A stretch of 64,000 nucleotides of DNA. Origin: Ostrinia nubilalis. Lineage: Eukaryota > Arthropoda > Insecta > Lepidoptera > Crambidae. The notes under the pieces are model-generated. The model saw only the letters and a list, made by a program, of their open reading frames with translations, had not been told where the DNA came from and did no database searches. The stretch is taken from the NCBI RefSeq assembly GCF_963855985.1, contig NC_087093.1, positions 13,717,001 to 13,781,000 on the forward strand. Direction: 5' to 3'. The position numbers and the translations under genes were made by a program. Every line of letters starts with the position of its first letter. The stretch's first letter is position 1. Positions 1 through 64,000 of the stretch are shown here, piece by piece.

Positions 1-152
1 TACATGTTCAGCATATTTAAGAGGTGTTTTCTCACATTAGCGGGTTACAAATGGATAGTCAAAAGCTATGTGTTAGTCTAATAAAGTTGGCTTTGTATCT
101 GGAATATTGACACATATTTCCAACTTTGTCTCAACCAGTCTGCATCCCGCAG

Positions 153-3100
153 GAACTCCAGAATGAGGTCGGCGCCCTACTCGAGTTTCGCGATCTCGTC
201 ATCGAGACCTTCCCGAACCTGCGCTCTAAGATGCCGCCGTCGACGCCGGCCAGCGGCGCGCGGCGCGACTGGGAGCCCGGCGTGCGCGTGCGCCGCAAGC
301 TGGCCGGCGGCGGCGGGGACGCCACGCGCGCCAAGCCGCAGCCCTCTGTCCAGGTGAGAATGGTTCTTGTGCCTATACAACTGGGACCAGATTCGTGTAA
401 TCTTTGTATGTTGGGAAGTTGACGTCATTAGCTGTGTCCATGCCTACGAGTAAGGCCACGCGCGCCAAGCCGCAGCCCTCTGTCCAGGTGAGAATGGTTC
501 TTGTGTCTATACGACTGGGACCAGATTCGTGTGACCTTTGTATGTTAGGAAGTTGACATCATTAGCCGTGTCCACTGTCCACGCTGACGAGTAAGTTTCT
601 CGCGCGATTGGAGTGCGGTAGATCGTCCACAACGTCTGATGTTAACCGGGTCGAGACTTTCCCGAACTTGCGCTCTAAAGGTGCGTCCAGACGGGTCCGC
701 GTGACACTCTTGTCATCCTGCTCACTCTACTCTTGAGTGAGCAGGACAGCAATAAGATGCCGAGGTCGACGCCGGCCAGCGGCGCGCGGCGCGACTGGGA
801 GCCCGGCGTGCGCGTGCGCCGCAAGCTGGCCGGCGGCGGCGGGGACGCCACGCGCGCCAAGCCGCAGCCCTCTGTCCAGGTGAGAATGGTTCTTGTGCCT
901 ATACAACTGGGTCCAGATTCGTGTAACCTTTGTGTGTTGGGAAGTTGACACCATTAGTCGTGTCCACTGTCCACGCTTACGAATAAGTGCCTCGCGCGAT
1001 TGGAGCGCGGTGGATCTTCCACAACGTCTGATGTTCCCGAACCTGCGCTCTAAAGGTGCGTGGTGCGACCACACGGTTCCGCGTGGCACTCCTGTCATCC
1101 TGCTCACCCAGCTCTTGAGTGAGCAGGATAGCAATATTATAGGACCAGATTCGCGTAACCTTTGTATGTTGGGAAGTTGACATCATTAGCTGTGCCCACT
1201 GTCCACGCCCACGAGTAAGGGCCTCGCGCGATTGGAGCGCGGTGGATCGTCCACAATGTCTGATGTACCATTAACCGGGTCGAGACTTTCCCGAACTTGC
1301 GCTCTAAAGGTGCGTCCAGACGGGTCCGCGTGACACTCTTGTCATCCTGCTCACTCTACTCTTGAGTGAGCAGGACAGCAATAAGATGCCGAGGTCGACG
1401 CCGGCCAGCGGCGCGCGGCGCGACTGGGAGCCCGGCGTGCGCGTGCGCCGCAAGCTGGCCGGCGGCGGCGGGGACGCCACGCGCGCCAAGCCGCAGCCCT
1501 CTGTCCAGGTGAGAATGGTTCTTGTGCCTATACAACTGGGTCCAGATTCGTGTAACCTTTGTGTGTTGGGAAGTTGACACCATTAGTCGTGTCCACTGTC
1601 CACGCTTACGAATAAGTGCCTCGCGCGATTGGAGCGCGGTGGATCTTCCACAACGTCTGATGTTCCCGAACCTGCGCTCTAAAGGTGCGTGGTGCGACCA
1701 CACGGTTCCGCGTGGCACTCCTGTCATCCTGCTCACCCAGCTCTTGAGTGAGCAGGATAGCAATATTATAGGACCAGATTCGCGTAACCTTTGTATGTTG
1801 GGAAGTTGACATCATTAGCTGTGCCCCTGTCCACGCCCACGAGTAAGGGCCTCGCGCGATTGGAGCGCGGTGGATCGTCCACAATGTCTGATGTACCATT
1901 AACCGGGTCGAGACTTTCCCGAACTTGCGCTCTAAAGGTGCGTCCAGACGGGTCCGCGTGACACTCCTGTCACCCTGCTCACCCAGCTCTTGAGTGAGCA
2001 GGATAGCAATATTATAGGACCAGATTCGCGTAACCTTTGTATGTTGGGAAGTTGACATCATTAGCCGTGTCCACTGTCCACGCTTAGGCCTCAGCCTCGA
2101 ACTTAGCGGGCAGCGGGGCGGCGGCGGCGGCGGCGCGGGAGCGGCAGGATCTTATGCGTAAAATCAAATAGACCGGTTCTCGAAAACAGCGGCGCGGGAG
2201 CGGCGCCGGAGCGGGCAACGAGCGGGCAGCGGCGAGGGAGCGGGCAACGAGCGGGCAGCGCACTCCTTCTTTTGCCCACAATAAATCGAGCGTTAGGAAT
2301 AAATTTGAATCGAAATAAAATTGTCGCCGTTGTTCAGACATTTCGTTTGCGAATAAAAACAAATATCTCGACAACACAACCCCGAACACAACATTTCGCC
2401 GCTAAAGCGCCGCGCGAGCTGCCCGCTTGTTTCGAGAACGGGTCTGCGTTGCCCGCCCCGCTCCCGCGCCGCCGCCGTTCCCGCCCCGCTGCCCGCTAAG
2501 TTCGAGGCTGAGGCCTTACGAGTGTCTCGCGCGATTGGAGTGCGGTAGATCGTCCTCAACGTCTGATGTTAACCGAGTCGAGACTTTCCTGAACCTACGC
2601 TCTAGAGGTGCGTCCAGACGGGTCCGCGTGACAGTCTTGTCATCCTGCTCACTCTGCTCTTGAGTGAGCAGGATAGCTCTAAGATGCCGCCGTCGACGCC
2701 GGCCAGCGGCGCGCGGCGCGACTGGGAGCCCGGCGTGCGCGTGCGCCGCAAGCTGGCCGGCGGCGGCGGGGACGCCACGCGCGCCAAGCCGCAGCCCTCT
2801 GTCCAGGTGAGAATGGTTCTTGTGCCTATACAACTGGGTCCAAATTCGTGTGACCTTTGTATGTTGGGAAGTTGACATCATTAGCCGTGTCCACTGTCTA
2901 TGCTTATGAGCCTCGCGCGATTAGGGCGCGGTGGATCGTCCACAACGTCTGATGTTAACCGGGTCGAGACTTTCCCGAACCTGCGCTCTAAAGGTGCGTG
3001 GTGCGACCACACGGGTCCGCGTGGCACTCGTGTCATCCTGCTCACTCTGCTCTTGAGTGAGCAAGATAGCTCTAAGATGCCGCCGTCGGCGCCGCAAGTT

Positions 3101-6100
3101 GGCCGGCGGTGGCGGGGACGCAACGCGCGCCAAGCCGCAGCCCTCTGTCCAGGTGAGAATGGTTCTTCCTATACAACTGGGACTAGATTCGCGTAACGTG
3201 TGATGTATATTGGGAAGTTGACATCATTAGCCGTGTCCACTGTCTATGCTTATGAGCCTCGCGCGATTAGGGCGCGGTGGATCGTCCACAACGTCTGATG
3301 TTAACTGGGTCGAGAGAGACTTTCCCGAACCTGCGCTCTAAAGGTGCGTGGTGCGACCACATGGGTCCGCGTGGCACTCCTGTCACCCTGCTCACCCAGC
3401 TCTTGAGTGAGCAGGACAGCAATAAGATGCCGCCGTCGACGCCGGCCAGCGGCGCGCGGCGCGACTGGGAGCCCGGCGTGCGCGTGCGCCGCAAGCTGGC
3501 CGGCGGCGGCGGGGACGCCACGCGCGCCAAGCCGCAGCCCTCTGTCCAGGTGAGAATGGTTCTTGTGCCTATACAACTGGGTCCAGATTCGCGTAACGTC
3601 CATGCTTATGAGCCTCGCGCGATTAGGGCGCTGTGGATCGTCCTCAACGTCTGATGTTAACCGAGTCGAGACTTTCCCGAACCTGCGCTCTAAAGGTGCG
3701 TGGTGCGACCACACGGGTCCGCGTGGCACTCTTGTCATCCTGCTCACTCTGCTCTTGAGTGAGCAAGATAGCTCTAAGATGCCGCCGTCGACGCCGGCCA
3801 GCGGCGCGCGGCGCGACTGGGAGCCCGGCGTGCGCGTGCGCCGCAAGCTGGCCGGCGGCGGCGGGGACGCCACGCGCGCCAAGCCGCAGCCCTCTGTCCA
3901 GGTGAGAATGGTTCTTGTGTCTATACAACTGGGACCAGATTCGCGTAACCTTTGTATGTTGGAAAGTTGACGTCATTAGCTGTGCCCACTGTTCACGCCT
4001 AAGTACCTCGCGCTATTGGAGCGCGGTGGATCTTCCACAACGTCTGATGTTCCCGAACCTGCGCTCTAAAGGTGCGTGGTGCGACCACACGGGTCCGCGT
4101 GGCACTCCTGTCATCCTGCTCTTGAGTGAGCAGGAGAGCAATATTATAGGACCAGATTCGCGTAACCTTTGTATGTTGGGAAGTTGACATCATTAGCTGT
4201 GCCCACTGTCCACGCCTACGAGTAAGTGCCTCGCGCGATTGGAGCGCGGTGGATCGTCCACAATGTCTGATGTACCATTAACCGGGTCGAGACTTTCCCG
4301 AACCTGCGCTCTAAAGGTGCGTGGTGCTACCACATGGGTCCGCGTGGCACTCCTGTCACCCTGCTCATCCAGCTCTTGAGTGAGCAGGATAGCAATATTA
4401 TAGGACCAGATTCGCGTAACCTTTGTATGTTGGGAAGTTGACATCATTAGCCGTGTCCACTGTCCACGCTTACGAGTAAGTGTATCGCGCGATTGGAGTG
4501 CGGTAGATCGTCCTCAACGTCTGATGTTAACCGAGTCGAGACTTTCCTGAACCTGCGCTCTAAAGGTGAATCCATACGGGCCCGCGTGGCACTCCTGTCA
4601 TCCTGCTCACCCAGCTCTTGAGTGAGCAGGATAGCAATAAGATGCCGCCGTCGACGCCGGCCAGCGGCGCGCGGCGCGACTGGGAGCCCGGCGTGCGCGT
4701 GCGCCGCAAGCTGGCCGGCGGCGGCGGGGACGCCACGCGCGCCAAGCCGCAGCCCTCTGTTCAGGTGAGAATGGTTCTTGTGTCTATACAACTGGGTCCA
4801 GATTCGCGTAACGTGTGATGTATATTCCGTGTCCACTGTCCATGCTTATGAGCCTCGCGCGATTAGGGCGCGGTGGATCGTCCACAACGTCTGATGTTAA
4901 CTGGGTCGAGAGAGACTTTCCCGAACCTGCGCTCTAAAGGTGCGTGGTGCGTCCAGACGGGTCCGCGTGGCACTCTTGTCATCCTGCTCACTGCTCTTGA
5001 GTGAGCAGGATAGCTCTAAGATGCCGCCGTCGACGCCGGCCAGCGGCGCGCGTTGTGACTGGGACTGGCGGGGACGCCTCGCGAGCCAAGCCGCCCTCTG
5101 TCCAGGAAAGTTTGTTTACTGAAACTTGGACCAGCTACGTGTAACCTTGGAACTTGACATAATTAGCCGGGTCCACGCCTAAGTGCTTCGCGCAATTGGA
5201 GCGCGGTAGATCGTCTGCAATGTGTGATGAATATTGGGTAGTTGATACTATCAGCCGGGTCAAGACATCCCGAATCTCCTCCAGCTCTAAAGGTGCGTCC
5301 ACAACGGGCGCACGGGCTTGCGCTACACGATTTTCGTCTTGCTTACCCTGCTCTTGAGTGAGCAGAACGCTGTTCTGTATCGAAAGCTATTATGAACAGT
5401 GCATGCAGGTGCCGGGTGCCATGTCAATTGAAAACTGAGTTTGTAGAGGTAGAACTCTTGGTTAATGGTGTCAACAACCCATTAAGCTATGTCAAGTATG
5501 TCTTCAGTCCGTAAGAAAATACAAGAATATCTCCACTTCTTCAACAGGACTCCGGCTTCAGCACGGAGACGTCCTGCGGGAAAGACGCGCACTCCTCGTC
5601 AGCATCAGCGTCAGCCTCGGCCACGCGCTCGCGGCCGCTGGAGGACGAGTTGTGGGCGCTGCTCGACGTCATCCAGCGCAAAGGCGTCCGTCTGCGAGAC
5701 GAGGCCGAGCTTCTCCGAGGCGAGCTCGACGAGCGACATTCCGCAGACACCGCGGAGGAATCCTTCGCAAGAGCCCTGTCAGGTAAGGGAGAAGCCACAC
5801 GGTGAGGTGCGGTCGCGGCGCGGCGCCGGAGCGATGTCACTGCGGCGTCCTGCATTTAAAAATCAATGATATGCCAGACGGTGCGTTCCGGCGCCGCACC
5901 GCAGGCACACAGCACTTCGATTGAGCGAGACGGTGCCGTATTGCGGCGCTGCATACCACATGTGTACAGTGATGCGGCAAAATGCTCCACCAAAGCCGGA
6001 CATGTTTGGCCTTTTAGGGAATGGACATGGCGCACAATTTTTGTTGAAGATGCAAAAAAAAACTACAAAAAATTAGAATGAATACTGTATTTTTACTTTT

Positions 6101-9100
6101 TTGATATCTTTAAAAATGACTGAAATATTCAAGCTCAAAGTGCGCTCTTCCGCTAGGAGCGATTTTCCGCGCGGATTTTGAAAATGTGACGTAGTAACAT
6201 GAAAAGCTGCATGTAAGATATTATCTGTGTACAATGGTTAGAATGGTTAGTAGGGGAGCCGAAGCGGGGATTTCGGGACTTACTAAAGAGTGGCAGACTA
6301 ACATACAAGGAAATACTTTGCACCTGGTTGATTACCTAAAAGTATGAATTTTTGATATATAATTAACTTTAAAAAAAAATAAAACCGACTTCAAATGCGT
6401 GAACACAAAAAAAAACTAAAAATTAAAAATATTGCGTATAAAAAAGTTCAACCCCAATTTTCCACCCTTGGGGGTGAAATATTTTCTTCAAATTCGCATG
6501 AAACCACCCTTTTGATAATACCTATTCAACAAAAAAATAATCGTTCAAATTGATTTATAATCGGCGGAGATATTGCGTATAAAAAAGTTCATCCCCAATT
6601 TTCCACCCTTGGGGGTTGTTTTTTCTGTTATTAAATTTAAATGGGACCACCCTTGAGGTATTACCTATACGCCGAAAAAAGATTTGTTCAAATCGGTTCA
6701 TAATTGGCGGAGTTATCGCGTAACAAACATAGAAAAAAAAAACATTCGGGTCGAATTGAGAACCTCCTCCTTTTTTGAAGTCGGTTGAAAACGGCATTAG
6801 TTCTTATGCCTCTCACCCAAAAAATACCTCAATTAAGCCCAAATTTGAGACCGCAGCCAAACTATGAGGGACGATGGAAACTAGCCTAGATGGAGGACAC
6901 ATGAAATTGAACTTCTGCTTCTTCATTGATAAAGACTTATCATTTACCATACCTTATCATTTTGTATTCCATTTTCAAGTCACTTTTTTTTCGCTTATTG
7001 TTTAAACAAAACGTGGGATTTTTTTAAATCTCAGGTCTTTTGAACGCACATCTGAACGATGTCTGGTTTTAATTTCTTCAGTTACTCCGTGACCATGGCG
7101 CTTGCAACAGTGCCGAAATATTGGAAACTCAAAACTAAGGTACATGGTAGCAATCCCGTTAGTAATAATAATAGGAAAATGTCTTGAAAAATAAGTAAAT
7201 CGTATATTACTTTATGTAACTAATTTTATTATGTATCATACTTATAACTAATCACTTCATTCAGAACTAGAAAACGATTCCAAGGATTCCACTTTTCTTC
7301 AATAGATGATCAAGATAAAGAGGTATTTATTATAAATTGCTCTTCCACCATTTTAATTATTCTATCTTACATCTTACTTGATGAAAACTTTTTCAATTTT
7401 ATTTACATGGTCATAACATTTTCACCATTCCTCTGCACCAATTTGTGAGGTACACCTGAAACCCCCGATAAAGCAGCTATTATAAGAATAATTTAAAAAA
7501 AAAACCTCCTTCTGACGCAGTTAGGTAATAAACTAAATGTATCCAATTTCACTCCAACTTACTGTCAACTCAACGACGCGCTTTAAAATCAAAGATTGAC
7601 TTTGAATTATGCCTTATTTTACAATACACATTGAAAACAATATGACTTGCTTGAGCTTTTTCGACTTTTTCACAAAAATAACAAATAGGCATGAAGAGAT
7701 TACAAAATTTCTGCAGCGACTGACAGTTCACTTGATTTACTTTGACAGGTGACAATAAAGCCATAGACATTTGCCATATGAAAGACACACTTTTTCAATA
7801 TTTTTGTTTGCCATGAGATTCTGGTACCTATACCTATCATTTAATGAAAAGATAAACTAAACTTTTTCAGCACAACGAAAATCTGCTTTGGCGCGTAGCA
7901 ATGCAACGTGACAACTGCAGTTCGGACTTCTTTATGCGTCCACTACACATACAATAAAATTTGAACTATCGCACATTTTTTCTTTTTAATTCTAATTCAG
8001 TAAAAAATGTTTTTGAAACCTTCATTCAAAATTCAAAAGTTATTATCATATGACAGAACTTATGACCAGACTATGTACATTGAATAAAATATTTTTCTTT
8101 TTATCATCAAGCTTAGCAGTCTAATAAGTTACTATGACACTCGAGTTAATCCACATTCAGCACCATAGCCTCCCCTTCTACAAGGCCCTCTACAAATGTC
8201 AAAACGTCACTTAACCCTTTTAGCACCAGTTCTTTTGTTTTTGAGAAGATGTACCCAAATTTTTATATCAATTTAATATAGTCCAGTCGTTTGGTACAAA
8301 TTAACGTGGTTACCTGGAAAGTGTTCCGGGAAAATTGGTGATTAAAATAGATTTCGCTATGCTCTCTGTTAGTCTGTTAACTAAGTGTGATTGCCGCGCT
8401 CGTTGCGAAATTGGAAAAATGCTGCCTTAGAGAAGATTTTTGATAGTTACATTCTTTCCTATTTCGTCGTTACAGCCAAATGACGTTCACTGCTGGACAA
8501 AGGCGAGAGGCCTTTGGGTTTTCCATAGGTTTTTCATAATGAACAGTCCTGCGCTGCCCGCATTCAGGTTCTTCCCGCGACCTTTACCAGATCGTCAGTC
8601 CACCTAGTAGGAGGCCTGCCCACGCTACGTCTTCCAGCCCGTGGTCGCCACTCAAGAAATTTTCTGCCCCAACTCTGTCTGTCTCTACGAGCTATGTGTC
8701 CCGCCCACTGCCACTTGATTTTAGCAATTCTGCGTGCTATGTCGGTCACTTTGGTTCTCCTGCGGATCTCCTCATTTCTGATTCGATCACGCAGGGAAAC
8801 CCCGAGCATAGCCCGCTCCATCACCCTTTGGGTGACCTTGAGCCTTCTTATGAGGCCCATAGTAAGCGACCACGTTTCAGAACCTTAAACTTTCCTATTT
8901 ATTTCACGACTAGCTTTTGCCTGCGGCTTCACCCGCGTGAAATTTAGTGTCACAGGTAGGCATAAATTATAGCCTATATGTTAATCTGGGTTACAAACAA
9001 AACAATAATATTGTACAGTTTCAACAAAATCCGTTGAGTACTTTTTGCGTGAAAGAGTAACAAACCTGAGACACAGGAATCTTCCTAGTTCAAGTATCAA

Positions 9101-12100
9101 CCCACCAACATTCTTACTTTTTGTTTTTCCTGATTGTTTGTTATCATAATATTATCTGTTATGTTGGTGAGAAATAAACATTACTTTATTTTATTTTAAA
9201 CTTCCAGACATCCAAACTTTCGCATTTATAATATTAGTAGGATACAATTATGTAATGTAGAAACAAACAAGACAAAAAAAATGTTTACTTCAGCAACGCG
9301 AATTTTTTTATACTTCAGCATATTTAGTACACCCGGCAGCATGTCCTGCCATGATCAAAGAAAAAAACCGGCCAAGTGCGAGTCGGGCTCGCACACCGAG
9401 GGTTCCGCCGTACAAACGTAGCGGTTTACAATTTATGACGTATTAAATCAAATTACTTACTTGATTCCGTTGCGAGTAGTGGCGAATTTCAAAATATGCG
9501 GTATGATTATTCTTTATTTATTTATTTTTCCTATATTTGCATTATAGGTAGGTACCTACCTCAGCGTTTTGAATTTTTGCGTTGATTTAGAATTTCTCAC
9601 AGTTTAGAGGCAATTAGATTTAAGAAGTGTTTGATATGAATTTCAACTTTAATATCTCTACGCGTTCATGTGAAAAAGGGTAGGTAGTAAGTTTATAATT
9701 ATTAAAAAAATATTTTATGTCATGTAAGCAAAAATAATATTTAAAATTTTATATAACTTCAAATTTATCATTTTCGCAATTTTTCCTTTATCTGTACTAT
9801 ATAACGTTGCTTCGTGCCGAATTTCAAGATTCTGAGTTCACAGGAAGTACCTTGTAGGTTTTGATTCCCTAGCGTGTGACGGAAATTCGTCTAAGGTGTC
9901 GGTATAAACTGCTGTATCTTTTGATCGCGTTAACTTAGAAGTTTGATTTTTTTACTTCTTAAAGGGACAATAGATCTAGGTATTTGGTATAAATTTCAAT
10001 TTGATACCTTTATTCGTTCGTGAGAAATAAGGTAGTAAGTTTCATTTTATTAAAATATTTTTATTATATTATATAACTAAAAAAATGTAATTTTCGCAAT
10101 TTTTCCTATATTTGCATTATATGACAATGCTTTATGCCAAATTTCAAGATTCTGAGTTTACGGGAAGTATCCTGTAGGTTTTGATTCCTTTGCGAGTGTC
10201 GAAAATTTGTTGAAAATATCGACATAATCGGCTGTATCTTTTGATTGGCTTGGCTTAGAAGTTTGATATTTTCACAGCTTAAAGGGACAATAGACCTGAG
10301 TATTTCATGTGAATTTCAGCTTGATACGTTCACGCGTTCTTGAGATAAAGGGTCTTGACAGACGGACGGACGGACAACAAAGTGATCCTATAAGGGTTCC
10401 GTTTTTTCCTTTTGAGGTACGGAACCCTAAAAAGAACTCGCAATTTAGCAGGTATTTTAATTTGACTGTTTCACAACTCTAAATCTATTTAACTTGCACT
10501 ACATGAAATTTATCACATTTATCAAAGCTTCTTAGCTTGTCTATGTCCCAAAAGTTATAAAATGAAAAAAGTAGTTGTCAAAAACATTTTTTAAAGCGGG
10601 TTTTTTTCAATAAGGCGGGCGCGCGCGCCGCTTTAAACGAGGTCACAAAATTCGGAAAGAACATAGCGAAATCTATTTATTCACCAATTTTCAAAAAATC
10701 CGGAAAACTTTCCAAGAAAAATTAACAAATAACTGGACTATTTACTCGTTATTGAGCACAGAGACACAAACTTAATTATTTTTCCAGAAAATTTATATTT
10801 AAGTGCATAAAAATGTAAAAATGGCTTCATATTGCACAAAATTGGCAATAGGTGGCATAATAATGGTTACTTTTTTAGCGCCTAGTTTGAAATGTGATTG
10901 AACGATGACAACTAAAAACAGTTGTCAGTTAGGTAAAATTTTATTTTAGTTGGAAAAAGACAAAAAGTGGTAAATGGGTTAACGTGCGGGGGCTGCAAAA
11001 TCATGTTGTGACGTCACGCGCGAATATTGGAAATTTTTGAAAATTTTAAAAAGTCCGTAAACTTCTCGAGGCTCTATCTTCGGTAATACTGGATGGATTG
11101 AGGTGAAATAAAAACTAGTGTAATGTGTGTGATCTAAACTTTAAATTAAGTCATAATTTAACTTAATATTACAACTTATGCGTGTTGTCCATTGTCCAGC
11201 AAAATATTGTCTTGTCCTGCCTGTCCGGCCAAATGAAGCACAGAGTCCGGCTTTTGTGTTTTTGAACCTGGCAACCCTATCCCCGCATCCAGGCTCTTCC
11301 CACGACCTTTACCAGATCGTCGGTCCACCTAGTAGGAGCCCTCTCCACGCTACGTCTTCCAGCCCGTGGTCGCCACTCGAGAACTTTTCTGCCTTTCTCA
11401 ACGGCCATCGCGTCGTCTCTACGAGCTATGTGCCCCGCCCACAGCCACTTGATTTTAGCCTGTCAGGTATCCACCACACTCGACCGGTTCCCAAAAACAA
11501 CACCATATAAAGCCCCACCTTGAAACAAATGCACGCTGAAATGCAATTCTATTTAAGCGCAGTCTATGTTGGTCAATGCTTGCAAGCGTAACCTTGCAGG
11601 CTGTCCACCCAAAAAAAGGTTTAAGTAGGTCTGAATGCAATTATTAAACTGGTTTGATGCTTATTTTTGGTGCGGTGACGCAATGCTTACATTCAGCGGA
11701 GGTAACCTTTATTTCGTTTGATGATACATTTTCATGAATTCGATATTTAAAACGAATCCTGATAGATTTCTATTCAACTGATGTCCATCATTGCGGAACA
11801 TCATACCACAGCGTAAACAACAACCGTGGCCAGTTGCACTGCGTAGTTAATAATAATATAATTCAGTATATCCGTCACGGGGCGATGCATCGCAACTGGT
11901 CAGAATAATCCAGTTGAACAACGATTGACATCTTTCTCTCATTCTCGGCTAAACTAAAACCCCGAATACGCCCCGCACTTGCCTCTCGGCTCCAATAAAA
12001 AACAATGCTGTATGCTGAGTTGGGGACCTTTTACTTTTTTATCTTTTAATTGTTTAATTATTTCTTTTCATTTTCTTTCCACTCTTCTCTTTATTGCATT

Positions 12101-15100
12101 TTTGATAATACTCTGGGACGGATCCAGAACGGTTTTTTTTATTCAGTGTTTCGTCTCACTGGGACGGAACGAGTTGTGGGACGAATCACTGAACGAGCCT
12201 GCAAAATAAAAATTATATCAATTCCTATCGAATCCGCAGCCGCCGGCGGTTGCAGCGAGTGCGGCGACTTCCAACGTTTGCGCTGCGAGCGCGACGCGCT
12301 CCTCGCGCGAGCGGCCCAGCTCGAGGCCGAGGCGGCCCGAAGCCCCGCGTCGGCCCCGCGGACTCCCCTCGGCCGCCTGGACTCGGCGCTGGACACGCCC
12401 GCGCGGCCGCCACGCGTCGCCACGCCCGACTCCAAGAAGTTCGCGGCGATTCTCCTCGAGAGCAATCCCGTCGAACTGCAACGCCAGTTGCTGACGTCCA
12501 CCGTTCAGAATCAGGTCAGTGGGGCGTTGGTTTTTGTTTATTTTTTAAGATACCCCGTAGATTACCGACTTTTTATTGGACGAAAGTTTATCGAGCTTCG
12601 CTTTATGATTCCTCATACAAATTGGAAGCCGACTAATTACTAACGGAGTTTGCTGTTTCTCTAAGAAACTAGTGCCCGTTTTCACCATCAATCCCTAATT
12701 TTTAAGTAAGCTAAAGTTTAAGGCAACACAATATGAATTTTGTTTTCATAGGGGTAGGTGAAAACGGGCATAAGTTTTCTAGATTATGACATACTGGGGG
12801 TTTGTCTTTACAGTATCGGCCATTTGAACATAATCTGATTATAACCACATGCCACAGTGTCATGTTAGCGTCAAGTGCGATGTGGCCAGTACGTAATGTG
12901 TACATATCTAAAGAAACCTGTCCGATCCGAAAGGGGTGATTCTGGTACTTACATACTACAACTTTTTATAATGTTACTAATATGGGATCGAATATGATTT
13001 TTACACCAGTTGCAGTAATATAATAATGCAGTTTTGGTGCATTTTACTGAGAAAAAAATACGCAACAATACTTTTTACTGATCTGTGGGTGGCCACGCAA
13101 GTCTAGAAGAAATTAGTGACAATAGGGTCATGTGACTGGGTAATGAAATCGAAATTCTATTTAGTAGACAGATAATAAAAAAATATTGGACACATATTTT
13201 TTATTTTTTTTCATAATCGAATAATTACAGTATTATATATATTGAGTTGAAATGTCGCGTGACGTCACTTTTGAGTAAAAAATCTACTCAAGCGTGACGT
13301 AAGTACGTAACGCGCCATTTCAACTCGATGTACCTAGCACTGTTATTATTTAATTATGAAAAAGAAAATAAAAAATATGATTCTAATATTTTCTAATTAT
13401 CTGTCTGACGGACAAATAATTGAAATTTTGACATCTAGCCTATTCTCATCACTCACTCACTAGTTAGACACTATAAACAATCCACAGATGTCGTATTGCA
13501 ATATTAACAAACAGTTACACAATAATAAATATTACGGGCCTTCTTTTTGTGTCTAAAGTGACTAAAAAGCAAATTCTTATGTGTAATATCGTACATCAGC
13601 TTTATAATTTGGCACCGCACTGACTTCAAAGTATTAATAAATAATCTTCGGTTTTTATATTTTCTCTACCGGCATTTGTAATTTCTTTATTATTTTTTAT
13701 CAGCCGATGTGATTGAGAAACTACGTTCCTCGGTAATTATGAGTCGACTCGTGATCAAACAACAATAAAAGTTGTTAGTACAATTGATCAGTGTGCGATT
13801 CTGATCGTGACAGCGCTGTTTAAGTTAATCAATTAGCGTATGGAACGTAACGGTGGAGCGCGAATTGTTTCATGCACTGGACGCGACAGTTATCGACCCA
13901 TTTGGTAATCTAAATGATTATTACTGCATACGTCGGTCACCTCTTTTGCAATTTTGACGATACCTATTTCAGTTTACTAGAATTCTTGTAGTGCACTACT
14001 ATAAGCGCTCAGCGTGACGTTTCTTTACATTTTGACAGTTAATAACACGCTACTATACGGAAGATCAGTGTTAAATGGGAAAGTCAAACTTCCCAAGGTC
14101 TCTCAAGGGCTTATTATATCAATCAGTATTAAATAGCAGTAGTTATTTGAGACTAAATAGAAAGAGGCTAAGGTACGTTATTATGGACGAAGTCATTTGT
14201 CTCTTAATTCTAGATCCTTTATGGCCAGTAAAATGCCAGCACAATAAATTTCACAAACTAGCCCAGATTTATTTTCGCGATCATTATAGTAACGAGAGCA
14301 CAAAATTGCGAAACGTCAAACGCAAACGACCCAACTGAATTTTTGACACATTTTTTGTGTTCGCAAATTACCTGATGGCTAATTGCAGAATAGCTGAGGT
14401 AACAAGTGCTGAGGAAAGCTTGCAGTAACGAGCAGTGTCAAACGGGGTGACGTAACGAGGGATTTCTTCAAATTACGCGGAACAGTAAATAAGGCTAATG
14501 GAGTGTGGCGATCACTCGAGCCGCTCTTAAGGCTTCACTACACTAACATAACTCCTTGTTATTGCAATGATTTGCAATCACAAAACAGCCGTAAAAACGA
14601 AGAGACCCTTCAAACACGATCATATTTTGGCAAAATGATCATAAATAATCTTCATACTATCTATCATGCAAGCGCTTCGTCTAACTAAAGTGAGGCAAAA
14701 TTATTTTCCATCCAATGTCTTCTTACATTGTTTGGCTTTGTCAACTGTCAGAACGTATGGAAAAAAAATAAGCCAGTGGTCTAGTTTGAAGTGCCTCACT
14801 TTTCTTGCACTTACTCGGTTTGTAAATGCTATAATTCTATGTTTATTTAACACGAGCATTATCTGTTGTGAAAACCATATAAATATGCGTACAGCAATTT
14901 GCCCGATGCGATTAACCCGAATAAACATGACTGATGCACATAATGCATTTAGAAATAATGAAAAATCTTGCAATTAGTGGCAATTACTTGTACCTACTTA
15001 CTCCAATCCTAATTAATTGTGTCATTAAATTGACATATAAATCAAAGAAAAAAAAATAAGTAAGAATCACTGGTATGACAGTTTATCTAATAAGAATGGG

Positions 15101-18100
15101 AAAGTGACAGTTGGATTTCATTTCATTTACTGATTTCGCGCTTAGTTGATATAAATCCGCAATAATCCAGTGTGTGTAAGCCTTTACAGCCAAATCCTAG
15201 TTAGTAACTCTATTGTTAGCAGTTTGAATGCTCATTTAATGGCGATTGCAACTGTAGGCGTCCTTGGCAGCGATTATCTGCAAATATTGCCATTGCGTCA
15301 CCGTTCCGTTATTACAAACGTCTAAAATCATCGCCTAAACACCTTATTTGAACGTTTATGCGTCACTATAACACCTTGGCCTATACTGATTGACCGTATC
15401 ACGCTTTAAACGTTTCCTTGTTCACTTAAATCCTGGCTGTAAATACAACCTACAATACTACCTAATTTTTTTCTTTAACTTACATCGATAAGTGGTGCGC
15501 AACCAAGGCCAGATATTTTTGCATTAATCAAATATTTGTGCTGATATTTAGATAGCGCTGAGTAACGTTTTCTACATTAGCCAATTTACCACACAATATT
15601 GTTAAATTTTATTAGGTACTTGAACCTTTGCCCTTGGTTTTAGAAAGGCCTTTTAACTAAGTGTCCAATTAAATAATATAGTGGCGAACGCTTGGGTAGT
15701 CAGTCAGTATTGATTGAAACATAACTGATTCGACTCGCGCTTTACCCTTATCTGTATCTCTACTAGTTTTTATCATACGCACCTTGTATCTGAAAACTTT
15801 CATACTCACTGAATATAGTAACGAAATATTCAGTTATATTTTGTAACATAAAATTCTATTGTTGTATTTCATGACCTGCCAGCACACATAAGCAAAGGGT
15901 ATTAAAGAGTTGGTAAATCTTTTCTAGTATTGCGATTGCGAATATGATGGAAGGTGGTTAAATAAGTAATCCAGGTGTTCGTTTTCCCAGCTCATCATAA
16001 ATGAAAACCATTCATTATTTATACATACACACTGCGTACATGCAATCAGTGCGTTCTAAAACGATAAGATTCAACTGACGTCACATCTGAATGTCGTAAT
16101 TTCGTTCCACGGGGTCTTTCCTCAATTATGTCCACTAAAATATTTTAATGATTCTGCCTGAGTCATTCGAGTTGGTGCAACGCTTTAAAATACGGATAAT
16201 TGCTGGAACTTCCTAGAAATAAGAAGTCAGTGGGGCAACCAAGAGTGGCAGTAGTTCCCAAGTCCGTTATTATAACTGCTGAACGGTCATAACGCGATTA
16301 ACCTCTGCTAATCGCCGTCCTACTCCCTTCATAGCCGCTTCTGTAGGCCACCGCTAACAGCCATACACCGCCGCTGTATTTAATGACTATGCTTTGCCAA
16401 CAAAAGGCTTGGAACCTTTAGAGACCCTTTCTCTGAATGTCCATTATGAACAAACTATTTATCAGCCACTAAAGAAGATTGTGTGAAGCAGCGCTACATT
16501 AATAATAAGCAATGTTTTCGGTATAAATGGAGCAAAATAATAAATAATGGATTTATTCATAGGATCGCCGGTGAAATCATTCATGTTCAAGTATCTATTT
16601 CATTCCTATATATTTTGACGTACGTATGATCAGTGATTGTATATTTATTATTCATCAAATGTCTATAGTTGTGAAGTAGTTATAGAAATGCATTTTATCA
16701 TTAGTTTATTCAGTTTTATCATGTTGATTGCGGCTGTAATCGTGTCGCTGGCTAAGTATATTATGACTGCCAACTGCCAAGCTATAATTTGTGCCATATC
16801 ACGAGTAATAAGCATTTCTTCGTTAAATGCTCGCTTTACTTGTCGTAACACTAACACCGTTCGCAGATATTAGACATCACTAGTTCTCTTTGTTTAATTT
16901 ATCTTGTAAATATCATCTCAATCAATCGATAACTAGGACAACGTATCGATTAATTGCTCTTTTGATTTCTTTTTTGTGGAATTCCTTTGCCGCTTATGTG
17001 CATATTATGATATTGGACGCGTTTCTGATATCATCACAACTTTTGCCAACTATCTATGAGTCAGTTTACCTCTTTCTTGACGAAGGGAAGAGTTATAATG
17101 ACGACTTTTGAACCTTTATTTTGTTATTACTATAGCAGTTATTAAATGATTTGTGATGCATAGAAATGCTTAAAATATGAACGCATTATTTGGCGGCTTT
17201 TAAGTTTGAAAGCGATATTTTTGACCATTTACACAAGAAAATAGTATACAACTGTTTTTTTTGGCATGATGGTTCTTTTTAGTGGAGCCATTATTTAACA
17301 TGGACTTAGAACTACCAATTCTGCCTGACCCAGGTTAAGAAACCCTGGTTTAGACAAAAAGATGTACTCGCTTTTAGGAAAAGATTGCTCCATTTTAATC
17401 AATACTTTACATTGATGTTTTCGGTGTTGTAGCAGTTTATCATTTGTTTCATTCTAAATGTTAGCATCATGCTGATGTTTGTGTACAATGATAACTAATT
17501 AACATTATTTGTGTTCCAGGTGTTAGTTGACCGATTGAAACGAGCGGCTGCGCATCGGACGGTACTGCTAGAGAGGCTTGAGCGCGCGCGGGATCTCAAC
17601 GAAGACCTTAAATTTAGGGTACGTCATGTTACATGTTCTCGTAGGGTAGTTTTTGGTATTTACTGCGATATATTTATAAAACGCGAATCGAGAGTAAAAA
17701 ATGTTGTGTCGTTAAGGTAGAGTACAATGGGATCCATCCTTTCTTTTTGTGGATATCGTAAAAGGCACAAATGGTTGTCAAGGGACAAATTATACGAACA
17801 TTCGGTCACCCCAACTCGTCTGACCGGTATGGAGAGTATCGAGTTAGACCAAAGGTTTGCGATTTTGCAGTACAGGTTAAAGTGATGGAATTGAAAATTT
17901 TCAACTTGCCTGCTGAAATGCATGATACAGATTTTTTAAACGTTGAAAGTACAATCGATCTTGAGTAAATCGATTTCAGGTTTTGCTTTCACATAATTAT
18001 TATTCATAAGTGTCACCAGTGCAGTGGTCAAAATTGAACAAAATGTTTTTGATTCTTATTTATTTATTTATTTAAAATCTTTATTGCACACATAAAAAAC

Positions 18101-20289
18101 AGTGGTACAACAGGCGAGCTTAATGCCATGTGGCATTCTCTTCCAGCTAACCAGAAAATTTGTTCTTACTAAAGTTTTCAATTTCCATTTCAGCTAGAGG
18201 AAAAGAGCATAGAGCTGGAAGGAGCGCGCGCGCTCGTCCGCAAACTCGAGCGCGGACGTCGCAGCCCGAGCCCGCGCCACAGCAGCATGCGAGACATGGA
18301 GCCGCTGCCGATACCGCGCGCCGCGTCCGCCGAACGCTTGTGCGATACGCCGCGCCGACGTCCTTCACGCATCCCACTCCACACGGCACATAAAGGCGCA
18401 GCCCCCAGACCACCCCGTCCTGCCTCCCAGGGCTCCGTGCGATCCGCCTCCTCAGCCCGCGGACGAAAGGAACCAAAGTCCGGAGTCCCCGTCCGCAGGT
18501 CACCGCCCGACAACAAGGTGCGCGCCCGCTCCTTCTGGAACTCCTGGTTCTTTAAAGATTCCGGCTCGTGAGCCCCTAACCGTGTGCACAGTGACTCACG
18601 TGTATGCCATTATGTCGATAGTGAGTTTTCGTTTTACTTTCCGTTGGTTCAGTGTTGGTTCGGCGCGCATGACTAACTTTGTGTTTGTCACTAATAAGTT
18701 GTGATGGCTCAAAAATCTGCGTGTGAAATCTGAGTTTAGTTTAAGTTTCGTTATGAACTCGTTTCTTATGGTTATGTTCGACGTTATTATTATGTTGTGC
18801 TTTTTTCCAAACTTTATTGTATTTCGAATACCCAATTTGGAGAATTGTAAACGTATATTGTTATAATATAACGTGATGAATTGTAAAAAGATTTTTACGC
18901 CACACAAGTTCATGTCGTTGTATAAATTTTCGTTCATGCTAATCATAAAATTAATTTGTAAAAGTTATCGTATCTGGGATTTGACGCTGTGTTCCCTATA
19001 TTTTTGTATTAATCGATAACTGAAAAATATAACAGACGTCCCGCATACGAAAACTGGTAATAAATGTCACATACAATTTCAGTCATCGTAATAATATCAT
19101 ACCTAACTGTAAATAAAATTAATTTATAATCAATCGATACACTATGTAATCAATCATGTACCATTATGATAGCCAGAGACGGTAAGTGTTACAATTGCGT
19201 TTAACAAAGTATTAATCACCATTTGCCACTGAACACATTGCTAATATTTTTGTTTTGAAAGTATTTTTCAGTTAGTTGTTTTGAGTTTAGTTTTTTTGAC
19301 ATAGTGGCATAATCGCATAATAATCGGCTAATCGAACACATGCAAAATTGAAGCCTCCCACACGGCACTGTTGAGTATTTTGGGCAGTACGATTCTAGAC
19401 AACGTTTCATGCACCCCTACACAAACTTGAGGTATCTAACAACCGTATTTAGAATATTTGTTTTAATATAACAAATAATATGCTATTAAAATTGTGTAGT
19501 GGAATACACAGTTTTTACTTGTTTCTCAATGGATTTCTTTCAAACAGAGTCACGACGATGATGAATAGGGAACCTTACGCGAAGTTAATTCTGTAGATCA
19601 CACTCGTGCCTACCTAGTTTGCTACTTGCTAATTGATTTAAAATGTTATGAGCGTGTGCTTGTACGGCAATGGCCTTGTATTTCGGATGACACATGCCTA
19701 GTCTTCGCAGCGGTGACCGGACCCGCAACGGATACCAGTTGCGGGCCTGTCTAATTGCCAAACATAAGATTCACTCGTGTAATGTAAAATCTTTCATCGT
19801 TTTACCAAAAACGCTCTCATCGGAGCTCGCGCTTGACAAAATCGTGTTCCATAAAACGCTGCAACGCAAAAAGTCAAAAAGGTTCCCTATTGATTAACGG
19901 GGATCAAAAGTCGAGCAATACAGAACGCCGGCCGAGGCGTCGCGTAACTCGCTTGCATGTCGCAGAGCGGACCGGAGCCGGAGCGGGCGTGGGCCGACGA
20001 GCTCCGCGAGTCACTCAAGGAGACTCGCGGGGAAGCCGCGTGGCACGCGCGGGCCGCGCTGCTGGCCGAATACGTTGCGCGCACGCAGCGTTTGACGCGC
20101 ATGCGGCCGCTGCCCGCGCCGGAACGTCTGACCTACGCGCCAGATCTCGCCTTGGAGCTCACGAGATCCATCCTCGACGACGAGGCGTTGTGGGACAACC
20201 GCCCGCAGCAGTACTTCGAGAGCATGAGCCGGGAGCCTGACGCTGACACGCCGGCGGACTACACCAGCGACTCGCTGGACCCGTACTGA
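153..20289 (+). CDS. Coiled-coil protein gene, 3' part (5' end off window)
   Basis: Inferred exons are 153-353, 5548-5782, 12240-12514, 17520-17618 and 18194-18571 (stop), with an alternative route 18194-18517 to 19966-20289 (stop). All joins keep one frame: 353 ends in phase 0, 5782 leaves one base that 12240 completes, and the rest join in phase 0. The protein starts here with ELQNEVGALLEFRDLVIE. It continues with a serine-rich DSGFSTETSCGKD stretch, an acidic/basic heptad-rich segment (ELWALLDVIQRKGVRLRDEA) and a long coiled coil over exons 3 to 5 (NPVELQRQLLTSTVQNQVLV, then VLLERLERARDLNEDLKF). It ends in a basic, Ser/Pro/Arg-rich tail. I do not recognise a catalytic domain. The insect protein quick-to-court is a coiled-coil candidate for comparison, but I could not confirm it. 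The first codons and promoter lie left of base 1. The first exon could also start at 139 if the upstream AG is used. Confidence 0.8.
757..879 (+). CDS. Candidate additional exon copy (array copy 2)
   Basis: This 123-bp body is in phase 0 at both ends, open throughout, and followed by the same strong donor (CAG then GTGAGA) as the original exon. Two acceptors are possible: AATAAG directly before the ATG, or GAGTGAGCAG 12 bases earlier, which follows a pyrimidine-rich stretch and also keeps the frame (adding DSNK). Copies at 1386-1508, 2684-2806, 3427-3549, 3779-3901 and 4642-4764 have the same properties. Whether any copy is spliced into mRNA is unknown. Confidence 0.4.
2087..2515. mobile_element. 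GC-rich foldback MITE, PIF/Harbinger-like (copy 1)
   Basis: A 429-bp element with terminal inverted repeats beginning GGCCTCAGCCTCGAACTTAG, flanked by TTA on both sides (2084-2086 and 2516-2518). It sits inside an array unit whose intact siblings read CGCTTACGAG at this point, so the duplicated target TTA is directly visible. A 3-bp TTA duplication with inverted repeats starting GG is typical of PIF/Harbinger non-autonomous elements. The ends are GC-rich simple sequence. The middle (about 2270-2400) is AT-rich and identical in other copies. Confidence 0.85.
6382..6788. mobile_element. Lepidopteran non-autonomous element with ACCGACTTC ends
   Basis: Inverted ends AAAACCGACTTCAAA and TTTTTTGAAGTCGGTTG enclose two diverged internal repeats, each with AAAAAAGTTCAACCCCAATT-like and CCACCCTTGGGGGT segments (about 6440-6480 and 6575-6620). 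A related ATGAAGTCGGTTAAAAA end fragment occurs at about 30840. Superfamily not assigned. Confidence 0.6.
8456..8895 (-). mobile_element. RTE-type LINE 3' fragment (reverse transcriptase C terminus)
   Basis: The minus strand encodes the C-terminal tail of an endonuclease-reverse transcriptase of the insect RTE class: IARRIAKIKWQWAGHIAR, then SVGRPPTRWTDDLVKVAG (8860 down to 8564). It is followed on that strand by the 3' sequence complementary to ACGTTCACTGCTGGACAAAG. It is truncated and dead. Other copies of the same tail lie at about 11280-11465, 26078-26145, 29598-29915, 39775-40025 and 60139-60232. Confidence 0.85.
8910..9242 (-). mobile_element. Helitron-like non-autonomous element, with internal insert
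   Basis: On the minus strand it begins TCCTACTAATATTATAAATG and ends GCAGGCAAAAGCTAG before T, preceded by a GC-rich hairpin. A TC start, a CTAG end and insertion between A and T match Helitron rules. It is the same family as 38849-39043 but longer by about 140 bp of unrelated internal AT-rich sequence (about 9065-9200). Confidence 0.75.
9361..10434. mobile_element. Lepidopteran repeat with CCGGCCAAGTGCGAGTCGG start
   Basis: It starts AAACCGGCCAAGTGCGAGTC and ends with AGGTACGGAACCCTAAAAA, preceded by a GACGGACGGACGGAC stretch. The inner part has related modules about 300 bp apart, each with GCCGAATTTCAAGATTCTGA-like sequence (about 9815 and 10135). It is a very common arthropod non-autonomous repeat. 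I do not assign the superfamily. Confidence 0.7.
11270..11470 (-). mobile_element. RTE-type LINE fragment
   Basis: The minus-strand complement of CTTTACCAGATCGTCGGTCC and CGCTACGTCTTCCAGCCCGT is the same reverse-transcriptase tail as at 8564-8860, here shorter and interrupted. It lies in an intron of the coiled-coil gene and does not contribute to it. Confidence 0.75.
12673..12775. mobile_element. Short palindromic MITE (GCCCGTTTTCACC ends)
   Basis: Inverted ends GCCCGTTTTCACCATCAATC and GGTGAAAACGGGCATAAG. The same family appears as a partial copy at about 37200-37275 and as a full copy at about 51680-51777. Confidence 0.65.
13163..13408. mobile_element. AT-rich inverted-repeat element (MITE)
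   Basis: Long imperfect arms (AGACAGATAATAAAAAAATA versus ATTTTCTAATTATCTGTCTG) surround a centre with CGTGACGTCAC and GCGTGACGTAAG. It lies in an intron. Family unknown. Confidence 0.55.
13409..17519. other. Intron of the coiled-coil gene, nothing recognised
   Basis: AT-rich intronic sequence between exons 3 and 4. I saw no conserved-looking exon, no tRNA, and only short chance ORFs in it. Confidence 0.5.
18055..18150. repeat. LINE 3'-tail type repeat just before exon 5
   Basis: A TTTA-rich tract is followed by TTTATTGCACACATAAAAAA and GGCGAGCTTAATGCCATGTG. The reverse version (ATTAAGCTCGCC and TGTGTGCAATAAAGTCTTTA) is at about 30418-30485. It ends about 40 bases before the acceptor at 18193. 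Confidence 0.55.
18194..18571 (+). CDS. Terminal exon A of the coiled-coil gene
   Basis: Acceptor TTCCATTTCAG, then LEEKSIELEGARALVRKLE (end of the coiled coil), then a Ser/Pro/Arg-rich low-complexity tail ending FWNSWFFKDSGS and a TGA stop. An internal donor (AACAAG then GTGCGC) at 18517/18518 leaves the frame in phase 0 and allows splicing to 19966. So this exon can be either terminal or internal. AATAAA motifs near 19057 and 19110 could end the short transcript. Confidence 0.8.
   Translation, partial: LEEKSIELEGARALVRKLERGRRSPSPRHSSMRDMEPLPIPRAASAERLCDTPRRRPSRIPLHTAHKGAAPRPPRPASQGSVRSASSARGRKEPKSGVPVRRSPPDNKVRARSFWNSWFFKDSGS
19966..20289 (+). CDS. Alternative terminal exon B of the coiled-coil gene
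   Basis: Acceptor CTTGCATGTCGCAG, then an open frame of 107 residues starting SGPEPERAWADELRESL and ending DYTSDSLDPY and a TGA stop. Codon use is GC-rich like the other exons. It is in phase 0, so it fits after 18517 (and also directly after 17618). It could alternatively be a separate small gene starting at the ATG at 19957, which overlaps the acceptor. The downstream 3' UTR is long and AT-rich, up to AATAAA at 22098. Confidence 0.65.
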   Translation, partial: SGPEPERAWADELRESLKETRGEAAWHARAALLAEYVARTQRLTRMRPLPAPERLTYAPDLALELTRSILDDEALWDNRPQQYFESMSREPDADTPADYTSDSLDPY

Positions 20290-22103
20290 GTGAGTTTCGA
20301 ACTGTCTTGTTTTGTGCTCCGTTTCACGAAATTTTACGGCTCGAAATTTGAACACCGAAACGCTGGATCCGTATACGTATAGATGTGCACGTTCCGTTGT
20401 GCTGTAATATACCTAATAAGATACGCGGTAAACCGCCACGCACGTCACCCAAGTGATTTCTCATGTAGTGAAGTGAAACGTGTACGTTCATACGTATGGG
20501 ACCGGTGTGTTTATGCATTTAATGCTGTGATTGATAGAATAAATGTCAAAAGATCACACAATATCTAAAATTTATTAGAGTACAACCTGTTACTAAGACA
20601 CGTGATTCTGATGACGAGCCGTAAACTTTTATCAACTAGTTTAATATTTCGAGTTTAGTCTTTATGGATGTGAACTCGCTCAATCCTCTGATGAAACAAT
20701 GTAGCATTAACAAAAATATCTTTAACTAATTAGCAGAGGAACTCTAACCGAAAGCAGAAGGTAGACTTTGATTTCCGAATTACTTTTGTGAGATTTAGTA
20801 CATAGTGAGTCGCACGATTGCACCGCTCGTTTGTTCCTGCCACATCTCTGTTTCGCATTGAATTCCATTAGCAGATCGATCATTCCACGTTAAAAGGCAC
20901 GTCGCTGAATGTTTCTGTGATCTGTGATACTGTCACTTTTGTTGTTTACGTGTATGCGTCAATTCGATCAGGGCCATAATATTTATTAATGTACAATAGT
21001 GTTCCGATAAATATTCCTATAGGTGAAATTGTAGTTTCATAATTTTATCATTATGAAATATAATAATTTATATTGTATTGTTCTTTTAAAATTTTGAATG
21101 AATGTAATGCAATAGTTATGTATGAAATTATCTTAGTTCGTTTATGCCTTTTGTGTGGTGAATATTTAAAATCTATATTGTTATGTAAATAACATTATGA
21201 ATTGCTGAATTTTAAATTCACCCGTACTAGTTAGTGTGTTCGTCAGCCGCAATGTCCACTCGTGGGCCGACTTACATGAAGTGTGCCGATGATGGTAGCT
21301 ATTTAACCTAATTTTGTCATTCCTAAGTCTACAAGGACAGACTGTAACTAATTTTATATTGAGTGAGAGCTTGGAACGACTGTAGCAAGGCTGTGAACAC
21401 TTAAGTGTGCTTGAAGTTGTATCTGATGTAAAAAGAATAGATGAGGAATTAAAATAGTGTTAATTAGCGGTTAATATTTTAATGGTTCACAAGGTACATC
21501 TATGATTGTGGCGACTATTAATTTATACATAAATATACTATTGTTGTTGAAGGTTTTCTAAACGTCCAAAGCTGTACGTCCTATTAGTGCGGCGAAGTCC
21601 GCGACTGCCTGAGTTACTGTAATATTGTTGGTTTGTATAGCATAACAACTTTCTTCACACGACACAGCTCGGTAACAAATAGTAGGAGACTGATTTTGTA
21701 TAAATCTAATGAAATAAATAGTGATATGCTTATACCAAGGGAGGAAGGGGGATACTCCATTTAGATGCCCTTATTGTATATTTGTTTCTAAGCTTCTTAC
21801 TATGTAAAAAGTTATTGCCTATTTTAGGTACCTTAATGTAATTAATAACGTTAATAACAATTCCAATTCTATAGACTATGACTGTATTTTTATAAGTTAG
21901 GAATTATTAGCTAAAATAATTAAGTCAACTGTTTATTGTACAGCTTTCATTCACGCTCTAGTATTTTGTAAATTATTAAGCCACTACCTAGCTACAATTA
22001 AGATACTCATAAAATTATCTAGTTGACTTGAATCTAGTTGATGACTATCATTGTAGAGTTGTACAGAAATCATATCATTATATATACAAATTATTCAAAT
22101 AAA
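20290..22103 (+). other. Probable 3' UTR of the coiled-coil gene
   Basis: AT-rich, no coding signal, ends with AATAAA at 22098-22103. The convergent kleisin gene has its own poly(A) signals on the other strand at 22127-22132 and 22169-22174. The two transcripts therefore end within tens of bases of each other and may overlap. Confidence 0.5.
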
Positions 22104-22316
22104 TTGTTCATATCAAACACTGGTTTTTTATTTCAACAAAAACAGACTAGTTTTCGAAATAACTAACATTTATTTAGCATAACAAATAAAGAAACACAAA
22201 ACTTAACATAAAACAATTCATGAAACACTAGTAGAAGGAAGTAACAAACGTACAGAAAATAAGTATGTATCAAATTATATCACTTTAGTATTAAAAATAA
22301 ACGAAAGTTGCAAAAT

Positions 22317-25300
22317 TCATTTTACTTGGTCAAACTTAGGTCCTAATAGGATATCTCTTATTTCTAAAGTTTCAGGGTCTTTATTTATTCTTATGAACCC
22401 ATGCTGTTTCAATTCTGAAACAAAACCATTTGATTATGAAGGACTAACAGCCTTATGTAATGGAATCTTTCTGGGTAAAGATATATTTATTATGAACTAG
22501 CTTTCCGCCCGCGGCTTCGCCCGCGTGGAATTTTGTCTGCCACAGAAAAACTTTATCGCGCGCGTCCGTTTCAAAAACCAGGATAAAAACTATCCTATGT
22601 CCTTTCCCGGGACTCAACCTATCTCTATGCCAAATTTCATCAAAATCGGTTCAGTGGTTTAGGTGTGAAAGTGAGACAGAGTTACTTTCGTTATAATATA
22701 CTGGTCATCACAAAAATCGGCCCACCTACGTTTTACAGGAAAACTCGTTTCTACTGACACAATCATGGTGCCCCAACAATATTGGTGTTATTTGAAAGCC
22801 CAATAAATATCCTTAAAGAAAAACACATTTAATTTCTTAATAAACGATTAACATAAACGCGATATACAATAAATGAGACTTGAAAAAAGACCTCACTTTG
22901 AGCTCAATTACACCCTCTGGGATCAATTACACCAATTTTTATGGTTATAAAACCAAATAATGATCTCACGTGTCCTCTTTAACAGATGGATAGCGATTAA
23001 TCCCACCTTAAAACAGTTTTATAGCCATAAAAGCGTAAGCGTGGCTCAAGCGTAACTACCTATTTTTTGAAGAAGTGACTCTGGATTCTTCTACATTTTT
23101 GGGGTAAAACTTTCCTTTAATGAAATGAAGTTTAGAACTAGGCTTTTAAGTGGTGCCAATATTGGTGGGAAGTGGGGATGCATACGTTTGAAAGTGGTTG
23201 TCGCGGTAGGGTCGATTTTTGTGATGACCAGTGTATTAGTATAGGTTTGTACCTATGCAGCTATGCCTTTCCTAATGTGGTAATAGGCGATAGAATATTA
23301 TTTTTTTGTGCCCACAACCTTTTTTGAGAGCTGGATCCACGCCTGCCAAAGAAGCTGTAAGGTCGGACCTAAGTAAGCTATAGTAAAATGCAAGCACTTA
23401 CTGAGTATAGAGGTGAAGCAGCGTGCAGCGATGACAGCGCCGTGGCCGGCCAGCGACGGGCCCGCGCGCACCAGACTTCGGACTGTGAGCGGAGTGCGCC
23501 GCGCTTTAAGACCGCCTAGAATCTTGACCATCGTGCCTTCTGTGCCCCATTGCTCGCTACAAAAGAAAAACTTATTGAAAAAGGCACTAGAGAAATGGAG
23601 ACTGGGAAAAGACTTTCTGGGTTTGGGGAGTTTTGAATTTGAAAGATATTTTGCGAAACGGACTCTGGGGATATAAATTTAAAAAAAATATTGTGTAAGG
23701 ATGAAGTTGCAAGATGATACATCGATGTAAATCGATCTTTTTTTTTAATAGAATAGTGCATAACTGAGTTGTTTCCTAGGGTACTGGAGCGGTGCAGGAA
23801 GGTGTACTATCGGCAACAGTGTCAACTGCCTATTGCCAGTCATGTCGTCTCGTTCTATCGCAATGAATCGCCATTTGAAGAGAGCGAGAGCAAAAACAGA
23901 AATGGATAGTTAACACTGTGGCCCATAGTACATTTATTGCTTGAAATATCAGCAAGAATTATTTTATCATCACATGTCACCACTCCCGCACCGCTCCACT
24001 AACACAGGAACCTACCTATTCGCTATGCATAAAAATATATTTTCACATTTCATGCAACAATACTAACCGTATAAATCTCCTCGAGTCCGTATTTTGGTCG
24101 GAGTCTCCCAACGACACTTTGGTCCTATCCAAGCTTTCCAGTTGCGTTTCTGAGCTGTTGCGAGGTCAGGCCTACCTCTTGCAACATCACAGCGAGACTC
24201 ATTTAGTAGGAACCTACTCAGTTGTACCTGTAAATATTTCGTGTCTAACAATACTAACCGTATAAATCTCCTCGAATCCGTCGTCTGGTCAGAGTCTCCC
24301 AATGACACTTTGGTCCTATCCAAGCTCCCGAGTCGAGTTTCGGAGCTGTCGCTGCCGTGTCTAGCCTCGCGGGTGCTTCGCTGGGTGTCTTCGGCGGGCT
24401 TAGGGCCCGGCAGGTCGGCCAGGCCTGCCTCTTGCAGCATCACAGCGAGACTCCCTTAGGAACCTACTCAGTTGTGCATATTTCATTTCTATCTAACAAT
24501 ACTGACCGTCTCTTCAATACTGATCTTCTAGAGTCCTTCGTCTGGTCGGAGTTTCCTAACAACACTTTGGTCCTATCCAAGCTCCATAGCTGCGTTTCAG
24601 AGCTGTCGCGAGGTCAGGTCGGCTAGACCTGCCTCTTTCAGCATCACAGCGAGACTCCTTTAGTAGGAACCTACTCAGTTGTACCTGTAAACATTACGTG
24701 TCTAACAATACTAACCGTATAAATCTCCTCGAATCCGTAGTCTGGTCGGAGTCTCCCAAAGACACCTTAGTCCTATCCAAGCTCCCGAGTTGAGTTTCGG
24801 AGCTGTCGCTGCCGTGTCTAGCCTCGCGGGTGCTTCGCTGGGTGTCTTCGGCGGGCTTAGGGCCCGGCAGGTCGGCCAGGCCTGCCTCTTGCAGCATCAC
24901 AGCGAGACTCCCTTAGGAACCTACTCAGTTGTGCATATTTCATTTCTATCTAACAATACTGACCGTCTCTTCAATACTGATCTTCTAGAGTCCTTCGTCT
25001 GGTCGGAGTTTCCTAACAACACTTTGGTCCTATCCAAGCTCCATAGCTGCGTTTCAGAGCTGTCGCGAGGTCAGGTCGGCTAGACCTGCCTCTTTCAGCA
25101 TCACAGCGAGACTCCTTTAGTAGGAACCTACTCAGTTGTACCTGTAAACATTACGTGTCTAACAATACTAACCGTATAAATCTCCTCGAATCCGTAGTCT
25201 GGTCGGAGTCTCCCAAAGACACCTTAGTCCTATCCAAGCTCCCGAGTTGAGTTTCGGAGCTGTCGCTGCCGTGTCTAGCCTCGCGGGTGCTTCGCTGGGT

Positions 25301-28300
25301 GTCCTCGGCGGGCTTCGGGCCCGGCAGGTCGGCCAGGCCTGCCTATTGCAGCATCACAGCGAGACTCCCTTAGGAACCTACTCAGTTGTGCATATTTCAT
25401 TTCTATCTAAAAATACTGACCGTATGGTTCTTCTAGAGTCCGTAGTCTGGTCGGAGTCTCCCAAAGACACCTTAGTTCTATCCAAGCTCCCTAATTGCGT
25501 TTCAGAGCTGTCGCGAGGTCAGGTCGGCCAGGCCTGCGTCTTTCAGCATCACAGCGAGACTCGCTTAGAAACCTACTCAGTTGTACCTGTAAATATTTCG
25601 TGTCTAACAATACTAACCGTATAAATCTCCTCGAATCCGTCGTCTGGTCAGAGTCTCCCAATGACACTTTGGTCCTATCCAAGCTCCCCAGCTGTGTTTC
25701 GGAGCTGTCGCTGCCGTGTCTGCCCTCGCGGGTGCTTCGCTGGGTGTCCTCGGCGGGCTTCGGGCCCGGCAGGTCGGCCAGGCCTGCCTCTTGCAACATC
25801 ACAGCAAGGCTTCTCTCGGGAGATTGGGGGGGGCCGGTTGGGATAGCAGCGAGATTCGTCCCGGGTGAGCGCGGAGGGACGATGGTAGGTGATTGTATGT
25901 TCGCCGCGGACGGTATGTTTTCTTTGTCTGCTTCTGTTTGGACGGATGGAAGAATAAGTTAGTGACTAAAGTGTAAGGTAATTGACGAAAACAATGAGAG
26001 ACATTGAAGTTACTACATAGTAAAAAAGTTAAAAACTCAGGACCTGGTTCACCAATTCCTGATAAAGTGCGTAATCATCATTATTTCGAGCCACAGGACG
26101 TCCACTGCTAAACATAGGTCTCCCCCAATTTACCATATCGCCTTTGGGAGGTGTGTAATAGCTTATTAGAAATCTATTGTCAGATAAATTACAATTTCGG
26201 GTTCACACTTTAAACAATATCTCAGATTGATATAAATTCTTCAGTAACCAGCAACCTATTTTTTTATAGAGGGTAATGTTATACCTACCTATGGTGGATC
26301 ACTATCATAAATCAATAAGAAAAAGAACATACCAATATCAGGCACTGCTTCGATAGCCATCTGTTGACTTTGCCGGAACGAGACGTAACCAATCAGCCTT
26401 TGTCTTTTGGGCTGAAAACAATCATGCAATGGTCATATTTTGAGGCACGCGCTATGAAAACGTTATTATTACGGGTTTCATTTGGTTTTACATCACGCGA
26501 TCAATTTTGATCTTATATTATTAGTTTTATTAAACATTCTCTAAAAGTCGAGTGCCATGTGTCGGATTTTCATAGTTACTTAAATAAACCCTTATGAGGA
26601 CGATTCCAAAATGAAAAGTTCGAGAAAGGCCAAAAGAAATAAGATCAAAATCCAAATAACAGACGACTTTTGGAAGAAGCCCCACAAACGTTAATTGTCT
26701 TAAAAAATACTTAATATCTTAGCAGCAATTGGCACTCAAGCAAAGATTTATACGAACGAAATTAAATTAATTAAAAATTGAAAACAAAAAACTTACTGAA
26801 ACTTCATATTCGCTTGTCCGTTTCCTGGATTGGGAGAGCACCTCTAACTTCTGTGTGGGCAAGTCAGCTATGTCTTCCGGGTTCGGAATCGTCACGTTCG
26901 GTTGTTCCTCCACGTTCAGAAGCTCTGCTGCGTTGAGATTCTCTCGAGTCATTTCTAATTCGGGGACTGGCTGGTCAATTTGGGCCGTGGTTTTGTCTAG
27001 TGGCGGAATTTCTGCTTCTTCTTCAATCCTTTCGAGGCCGGATCTAGTGCGAACTCTGCGAGATCTTTCCGCAACGGGTTCCTGGGTAAATGACGTTTAA
27101 AACTCAAGTCTTTCGATTTAAACCTATCAGTCACTGCTTACGGGCTTAGATGTATTCCTGCGCTAAGATTTACTCGATTGTCGTTTAATAATAACCTACT
27201 TTAAACTGTAGGTACCTACTTTTTTGTAGATATGAAAACAGTTAATAAAATGTATGTGAACATGTGCAAAAGCATAAGCACTACACACAAAAACAAAAGC
27301 ACTGGTCATACGAAATACTGGAATACTGGAAGCCTACACAATTTGATTGGATAGTTTATAATAACAGCTTTTTTAACGTATTTTTAAGACTTCGATGCAA
27401 CAATACTCACACTAAGAACATAAGAATTGGGCATCACTCGCGAAAGTGCCAGTGAACCAGATTATTTTCACAGTTTCGTAGGTTAGGTACCTACCTACTG
27501 CAAGTTTTGACGCATGCAGAATTTGTTGCATGGACGTTTTCCTTAACCACACCTCATTTCACACAGTTTACTTCTTTATTCACATATTTTACAATCACGT
27601 ACCTCCATTTCCCTGTCGTCCGCAGCCGGTCTAAACACACCGAGGCTTCTCTGAAAGAGCCTCGTGAGCGGTAGCGCGATCTGCCCGTGGATGTAAGCAC
27701 CCGCGTGCGCGGGCCGATGGAAATACGTGTCTACCGGCACTCGGATTTGGACTATATCGTCCGAGCTATCCTGAAAGTTGCCGCGGTTGAATTATTACGT
27801 TTAAGCTGTTTCTGGAAAATGTGCTCGTAAATGGGAATGATCTTCACGAATGTTATGCTGCTTTTACACTGTGCGGAAATTAGCCAAGTCAAAAACACAG
27901 TGGGGTGGGTATGAAAAATGAATGAATTTTATCTCCACTTCTCTGTTTTTTTGACTTGACTCGGCTAATTTCCGCATAGTGTAAATCCGCCATTAAATAA
28001 GTACACTAACAAAAAAGGTTGAATTTATTACAAACTTAGGTAGATTGTGAAATGAAAACCGTTAGATTTAAATTTACAAATTCACTACGTATCTTATTAA
28101 CTAATCAAGTTTGGTAGATTACGTAGGTAAATGTATTTCACCTTTACTTGCACCTCAAATGAAACGAAATGTAAAAATGTGTAATCTTACACTATTGCCA
28201 TGAAAATAGAGACAATATGACGGAACGAAAAAGAGTCAGAAAGACGAAATAATTTACAAACCAAATCAATGTTTATGTGGGTAGTCACAAATAGGTAAAT

Positions 28301-31300
28301 ACCTACATTTTGACAGTTACTTTTTTTTAAATGAGATATTACACGCACACTATTGCCATGAAAATGGAGACATTAAGACAAAACGAAAAACAGTCAGAAA
28401 GACGAAATAGTTTACAAATCAAATCAAGGTTTATGTGGGTAGTCACAAATACATTTGACAGTTTTTTTTTTCAAGATGAGATGTCAATAGACATGCGCAT
28501 CCACATAATGTACTGGCGATATGACGTCACTCGAAGGGAAGCGTCTATAACTTTATCAAACTATATTTAAACAAAAAATAATTATTATTGATAAAAATTG
28601 TGTATTTGCGTAAAATAAGACACATTAATGAGGGCTATCGTTTTTATACTTAACAGTTGGCACCCCTGGCGATTGACAGGACCTTACTCTACAGTGGCGC
28701 CATCTTGATGAGTGCAATTGCGATGATAGTCCTCCTACCATTTTAGCGCTCACCAGTTGGTGCCACTGTCTTCGCTACTAGCAAGTGACAGGACCTTACT
28801 CTACAGTGGCGCTAACTGGTGAGCGCTAAAACGATAGCCCTCATTGCGTTTAATCACCAACTAATTACATTTAATCCCGGTTGGGAGAGGGGACCCGCAT
28901 TCAACGGACCGGCAAACTTAGCGCGAACGGGTAGTACACACACAGTCTGTATTCACTTACTTCGCATCGCAGCTCCACCTCTGGGTTCTCTATGCGAGTG
29001 ATGAGATAATCGGCGCTGAGCTTGATCTTCTTATCGATGATCAGCTTGTTCTTCAGGCGACGACGCTTGGCTTGGGGCTGCTCTTCAAGCTCCTATAGAT
29101 CATATTACTATTCTCATGTTGGGTTGATGGGAATTTAAAATAAAATAGATGCCTAGGGTGGGTGCACCAGTCCCGCACCAGGAACCAGTAGTACACCATT
29201 TCTAATTTCACATCAAAATATTAACAATCTGTCGAAATTCTCGCCACTTTTGTTACGTTTGGTAGCACTGCCGTACTTCTACCAATCATTAGTCATAAAT
29301 AAAAGCGACAAACACGACTTGGTACGATCTGGTCAACCTTTTAGGCACATTGCGACTTTCCTTATTGATTGTTAAATAAAAATAAACCTTACAGCTATTA
29401 AGAAAATTGGGATAAGCTACTTGATTCTATGATAGACAAGTAGTAGTTAATTCTTTTTTTTGCAATGATTGTTGTAATAATTAAGTCACAATTTCAAAAT
29501 TACTTTTAAAATGTCGCTTATTCGGTTTGTTACTCGTACACCCACCCTACTTACATCCTAGGATATTTTTACACTGTGCTACTAAAACTAGACAAAGGCA
29601 TCATCATTTCAGCCATAGGACGTCCACTGCTGAACATAGGCCTCCCCAATGCTTTCCACGTTGATCGATTGGTAGCGGCTTGCGTCCAGCTCTTCCCTCC
29701 CTGCTACCTTTACGATGTCGTCGGTCCACCTTGTAGGTGGACGTCCCACGCTGCGTTTTCCGGTACGCGGCCACCACTCCAGAACCTTGCTGCCCCATCG
29801 GCCGTCAGTTCTGCGTACTATGTGCCCTGCCCATTGCCACTTCAGGTTGCTAATCCGTCGGGCTATGTCAGCGACTTTAGTTCGTTTACGTATGCAGAGA
29901 TTAATGAACATTATTATTTATACTTCTGTTTCTTTCTAATACTTAGGTACGGTTTGTGTGGATTTCGAACTTGCGACTTCTGGCTAAATGTCTGGTTTGC
30001 GAACTACCAGAACCGATCGTTATTTTTTGACATTGACATAACCAGACAAGGGATGTTTGAATACAAAATAATAAACACAAACAGTCTTTAGCCCACTTTA
30101 GCCTAAATTAGTAAACATGGACTAATGTTACTGTATTAGGTACCTCTAGTTCAATTTCCACAACTTCTCTTTGTATAGTAGCAGGTTCTTCTGGTTCCTT
30201 CTGTGGCTCTGGCTCTGGTATTAGCGGCAGTTCTATTTGTGGCTCCTCCGGTTGTATTTGCCTACGTATTTCAACAAATCGCTTGTATTGTTTATGTAAC
30301 AGTGTAGTCTTGTCGTATACATATATAGGAGTTCCATAAGTATAGAATAGAATAGAATAGGTTTATTGACACAATACTTAAACACAATAGTAAAATTATT
30401 GTAGAGAATGACGTATGGCATTAAGCTCGCCTTTTTGTACGGAACATTGTTGTGTGTGCAATAAAGTCTTTAAATAAAATAAATAAATAAAAAAAAATCC
30501 AGAAAAAAAAAACAAAAACAAATTATTAAAACAAAGAGGTTAGGTGAGAAAAAACTGTTCCAATAGGCACCCGCTCAGCATTTATCGTGACATGCTCAAA
30601 AGGGCAAGTCACGAAGCTGGTCTTCCGCGGACGCCCTAAAGGACGCTGAAAGTACAACGCTGGCAAGTTAACTGCGCACTTGGCGGCCGTGACGTCACAT
30701 CGACTCTGGTAGGAATGGGGCGAACGCGGGGAGGTGTGTGTTGTAAGTGCGAGAAAGACTCGTATTCCGAGGTGTGCAGTTAACTTGACCGGGTTGTAGC
30801 TAATAAGAAGTCACATAAACAAAAAAGTAAAACTAAAAAATAATGAAGTCGGTTAAAAACAGCAATTTATGATATTACTAACTTTTCTGGAGGAGGACCA
30901 GATAAATCAGGAAGCTGGATTTCGGGAATTTCAGGAATATCTGCAGGAGTGTGATACAAGCATTAAAGGATTAAGGAAGAATAAAGGAGACATCCAGGTT
31001 ACATTTCAGTAGGTAGTTTAGGTAGGTGCTTGCTTAATAAACTTAAATGAATGTGATTTTTACCTTTTTCTAGGGCTCCCATCGTCATCCGTTCATCACC
31101 AACAGCTGTAGAGGTAGAGAAAAATTATAATATGAGATTGAATATCATTTCCTTGTCCATCAACAGTCCACTGCTCGACAGCCTTGCCCAATAGGTACCT
31201 ACACCCGATATTTTATCCTGCCTTCGATTTATCGCAAACAAGCACTCGCTTTTAACGTGGTAGGACAATTAGGTGGTTGATGGTTGACCTACTCATCTGC

Positions 31301-34300
31301 CCGCGACCTTTGACTCAATTTGGCTGGAAGGCGTGGTACAATAGGTCGTAAATTTTTAAAAAAAAAATGTAAACTAGACGACTCTTATAGCAAAATTACC
31401 ATTTGTAAGAACTATTTATTAGTCTAAACCAAAAAAGAAATTTTGACTTTGACTTGACCCTCTAATGATCGTACATTTTCTAAAAACAGTGACATCATGC
31501 TCCGATATCGGCTCCATTTGCGGCGCGTCGTGCACACCGCGCGATTTGTCGTGCGACTTGTCGGTCGTCGCGTCGAGTAGCTCCAAGCCGCTGTGTTGTG
31601 CGACAGACGCGTCTTGTACCAGCATCATCTCTAGCGTTTGGTCGCGGAGCATTTGGAGAGCTTGCTCGGGGTTCTCTTCACCAAAACCATCCTGGAATAA
31701 TAGTAATGATATTGCTCTGATTTGGACTATCATCAACTCTACTTAGGTAGGTAAGTACCTACCTAGTCCCAAACTAAGCAGAGCATTCAACAGTACATCA
31801 GTCTATTCAGTTAAGTTACAAAATAATATCTTTATCTAGTGTTTAAAATGCCATATTCATTCAAAAGCACTCTAAATTGTACTTAAGTCTTTCAAGAATA
31901 TTGTTAGATGTACCTACCTAAGTTTTAATGTAAAAAATATATATTTAACTAATTTACTTACATTCACTGGTGCTATAATTTCAGGCAGGGCAGTCTCTCT
32001 CAGTGTGATCTCTTGTATATTCCCCACAACATTTCCACTATTCTGTAAGAAATTGAATAGACATAGCTGGGCACCGTTAATCAAATAGTTAACTTCGTTA
32101 ATCGTTAAACCGTTACTAAAAAAATTAACTTCGTTAAACGTTAAAACGTTACATTTGGAAGATTTAACGCAAGTTAACGTTAATCGTTAATCCGTTAACA
32201 CGTGATAATAAAACGAAAAAAATAATTGTATGCAAGGTTCAAATAAATTTGAAAGCTTGTATCATTAACATTTTCATTTTCATTTTCATTCATTTTCATT
32301 TGTATCCCGCATGGAATTTAAGTATTCCGCTTTTATGTTTGCGCTACAAGCTTCCGACATTATTTGAACCTCGCATAAGTACAATTATTTCTTCGTTTTA
32401 GGACAACTGCATTTCAGAATAAAAGCTTGTTTTTAAAAAAGTTTTTTTTATTATAATTTTATTTTACACTTTTTAGTTGTATCCCAATCGCAGAGCCTTG
32501 GTACAATTACAATACAATTTAGCACCAAAGTGCTCGAAAAGAAATCCAACAAACCCCAACTCGATAAGTTTCCACAGTTTCGTTTAGGAATTCCTATGGC
32601 CACCTCCTGACTCCATCATCAGGACCCTGGACATCATCTAGTACTAAAGTGCTCGAAAAGACAAATCCAACGAACCCAAATTTGATGAGATTCCGCCGTT
32701 TCATTTAGGAGTTCCTATGGCCAGTGGTCACCTCCTGACCCAACCATCAGACCAGCTCAATGGTACCATAACATTGCATTGTCCTCGTACTTACATAAGT
32801 ATACCAAAATTTAAATAACTGAAACTCGAAAAAATCGAATTGCCTAAGGTGGGACTCGTACCCACGACCTACCGCTTGCCGGGCGACTGCTCTTTCAACT
32901 GGATGGACCTGGATGAACCTGTCGAAATTTTCAAGTGTCGTGGGTTCGAGTCCCGCCTTAGGCAGTTCGATTTTTTCAAGTTCTTTATTTAAAATTTAGT
33001 TTGAGAAGCGACTCAATTCGCTAATAAATTTTAATAACGATGAGTATACTTTCAGCTCAATCGGTTGAGGAGAACTGGCCTTAAATTCAGTTGCAAGATT
33101 TGTCCCACACATTATTAACAAGTGAAGTCAATATAAAGCTTGTAAATAAATTTAAAAAAGCTTTTTTTATATCGTTGCGTTAGTGATCTGGTTACAAAAA
33201 CTGTTGTTTTGTGTTCTGGAAGTTCTGGAAGCCCGAACGTACTTGTCAGAACGCGTTTTTCAGCGTGCCTGCTGTATCTTTTTGTTAAATAGTAGGTACT
33301 GGATTAACGATTAACGGACTTAGGATAATTTAACGGAAGTTAACGAGTCCGTTAACATTTTTTAAAGTTAACTTAAAAGTTAATCCGTTAATAGAAATGT
33401 TAACTTCGTTAATTAACGATTAACGGATTAACGAGTTAATGCCCAGCTATGTGAATAGACAAACAAAATTTTAATTTAGTCCCTGGAATTATTTAGGTAT
33501 TTTTGTGCTTAGGACAACCACTACCTGTAGTAATAGCACAGGTAATAGTAAATATGTAGAGTATCTAATGACCCAGTTTTTAAAGTATATCTTAATGAAT
33601 TATATTTTTTTATTTTATTAATAACCAGAACATCTTGACAGCTTTCTTTTGCAAGGAAGGCAACTCCTTTAGTTAACTAATAATTTTTAACTAAGCAAAG
33701 TATTATAGCTTACTTACTTGAATCATTTCTTCAACCCTCGGTTCAATTTCAGGTTCCTCTGTAATAATCAATGTCTGCCGGGGCAGTTGAGGCAGTGGAC
33801 GATGAACCACTTGCTCTGTTACTTCGTGGATATTCCATCTACAAGAATAGGCCAGCACAAAGTTGAAATTTATGATCCTAAGTATGTATCATGTCAGCTG
33901 AACAGAATTTTAGAGCTCGTACTTACTTTTTATTTACATTCTTTGTAACATTTGCGTTTATCATGCACAAATCACCTGAAAAGTGTAAAATTGTATAAAA
34001 ATATACATCTATGTGGTATACATAGGTAGTTGTTTAAAAAATTAGCTTTTACATACCCAAGAAAATGGTGACTTTCCTTTGGTAAAGTCTTACCAAACCT
34101 CTCATTAGCTGAGAGCTGAGGCGAAGCGAGAATCTGTTAGATGGTCGTCCAGACTCATTCGTCATCACTTTCATTAGATCGTCACTGCACAAATAATCCA
34201 CAAGGTAATAATTTCACTATCATTGCACTATCACTATTTTCTTTGAGATAGCTACAGAATTATTAGCTGATGCTACTATAAGTAACTCTAACATGGCGGT

Positions 34301-34632
34301 ATAAATGGGAATCTTCCCACCTCTCATTCCCACCGCTGCAACTCCTGTGGAGCCACCTTAGGTAGCCACTTAGCCAGGTTCTACAGCTTGAACCCAACCA
34401 ATGAAGGCCAAGTTTGTCCCAACCAGGGAAAAGTTATACTGTAGGATGTTGGTATAGTAATGATGATGTCAGAAATAAAACAAAATAGATTGCTAAATTA
34501 CCAAATTCTACGAATATCCTGAGACCACAACTGCCTGTGAGTAATTGTTGCAAATCGAAGAGGCCATGAATCAGCAACCCAACACAGGTAAAATCTTCCT
34601 CCACGCTTTAAAGATTCAACTGGGTAAAACAT
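22317..34632 (-). CDS. Alpha-kleisin, Rec8/Rad21 family (cohesin subunit), complete
   Basis: Exons on the minus strand, in order: 34502-34632, 34057-34184, 33927-33975, 33718-33838, 31962-32042, 31475-31691, 31064-31105, 30883-30940, 30144-30261, 28961-29092, 27603-27770, 26797-27081, 26333-26411, 25618-25789 (or another array copy), 23402-23556, 22317-22414. Together they give one uninterrupted frame of 677 codons plus stop. The N terminus MFYPVESLKRGGRFYLCWVA and the following LRLSSQLMRGLVRLYQRK match the Rad21/Rec8 N-terminal domain, which binds SMC3. EITLRE (exon 5) and KRRRLKNKLIIDKKIKLSAD (exon 10) are family landmarks of the linker. AARCFTSILKLKQHGF and ILLGPKF form the C-terminal winged helix that binds SMC1. 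It is too divergent for canonical Rad21. A meiotic Rec8 or c(2)M-type kleisin is the best reading. Known kleisins close the SMC ring and are cut by separase. The weakest splice calls are exon 6 donor, exon 9 acceptor and exon 14 acceptor. Confidence 0.85.
22497..23243 (-). mobile_element. Helitron-like element split by a later insertion
   Basis: On the minus strand it ends GCCGCGGGCGGAAAGCTAG. Its 5' part (ATAATATTAGTA-like) is interrupted at 22700 by the TA-flanked element 22701-23233 and resumes at about 23236. Its body (TTTCAAAAACCAGGATAAAA, CCAAATTTCATCAAAATCGG) matches the copy at 35941-36160. Confidence 0.7.
22701..23233. mobile_element. Mariner/Tc1-like MITE with TA target duplication
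   Basis: Inverted ends CTGGTCATCACAAAAATCG and CGATTTTTGTGATGACCAG are flanked by TA at 22699-22700 and 23234-23235. There is no transposase frame. It inserted into the Helitron. Confidence 0.7.
24068..25789 (-). repeat. Tandem array of kleisin exon 14 (alternating A and B modules)
   Basis: Period is about 457 bp. Each period has an A module (172 bp, full exon) and a shorter B module (about 110 bp, decayed). A modules on the minus strand: 25618-25789, about 25173-25344, 24716-24887, 24259-24430. The last B module is 24068-24177; others are near 25435-25550, 24985-25100 and 24525-24640. The A exon encodes EAGLADLPGPKPAEDTQR and LGSLDRTKVSLGDSDQTTDS with donor ACG then GTTAGT. It enters in phase 1 and leaves in phase 2. 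Copies 1, 3 and 4 are open and differ by G/A and Q/R substitutions. In copy 2 the acceptor CAAG is CAAT and creates TAG. All B modules have stops in the needed frame. Confidence 0.85.
26078..26145. mobile_element. RTE-type LINE 3'-end fragment
   Basis: Contains CCACAGGACGTCCACTGCTA and AACATAGGTCTCCCCCAATT, the conserved 3' end of the RTE family seen elsewhere in this window. Intronic and truncated. Confidence 0.65.
27863..27984. mobile_element. Inverted-repeat element (MITE) in kleisin intron
   Basis: Arms TTACACTGTGCGGAAATTAG and CTAATTTCCGCATAGTGTAA flank about 55 bp. No clear target duplication. Confidence 0.6.
28188..28475. repeat. Local tandem duplication, period about 159 bp
   Basis: CACTATTGCCATGAAAATRG with the following AGTCAGAAAGACGAAATA and TTTATGTGGGTAGTCACAAA occurs twice (about 28190 and 28348) with a few substitutions. 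Confidence 0.7.
28628..28844. mobile_element. MITE with ATGAGGGCTATCG ends
   Basis: Terminal inverted repeats ATGAGGGCTATCGTTTT and AAAACGATAGCCCTCAT. Inside, GACAGGACCTTACTCTACAG occurs twice as subterminal repeats. It lies just 5' of the kleisin exon 10 donor side. Confidence 0.75.
29156..29547 (+). mobile_element. 392-bp MITE, TA target duplication (copy 1)
   Basis: Inverted ends GGGTGGGTGCACCAGT and ACTCGTACACCCACCC, flanked by TA on both sides. A near full-length copy in opposite orientation is at 52223-52613. TA duplication suggests a Tc1/mariner-class source. Confidence 0.8.
29598..29915 (-). mobile_element. RTE-type LINE 3' fragment
   Basis: The minus strand encodes TKVADIARRISNLKWQWAGH, then RSVGRPPTRWTDDIVKVAG, followed by the shared 3' tail CATAGGACGTCCACTGCTGA (complement). 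It lies in the kleisin intron and is a dead fragment. Confidence 0.85.
30340..30660. repeat. LINE/SINE tail cluster and simple repeats
   Basis: A GAATA pentamer run (30343-30360), an inverted LINE-type tail (ATTAAGCTCGCC and TGTGTGCAATAAAG), A-rich tracts, and AGGCACCCGCTCAGCAT (about 30569), shared with about 38550. Confidence 0.5.
32070..33441. mobile_element. hAT-like element, about 1.4 kb, in kleisin intron 4
   Basis: Ends are TAGCTGGGCACCGTTAATC and the inverse of TAGCTGGGCATTAACTCG, rich in GTTAAC/GTTAATC subrepeats. The direct repeat GAATAGACA flanks both ends (about 32054-32062 and 33453-33461), with a few extra bases at the right end. 8-9 bp repeats and TAG-type TGGGCA ends fit hAT. 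I found no transposase frame, so it is non-autonomous. Confidence 0.7.
32812..32995. repeat. Palindrome with tRNA-like arms
   Basis: CCTAAGGTGGGACTCGTACC and the inverse GGTTCGAGTCCCGCCTTAGG form arms of about 55 bp with AT-rich outer parts (TCGAAAAAATCGAATT and AGTTCGATTTTTTCAAG). Each arm contains a T-arm/B-box like GGGTTCGAGTCCC, so this looks like tRNA-derived sequence fused head to head inside the hAT-like element. Confidence 0.6.
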
Positions 34633-35367
34633 TGTGCTGGTTTATTTAATTCACTATCCGATAAAAAATGCCTTTTCACAAGTTTGTAAGAGCAAAACAA
34701 TATCAAAAATTCAGAATGGCACTGGAAAGAAATCAAAATGACGCTACTTTTTCGCGCCAAAGTTTTTTCACTTTATAGCTGTGTTCATAAATAATTATTA
34801 TTTATATTTTGTGATAAAAATAACGTTATCGTTAAATTAATAAACGTGCGTTGTTTTTCTTCATCGCTCAAATAATTTTTTTAAAGGTATGTTGTACAAG
34901 AAGAAAAAAATCTCTAAATACTGCGAATGAACATTGAGTAGCAGAAATATGTAGTGTAAAGACGTCCGCAGGCTCCTCTTTTTAACTGGGCAATAGGCCC
35001 AAACATGACCCCATGGTCGAATCTTCCTGTTATAGCCATTTGATAAACACAAACTTGTAAATACTAAAATTGTATAATACTACACGAAGCCGTAGGCATA
35101 GACCAGCCGTATAAGCGACTCGGGCAGGAGCTAGAAGTTAAAATATTGGCGACTCAACTTTGTGCTTCGCCGTGAAGCTGGAAGGATCATTTAAATTAAA
35201 ACCAACAACTATTAACTAATAATTTATTTTATTAATAACTAAAATTTACATTATGAATTCGTTAATTACATACAGTATAGTAAAATGAATACTTGGAACC
35301 GCTGATTTCACGATATTATGGGGTGGTTAAAAATAAAATGCAATAAGAAATAGCGTACCTACAACAG

Positions 35368-38300
35368 CTAATTAAAGTAGTTGTATTCCTTTCCGGATTC
35401 TGTCATTACTTGTTTCAGTCTCTCCAGGCAGTTTTTGTTGAAGTGCTCGGCTTGAACGCCTTCCTCAATTGCCTTACGCAAAGCGGATTCTGCTTCATTA
35501 ACCTTGTTGTTAACCAAATAGAGATTAATCAGTCGGGAATAAACGTTTCCTAGGGATCCTTTTGTTAGAGAAGTGTTTGTTTTCATCATTTCTAAAAGAT
35601 GTTCAATCGTTTTGGTGTCGTTGTTGTTGTGGCTCTCTTGTAACAGTCTCCTGAAGAGCAGACTGGGCGCGGTGCAAAGCCACTGGTTCCAAATCTCATT
35701 GGCTTCCTTCTGCTTTCCAGCGAGAAGGTACTCCATCCATAAGATGTTGATGGGCGTTAAGTGGCCTTTTGATGCGGCTAACTCGGCTATTTTGTGACCT
35801 GAAAATAGAGAAAGACTATTTGTAAAAAAAATGGTATACAAGTGTCAGTATGGTGACGACTAACCATAAACGACTAAGTAACAATAACATGGTTGACTGG
35901 AGGAGAATGCCGACTGGCATTAAGTCCGCCTTATGTAGAACTAGCTTTCCGCCCGCGGCTTCGCCCGCGTGGAATTTTGTCTGTCACAGAAAAACTTTAT
36001 CGCGCGCGTCCCTGTTTCAAAAACCGGGATAAAAACTATCCTATGTTCTTTCCCGGGACTCGCCAAATTTCATCAAAATCGGTTGCGAGGTTTAAGCGGG
36101 AAAGCGTAACAGACAGACAGACAGACAGAGTTACTTTCGCATTTATAATATTAGTTGGGATAAGTGCATGTAAGTTTTAAATAAATAAATAATTGCAGGA
36201 AGCTTTTTAAATTCAAAATAAAACAAGCCCCCTTCAAAATCAGCCTTGCCCAAAAAAAAAGTTGTGGTAAAGTCGTTTTTTTCTACATCTCACGTGAAAC
36301 GTATTTAGAAATACTCACATTTAGTAACAAGATTCTCGTTATTGATAATGGACGCTAGAGCGGTACTTCTGGGGAACTTCTTCAGGATTTCCTCTAAATC
36401 TTCTTCGGTCGCGGCGGCCTGCATTTTCTCCACCATACCCTCTATATGGTCAGCGCCTGCGCCCTGTTTGAACACCGCTAGAGTCAATTTGTCATCGTAA
36501 GCCAGCTTCCTCTTAGTTTGTTCCGTCAGAAGACCTCCCAGCTCCTCTATTTTTTCCACGTTGCCAGCCTCCGCTAAAGTTTTCAGGAGGAATTTCATAA
36601 CGGGTAATTTAGGCATCGAATTCCGCTGGAGCGCCTGTAATGCTACGTCCATGGCTTTGACGGCTTCGCCTTGCTTTACTAGAGCTTCAATCCGGTCTGA
36701 TATCTGGTTCTTTGACGGGATATTCTGAGTTTGCTGGACTTTCTGTTTCTTAGGCTTGGTCGTCTTTGGTTCATCAGGCATCACGAATGGGACTTGTCTG
36801 TTCTTGGATTTGAGGTGGTTTCCGAGGTGGATGAGGAACTGGTTGCTGGGTATCTCGCCTTCTTCCTGCAGGATGGTCCATAAGCCGACTGCCTTGTCTG
36901 TCTCGTCGGCCTTACAGTAAGTCACCAGCAGGTGTTGGAAAATGTTAGAACGATCGATGTGTGAGAGCTCTTTTGTAGCTTCTAGCAGACCTTCGAGATA
37001 TTCCGATTTACCTTCCTGAAAAGAATATTACATTTAAATTAATAAAAGGGTAGACTCATGTAGACATGTAGTGTTTAATACATAGTCTTACTCCCAACAA
37101 TATATCATAATCTGTTTTACTAAGTGAATAGCTTTACGACTTTTGAAAGTTGCTTTAAGTGGGGCTATTTTCGTAATTGTGATAACATTGAAAGGGATTG
37201 ATGCCCGTTTTCGCCATTAATGCCTAATTTTTAAGTGACCCTATAAAAACAAATTTCCTGTTATGTGTTACTATAGGGGTCACTTGGGGGAGGCCTTTGT
37301 CCAACAGTGACCGTCTTTCGGCTGAAACAACAACTACGCAAGCAAGCAATGTATACTGTTTACATGACGTCGCTGCTGTCATCATTGCTCACACGAGCAA
37401 TGTGTTCTGGGCATATTGCTGCGACACCGGCCACGCCCCTTTGTCACATCTCCCTTTAAGGCTTCAACCCACAGACCAATCCCGGGTCAGAAGCAGTGCG
37501 GGTCAGTTGCAGCGCGACTGAGGCACACTGAAAGCAGCGCAGTTTCAAGGCAGTTGCAACGCGGGCAGTTGTCAAAAATTTAAATATTTCGAAAACCGCT
37601 TTCACCGCGCTGCTACCGCCCTGCGTCCGGTGTGTCATGCTAATATGGCCGCCATAGTAATACAACAGCGCGGGCCCGCGTTCACGCCGCTTCTGTCCCG
37701 CACCCGCGCCGCCTCGTTTGTAGTGCGGCGCGGTTGGAGCACGGGCCCGCGTTCAAATTTTGTGTGACACACTTCAAAGAGTTACTTGTATTACAACTTG
37801 CGCGGGCCTGCATTCAAACTGCGCTGCTACTGCCCCGCGTTTGGTCTGCCCAAGGCTTGAGGCCGCAGCCTAGAGTTTAGCGGGCAGCGGGGCGGGAGCG
37901 GCAGGATCTTATGCGTAAAATCAAATAGACCGGTTCTCGAAAACAGCGGCGCGGGAGCGGGCAACGAGCGGGCAGCGCACTCCTTCTTTTGCCCACAATA
38001 AATCGAGCGTTAGGAATAAATTTGAATCGAAATAAAATTGTCGCCGTTGTTCAGACATTTCGTTTGCGAATAAAAACAAATATCTCGACAACACAACCCC
38101 GAACACAACACTTCGCCGCTAAAGCGCCGCGCGAGCTGCCCGCTAGTTTCGAGAACGGGTCTGCGTTGCCCGCCCCGCTCCCGCGCCGCCGCCGCTCCCG
38201 CGCCGCTGCCCGCTAAACTCAAGGCTGAGGCTTTAGTTTCTGCGATCTGTGTGCTTACCTCAACGTATCTCTGGCACGCGTCGTCCAAGCGGCGCATGCG

Positions 38301-41300
38301 TGTATGCATGCCGGGCGTCTCCAGAATACGGCGCGCTTGCCGCAGGCGGCCGCATTCCACGAATGCTAGCACTAAGTCGTGCAGGATGTTCACTTCGCCG
38401 TGGATCTGGAATAAACAAAAGAAATAGAATAGAATAGAATATTTTTTTATTTGAAAGAAAGACATACAAGCAGGAAAAACATAGATACACAATGAAGGAG
38501 ATACACAAATTAATGTACAGATAGCTGCTTGTGCCCCTCTAACAAAAAGGCACCCGCTCAGCATACATCAAGACCGCGCCATGGCTTGTCTCGAAACTGA
38601 TTTTCAGCGGGGGCCCTCTGTTGTCAGCAGGGGGGCGCAATGTACAGGAAAAGAAGAAGAAAAACAGGGCAATCATACAGTAAACAAACAAAAAACAAAA
38701 AAAATGTAATGAGGATTCTTGTTTAACCACCCATATGAATCTCGGAATTTGATTCCGATAATATAATAGTCCCTTACGATTTTCGAAGAAATATTACGAT
38801 TATTTTTAGTAGAACAACAAGAATAAAATAAGGACGAAGACGGTAGAATCCTACTAATATTCTAAATGCGAGTTTGGATGTCTGAATGTCTAGATGTTTG
38901 TTACTCTTTCACGCAAAAACTACTGAACGGATTTTGTTGAAACTTTACAGTATTATTGTTGTAACCCAGATTAATATATAGGCTATAATTTATGCCGATG
39001 TGACACTAAATTTCACGCGGGTGAAGCCGCGGGCAAAAGCTAGTAAAGAATATTATTATTCATTGAAAATTGTATTAAATGACACAAGATACAATTTTAT
39101 TACGAATTAGAACTGTAGCAACAGAAATTATGAAGTTAATAATTGAGTATTGATCGTAGAAAGGTGTCATGTCAAATACTACATCATCTTCTATGGCGTT
39201 AACGCTCACTTAAGTGAGCGGAGAACTGCATTGAAACGAGATAGCAGTCCTCCTTGGGTGCGCAAGCAAGCGTATCGCAACGGTAGCGCGCATGCGTCGA
39301 ACGTTTGTTCGTTCAGATCGGAGCTGGCCCAATTTCATAAGCGGAAGCGGATCACTCCGAAATCTATGGCGTGGGATAAGTTAAGATGGTAGTGGGTAGC
39401 GAATGGTCACCACAAATAAATACTCTATAAAAACTACCTATTCACATGTCTTAAAAGGTATCAAAATAATATTTCCGTTATGTTACCTGTGTGCTAAGAT
39501 CAGCGAGCCACTGCAATTTGGTCGCATCTTCCTTCATAATCAGCGCCTTCATAAGTTCACCTTTCCACGGTGTGCACCGGTACTGTTTGCAGATGTTTTC
39601 GAATTGCTTCAACGCACTTTCCACATCACCCTTCAGTAGGAAGGCCTTTATGGTAGGCCCCAGAATCACATTTGAAGGTTCGATGTAGTTGTTCTCGATC
39701 AATGCTTTGGTTAGTTCCAGTACCTGTAAAGAAAAGTTGTATTTAGTTGAGGTCACAGTAATTCTTTCCGCAGAATCGCTAAAACCAAGTGGCAGCGGGC
39801 GAGGCATATAGCTCGCAGAGCTGTGGCCGCTATGAAAGGCAGAAAAGTTCTGGAGTGGCGACCACGAGCCGGAATGCGTAGTGTAGGCAGGCCTCCCACT
39901 AGGTGGACCGACGATCTGGTGAAGGTAACGAGAGGTGCTTGAATACTGCTGGCGCAAAACCGGTCTTTGTGGAAATGTTTGGGGAGGCCTTTCGTCAGCA
40001 GTGGATGTCATTCGACTGAAACGAATGAATTCTTTATTTGGTATTGATAAAATAATAGTTTGACTCAGTCTTAATATCACAGTGTGAGGAGCAAATTGAA
40101 ATAATGTAGGCTTAAATAAAGCACAAAGTTTCAGACCCCTTTGATCACTAATGTTACAGGTGACTTCTTTTGAAAATATTATCTTCTTTCTTACCTTAGT
40201 GTCTTCCTTCTGTTCAGCCAAGGCGTTCAGCATTTGCCAGCATTTGGAATTGAGTACGAAGCCCGTTTCATTGTCAGCAGACTTTGATTTGTTGTCGTTC
40301 AAAAACTGAATAGCCTCATCAAATCTGTTAGCTCTGATCAAAGCATTCGCCATCAGGACCAGTTTGTACTTATTCAATTCGAACTCTGGCGCTTTCAGGG
40401 CAAGATCGGCTTTGCATGCATTCGCTTTATCAATTTCATCGTTCTGACAGTAAAACTCGTATAGTTGAGCCAGCAATGCAGGGCTCAACGCGAAGTTACT
40501 GGCTTTCAGTTCCTCCAAATAACTGCTAACTTTAGACACATTATTCTCGTTTATGTACGCAAGTAACAGTTGTTTCTGTAGGCGATTGATGTTGTTTTCA
40601 CCGTCTCTATTCTTGATCTGTTCGATTAATTTTTCGAGTTGAGCTGCCGTCCGAGGCCCGGCTCGTTTAGGGCTCTCAAGCATCACTGGCTCAAGATCAG
40701 CCGACGTAAGTTTCGTCAGCAACTCAGATATTCCAGTCGTCATGTTCTTATCTAGGTATTGTTGTATTTCTTCAGCTGACTGTGTGCTGATTCGCAAACC
40801 CTTTTCATGGAGTTCAGAAAGCAGCTGCTCCGCTAATTCGGGTTTGGCTAAAACTTTCACACCAGATTTCACGAGACGGCCGACTTCAGTTACGCTTGCC
40901 TTTTCTTCGGGTGAGCTGTCTTCGTTTGTGATGTCGTCTTCTTGACTGGATTGCGGATTGCTGCTGCTTACGTGAAGGATGGACACGAAAGAATTGATGT
41001 CTTTAGTCTTGCCGAGCGCGTTCAATAATGGTCTGGTCAAAACTGCGTATTGTCCTCTGAGTCTATACTGAAGAGCAACTTCAGACGCTTGCTGAATTTT
41101 TCCAGCGTCTAAATACTCCAACATCAAATTTCTAGCACTCACCATGACTGGGACGTTAGCTATTTGCAGCTTCAGTATTATATTTTGAGGGGAGTTATTA
41201 TTTATCAAGTAAGGTATGACATAGTCTCTGAGAGTTTCTCCAGTAGGGGTAAGTCCTTCGGCTGACATGGTGCGAACGATTTGGAGGAGACCTTCCTCGT

Positions 41301-44222
41301 CGTTTTCCTTACCTTTCTGGACTAAAAGAGGCCAGTAGTAATGCTGGCGTATTTCCATGCCCTCATTTTGAATTTCCTTAAATAGCTTTTGTGCCAATTC
41401 TGTCTTGCCCAACTGCAACGACATTTCTGTGGCAATGTACAAAGCACTGGGCACTAATTCTTCCTCTTGTAGTTCTTTACAGACTTTGATGAGTTTCTCA
41501 GAATCCATGTTTATTCTGATGAGCTGTTTGACAAAGAAGGCCCCTTTGAACATTGTGTCATCGACGGTGGTAGACTTAGGCATAGTTTTCATAATTGCCT
41601 TTGCTGTTTCAATGTGCCCCTTGTTGAGTAATTTCAAAACTAGGTTGCAAACTTCTTGATTGTAGCCAACATTCTTTTTTAGGTAGCCAAATAATTGATT
41701 GATTTTGTCGCCGTGTCCTCCAAGGGTGAGTTGTTCTATGATGTCCAAAACATCCTGAAAAGTGACACAACTGAGTTAATTCTTGTGATACAAGGGTTAC
41801 AAAAATATAACAATCTTTAGTATCAATTTCAATCTGATTGCACCAAAGTTCACAGAAATATTTTCAATTAAAAATAACCTTACCTTATCAGTTATAAAAA
41901 CTTCTTTGTTATTTGCTGTGTCGATTACTTTTTTCACATTGTTAATATCGCCTTGTTTAGCATACCCACAAGCTAGTAGTGTGTACGTGTGGTTTGTTGG
42001 TTCGAGACCAGCTCCAGCCATTGTTTCCAGCACCGCTTTGGCACCATCCGTGTCTCCGTGGAAGGCATGACCCATGACTAAAGCATTTAGGACAGGCTCT
42101 GACACAGGGAAGTTTAGTTCTCTCATCTTTTCTAGGACTTTAGTGGCACCTTCTACGTCACCTTGTTGGCAATATCGCCACATAAGTCTTTGATAAGTTA
42201 CTCTGAAAACATGGTTTGCAAGTTGAAGTCATTCAATTACATTAATTTTATAGGACAAGTTAGACCTAAGACTTTTACACAATTTCATAAATTGAGTTGA
42301 GCTCTTCTGTTATAAAGTCCTATTTATAAAGTCACCCTGGAGTTAATAGACTTAAATTGTTATGCTTCAGTTAAATAGTAAGGCCCAGAACAGACGGTGA
42401 AACGCAACTGCACCGAAACTGCAACTGCTAGTTACTTTTGAGTTGCATCTAAGTTTCTGCCATAGCGTCCGTTGAGAGACCACACATGACGCGACCAGTT
42501 TGAAAGTTTTAGTTTCATTCATAAGAATCATCAGAAAGTTACAGTTTCATTGTAGTTGCGTTTCACCGTCTGTTCTGGGCCTAATATGGATTATGATCAT
42601 AAGTCATACAAAATGGACAGCAATTTTTTAAACAGTCTTAAGTATTTTGGATTGTACACATTTAACAGTTAGTGCAGCCTGAAAGTACACTATTTTTTCT
42701 ACCTGTTAGGTTGAATGCCTTTGCTCTCAAGCTCCTCCAAAAACTGGGCTGGTGAGAATAGATGCTCATTTTCAATGTACACTCGGAGTAGAGCATTGTA
42801 GTGTGAAATGTCCATTGGAATGCCTCTTTCTGTGAGAATGTTCCATATTTTTTGTACCAGCAATGTTCTCTGTTCTGGCAACTCTTCGGGCACTAGCTCC
42901 CCTTGAAATAAACAAATTAATATTTATATTAATTTTTCAAGTATTAATTATTCAAGTATTGAATTGTATAATAATTATTCAATAATTCCATTAACTTGTT
43001 GAGTAACTAATAACACTTAGGCTGAGTTGCACCTCCTTATTTTAACCGTAACAATGACAATAACCGGTGCTTTTTGTATGGAGGTTGACAGATTTTTGAC
43101 GTATGTCAAAGTTAAGTAAGATGGTGCAACTCAGCCTTAGTTATTAGCTATACCTATAAAAATACATTGTTTGTAAATTATTAATATTTTATTGTCACAA
43201 AAATATTTTAGTTGTGGTCCTGATCACTTGATATTGTATAGATCTGTATTCAGCAATCCTAAGTTAATCTCTTTGTACTGTGCTGATTATCTTATCTATC
43301 CAACACATTCTTAACCTCTCCTATGCCATGAGCACTGATCAGTATGAGACACAATAATTTTCACAATGTTGTTTGGAATATCAGCATCGATCGGTTAATA
43401 CAATTCATCTCTTAAATCAAGAGGTATTTTTTAATTTTAGTTTAGAATAGAATAGAAAGTAGGTATTTATTTGTCTCAAAACAGGTTTCATTTACAGTTT
43501 ATCGCAGATACAAAAATCATAAGAGACAAAAAGGTCTATGACTCAGTGATTTAGGAGAAATAATATTTATTGTTCTTTTTTCATTCATTGAATATCCTGA
43601 AATTCTTAAATGTGCAGATTTTGACAATGGATCATTAAATCTAGCATTTTATTAGCTAAACTATCTTAAATACTACTTACCACAACATCTTATTACAAGT
43701 AATGACTGTGAGCTAGTTATGTTGTTTTTGCCTTTTAGTTCGTCGAAGACCTCATCTATGTCCCGTTTGGTGATCCGTCCGAACCGTCTAACCTCAGAGT
43801 CGAGTCTTTGTAGCAATGGTTCCAGGTTCTCAGATTTCTTTGTAGCATAATCTCGCATAAGCACACTAGAAATTTAAATAAAATGTGTGTTATAAAAAAC
43901 TCATAAATACTATTGAATTAAACCTTTAACTAGATGCATGCTATACATGTTCTTGAAATAATTTACTACAAGTACCGAAAAAGAGCATGTACCTATTTGA
44001 ACTGGTATTATTAAGCTGTTAATTTTTCTTACATTTATGGTAAGTTGCTTGAATGGTTATATCAGAATACCTACATGTTTCATTTACTTACTTATTGGCA
44101 GAAGATAGAGCTTTGGGATTTATTAGTGTGGAAACTTCTGTGGTCTTAGCGGTGTTCAATATCAGCGTTCTTGCCGCACCAGTGAAATAGCGCACAAACT
44201 TTGTTGATCTGAGTAGCGACAT
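35368..44222 (-). CDS. LRPPRC: LRPPRC / bicoid stability factor, mitochondrial PPR protein
   Basis: Exons on the minus strand, in order: 44092-44222, 43681-43865, 42703-42901, 41884-42202, 40195-41754, 39487-39723, 38259-38405, 36319-37015, 35368-35798. They join in frame to 1,301 residues plus stop, close to the family length of about 1,400. The start MSLLRSTKFVRYFTGAARTL is a basic, amphipathic mitochondrial presequence. Pentatricopeptide repeats are visible throughout, for example ISHYNALLRVYIENEH, PVLNALVMGHAFHGDTDGAK and NHTYTLLACGYAKQGDI. The last exon ends SGKEYNYFN. LRPPRC (fly bsf) binds and stabilises mitochondrial mRNAs and supports their polyadenylation and translation. Introns carry two Helitrons, an RTE fragment and three MITEs, with none in an exon. 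A poly(A) signal lies at 35223-35228 on the minus strand. Confidence 0.95.
35941..36160 (-). mobile_element. Helitron-like non-autonomous element
   Basis: On the minus strand it runs from TCCCAACTAATATTATAAAT to GGGCGGAAAGCTAG, bounded by A and T. It has the hairpin CCGCGGGCGAAGCCGCGG-like motif near its end. Complete copy in the last LRPPRC intron. Confidence 0.75.
37861..38232. mobile_element. GC-rich foldback MITE, PIF/Harbinger-like (copy 2)
   Basis: Same family as 2087-2515, with ends GGCCGCAGCCTAGAGTTTAG and CTCAAGGCTGAGGC, a shorter left arm and a mutated left flank. Right flank TTA at 38233-38235. It lies only about 25 bases downstream of the LRPPRC exon 7 donor at 38258. Confidence 0.85.
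38420..38720. repeat. LINE/SINE tail repeat
   Basis: AATAGAATAGAATAG run, then TTTTTTATTTGAAAGAAAGA and AAAGGCACCCGCTCAGCATA. The last motif recurs at about 30569. Intronic in LRPPRC. Confidence 0.5.
38849..39043 (+). mobile_element. Helitron-like non-autonomous element, complete (195 bp)
   Basis: Starts TCCTACTAATATTCTAAATG after A, ends GCCGCGGGCAAAAGCTAG before T. The CACGCGGGTGAAGCCGCGGG hairpin lies about 10 bases from the end. It is the cleanest copy in the window. Confidence 0.8.
39775..40025 (+). mobile_element. RTE-type LINE fragment in LRPPRC intron 5
   Basis: The plus strand encodes the reverse transcriptase tail MKGRKVLEWRPRAGMRSVG, then RPPTRWTDDLVKVTRG, followed by the shared 3' end. 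It lies in the LRPPRC intron 39724-40194, which happens to be open on the minus strand and can be mistaken for coding sequence. Confidence 0.8.
42382..42581. mobile_element. PIF/Harbinger-like MITE, TAA target duplication
   Basis: 200 bp, ends GGCCCAGAACAGACGGTGAA and the inverse TTCACCGTCTGTTCTGGGCC, flanked by TAA at 42379-42381 and 42582-42584. The inner arms (GTTGCGTTTCA-type) extend the palindrome. Confidence 0.85.
43020..43136. mobile_element. PIF/Harbinger-like MITE, TTA target duplication
   Basis: 117 bp, ends GGCTGAGTTGCACC and GGTGCAACTCAGCC, flanked by TTA at 43017-43019 and 43137-43139. In an LRPPRC intron. Confidence 0.85.
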
Positions 44223-45203
44223 CTTGCCCGCACGCTAATTAATGCATAGAAATATCGCAACAATTATCAATTCTTTCACTAGTTCACTGTTTTCACACAC
44301 ACACCATTATTTCCAAGGAATGGAAATTAGTAAAAAGAACTTTGAGGTTATGTGTTATGTCACTTCTGCAGACAACTAATTTTTTTTTACTGAGCGGACG
44401 TCATAAACAAAGAAAGCGTGAAACGTTATGCCTCTTTATAAAAAACAAAGTAGAATTTTAATAATTTTAACGATTTTATTTAATAAGTTCCGCGAAACTT
44501 TTACATAAAATGAAGTGAAGTTTATTAATTAATTTTCCAATACATAATTATTATACTGCTTTAAAACTTGCAACAATTAAAACATAGTTATTCTGAATTG
44601 ACCTACATTTATTTGGCACCTTAATTAGTTTGCTTGGTTTTATTTCATTTGATTCGTCGACCTCAGTTGTCTCAGTCAACCTCCAAATCCTAGAAGTTTG
44701 TAGTGTTTTTACGACAAATAAAATTATAGTACAAGCTTATCCAACTGCTACAATACCACTGCTATGATATAAATAAAAAAACATCATAGAACATAATTGA
44801 AAACTCACAATTTATTACAGAATGTTATTTGCATATTTAAATAATAATTATTACACTGAATATTATAAAATTAATAATTATTAACTAAAAAAAACATTAT
44901 GAAAGAATTGCAGACTTTTTGTCTATCTCTGTCTAACATGCGAGAATGTGAATTCTGTATCTCTTTTTATCCTTCGCTCAACTTCTTGAAGAATCGTTCA
45001 GATAGATTACATAACCTCAAATCCTGCCTGTGACAAATAAAAAACTTGGCAGCCGACTATCAGTCATAACAGCAGGGTCATTTTCTGAAGAAATAATCAT
45101 TAAAACTTACTATTTACAGTTTGAAAACGTATTTGATTGTTAGATTTAATTTATTCATAATTATTTAAAACTTGTGTTCGCCACTCGTATTCTAAACTAC
45201 AAA
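44223..45203. promoter_or_regulatory. Divergent intergenic region, LRPPRC and Mdh1
   Basis: About 980 bp separates the two start codons, and both genes serve mitochondria-linked metabolism. It is AT-rich and holds both promoters and 5' UTRs by position. I could not identify a specific core promoter motif with confidence. Confidence 0.5.
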
Positions 45204-46683
45204 ATGGTAAGTACATTTTTGCATTATTTTGCGGCAATCATTGACATTGAATTGACCTTTGCCACTTTGCAAATATTTCAGTTATTACTTTATTTTTATA
45301 ATTTAGAGAATTTGAATCACTAATTTCATTTGTTTAATATGTTCCGAGCCATGTATCATTTGTTTTTACCACCTTTCCTAATGACCCATCAGAATTTAAT
45401 TATTGGTTAATTTTTTATCATACAGATAAGCGTTTATCATTCTTTGCTTGGCTTGATTCATATTGAGTATGCATTCATAAAATCGGCTCAGTTCAGTTAA
45501 AATGTCATGTTTTTGTTGCGGCACATCAAGTTCAGATAGCACTCCAGTTTCAAGAATAGTTGTAACTAATAAACCTGTTACTATGGTAACTAGATTCCTT
45601 TTTTATTAATATTGTAGGTAGAATAGTTAATTTATTCTATACCTATCTATAATTTATATTTAAACTAAAAAGTTTGTTTCAAATTTTCAGGCCGAACCTA
45701 TCAGAGTAGTCGTCACCGGAGCAGCAGGCCAGATCGCCTACTCCCTGCTGTACCAGATTGCTTCTGGGGCCGTATTTGGCCCAGAACAGACTGTGTACCT
45801 CCACTTGCTAGATATTGCGCCCATGATGGGAGTGTTAGAGGGTGTTGTGATGGAGTTGGCTGACTGTGCACTGCCACTGCTCGCCGGTGTTCTCCCCACT
45901 GCAAACCCCGAGGAAGCCTTCAAGGGAGTCGCTGCTGCCTTCCTTGTCGGCGCCATGCCCAGAAGGGAGGGCATGGAGAGAAAAGACTTGCTCTCTGCCA
46001 ATGTCCGCATTTTCAAGGAGCAAGGACAGGCCCTCGACAAAGTTGCCCGTAAAGACGTAAAAGTCCTTGTAGTCGGTAACCCCGCTAACACAAATGCCCT
46101 GATCTGCTCCAAATACGCCCCATCTATTCCTAAAGAGAACTTCACAGCCATGACCCGTCTCGACCAGAACCGTGCTCAGTCTCAACTAGCTGCCAAATTG
46201 GGAATCCCAGTGCGTGATGTTAAGAATGTCATCATTTGGGGAAACCACTCATCCACACAGTTCCCTGATGCCTCTAATGCTGTTGCTGTGATTGGAGGAG
46301 TTCAGAAATCAGTGCCAGCTGCCATCAATGATGAGGAATTCTTGAAGACTACTTTTGTAAGCACTGTACAGAAGCGCGGCGCTGCTGTGATCGCCGCGAG
46401 AAAGATGTCATCTGCCTTATCGGCCGCTAAGGCTGCCTCAGACCATATGAGGGATTGGTTCTTGGGAACCGGAGACCGCTGGGTGAGCATGGGAGTCGTA
46501 TCTGACGGATCCTACGGCACACCTAAAGACGTCGTATTCTCATTCCCAGTCACAGTAAGCAATGGCAAGTGGAAGATCGTTGAGGGACTCACTATTACAG
46601 ACTTTGCTCGTCAAATGCTTGACGCAACGGGCAAGGAGTTAGCTGAGGAGAAACAAGACGCTCTGGACGTCTGCAAGGATTGA
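45204..46683 (+). CDS. Mdh1: Malate dehydrogenase, cytoplasmic
   Basis: Exon 1 codes only the ATG (45204-45206, donor ATG then GTAAGT); exon 2 is 45691-46683 after TTTTCAG. The protein has 331 residues ([20 protein letters not shown]), the normal length for cytosolic MDH. It interconverts malate and oxaloacetate with NAD and drives the cytosolic arm of the malate-aspartate shuttle. Visible signatures: Rossmann loop [12 protein letters not shown] near residues 9-20, NPANTNALI, substrate-binding TRLDQNRA (Arg157), and the catalytic [10 protein letters not shown] with His187. There is no mitochondrial presequence, which separates it from Mdh2. Poly(A) signals AATAAA at 46916 and 46941. It runs towards the ABCG gene, which is on the opposite strand. 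Confidence 0.97.
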
Positions 46684-46946
46684 CTGTGTAGTCTATAAGA
46701 ATATTGTAATAATAATATTAGATAATGGTAAATACACCTAGGGTTTAAACTGCAGCTTGAAACAGCAATAACTTGTTTTTATGTTTATGTATAGACCAAT
46801 CAAAAAACATTCTTGCACGTAGGTTAAAAGATCACATTTATCTCAGTTGTTGAACAACTTTTATTGTTATTATTATTTACATATGAAAACCAGCGTTTAC
46901 TAATTTGTAATAATTAATAAATTATATATTTTTGTTATGTAATAAA

Positions 46947-48766
46947 GGAAAAATTTCAGCTTTAAACGGTTGGAAATCATTTATTAATTACTGCTTTATA
47001 ATCAGATCATTTGATCACGTTCCATATCAGTATCATGTCCAACGTATGTGACCGATTACTCTTATCTAGCTTGCCTACTGATAACTTACGTAATGTCTGT
47101 GAAAGATGCTGTTTGTATCTCTTCGTTTATAATTACTTAGTCTTAACTAGTAAATAATAAATCGCCAACTAGCCCCGAAGTAAGCAACTTAAATCTTGTG
47201 TTATGGGTATTAGCTTGACGGATATAACTGCATACTTTTTAAATACATACGTAATAAAGGTACATATTCATCATTTCAGTTTCTGTCCGGCCGGGAATCG
47301 AACCCGGGACCTCTCGGCATAGTAGTCCGTTAACCACTGCACCAAACAGCCGACACTAAAGACTAGTGCATCATAGTCTAGATTCCGCGCAAAAAATTTT
47401 GGCGCGTAATTGGCTCGAATTTTTTCACTCTTTTCCACTAGTGTGTTAAAATACTTACTTGGTGTAATTAGTTCGCATACTGCACTGTTATGTCAGAGGT
47501 CGCAGGTTCGATACCGATATTATATCGATTTGAAGTTGCGGCTGATGCCTTATGTAATGTCGTCAGCAATTTTCTTGGACATATTGTTATTCAATCGTTG
47601 AAATTCTTTTTGGAATCAGTTCAATGAGCCATATTATTATTATGAGCTGCATCTATCTATTTTTTTCTTGTGTAGGAGTAAAGAAGGAAGGGAGGAAGGG
47701 TGCTTTGGGATTCCTCCTTCCTATATCTAAACACACATCGCTATTCCAACCAGGGCACACGGTACAGGGCATGCCTCAGATCAGTGAATCAAATAAGTAA
47801 GTATACCTACTTATACAGATATACATCACAAATCACAATACATGGTGATAGAAGAAGGGTAGAGATAATAAATCAAAAACGAAAATTCAAGTTTTGGTAA
47901 TTTTAGTTTATTCATACATACTTATTATGTATAACTTTACCCCTACGCCTCTAATATAATATTATTAATTAATCGTAAAGTATAAAAAAAAGATCTGGCA
48001 AGATTTTACTTCGGGCACCTTGTTTATTCATTAATATAGCTACTATACTGGCCATTAAGTATACAATTACATACCTACATGCATGCTGTAAGGGGATGTT
48101 TTTTGCCTTTTGTGGGTATTTTAAAAATGAAACTCCTGAATAGGTACTTCTTTGATAATGGACATACTTAACTCTGTAATCTCTGTCTGATGTAGGAAAA
48201 TGATATAAATGTATAACCTACTGTGATACTGTTTAAAGTTTTAAGTACTTTGTAGTTATTTGACGGATCACATTCAACTAACACGACATTTATAAAGATG
48301 GGACAATTACTTACTTATACTCGTACATAAAAAACTTTCATGAAGTTTTATAATGAATAACTATCACAAACCAACTGCGCTTAATTCTAAGTTATTTATC
48401 ACAGACTGACGGTATTTCTTCTATGTCAACAGCTCTTAAGTGTAGGTACTTAATCTCTTCAGATTTAAAATCATATTTTAACGGTCATGTTTTTAAAACA
48501 AAGCAAGCGTCCAAAGTAGTTTTTGGATTGAGACTTTTCCCATAACATAATTGACAAACGAGAACTTGCAATGCGAAATTTTGGTAATAAAGAGCTTTAA
48601 TGATAGTTTTTCATAATGTTCATCATTAATTAGTAGGCTTACTTAAAAAATATTTTACATTTTTTTAGCAGTTGACATCCCTTCGTTAACATAATCTGTG
48701 TTTTTCCTTTTTATTAGAAGATTTACGGATATTTATGTAACATTATTATACCTACAAAAGTCTTTA
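46947..48766. other. Intergenic region with a tRNA-derived SINE
   Basis: At about 47280-47360 the minus strand carries a tRNA-like head: GGTGCAGTGGTTAACGG (A-box-like) and GGTCCCGGGTTCGATTCCCG (B box). The cloverleaf is imperfect, so I call it a SINE rather than a gene. The rest is AT-rich with no gene seen. A minus-strand poly(A) signal for the ABCG gene is at 48710-48715. Confidence 0.6.
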
Positions 48767-51700
48767 TCATCTATGTTTCAAAAACTTGCTTACATAGGCC
48801 ATGAATTTGTTCGAAAATTCGGCCGTTAGGCGGTACCGCAGCGCGAAGTATGCGAGCAATCTATGTAGTGCAGTAAACGCTAGTAAAGCGACAACTTGAA
48901 TTATGTAGTTGTCGTTGGCCATGCCGACATCTCGGAGTATCAAGTTTGGGTCGGCGTACAAACAGAAGTCTTCGTGGCACTCCATGGCTTGTCGGTTTTG
49001 GTAGAGAGATAAGGAAAAGCCGGAGAGTCCGTAGCGGAGGTATGAAGCGGACATTAGGGTCCTCATGCTGGTTTCTATGGTGGGCCCGAAGCCCATCCCG
49101 TAGCAGCATAGCGCGAGGAGCGGAGCCGCTATAGCCGGGCCTACGATGGAGCCATTCTGAAATTGAGACATTCATAAAATTAAATGGCTACTACGAACTT
49201 CCTCTACTACTTAAAACCACAAACGTGACATAATAGTAAAACAATGGGACACTGGACTGCCAAAGTCACTTATTTACCTCCTTAGTAAAGGACGAAGCAC
49301 ACTAATCAACCCGGAAACGGTCGTAACCGTATCAACTCGACAGGCGGTCAGTATTCTTTGTATGAAACTTCATACTGCAACGCACACTTATCCGCACCAT
49401 AACGTAAACACCTCGCTCGCCCGCGCCTCGAAAGGCGATACGGTGTTGATAATCTCTCTGGGTCGATAAGTGTGCTGACCTTTAATTGGTATTACCACAG
49501 TATAAAGAAATAATAATATAAATAATATTGATACTTTGAAGAGAGCTTACAGAAGGGTACTTACAGTGACACTGAAAGCTGAACCAACTAGAAGGCCCAA
49601 GCCTTCGGAGCAGATGGCCGTTAGGAGTCCACTGATGGAGAATAGAATGAACCGATCCCACTCCATTAGTTGCCCGGACATAAAATAGCAGATGCCGAGG
49701 AAAAGGAAACCCAAGGACGCCTGGGGATGAATAACAAGTTTTACTAAAGAAATCCAGTGCTAAGCGAGGTTTAGACTAGCAATACCAATATGGTACGCAG
49801 AAGTTGACTTCCGCAAGCTGTCACCACTGTAAATCTTGCAGAAGTTGGCTTGCCACAGCTATTTACACAGTAGTAAAGAGCTCGCGGAAGTCAACTTCTG
49901 CAAGGACTATTGCATTACTTTCGTGGTATGCAATTCCTTTCCATAATTCAATTATTTATCTTGATAAATATTAAGATAGTAGCGCCTGTAAGCTGATTTG
50001 TAATGTAAGGCCCGGATTCCACCAAGGCGGAGCGGAGAAATGTTTTGAATAACCAATCAGATTTAATTCTGTCAATATTATTCAATCTGAATGAAGTCTG
50101 ATTGGTTATTCAAAACATTTTTCTGCTCCACTTTGCCTTGGTGGAAACCGGGCCTAAGGGCTGCTACACACTTAAGCGGGTCGGCATTAATCGGGCGACA
50201 AAATGGCTAATGTCCACGTAGTGTTGCTTTATAGGCGCGTATTCGTCATTTTACGTTTGTAGGTACACCAAACAAGTTTGCTTGCAGCTTACATACAAAT
50301 CTATGAAAAACTGTCGACGGAAGCGTTACGTTGCAGCGACATTTATGTATGTGTGTAGCAACCCTACGACTGAACACCAATTCTTACCATAACTGGTAGA
50401 GATGAGAAGGTGAGCGCAGCATAGTAGGCTTTGAGGCTGTACCAGCGGTTGAAGTATTCTCGACGAAGCAGTCGAACTTCAGTAGGAACTAAAACAATAA
50501 ATATACAGTTTCTCAAATAATCTTTCTAGTGTATGTTTGCCACTTAGTGCGGTGGGACCAAGGTTAAAATAAATTACCCGTAGACCCACTGGCAAACACT
50601 GTTCAGAACGGTGGGACAACGGGTAAAATAAATTACCCGTAGACCCACTGGCAAACACTGCTCAGAACGGTGGGACAACGGGTAAAAAAAATTACCCGTG
50701 GACCCACCAGGGGGACATGTTGGGGGGACCACGGGTAAAAGCCGGTCTAGGTACCTAATTACGTTAGTTTTTTCATAGATCATAGTTTAAGTGTGTGATG
50801 GATCAGCAAACACCCAAGACCTGTGTGTCTTCTCTACAGTGTGAAATCTCTTGAATTGGGATTGTAGAGTTAGGTAGGTATCATACCTACTTAATTGTTG
50901 ATTAATAGATAACTAGGGTACTCGTATCTATAATAAAACGTTATCATCTTATCGTTATGATAAAATAGTCAAATATTGAAATATTACCGGCTCATACAAT
51001 GCATGAATATCATTTTTAAAGCAAGTCATTTACCGGCAGAGATAATGATTAGATAAAATAATTATTTAATCAATAGATAAAAATTACGTTATTCAACCAA
51101 AAGATTAGCGAAAAGTGTGCAAAATGATGTCAAATTTTGATTGAAGATTGAAATTGGGCTATTCACTTTGACTATCCGTGGCGATTAGAACTTAATCTTT
51201 TAAACTAAATACGATCATAAGATAATGGTCTGGTATGGTAAGATTTATGACTATGACTATTACCTATTCGGTATATTTAAGGGATCTTTCGTGCGATTCC
51301 TGAACGATTCTATATAAAAAGATTCAAAATACCTCTCGGTTCTAGGTACCATGTATACCTATTCGATTTGGTGTGCTATCTAGCGCTAGCGTTACTTAAG
51401 ACGTACCTATCTTATTCGTGTTCCTGGAAGTCCTTTGTTCTTTCCATATCCAAATACTTACACAATAAGACTGGAATCATGATGTACGTGTACATAAAAA
51501 ACACTAAGCAGCTCAGGCAGAACTTGAAGTTGACGATGGGGGCGCTAGCGTCGTTTCCCACCAGGAAGAATATGCTTCCCAGCAGCCCTGCTGATATCAA
51601 GTGATGGAGTAGCTGGATCCAGAGGGTTAGCTGTAAAAAAAATAATTTTTATTATGACCACAAACCACAGGGTAGGTACTTATGCCTGTTTTCACTATCA

Positions 51701-54700
51701 ATCCCAAATTTTTAAATGAATTTTGTTTTTATAGGGGTCACTTAAAAATTAGGGATTGATGGTGAAAACGGGCATTAGATCAGGCGCGGATCCACCGTTG
51801 TGGGCACTGTGGGCATGCCCACAACCCTAATTTGCTTGTTTTAATTATGATCTATTGATAAGATCGATAGGCATGTATGTATGTCCGGGCATGTAGTGAT
51901 CCAACTCTCACTTTGCTAATTTTTGGTGGCTGTGCCCACAACCTTTTTTGAGGACTGGATCCGCGCCTGCATTAGATACGCAAACTACAAGTTTTTGTTC
52001 TGTTTCACGGGGCCAGACCGCCTTTGTTTCACAGGGTAAGACTGCCTAAGTAGTTACCTAGCATCCAAAAAACGGACGACAAAATCCAAAACATGTTATC
52101 AGTATCATCAGATAATTAATTAATTAGTCTCCACTGCAGAACCCTAAATTAAGCAAAGCCAAATTCGGATTTCGCACCGAATCCTCCGGTACGCGGTAGG
52201 TATATTTGGTTTTACCTAAGTAGGGTGGGTGTACCAGTAACAAACCGAATAAGCGACATTTTAAAAGTAATTTTGATATTGTAACTCAATTATTACAACA
52301 ATCATTGCACAAAAAAGAATTAACTAAGTACTCCTTGTCTATCATAGAATCAAGTAGCTTATTTCAATTTTCTTAACAGCTGTAAGGTTTATTTTTATTT
52401 AACAATCAATGTGGAAAGTCGCAATGTGCCTAAGGTTGACCCGTACCAAGTCGTGTTTGTCGCTTTTATTTATGACTAATTTATTGGTAGAAGTACGGCA
52501 GTGCTACCAAACGTAACAAAAGTGGCGGGAAATTCGACAGATTGTTAATATTTTGATGTGCAATTAGAAATGGTGTACTACTGGTTCCTGGTGTGGGACT
52601 GGTGCACCCACCCTATTTGATTCGTGCGACTATACATTTTTGTTGTCAAATTGCATATAATAAGTATTGCACAATATTATACTCAGACGAATATACAAAA
52701 AGATTTATGTTGAATGTTTATGCACGCAAAATAAATGTCGGTATTATGCGGGGATTGAACCCGCGACCTCTCGCGTAGACATAGCGCCAAATCGTCGCGA
52801 AACGGGCTTCTTTCTTACCTAATAAGTGAGAAGGTACGTAGGCAGAAAAGTTGTGTGAATTCCACCAGCCCCCTTCCATCACCGGGGAACCAGGCGCAGG
52901 TTAGCGTACCACGGCACCATCTCTTCATTGTCGACATTCCACCAGTGTGCCTACCATGAGTTTACGTTAGGTGTGCTCGCTAGCGACTGCGTAAAAAAAT
53001 GACATTTAAATGTATGACATATTGTGCAGCGCCCCTAGCGGCTACTTTCAAGAAATAAAATCTTCATAGAATTTTTTGACGTATTCGCTAGCGAGCTCAC
53101 CTAACGTAAACTCATGGTAGGCACACAGCTCGCACTAAGCGTTTCGATAACACTGCGAACAGCTTGGGAATTCGCTGCCTCCTGCTGGCTTTCCCGAACA
53201 CAAAACTGACCAGTTAACAGTAAACCGAGTCAGTATTAACCAGTATCCACTAGTCACCACCAATTTCGTAAACAGCTGTTCCGTCATAGCGCCCATTTCG
53301 TTCGCTCAACTCGAGACAGATGCATTCAATTCGATTGCGGCCCAATTGCGACCTAATTAATCTGTACAGTCTGCACTTCTGGAGTTCTAGTTTCTAGTTC
53401 TCAGACTAGTACGGATTTTGAGAGTAAGATAAGTAGGTTTTATGATATTACTTGCCAAAGTTTATCTAACATTTAACGACATCAATGCATAGCAAATTCA
53501 TACTTGGATACGCTTGAGCGTCGCGTTTTCACAACCGCGTTTTATACGCTATGCAAATCACTAGAATAATAAATGGAAATTCGAAAGAGCTATTAACTTG
53601 CCCCAGCTGTTGCAAACTATTGCAAGTGATTATGCATTTTATTGCACAATTTGCAAAGTGCATAAGCCGACTCAAAGTGCGGTTCAATTGCATGAACATC
53701 TTCAAGTTTAAGTGGTTAATTCCAAAGTTAGGTTAACTTCGATAGGTTCCTGTGAACTTCCGAGCGAAGCGAAGCCCAGAAGTAGATTATTAAACAGAAA
53801 TCTAATTTGTTTTAAAAAAGTTATAGGGTATTAACGGCACTGTATAAATTGGGAGTTTGTTCCGCAAAAGAGATAGCCACTGAGTTATAATCCGCTTTGG
53901 AAACATCAATTTAACTTAGGTAATAAAGAGTTCTGTCAAAGTCGGACTTAGCTTGTAAAATTGTTTGTCCTAGCTAACTAATAAATTCATGTAAAATTAA
54001 AGTAAGTATGGAAGCCTTAACCGCCTCTGTAGTCTAGTGGTAAGACCACCTGCTTCAGACGCAGAGGTCCCGGGTTTCATTTCCCAGTGGGGGCAGATTG
54101 TTCTGTTCGGCTTGGTTGGTGGTAGGGCTTGTTCTAAGTCCGCCTGGCTAGCTACCACCATCTTACCTAAGTCTGTCGCCATAACAACAATGTTAACAGC
54201 ATTGTTGTGTTCCGGCAGTTAGAGGTAAGATAGCCAGTTCCTCCGTGGTTGAGGATTCCGGGTGAAGCTCGCTTCCATTCCACCTTCGGCCTGATCGTCA
54301 CTTACCATCAGGTGAGATACAGGCCAAGAGCTTCCTCGTTGTGGATAAAAAAAAGCTAGAACTTTTATGTACCTACGTAAGTAACTTTTATAGAGCAAGA
54401 AAGCTTAAAATACTTGCATCATTGTATTTTATTTATAACGTATCAAAAATCCCTTCTGACCCGTGGAACACCAAAGTGGTACACCTAGGTGTTCCATGGT
54501 TAGAAGGGTCAAAAATGACTTCTTTTCTTACCGAGTTTCTTGTATTTTGAACGAACATTCGCTTTGACAAGATAAGGAATTGTGTCAGGAATGTAGTGGC
54601 GAATTCCATCTTCTGTGTTTGTTCTTTGGCCACATGTTCCACGAAGATGCGTTGTATGGATTCGTCTGAGTGAAGAACGGGTTTTCTGGAACAAGAGAAG

Positions 54701-56898
54701 TTATTAAAAACATGACTTCGACTCGCGCTAGTCGCAGGCTCGTACTTGATGAAGAGATATGTAGAGTCGTATGTTATTTCGGTATGTCAATTTAGGGGCT
54801 TATTCCACTATTCCCCGTTGACAATCCCCGTCAACGGGGATTAGTGAACTTTTTGTTCACTATTCCCCGTTATATTAGGATTTTATTTTTAACATTATAA
54901 GCTCCAATGGGCGTTAACGGGGAATAGTGAACAAAAAGTTCACTAATCCCCGTTGACGGGGATTATCAATGGGGAATAGTGGAATAAGCCCAATTTAGGT
55001 ATCCAAAGTGAAGTGTCCTTTTTTTTTAATCTTTATTCACAAATATCATTTCCTGGGATGTAAAAACCACAGCTTCTGCACTAGACTCGCAGGCCTGTTT
55101 CGCAGTAGTTTTACTCAACTTCTAGGCTTCTTGTGTTGGACTGATCCTAATGAATTTATGATTTATAATATGATTCACCATCATCAGCAAGTCACTGTCT
55201 CCACTGCAGGAGCACGATGACTTACCAGAATCATACAGACTTATAAAACAAAACTATCTTGGAAAGCATTACGAAATTAATGAGAATTTAAATAGGAGTC
55301 CCAACTTAAATACTAAAAGATATTTTGAGAGTAACCTAAGAACGTAAACTTTATCCAATAATTCAAAAAGCTGCGACGGTTATTTCAGATAGGAAACAGT
55401 GTATTTTCAGTCACAACAATTGCAAAAAGTACAAACTTCGTTAGTGCGAGAGAACTTGCTAAATTAAAAACAACAACGGCAAAAATCTAATTAAAATTAT
55501 GCTTCTAACTAAGGCATTCTTGGAACTCTAGCGATGTTCATTTTAAAAGTTACGCTAGTTAGTATTTTTATGAGACTATAAACAGTTTTACTGAGTTTTC
55601 CTGCCATTGTTTTTGACTTAAACATTTTAGGCCCAGTTTCTAAAATAACCAGTCGTCAAAGTGACTAATTTAATGGTTAAATATCAGCAAAAAGCGTTTT
55701 TCGAACGATGGCTAGCTTGACATTTAATTAGTTTACATTTTGTTATTATTTAATACAATTGGTAACAAAAGGTTACTTTAACTACGGATAAAAAACTGTG
55801 CCTTTGTGGTTTTAATCGCCCCTCGTAGTAAGTTTAAATCATTTAGGTGTATCAGGATACGTTTCCACGTGTAAATCTAATTTGAAATGTACTCGGCGTT
55901 GGAAACTGGAGATAGCAACGAGCGTTTCTGCATAGTTAGTGGTTTGGATATCCTACCTACGTTTGTGGGAATTGAAATTGCATAGATATCCAAGAATATT
56001 AACTTTTAGATGAGGCTGGTAATGGCAGAGAAATTGGATTTCGAAAATACTCAGTATGTTTATGTAGATGTAGTGAATTTTATCAACCTATGGTAATGCT
56101 GCTAGCTTTTCAATTTTATTATCTTTTAGTCTTTCTATGATAGGCTTTTAAATCAACGTTCTCAATGATGAAACAAAAATGTCTCTTAAATAGTAGAACG
56201 GTTCATGTATAAATGTATCTGTGTGCTGCACAGTGCACTGTTACGAAAGGCAGAATTTAGACAGAGTCAATTAAGACACCAACTGGCCACTTCCTTCTAA
56301 TTTCGAGGCACACAGGGAGCATTGCAGGTTTTAAAATAGAAAAAGAAAGTTTTTGCAAGTTTACTTAATAAAAATATTCCTCTACAAATCCTTCTAGAGA
56401 TTTCTATTAGAGCCAAAACCTGTTAGGTTTAATAAAATTGTGTATTCATTCTTTTGTGTATCTCAAATCTATAATTTTATTTCTTGAACGGTTTGCAAAA
56501 AATACCCTTACCCATACCAGTCGCTATAACAACAATGTTATAGCATTGTTGTCGTTGTGTTACAGCAATTGGAAGTAAGAGTTCCAGTTCATCCATGATT
56601 GAGGATTCCAGGAGAAGCTCGCTTCCACCTTGGGCCTCATCATTTTTCATAAGGTGCAGGCCAAAACCTCCCTTGCTGTAGATAAAAAACTGTATAAAAT
56701 TCAAACTCACCTCCCACCCCTAGCAGTGATCCGGTCCAGTTTCCGACAGAGCTTCCCGTTCTGGCATAGCTCTGACATCTGCGCGGGCGCCTCTATGTCT
56801 TCAACCAGGGCTTCCACCACGAAGTCGGCGGGGTTGTGCGTGGTGGGGCACACGTGGCCCACCTCTGAGAGGTACGGGACTAGGAGTGGTGGGGCACC
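48767..56898 (-). CDS. ABCG half transporter, ABCG1/ABCG4 type (3' part)
   Basis: Exons on the minus strand, in order: 56711-56898, 54532-54685, 51462-51630, 50388-50488, 49565-49720, 48767-49156. All are in one frame, ending VSKFLKHR and a TGA stop. The first visible exon has VPYLSEVGHVCPTTHNPADF, the conserved end of the ABCG nucleotide-binding half. The next gives TTFLTQFLILSKRMFVQNTR before the membrane domain. Six membrane segments follow (for example HHLISAGLLGSIFFLVG and LVFFMYTYIMIPVLL), with the ABCG1 landmark YFNRWYSLKAYYAA and the loop YLRYGLSGFSLSLY. Family members are half transporters that dimerise and export sterols or other lipids. The Walker A, signature and Walker B exons were not found between 56,899 and 61,376, and must lie beyond the retroelement at the right edge. 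Confidence 0.93.
50009..50154. mobile_element. PIF/Harbinger-like MITE, TAA target duplication
   Basis: 146 bp, ends GGCCCGGATTCCACCAAGGC and GCCTTGGTGGAAACCGGGCC, flanked by TAA at 50006-50008 and 50155-50157. ABCG intron. Confidence 0.85.
50540..50745. repeat. Minisatellite, about 62-bp unit, 3 copies
   Basis: Units share GGTGGGACAACGGGTAAA, AATTACCCGTAGACCCACTG and GCAAACACTG. It lies in the ABCG intron about 50 bases upstream (in gene direction) of the exon 50388-50488 acceptor. The ACGGGTAA and TTACCCGT parts can pair within each unit. Confidence 0.8.
51680..51777. mobile_element. Palindromic MITE (GCCCGTTTTCACC family)
   Basis: Left end TGCCTGTTTTCACTATCAAT, right end GATGGTGAAAACGGGCATTA. 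Same family as 12673-12775 and 37200-37275. Confidence 0.7.
51781..51969. mobile_element. hAT-like MITE with perfect 8-bp target duplication
   Basis: 189 bp, ends CAGGCGCGGATCCA and GGATCCGCGCCTG, flanked by CATTAGAT at 51773-51780 and 51970-51977. CAG ends with 8-bp duplications are hAT hallmarks. A solo end (ACAACCTTTTTTGAGAGCTG then GATCCACGCCTG) is at about 23305-23345. Confidence 0.88.
52223..52613 (-). mobile_element. 391-bp MITE, TA target duplication (copy 2, inverted)
   Basis: Same family as 29156-29547 in reverse orientation, flanked by TA at 52221-52222 and 52614-52615. ABCG intron. Confidence 0.8.
52738..52800 (-). repeat. tRNA-derived SINE head fragment
   Basis: The minus strand reads GAGAGGTCGCGGGTTCAATC followed by CCCGCATAAT, a tRNA T-arm with B box. 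It is related to the element at about 47300. Truncated. Confidence 0.5.
52946..53127. mobile_element. Palindromic MITE (TGTGCCTACCATGAG ends)
   Basis: Arms TGTGCCTACCATGAGTTTAC and GTAAACTCATGGTAGGCACA, then inner arms with CGCTAGCGA. Intronic. Confidence 0.75.
54018..54358 (+). mobile_element. tRNA-headed SINE, full length
   Basis: The head (about 54020-54093) folds as a tRNA: GCCTCTGTAGTCTAGTGGTA, an anticodon stem CTGC/GCAG, and GGTCCCGGGTTTCATTTCCC as B box. The body follows (ACAACAATGTTAACAGCATT, TTGAGGATTCCGGGTGAAG) and the tail CAGGCCAAGAGCTTCC ends in an A tract. A 5'-truncated relative is at 56505-56690. Confidence 0.75.
54451..54508. mobile_element. 58-bp hairpin with 8-bp target duplication
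   Basis: Arms CCCTTCTGACCCGTGGAACA and TGTTCCATGGTTAGAAGGG, flanked by perfect TCAAAAAT repeats (54443-54450 and 54509-54516). It starts about 23 bases inside the intron from the ABCG donor at 54531. Confidence 0.7.
54797..54990. mobile_element. Palindromic MITE with 9-bp target duplication
   Basis: 194 bp, ends GGCTTATTCCACTATTCCCC and GGGGAATAGTGGAATAAGCC, flanked by CAATTTAGG at 54788-54796 and 54991-54999. Inside are nested GACGGGGATTAGTGAAC-type palindromes. A 9-bp duplication suggests a Mutator-class source. Confidence 0.8.
56505..56690 (+). mobile_element. 5'-truncated SINE body
   Basis: Shares ACAACAATGTTATAGCATTG, GATTGAGGATTCCAGGAGAA and GCAGGCCAAAACCTCC with the SINE at 54018-54358 but lacks the tRNA head. 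It ends 20 bases before the ABCG exon end at 56711 (intron side). Confidence 0.7.
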
Positions 56899-57599
56899 CT
56901 GGAAACAAGAGGATTAATTTGATTTTGAATTAAGAGATTGTCACGTTTTTAAGAAAATCTAAGTTTACAAAGCAGAATGAGGCCTCGTTTCCATTATGGT
57001 TGAAAGGAGAAGAGACGAGATGTGTTTTGAATATTAGTCAGCTTCGGTGAAAATGAATATAAATGAAACATAAAGTAGACAACGCTAAATCATTTTTTCA
57101 TTCAATAAGTACAATTGCTATCAAATCGAATCGATATGTAGGTAATATAATGTTATCTATATCCTTCAAAATACTCGATTGTAATAAAAATGATAGTAGT
57201 TGTGATTATTCTGATAATGTGATATTGACTATGTAGACTGTTCATCTAGTCCGTTTTAAATATTCTAACGATTTAATCATTAAAACTGCATAAGAGAAAC
57301 TACTCAAAAGACTAGACTCGCGTAACTTTACACTTACATTGAAGTTCATTCTCCGCAAAATTAAAATGAAAGAAAGTTCGCAGAATAGTTCCTAATAGCT
57401 GAATTACGTTTGGCTTTGGACCGCAAATAATAATCCTAAAAGACAGAAAACTAACACACTTCCAATTAAGAAACTTCCAAACAAGCGATTGCATTTAGCT
57501 GAGGCGACTCGGCGCTAAGAGTCACAGCACACACTTGCTACTTTCAGCATCGGCAATCGGCGATTTAGCCGCTTTTTAGAAGCTGAATGTAGCGGCCAC

Positions 57600-57795
57600 A
57601 CATTCCACACCGCGTCAATCGCGGTGATTGAGTCGCTATTCAGAATCTAAACGCGCGATTCCGGTATCGCGCTCGAACGCATGAAGTCGCGAAATCGCGA
57701 TGCTATGTCAATAGAGTCGTTAAAACGCGCGATTCCAATACCGCACTCGAACGCATGGAGTCGCGAAATCGCGATGCTTCATCGATACAGTCGCA
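57600..57795. repeat. CG-rich tandem duplication, unit about 105 bp
   Basis: ACGCGCGATTCCGGTATCGC and ACGCGCGATTCCAATACCGC begin two copies that both continue CATGRAGTCGCGAAATCGCG. A third partial copy precedes them. It abuts the foldback MITE at 57812. Confidence 0.7.
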
Positions 57796-57811
57796 GAAAC
57801 GCCGAAGCTTA

Positions 57812-58240
57812 GGCCTCAGCCTCGAACTTAGCGGGCAGCGGGGCGGCGGCGGCGGCGGCGCGGGAGCGGGGCGGGTAACGCAGACCCGTTCTCGAAACCA
57901 GCGGGCAGCTCGCGCGGCGCTTTAGCGGCGAAGTGTTGTGTTCGGGGTTGTGTTGTCGAGATATTTGTTTTTATTCGCAAACGAAATGTCTGAACAACGG
58001 CGACAATTTTATTTCGATTCAAATTTATTCCTAACGCTCGATTTATTGTGGGCAAAAGAAGGAGTGCGCTCCCCGCTCGATGCCCGCTCCCTCGCCGCTG
58101 CCCGCTCGTTGCCCGCTGCCGCCCCGCTGCCGCGCCGCTGTTTTCCAGAACCGGTCTATTTGATTTTACGCAAAAGATCCTGCCGCTCCCGCCCCGCCGC
58201 CGCCGCCGCCCCGCTGCCCGCTAAGTTCGAGGCTGAGGCC
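57812..58240. mobile_element. GC-rich foldback MITE, PIF/Harbinger-like (copy 3)
   Basis: 429 bp, same length as copy 1, in opposite orientation; flanked by TTA at 57809-57811 and 58241-58243. The central AT-rich segment is nearly identical to copies 1 and 2, pointing to recent activity. Confidence 0.87.
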
Positions 58241-58243
58241 TTA

Positions 58244-61200
58244 TTAAAGTAGCACGTCTGCTATGGTGCTAAGAATGAAACTCGGACACTTTATTAAACT
58301 TCCAAGAATCCCGTGTTATTTCCTCAAGAGCTCCAATAAAATAAATCACTAGAAAAAGTGTCTTTGAAATATGAAAATTGCAAGAGTGTTTTGGATGTGA
58401 GAGTTTGATCGCTTCACGAAGTTCTCGTCTTCTAGTTTAAGAGATCTTTGCGAGGCTCCGATAGTGCGAACTTCAACAACTTTAACTTAAGTTTTCATAT
58501 CTTTTTCGAGAGTTAAAACGACAGGTTTACGGAAATAATTTCAGATTGAACGATTTTTATGCTTCCTTTTGAATATTTAAAATCGTATCAACTCTAAATT
58601 CTCTTTTGAGATATGAGAGTATATTTTTGTTTCTTGGAAATGCATCGTCTGTTGTTTAACTTTATACCTTCTACCTACCTACTTTGTTATCATCGAAGAA
58701 AATTTCGGAGGTCATAATTATTTTCCGCGCTTTGTCATTGGACAATATGCTATCGGAGGAAACTATACGTCACTTCAGTCGGATTTGTTTGTAATTCAGT
58801 CAATGTTCAGCAGTTACAACCTAAATGTTATAGTCTGAAATAAGGCAATAGGCATACAAATAAAAGACGTAACGTTTTAATTCCAGCCGGTTCGCTGCAC
58901 ATTCTGCTATCGAGCGGGAGCAATAAACAAGGGCCCGCATAAGCGAAGTGTTTTTCCCTAATTAGCTACATAAGTAATTAAAAACATTGTGAAGGAGTTA
59001 ACTGAACAACGAGAGCTTTAATTGTTTAATATTCGCCCTTATTTGGATATCGTGCTTCCATTCAGGATTGTGACATTTTAAAAGGAGGGAGGTTGTTCTC
59101 ATTCAGATCAAAAGTGTAGGGAGGAAGTAGTTGAATTAATAACATAATTTTTGGATATCTATTCAAGAAGTAGTAGGAGGATCTAGTATTACTCATTTAT
59201 GAGGGTCTGACGTCGTCAAGCAAATCTCGATAGATGAAAATTGGGACATTATGACTTTTGGATTTAAAGCTGATACATTATTATTATGCACAGGTGCTAA
59301 TACTTTAGATCAAATACTCAATCAGTTTTTAGTCTAGAGTGATTTTAAAGAAGTTGTGTCTTAAAAATATTGGTTAACAGTACAACTATTACCCACTGTT
59401 CGCAATGGAAATTGTGGTATGAAAGATGCTCTTTGTATGGTAATAAGTATAATAAAAACTTTGTATGTTTATTTTTGGCTTAACTAATTTGGAAACAAAA
59501 ATCAATTCGTGAATCTGTAAAATTATTTACACATAATTCAGGTGAGTGAAAATGTAATCTGAAATCTGAGTTTCTCGAACTAAGTCACTGCCTACGAACA
59601 ATTTTAAGGAGTTAATATCGCAAATTTGCGGAGTGTAACAGCTATTAAACGTGACATACATTCTAATTTGATGAGGTGAGAGCACCAATGTTGGAGATTT
59701 GGCTCGAGTGGTAGTCTTTATTTTTGTATGTAGAAGTTTTCAAAATTATAAGGCAACAAGATTAAATGGACATAAAATTATAGTTAGCTGTGTGTTAAAA
59801 GCGCTTTTTAAAAAATAAATAACACTAAATTCTAAGCTTGCGTGGCTCCTAATTTAAATCACCCCCTTTCTCTCTCTATCAGATTCACTTTCTCATTCAC
59901 TCTGGTTCTAGTAACATGGACGGCACAATATCTATCATTCACAATATCGATTTAAGACAATAATAATGTCTCTTGATAATTAATAAATCGTTTAAATCTG
60001 TATGCTATGCAGACGCAGGAGATCCTGTAAGTATTTTGCTCCATTGTGTGTAATACCTCTCTTGCATGAGAGTAGGTAGCTCTGTATGTTTCACTTAGTA
60101 TTTATGTTATCTGTGGTTTCACTGTAGGATCTAATTTATCATCATCATCATCATCATCATTTCAGCCATAGGATGTCCACTGCTGAACATAGGCCTCCCC
60201 CAATGCTTTCCATGTTGATTGATTGGCAGGATCTCATAGCTTCTATAATATACGACCGAGATGGAATCTTTCACCAAGACTGGTGCTTGTACATTGCTGA
60301 AAATCTTGCAATTACAGCCCCAATTTCGGCGTCATAGCATCCACATCGGGTGTATAATTAATGCCAGGATCAAAGCATTCTAATTCGACTGACTCGAGCC
60401 ACAAAGGTTGTGCTGGAGTAAATACAGGCGCTTGAGCTTGACCGACTTGTTCTGCCGAGTTTAGTAGGTACAGCTTGTGAGGATTGTTTGGATGTTTAAA
60501 TTCGCTACTAATTTAGTTCTAATTAGTTTCGGTCGATTCTAGTACTTATACGGGAAATTAACATCGTGACTGAAGTAAGGATGAGGCGTGAAGAAATTGG
60601 TCCACGGAGTCTCAAATGTTAGATGAAAAATACATGCATAATTCGTTATTGTGGTGTAGGTTGTTACTACTAGTTACTTACCTACTGGTATGCCAAACAC
60701 GTAAATAAACGTGTATTATACGTTGTAATAGGTAACAAACCTTTTATGAACACGAACGTTTTTTATTTATTTTCAATAATTAAAAAATAGGTCCTGGTTA
60801 CTTAAATTACTCAGCTACGTTATTACACTCTACAGAATAATTTACGAGTATGTAAACCAAAAATATAGTATGCTCTATACAAAACGGCAATTTTATAGTC
60901 CTAAACATTTTAGTCATTTTAAACTGAAAGGGGAAGTTATTAAAAGTTGTGCCTTGCCACGTGAAAGTCTGAACACTACTGTAATAGTGCCTACATTGTC
61001 GGCCGAGCACTGAATGTAGAACTAGTATTTAATTTGCAAAGGGAAGTGTCAAACTCCCAAGCCGGGAGGTGAGAGTGTAATTGCAGTTGGAGTTTTAAAA
61101 TCTTTTGCGGTTCTCAAGAATAAAAGGAATTACTGAGAGTGGGATAAGTGGAGCAAATTATACATGAAAATCTTTTAAACACACTGGAAATCTTGGTAAT

Positions 61201-61376
61201 TTACTTTTTATTAAGACACGTTTAAACCCATACATTAACATTGCAAAATAGCCGAATATAGAAAAAGAAATTATGTCTTAATTTAGAAACAGATGGATAA
61301 ATACAAAACCATAATTATAATATGATATTCTGAATAATATTTTCATGTGAACAAGTTTATGGATATTACTTAATAT
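58244..61376. other. Probable ABCG intron, mostly unrecognised
   Basis: AT-rich, no ABCG exon seen. It holds an (ATC)n run with an RTE 3' end at 60139-60232 (CATAGGATGTCCACTGCTGA and AACATAGGCCTCCCCCAATG) and a short open region at 60312-60512. Confidence 0.5.
60312..60512 (-). CDS. Unrecognised open segment, 66 codons
   Basis: On the minus strand an open frame reads EFKHPNNPHKLYLLNSAEQV through PAQPLWLESVELECFD to AMTPKLGL and a TAA stop. There is no ATG; an AG acceptor (ACTAATTAG) lies just upstream. Its composition looks protein-like, unlike the surrounding intron. It could be a last exon of an unseen gene or a retroelement remnant, since an RTE tail lies next to it. I do not recognise it. 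Confidence 0.25.
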   Translation of the reverse strand: MSSEFKHPNNPHKLYLLNSAEQVGQAQAPVFTPAQPLWLESVELECFDPGINYTPDVDAMTPKLGL

Positions 61377-61771
61377 AATTAAGAATCAAACGAACTTACC
61401 TGGTAAAGTTTGATTCCAATTATGCGAGGGTCTCAACCGAAGACGATTAATAATTACTTGCAGCATTACATGAGATGATGCTATCTTCGTCACACCTTTA
61501 GAGTTATAATGTAAGAAAGCATTTTCTGTCCTACTCCCACCTTGCACCGACTGGCAGCCCCGCGTCACCTGATTTCATTATTTCAAAGTTTGTGTTATTA
61601 CAAATATATTTTTTATTTTTGTTTATCTGTTTGGGTTGGGTGGGATAGGGATGTAATCGTCTTCGGTTGAGACCCTCGCATAATTGGAATCAAACTTTAC
61701 CAGGTAAGTTCGTTTGATTCTTAATTATACTTCGGGTCTCAACCGAAGACGATTAATAATTACTTGCAGAT
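61377..61771. repeat. DIRS terminal inverted repeat and partial direct copy
   Basis: The segment 61377-61450 (ACGAACTTACCTGGTAAAGT, GCGAGGGTCTCAACCGAAGA) is present inverted at 61655-61727. Its inner part (GGGTCTCAACCGAAGACGAT to TTACTTGCAG) appears again in direct orientation at 61729-61770. Two arms plus a third partial copy fit the terminal repeat and internal complementary region of DIRS elements. Confidence 0.75.
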
Positions 61772-61972
61772 GTTTAGAGCAAAGTAATGTAAGAGATAAG
61801 AAAAATAAAAAATGTATGTGAGAAAAAGACGTGAAATTATTTAATTTCTCAATTTACCAAATAAGTTAAACAACCTTATTCTTAAATCATTTTAAAGATA
61901 ATGTTACATTTATCGTTCTCTTAACGATGTTAATAAAATAAATGCAATTAACCTTTTGTTTTATTTAACAAA

Positions 61973-62929
61973 TCATGTACCAAATATGGCATTAACAAAA
62001 TCATTTTCATTTGTATCGATTACTTCTCTTCGATAGTACTTAATAAAAACATTAGAGGAATTACTCCAACCCGCTGCCTTGCGAACCACTTCCAGACTAA
62101 CCCCGGATCTGTGAGCGGCGGATGTAGATGCCGAGCGAGTACTATGTGCTCCAAATATAGAAATATCTATACCACTATCGAGCAACACCTTTTTCACCCA
62201 ATGTGCTAATGTTTGAGAACCAACTTTTTTGTGAGGTTTTCGCACAGCAATAAAAAGATGTTCCTCCGCAGGAATCTGTCTCAAAGAAGAGGTGTTTGCT
62301 ATGTAAATTTCAACAGCCAACGCGGGACAAATACTGGGATTTTCACGGATATATGGCAATCTGATGAGTGGTTGGCAAGAACCGGGCCTCGATGTTTTTA
62401 TCAAGTCGGTGATCTTAATAACAATGGCATTGTCTTGTTTTGATATATTATTCAATTTGATTAAACTGATAGTTTGCATTCTTTGAGCGGAAGCAATAGC
62501 CAAAAGTGTGCAAGTTTTATGTGACAAATCAGCTAATGGGATATTATCGTAAGGATACATATTGGATAGATGATTCAACACTATGTTTGTGTCCCATGTT
62601 GAATTATATTTCGGATTTGGGGGAGCAAGTCTATAAACACCTTTAAGGAAACGGTTAATGTAATCATTAACAGTTACTTCCGTACCTAAAATTAGTGACA
62701 AAGCTGATCTATGAGTGTTTAAACTGCTGTAACTAGTATATTGCTCTTCAAATTTTGTGGTAAGGAATGATAATACTGTTGAACTATTAGCCTCGTAAAC
62801 GTCTAAGTTATTCTCTTTGCAAAAATGCCACCAGGATTTTATGGAACTATTGTATTGATTCAATGTGTTTTTTGCAAGAGAAGCCATCATTATATTTAAG
62901 GATTCTTGAGGTACACCGCGTTTAATCAT
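61973..62929 (-). CDS. DIRS tyrosine recombinase
   Basis: 318 residues from ATG to stop. The N-terminal half is a SAM-like core-binding domain (NQYNSSIKSWWHFCKENNLD, YSSLNTHRSALSLILG). The catalytic half has SAQRMQTISLIKLNNI (first Arg), GAHSTRSASTSAAHRSGV (His-x-x-Arg) and the tyrosine segment NVFIKYYRRE. It is presumed to recombine circular element DNA into the genome. Its ATG overlaps the stop of the upstream RT/RNase H frame (ATGA), which suggests coupled reinitiation. Confidence 0.9.
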   Translation of the reverse strand: MIKRGVPQESLNIMMASLAKNTLNQYNSSIKSWWHFCKENNLDVYEANSSTVLSFLTTKFEEQYTSYSSLNTHRSALSLILGTEVTVNDYINRFLKGVYRLAPPNPKYNSTWDTNIVLNHLSNMYPYDNIPLADLSHKTCTLLAIASAQRMQTISLIKLNNISKQDNAIVIKITDLIKTSRPGSCQPLIRLPYIRENPSICPALAVEIYIANTSSLRQIPAEEHLFIAVRKPHKKVGSQTLAHWVKKVLLDSGIDISIFGAHSTRSASTSAAHRSGVSLEVVRKAAGWSNSSNVFIKYYRREVIDTNENDFVNAIFGT

Positions 62930-64000
62930 TGATTCCCTGATAATTTGGCTGCCACCAGGATAAGACTCGCGTGAAGAGGATGGCAGGTTCTGAAAGGAGA
63001 ATATAATAGGAATTCATCAGGGCCAAAGAACCACTTTTCCGATAATACAAGCTTGGACCACAATGGATACCAAGGTTGTGATGGCCAGTAAGGCACCACT
63101 ACTATCCCCGTTGCTTTGTCTGACAAAATTTTTTCCAGGACTCTAGTAATTAAACAGAATGGGGGAAAGGCATAAAAGTTTATATTTCGCCAGCAAAATG
63201 TGAATGCATCTACAACTTCAGAATATGGATCGAGTTTCCATGAAGCATATCTACTACATTTATAGTTTTGAACGCTAGCGAAAAGGTCAAATTCGGGTTT
63301 TCCTAATGATGTGCTAATTCGCAAAAAGGCATTATCTGAGATTTCCCACTCTGTATCTATATTGATTCGTCGAGACTCGCGATCTGCTTTTATATTATCA
63401 CAAGATCTAACGTAGGATGCGAACACAAAAATATTTCGGGACTCACACCACTGCCAAATCTTTCGTGCAAGATCATTCAAATGAGGATGTTGGACACCAC
63501 CCATTTTATTTATGTATGATATGGCAGTGGTGTTGTCTATTCGTAGTAAAATATTACAATTCCGTAAATCAGTTGTAAATATTTTTAGTCCATAAAATGC
63601 GGCTTTTAATTCAAGTTCGTTAATATGAAGCACAAGTTCTGTCTCTGTCCAGTTTCCGTTGGCACTTTTACCACTGCATGCAGCGCCCCAGCCGGTATTT
63701 GAAGCATCAGTAAAAACTTCAAGTGAATACTCGTTATTTTTACGGATGTTAGCAAATGACGTCATTATGTTATCTCGCCACCATAAAAAATCATTTTTTA
63801 AATTTTGTCTTAATTTCATTTGTTTACTGTAATTCTCAGAATAATTTAGGGCCAAAAACTTCTCTCTTTCAAACAGTTTAGTGTACATCCAACCGTAACT
63901 GACAGCTGGGCATGCGGCGGTCAAAAGTCCGATAAATTCAGCAAAAAATCTTATAGTACATTTGGTTTTACACATAAGCTCTGTAGCTCGACTTTTTATT
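62926..64000 (-). CDS. DIRS reverse transcriptase / RNase H, C-terminal part
   Basis: Open across the window edge, so the reverse transcriptase core lies beyond 64000. Visible from the edge: FFAEFIGLLTAACPAVSYGW (RT thumb region typical of DIRS), then RNase H with FTDASNTGWGAACSG (first Asp), LHINELELKAA (Glu) and LRIDNTTAISYINK (Asp), and a C-terminal FDLFASVQNYKCSRYAS and PFCLITRVLEKIL block. The stop is at 62926-62928, overlapping the recombinase start. Confidence 0.88.
   Translation of the reverse strand, partial: IKSRATELMCKTKCTIRFFAEFIGLLTAACPAVSYGWMYTKLFEREKFLALNYSENYSKQMKLRQNLKNDFLWWRDNIMTSFANIRKNNEYSLEVFTDASNTGWGAACSGKSANGNWTETELVLHINELELKAAFYGLKIFTTDLRNCNILLRIDNTTAISYINKMGGVQHPHLNDLARKIWQWCESRNIFVFASYVRSCDNIKADRESRRINIDTEWEISDNAFLRISTSLGKPEFDLFASVQNYKCSRYASWKLDPYSEVVDAFTFCWRNINFYAFPPFCLITRVLEKILSDKATGIVVVPYWPSQPWYPLWSKLVLSEKWFFGPDEFLLYSPFRTCHPLHASLILVAAKLSGNQ

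What the first reader, a model, noticed from the sequence alone, without database searches (positions are those of the whole stretch)
153..5375. Exon amplified into a frame-preserving array in a coiled-coil gene
A single GC-rich exon body of 123 bp (41 codons, phase 0 at both ends) is present seven times intact and three times decayed, each intact copy with the same GTGAGA donor. Because the body is phase 0-0, any number of copies could be included without shifting the frame, giving a protein with a variable number of Gly/Arg/Pro-rich repeats. Near-identity of the exon bodies suggests recent amplification or gene conversion.
Basis: partly seen in the sequence, partly recalled or inferred. Interest (0 to 1): 0.8.

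Follow-up and report, generated by a model that had tools for sequence, protein, structure and literature searches.

The report
Partial exon copied through its intron
In a moth gene for a cell-skeleton protein, the last 123 bases of one exon have been copied six more times into the following intron and kept nearly identical, although the related proteins examined carry the segment at most once, so the copies are probably silent spares kept alike by gene conversion.

Summary
The repeat is real. The gene is a moth javelin-like (jvl) gene, 478 of 484 residues identical to Ostrinia furnacalis LOC114356022. A 123-bp block occurs seven times in full (the true exon plus six intronic copies) and three times in part; a search of the window's own genome found it only here. 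But the block is not an exon. The true exon is 201 bp (153-353), and no copy contains its acceptor or first 49 bases. A copy's left edge is a duplication junction beside a truncated palindromic MITE. None of 120 listed relatives shows two copies. The surprising part is homogeneity: copies differ at 0-3 of 123 positions in the body but, apart from one recent twin pair, by 7-13% just upstream. The near-identical zone includes fourfold sites and the first 18 intron bases, and begins where homology to the true exon begins. That points to gene conversion involving the true exon more than to protein selection. Each copy also ends CCCTCTGTCCAG|GTGAGA, acceptor-like and donor-like at once, so a splice into a copy would restore the same exon end: a possible recursive-splice ladder. 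RNA data are needed to decide.

The parts
153..353 (+). true jvl exon (67 codons), parent of the copies; its 3' 123 bp (231-353) is the amplified body
   Evidence: 66 of its 67 codons match O. furnacalis and relatives; cccgcag|GAACTC acceptor, CCAG|GTGAGA donor
455..487 (+). partial copy (last 33 nt of body) with intact GTGAGA donor, from a 134-bp tandem duplication
757..879 (+). full body copy 2 (codon 3 CCG to AGG, Pro to Arg)
   Evidence: 2 differences from the true exon
1386..1508 (+). full body copy 3, twin of copy 2 by a recent 629-bp duplication
   Evidence: body identical to copy 2; 642-941 and 1271-1570 are 100% identical
2684..2806 (+). full body copy 4, identical to the true exon
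3077..3152 (+). decayed copy: 76 of 123 nt, frame-shifting internal deletion, donor intact
3427..3549 (+). full body copy 5, identical to the true exon
3779..3901 (+). full body copy 6, identical to the true exon; CAG acceptor lost
4642..4764 (+). full body copy 7 (one synonymous change, GTC to GTT)
5021..5105 (+). decayed copy: 85 of 123 nt, frame-shifting deletion, donor lost
5106..5375 (+). most diverged unit, at the 3' end of the array; ends in the truncated MITE (5282-5365) followed by unique intron
   Evidence: BLAST to other units mostly about 64-78% over the longer stretches; 5282-5365 matches dispersed copies at 78-85%
2993..3077 (+). representative B segment: left part of a palindromic 3-bp-target-duplication (TWA) MITE; 13 copies in the array plus the older one at 5282-5365
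2964..2991 (+). representative 28-nt exon piece (matches exon 202-229) just upstream of the MITE fragment; pieces of 20-28 nt at 13 places
2087..2516 (+). second, unrelated inverted-repeat element inserted in the array
   Evidence: 96.5% match to 52011-52441 and 87% to 32083-32435, in inverted-repeat form
5548..5782 (+). next jvl exon (DSGFSTETS...)

Best explanation
The array is a local tandem duplication inside the jvl intron. The repeated unit is the last 123 bp of the exon, its donor, some 100-200 bp of following intron, a short exon-like piece and the left part of a foldback MITE; unit borders lie at the truncated MITE (shown). The copies lack the true exon's acceptor (shown). Inferred: they are normally removed with the intron, so the mRNA carries one copy from the true exon; and their bodies are kept alike by gene conversion with the true exon, which limits divergence over the stretch they share with it. 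Because every copy has the same end and donor as the true exon, a stray splice to a copy's CAG|GT would regenerate the same exon end and donor, which may be why the array is tolerated (inferred).
For: Single-copy proteins in relatives: 104 of 120 with one match, 16 none, 0 two; three-copy query found single-copy proteins only. Copies lack exon nt 1-49 and the acceptor; AAG|ATG scores at the 5th-23rd percentile. 5 of 13 young units have no body, and 3 further body copies are truncated, two of them out of frame, as for unconstrained DNA. Divergence: body 3 of 123 columns vary against 27 of 145 upstream (Fisher p = 2e-5) and 29 of 74 at intron +27 to +100 (p = 1e-11); fourfold sites 1 of 31 (one-sided p = 0.02 against upstream); first 18 intron bases identical in all six full copies and the true exon. 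Synonymous and intronic identity, and a left edge of the uniform zone at the point where homology to the true exon starts, fit conversion better than protein selection. Mosaic histories: 128 of 276 informative-site pairs fail the four-gamete test. MITE family: 40 of 302 first-look candidates were scored and all 40 matched elsewhere in the genome. Other jvl exons show no such copies.
Against: No RNA, no second individual and no relative's DNA could be examined. The gene's own acceptors score from the 87th percentile up, so the in-frame CAG|GAYAGC (90th) and CCCAG|CTCTTG (97.5th) acceptors in front of some copies overlap real ones. Intron further downstream is also homologous to the true exon's intron yet is not uniform, which conversion with the true exon does not by itself explain. 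All six full copies keep an open frame. Columns are not independent, so the p values are rough, and some of the four-gamete sites lie in a poorly aligned stretch (-195 to -171). Ala/Thr at the GARR site varies among relatives (45 Thr, 10 Ala, 2 Val, 1 Ser of 58), so the Ala shared by all copies is weak evidence of recent conversion.
Confidence: 0.7

Rival explanations
1. Cassette-exon reading: some copies are spliced in as in-frame exons, using CAG|GAYAGC or CCCAG|CTCTTG, so the protein has a variable number of 41-50-residue Gly/Arg/Pro-rich repeats.
For: Perfect donors in all seven copies; in-frame acceptors at the 90th percentile in 5 of 6 copies and at 97.5th-97.7th in 2 of 6, no stop between them and the donor; all six full copies open, low divergence.
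Against: 0 of 120 listed relatives have two copies, and no protein holds any of the four junction words tested; 59 hits of the three-copy query are single-copy. Acceptors are not conserved: copy 3779 lost its CAG, 2 of 6 alone have CCCAG|CTCTTG. Synonymous sites are as uniform as replacement sites.
Confidence: 0.13
2. Recursive (ratchet) splice ladder: each copy's end, CCCTCTGTCCAG|GTGAGA, works as a 3' site that at once restores the same 5' site, so the intron is removed in steps and the mRNA is unchanged. Selection on this junction would keep the ends alike.
For: The junctions are the best CAG|GTGAGA-type acceptor-like sites of the array: 98.9th percentile (98.0th for copy 4765), near the real acceptors at 153 and 5548 (99.6th); the gene's other donors score 80th, 89th and 51st percentile as acceptors and one has no AG. 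Passages seen of PMC10809524 report AGGT sites used as both 5' and 3' sites, enriched 3.1-fold in human read data, and a dual-specific site within the polyubiquitin repeat.
Against: The pyrimidine-rich end is fixed by the coding sequence (PSVQ, the same in most listed relatives), so it need not be selected as an acceptor. The intron is only about 5.2 kb. Uniformity covers the whole 123 bp, not just the junction. The 5021 copy lost the donor but scores highest as an acceptor (99.8th), which would be harmful if used. Scores rest on a consensus matrix recalled from memory.
Confidence: 0.12
3. Assembly artefact: collapsed or wrongly repeated reads, or polishing that made the GC-rich copies alike.
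For: The uniform block is the GC-richest part; no reads could be examined.
Against: Each unit has its own flanking differences, deletions and an inserted element; the genome is held as 52 contigs for 495 Mb.
Confidence: 0.05

Closest known systems
Tandem exon duplication (as in insect genes with mutually exclusive exons such as Dscam or Mhc; recalled, and seen in search listings only)
   Same: copies of one exon, same orientation, in the neighbouring intron of the same gene
   Different: here only the 3' part of the exon is copied, without its acceptor; copies are nearly identical rather than diversified; no evidence of use
Concerted evolution of coding tandem repeats with dual-specific splice sites, polyubiquitin (PMC10809524, passages seen)
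   Same: near-identical repeats, AG|GT at which donor and acceptor coincide
   Different: polyubiquitin repeats are coding and contiguous; here repeats are intronic, spaced by 230-1300 bp, and the dual use is untested
jvl / javelin-like (Drosophila; PMC4510591, passages seen)
   Same: the host gene; relatives named javelin-like among the hits
   Different: no repeat of the segment in the relatives listed
Palindromic MITE with TWA target duplication (PIF/Harbinger-like by target size; class recalled)
   Same: 121-bp core, near-perfect inverted repeat in 4 of 5 loci delimited; TTA/TTA and TAA/TAA flanks in 2, unequal TAA/TTA in the 2 identical copies
   Different: in the array only the left part and centre survive

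Membership tests
jvl (javelin-like) gene | sequence match across the exons | tested here: met
   478 of 484 residues identical to O. furnacalis LOC114356022 over six exons; hits named javelin-like/jvl
Tandem exon duplication | copies of an exon in the same gene | tested here: met
   seven full copies of the 3' 123 bp
Tandem exon duplication | whole exon with its own acceptor copied | tested here: not met
   first 49 nt and the acceptor are absent from every copy
Alternatively spliced cassette array | copies joined in mRNA or protein | tested here: inconclusive
   not seen in 120 relatives' proteins; own transcripts not available
Recursive / dual-specific splice site | AG|GT with a good acceptor score | tested here: met
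   98.0th-98.9th percentile on a rough score
Recursive / dual-specific splice site | use as both 5' and 3' site | not testable with these tools
   needs nascent RNA
Palindromic TWA MITE (segment B) | dispersed copies with inverted repeats and 3-bp target duplication | tested here: met
   TSD identical on both sides in 2 of 4 delimited loci

The most novel reading that the evidence does not exclude
The intron carries a ladder of eight zero-length 'exon ends', made by copying the true exon's last bases and donor, over which the spliceosome steps (recursive splicing) without changing the mRNA; gene conversion with the true exon keeps acceptor, donor and exon end matched, and occasional use of a weak in-frame acceptor would add a 41-50-residue repeat to the protein.
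Probability: 0.1. Interest if true: 0.75.

Novelty: new variant of a known kind. Interest (0 to 1): 0.42.

Why it matters
If the conversion reading holds, a working exon and its intronic partial copies exchange sequence, so the copies can pass mutations back to a conserved gene; this is a small, bounded case in which conversion and selection can be separated. If the copies are spliced in, or used as ratchet points, it would show how a partial exon duplication becomes an exon array or a recursive-splice intron.

Tried and rejected
The reading that the 123-bp block is itself an exon: rejected, since relatives' proteins run through it without a break from 153.

That the unit is a dispersed transposon: the body/intron parts were found only at this locus; only the B segment is dispersed.

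A known RNA family in 1-6000: no match at gathering score. Pfam: no family for eight candidate reading frames, the two exons included.

That purifying selection on the protein alone explains the identity: not favoured, since fourfold sites (1 of 31 variable) and the first 18 intron bases are uniform too.

The order of events (MITE inserted into an exon copy and then truncated, or truncated MITE at the border of the first duplication) was not resolved: the 3' sequence GCTCTAAG occurs on both sides of the MITE fragment in some units, and the 28-nt exon piece has a diverged counterpart in the oldest unit.

Literature: six searches. 'Ostrinia' with 'javelin-like' gave 0 papers. No paper describing this array was seen in those listings; that is no proof of absence.

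Full report
What gene this is. Joining the open frames of four exons and searching proteins gave lepidopteran javelin-like (jvl) proteins: 203 hits, 120 listed, best O. furnacalis LOC114356022. With six exons placed (153-353, 5548-5782, 12240-12514, 17520-17618, 18194-18517, 19966-20289) the window's protein is identical to it at 478 of 484 residues. Earlier exons lie upstream of the window, at C6:13715518 and C6:13630239 of the 495-Mb, 52-contig genome; the window is C6:13717001-13781000. The window may be from Ostrinia or a near relative; no tool named the species. In Drosophila, Jvl binds microtubules and retains the Spn-F-IKKepsilon complex at the bristle tip (PMC4510591, passages seen).

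The repeat. The true exon is 201 bp. Its last 123 bp occur in full at six more places in the following intron and in part at three. Between them lie intron pieces (D, A), pieces of 20-28 nt of the exon's middle (202-229) at 13 places, and a segment B at 13 places plus one older, diverged place. Eight of the 13 B copies are followed by body (six full, two partial) and five are not. No copy holds the exon's first 49 nt or its acceptor. No other jvl exon is repeated. A genome search with 331 bp of the exon and intron, and one with a body-less unit, found 18 and 16 matches, all in this array.

Segment B. The old B copy matches dispersed genomic places (41 of 42 matches lie outside the query; 40 of 128 candidates scored). 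These are full palindromes: a 121-bp core with near-perfect arms (34-37 of 40 positions) in the four of five loci that my script could delimit, and 3-bp TWA flanks, identical on both sides in two of the four. A full-length query matched 40 places, each listed on both strands, of 302 candidates. In the array the right arm is missing and the unit border lies there. That a break at such a hairpin began the duplication is an inference.

Uniformity. Among the six copies, excluding the recent twin pair 757/1386 (3 of 145 upstream, 0 elsewhere), pairs differ by 7.0-12.9% over 150 bp upstream and by 6-21% at intron +27 to +100, except the pair 3427/4642, which is identical there (0 of 49); bodies differ at 0-3 of 123. 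Diversity is 0 from body position 15 to 114. The first 18 intron bases are the same in all six full copies and the true exon; the 3077 partial differs. Only three body columns vary: two in one codon (Pro to Arg, in the twins) and one synonymous. Uniform fourfold and intronic bases are not what protein selection alone would leave; conversion with the true exon would give a block whose left edge is where homology to that exon begins, as seen. It does not explain why more distant intron, also shared with the true exon, is not uniform. All copies encode GARR, O. furnacalis GTRR; but that site varies among relatives (45 Thr, 10 Ala, 2 Val, 1 Ser of 58 matched), so this is weak.

Could copies be spliced in? 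On a rough consensus score (matrix recalled, not trained), AAG|ATG is at the 5th-23rd percentile of 3490 AGs. CAG|GAYAGC, 12 nt earlier and in frame, is at the 90th in 5 of 6 copies; CCCAG|CTCTTG, 27 nt earlier and in frame, is at 97.5th-97.7th in 2 of 6. The gene's real acceptors span the 87th-99.6th. So inclusion is possible in principle. In two full copies (3427, 3779) and the decayed 3077 unit the exon piece, B and the start of the body form one open frame. But 0 of 120 relatives have two copies, and a query with three copies in a row found only single-copy proteins, 59 hits. The database is clustered at 90% and the window species' own proteins were not seen in it, so this is evidence about relatives.

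The junction as a dual site. The ends CCCTCTGTCCAG|GTGAGA score at the 98.9th percentile as acceptors (98.0th for copy 4765), against 80th, 89th and 51st for three other donors of the gene; a fourth has no AG. A splice from 353 to any of them would restore the same exon end and donor. This makes a recursive ladder conceivable and would also make the copies harmless. It is not shown: the sequence is fixed by the protein's PSVQ end.

Verdict. The array is real and local. The likeliest reading is a partial-exon tandem duplication, normally silent, homogenised by gene conversion; the protein-repeat reading and the ladder remain open until RNA is examined.

Noticed in passing
window 2087-2516, 32083-32435, 52011-52441: Three copies of a GC-rich inverted-repeat element of about 350-430 bp; the array copy lies between TTA and TTA.
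   Followed up: partly
window 24095-25805: Tandem array of a 457-bp unit, 3.8 copies, 93% matches.
   Followed up: no
window 18194-18571 and 19966-20289: jvl seems to have two alternative C-terminal ends: read-through ending KDSGS, as in P0002, or splicing to the last exon ending SDSLDPY, as in P0001.
   Followed up: partly
window 153-161: O. furnacalis isoform X2 lacks the first three residues (ELQ) of the exon, as if a CAG nine bases on were used as acceptor.
   Followed up: no
window 6429-6722: Two copies of a 143-bp AT-rich unit in the next intron.
   Followed up: no
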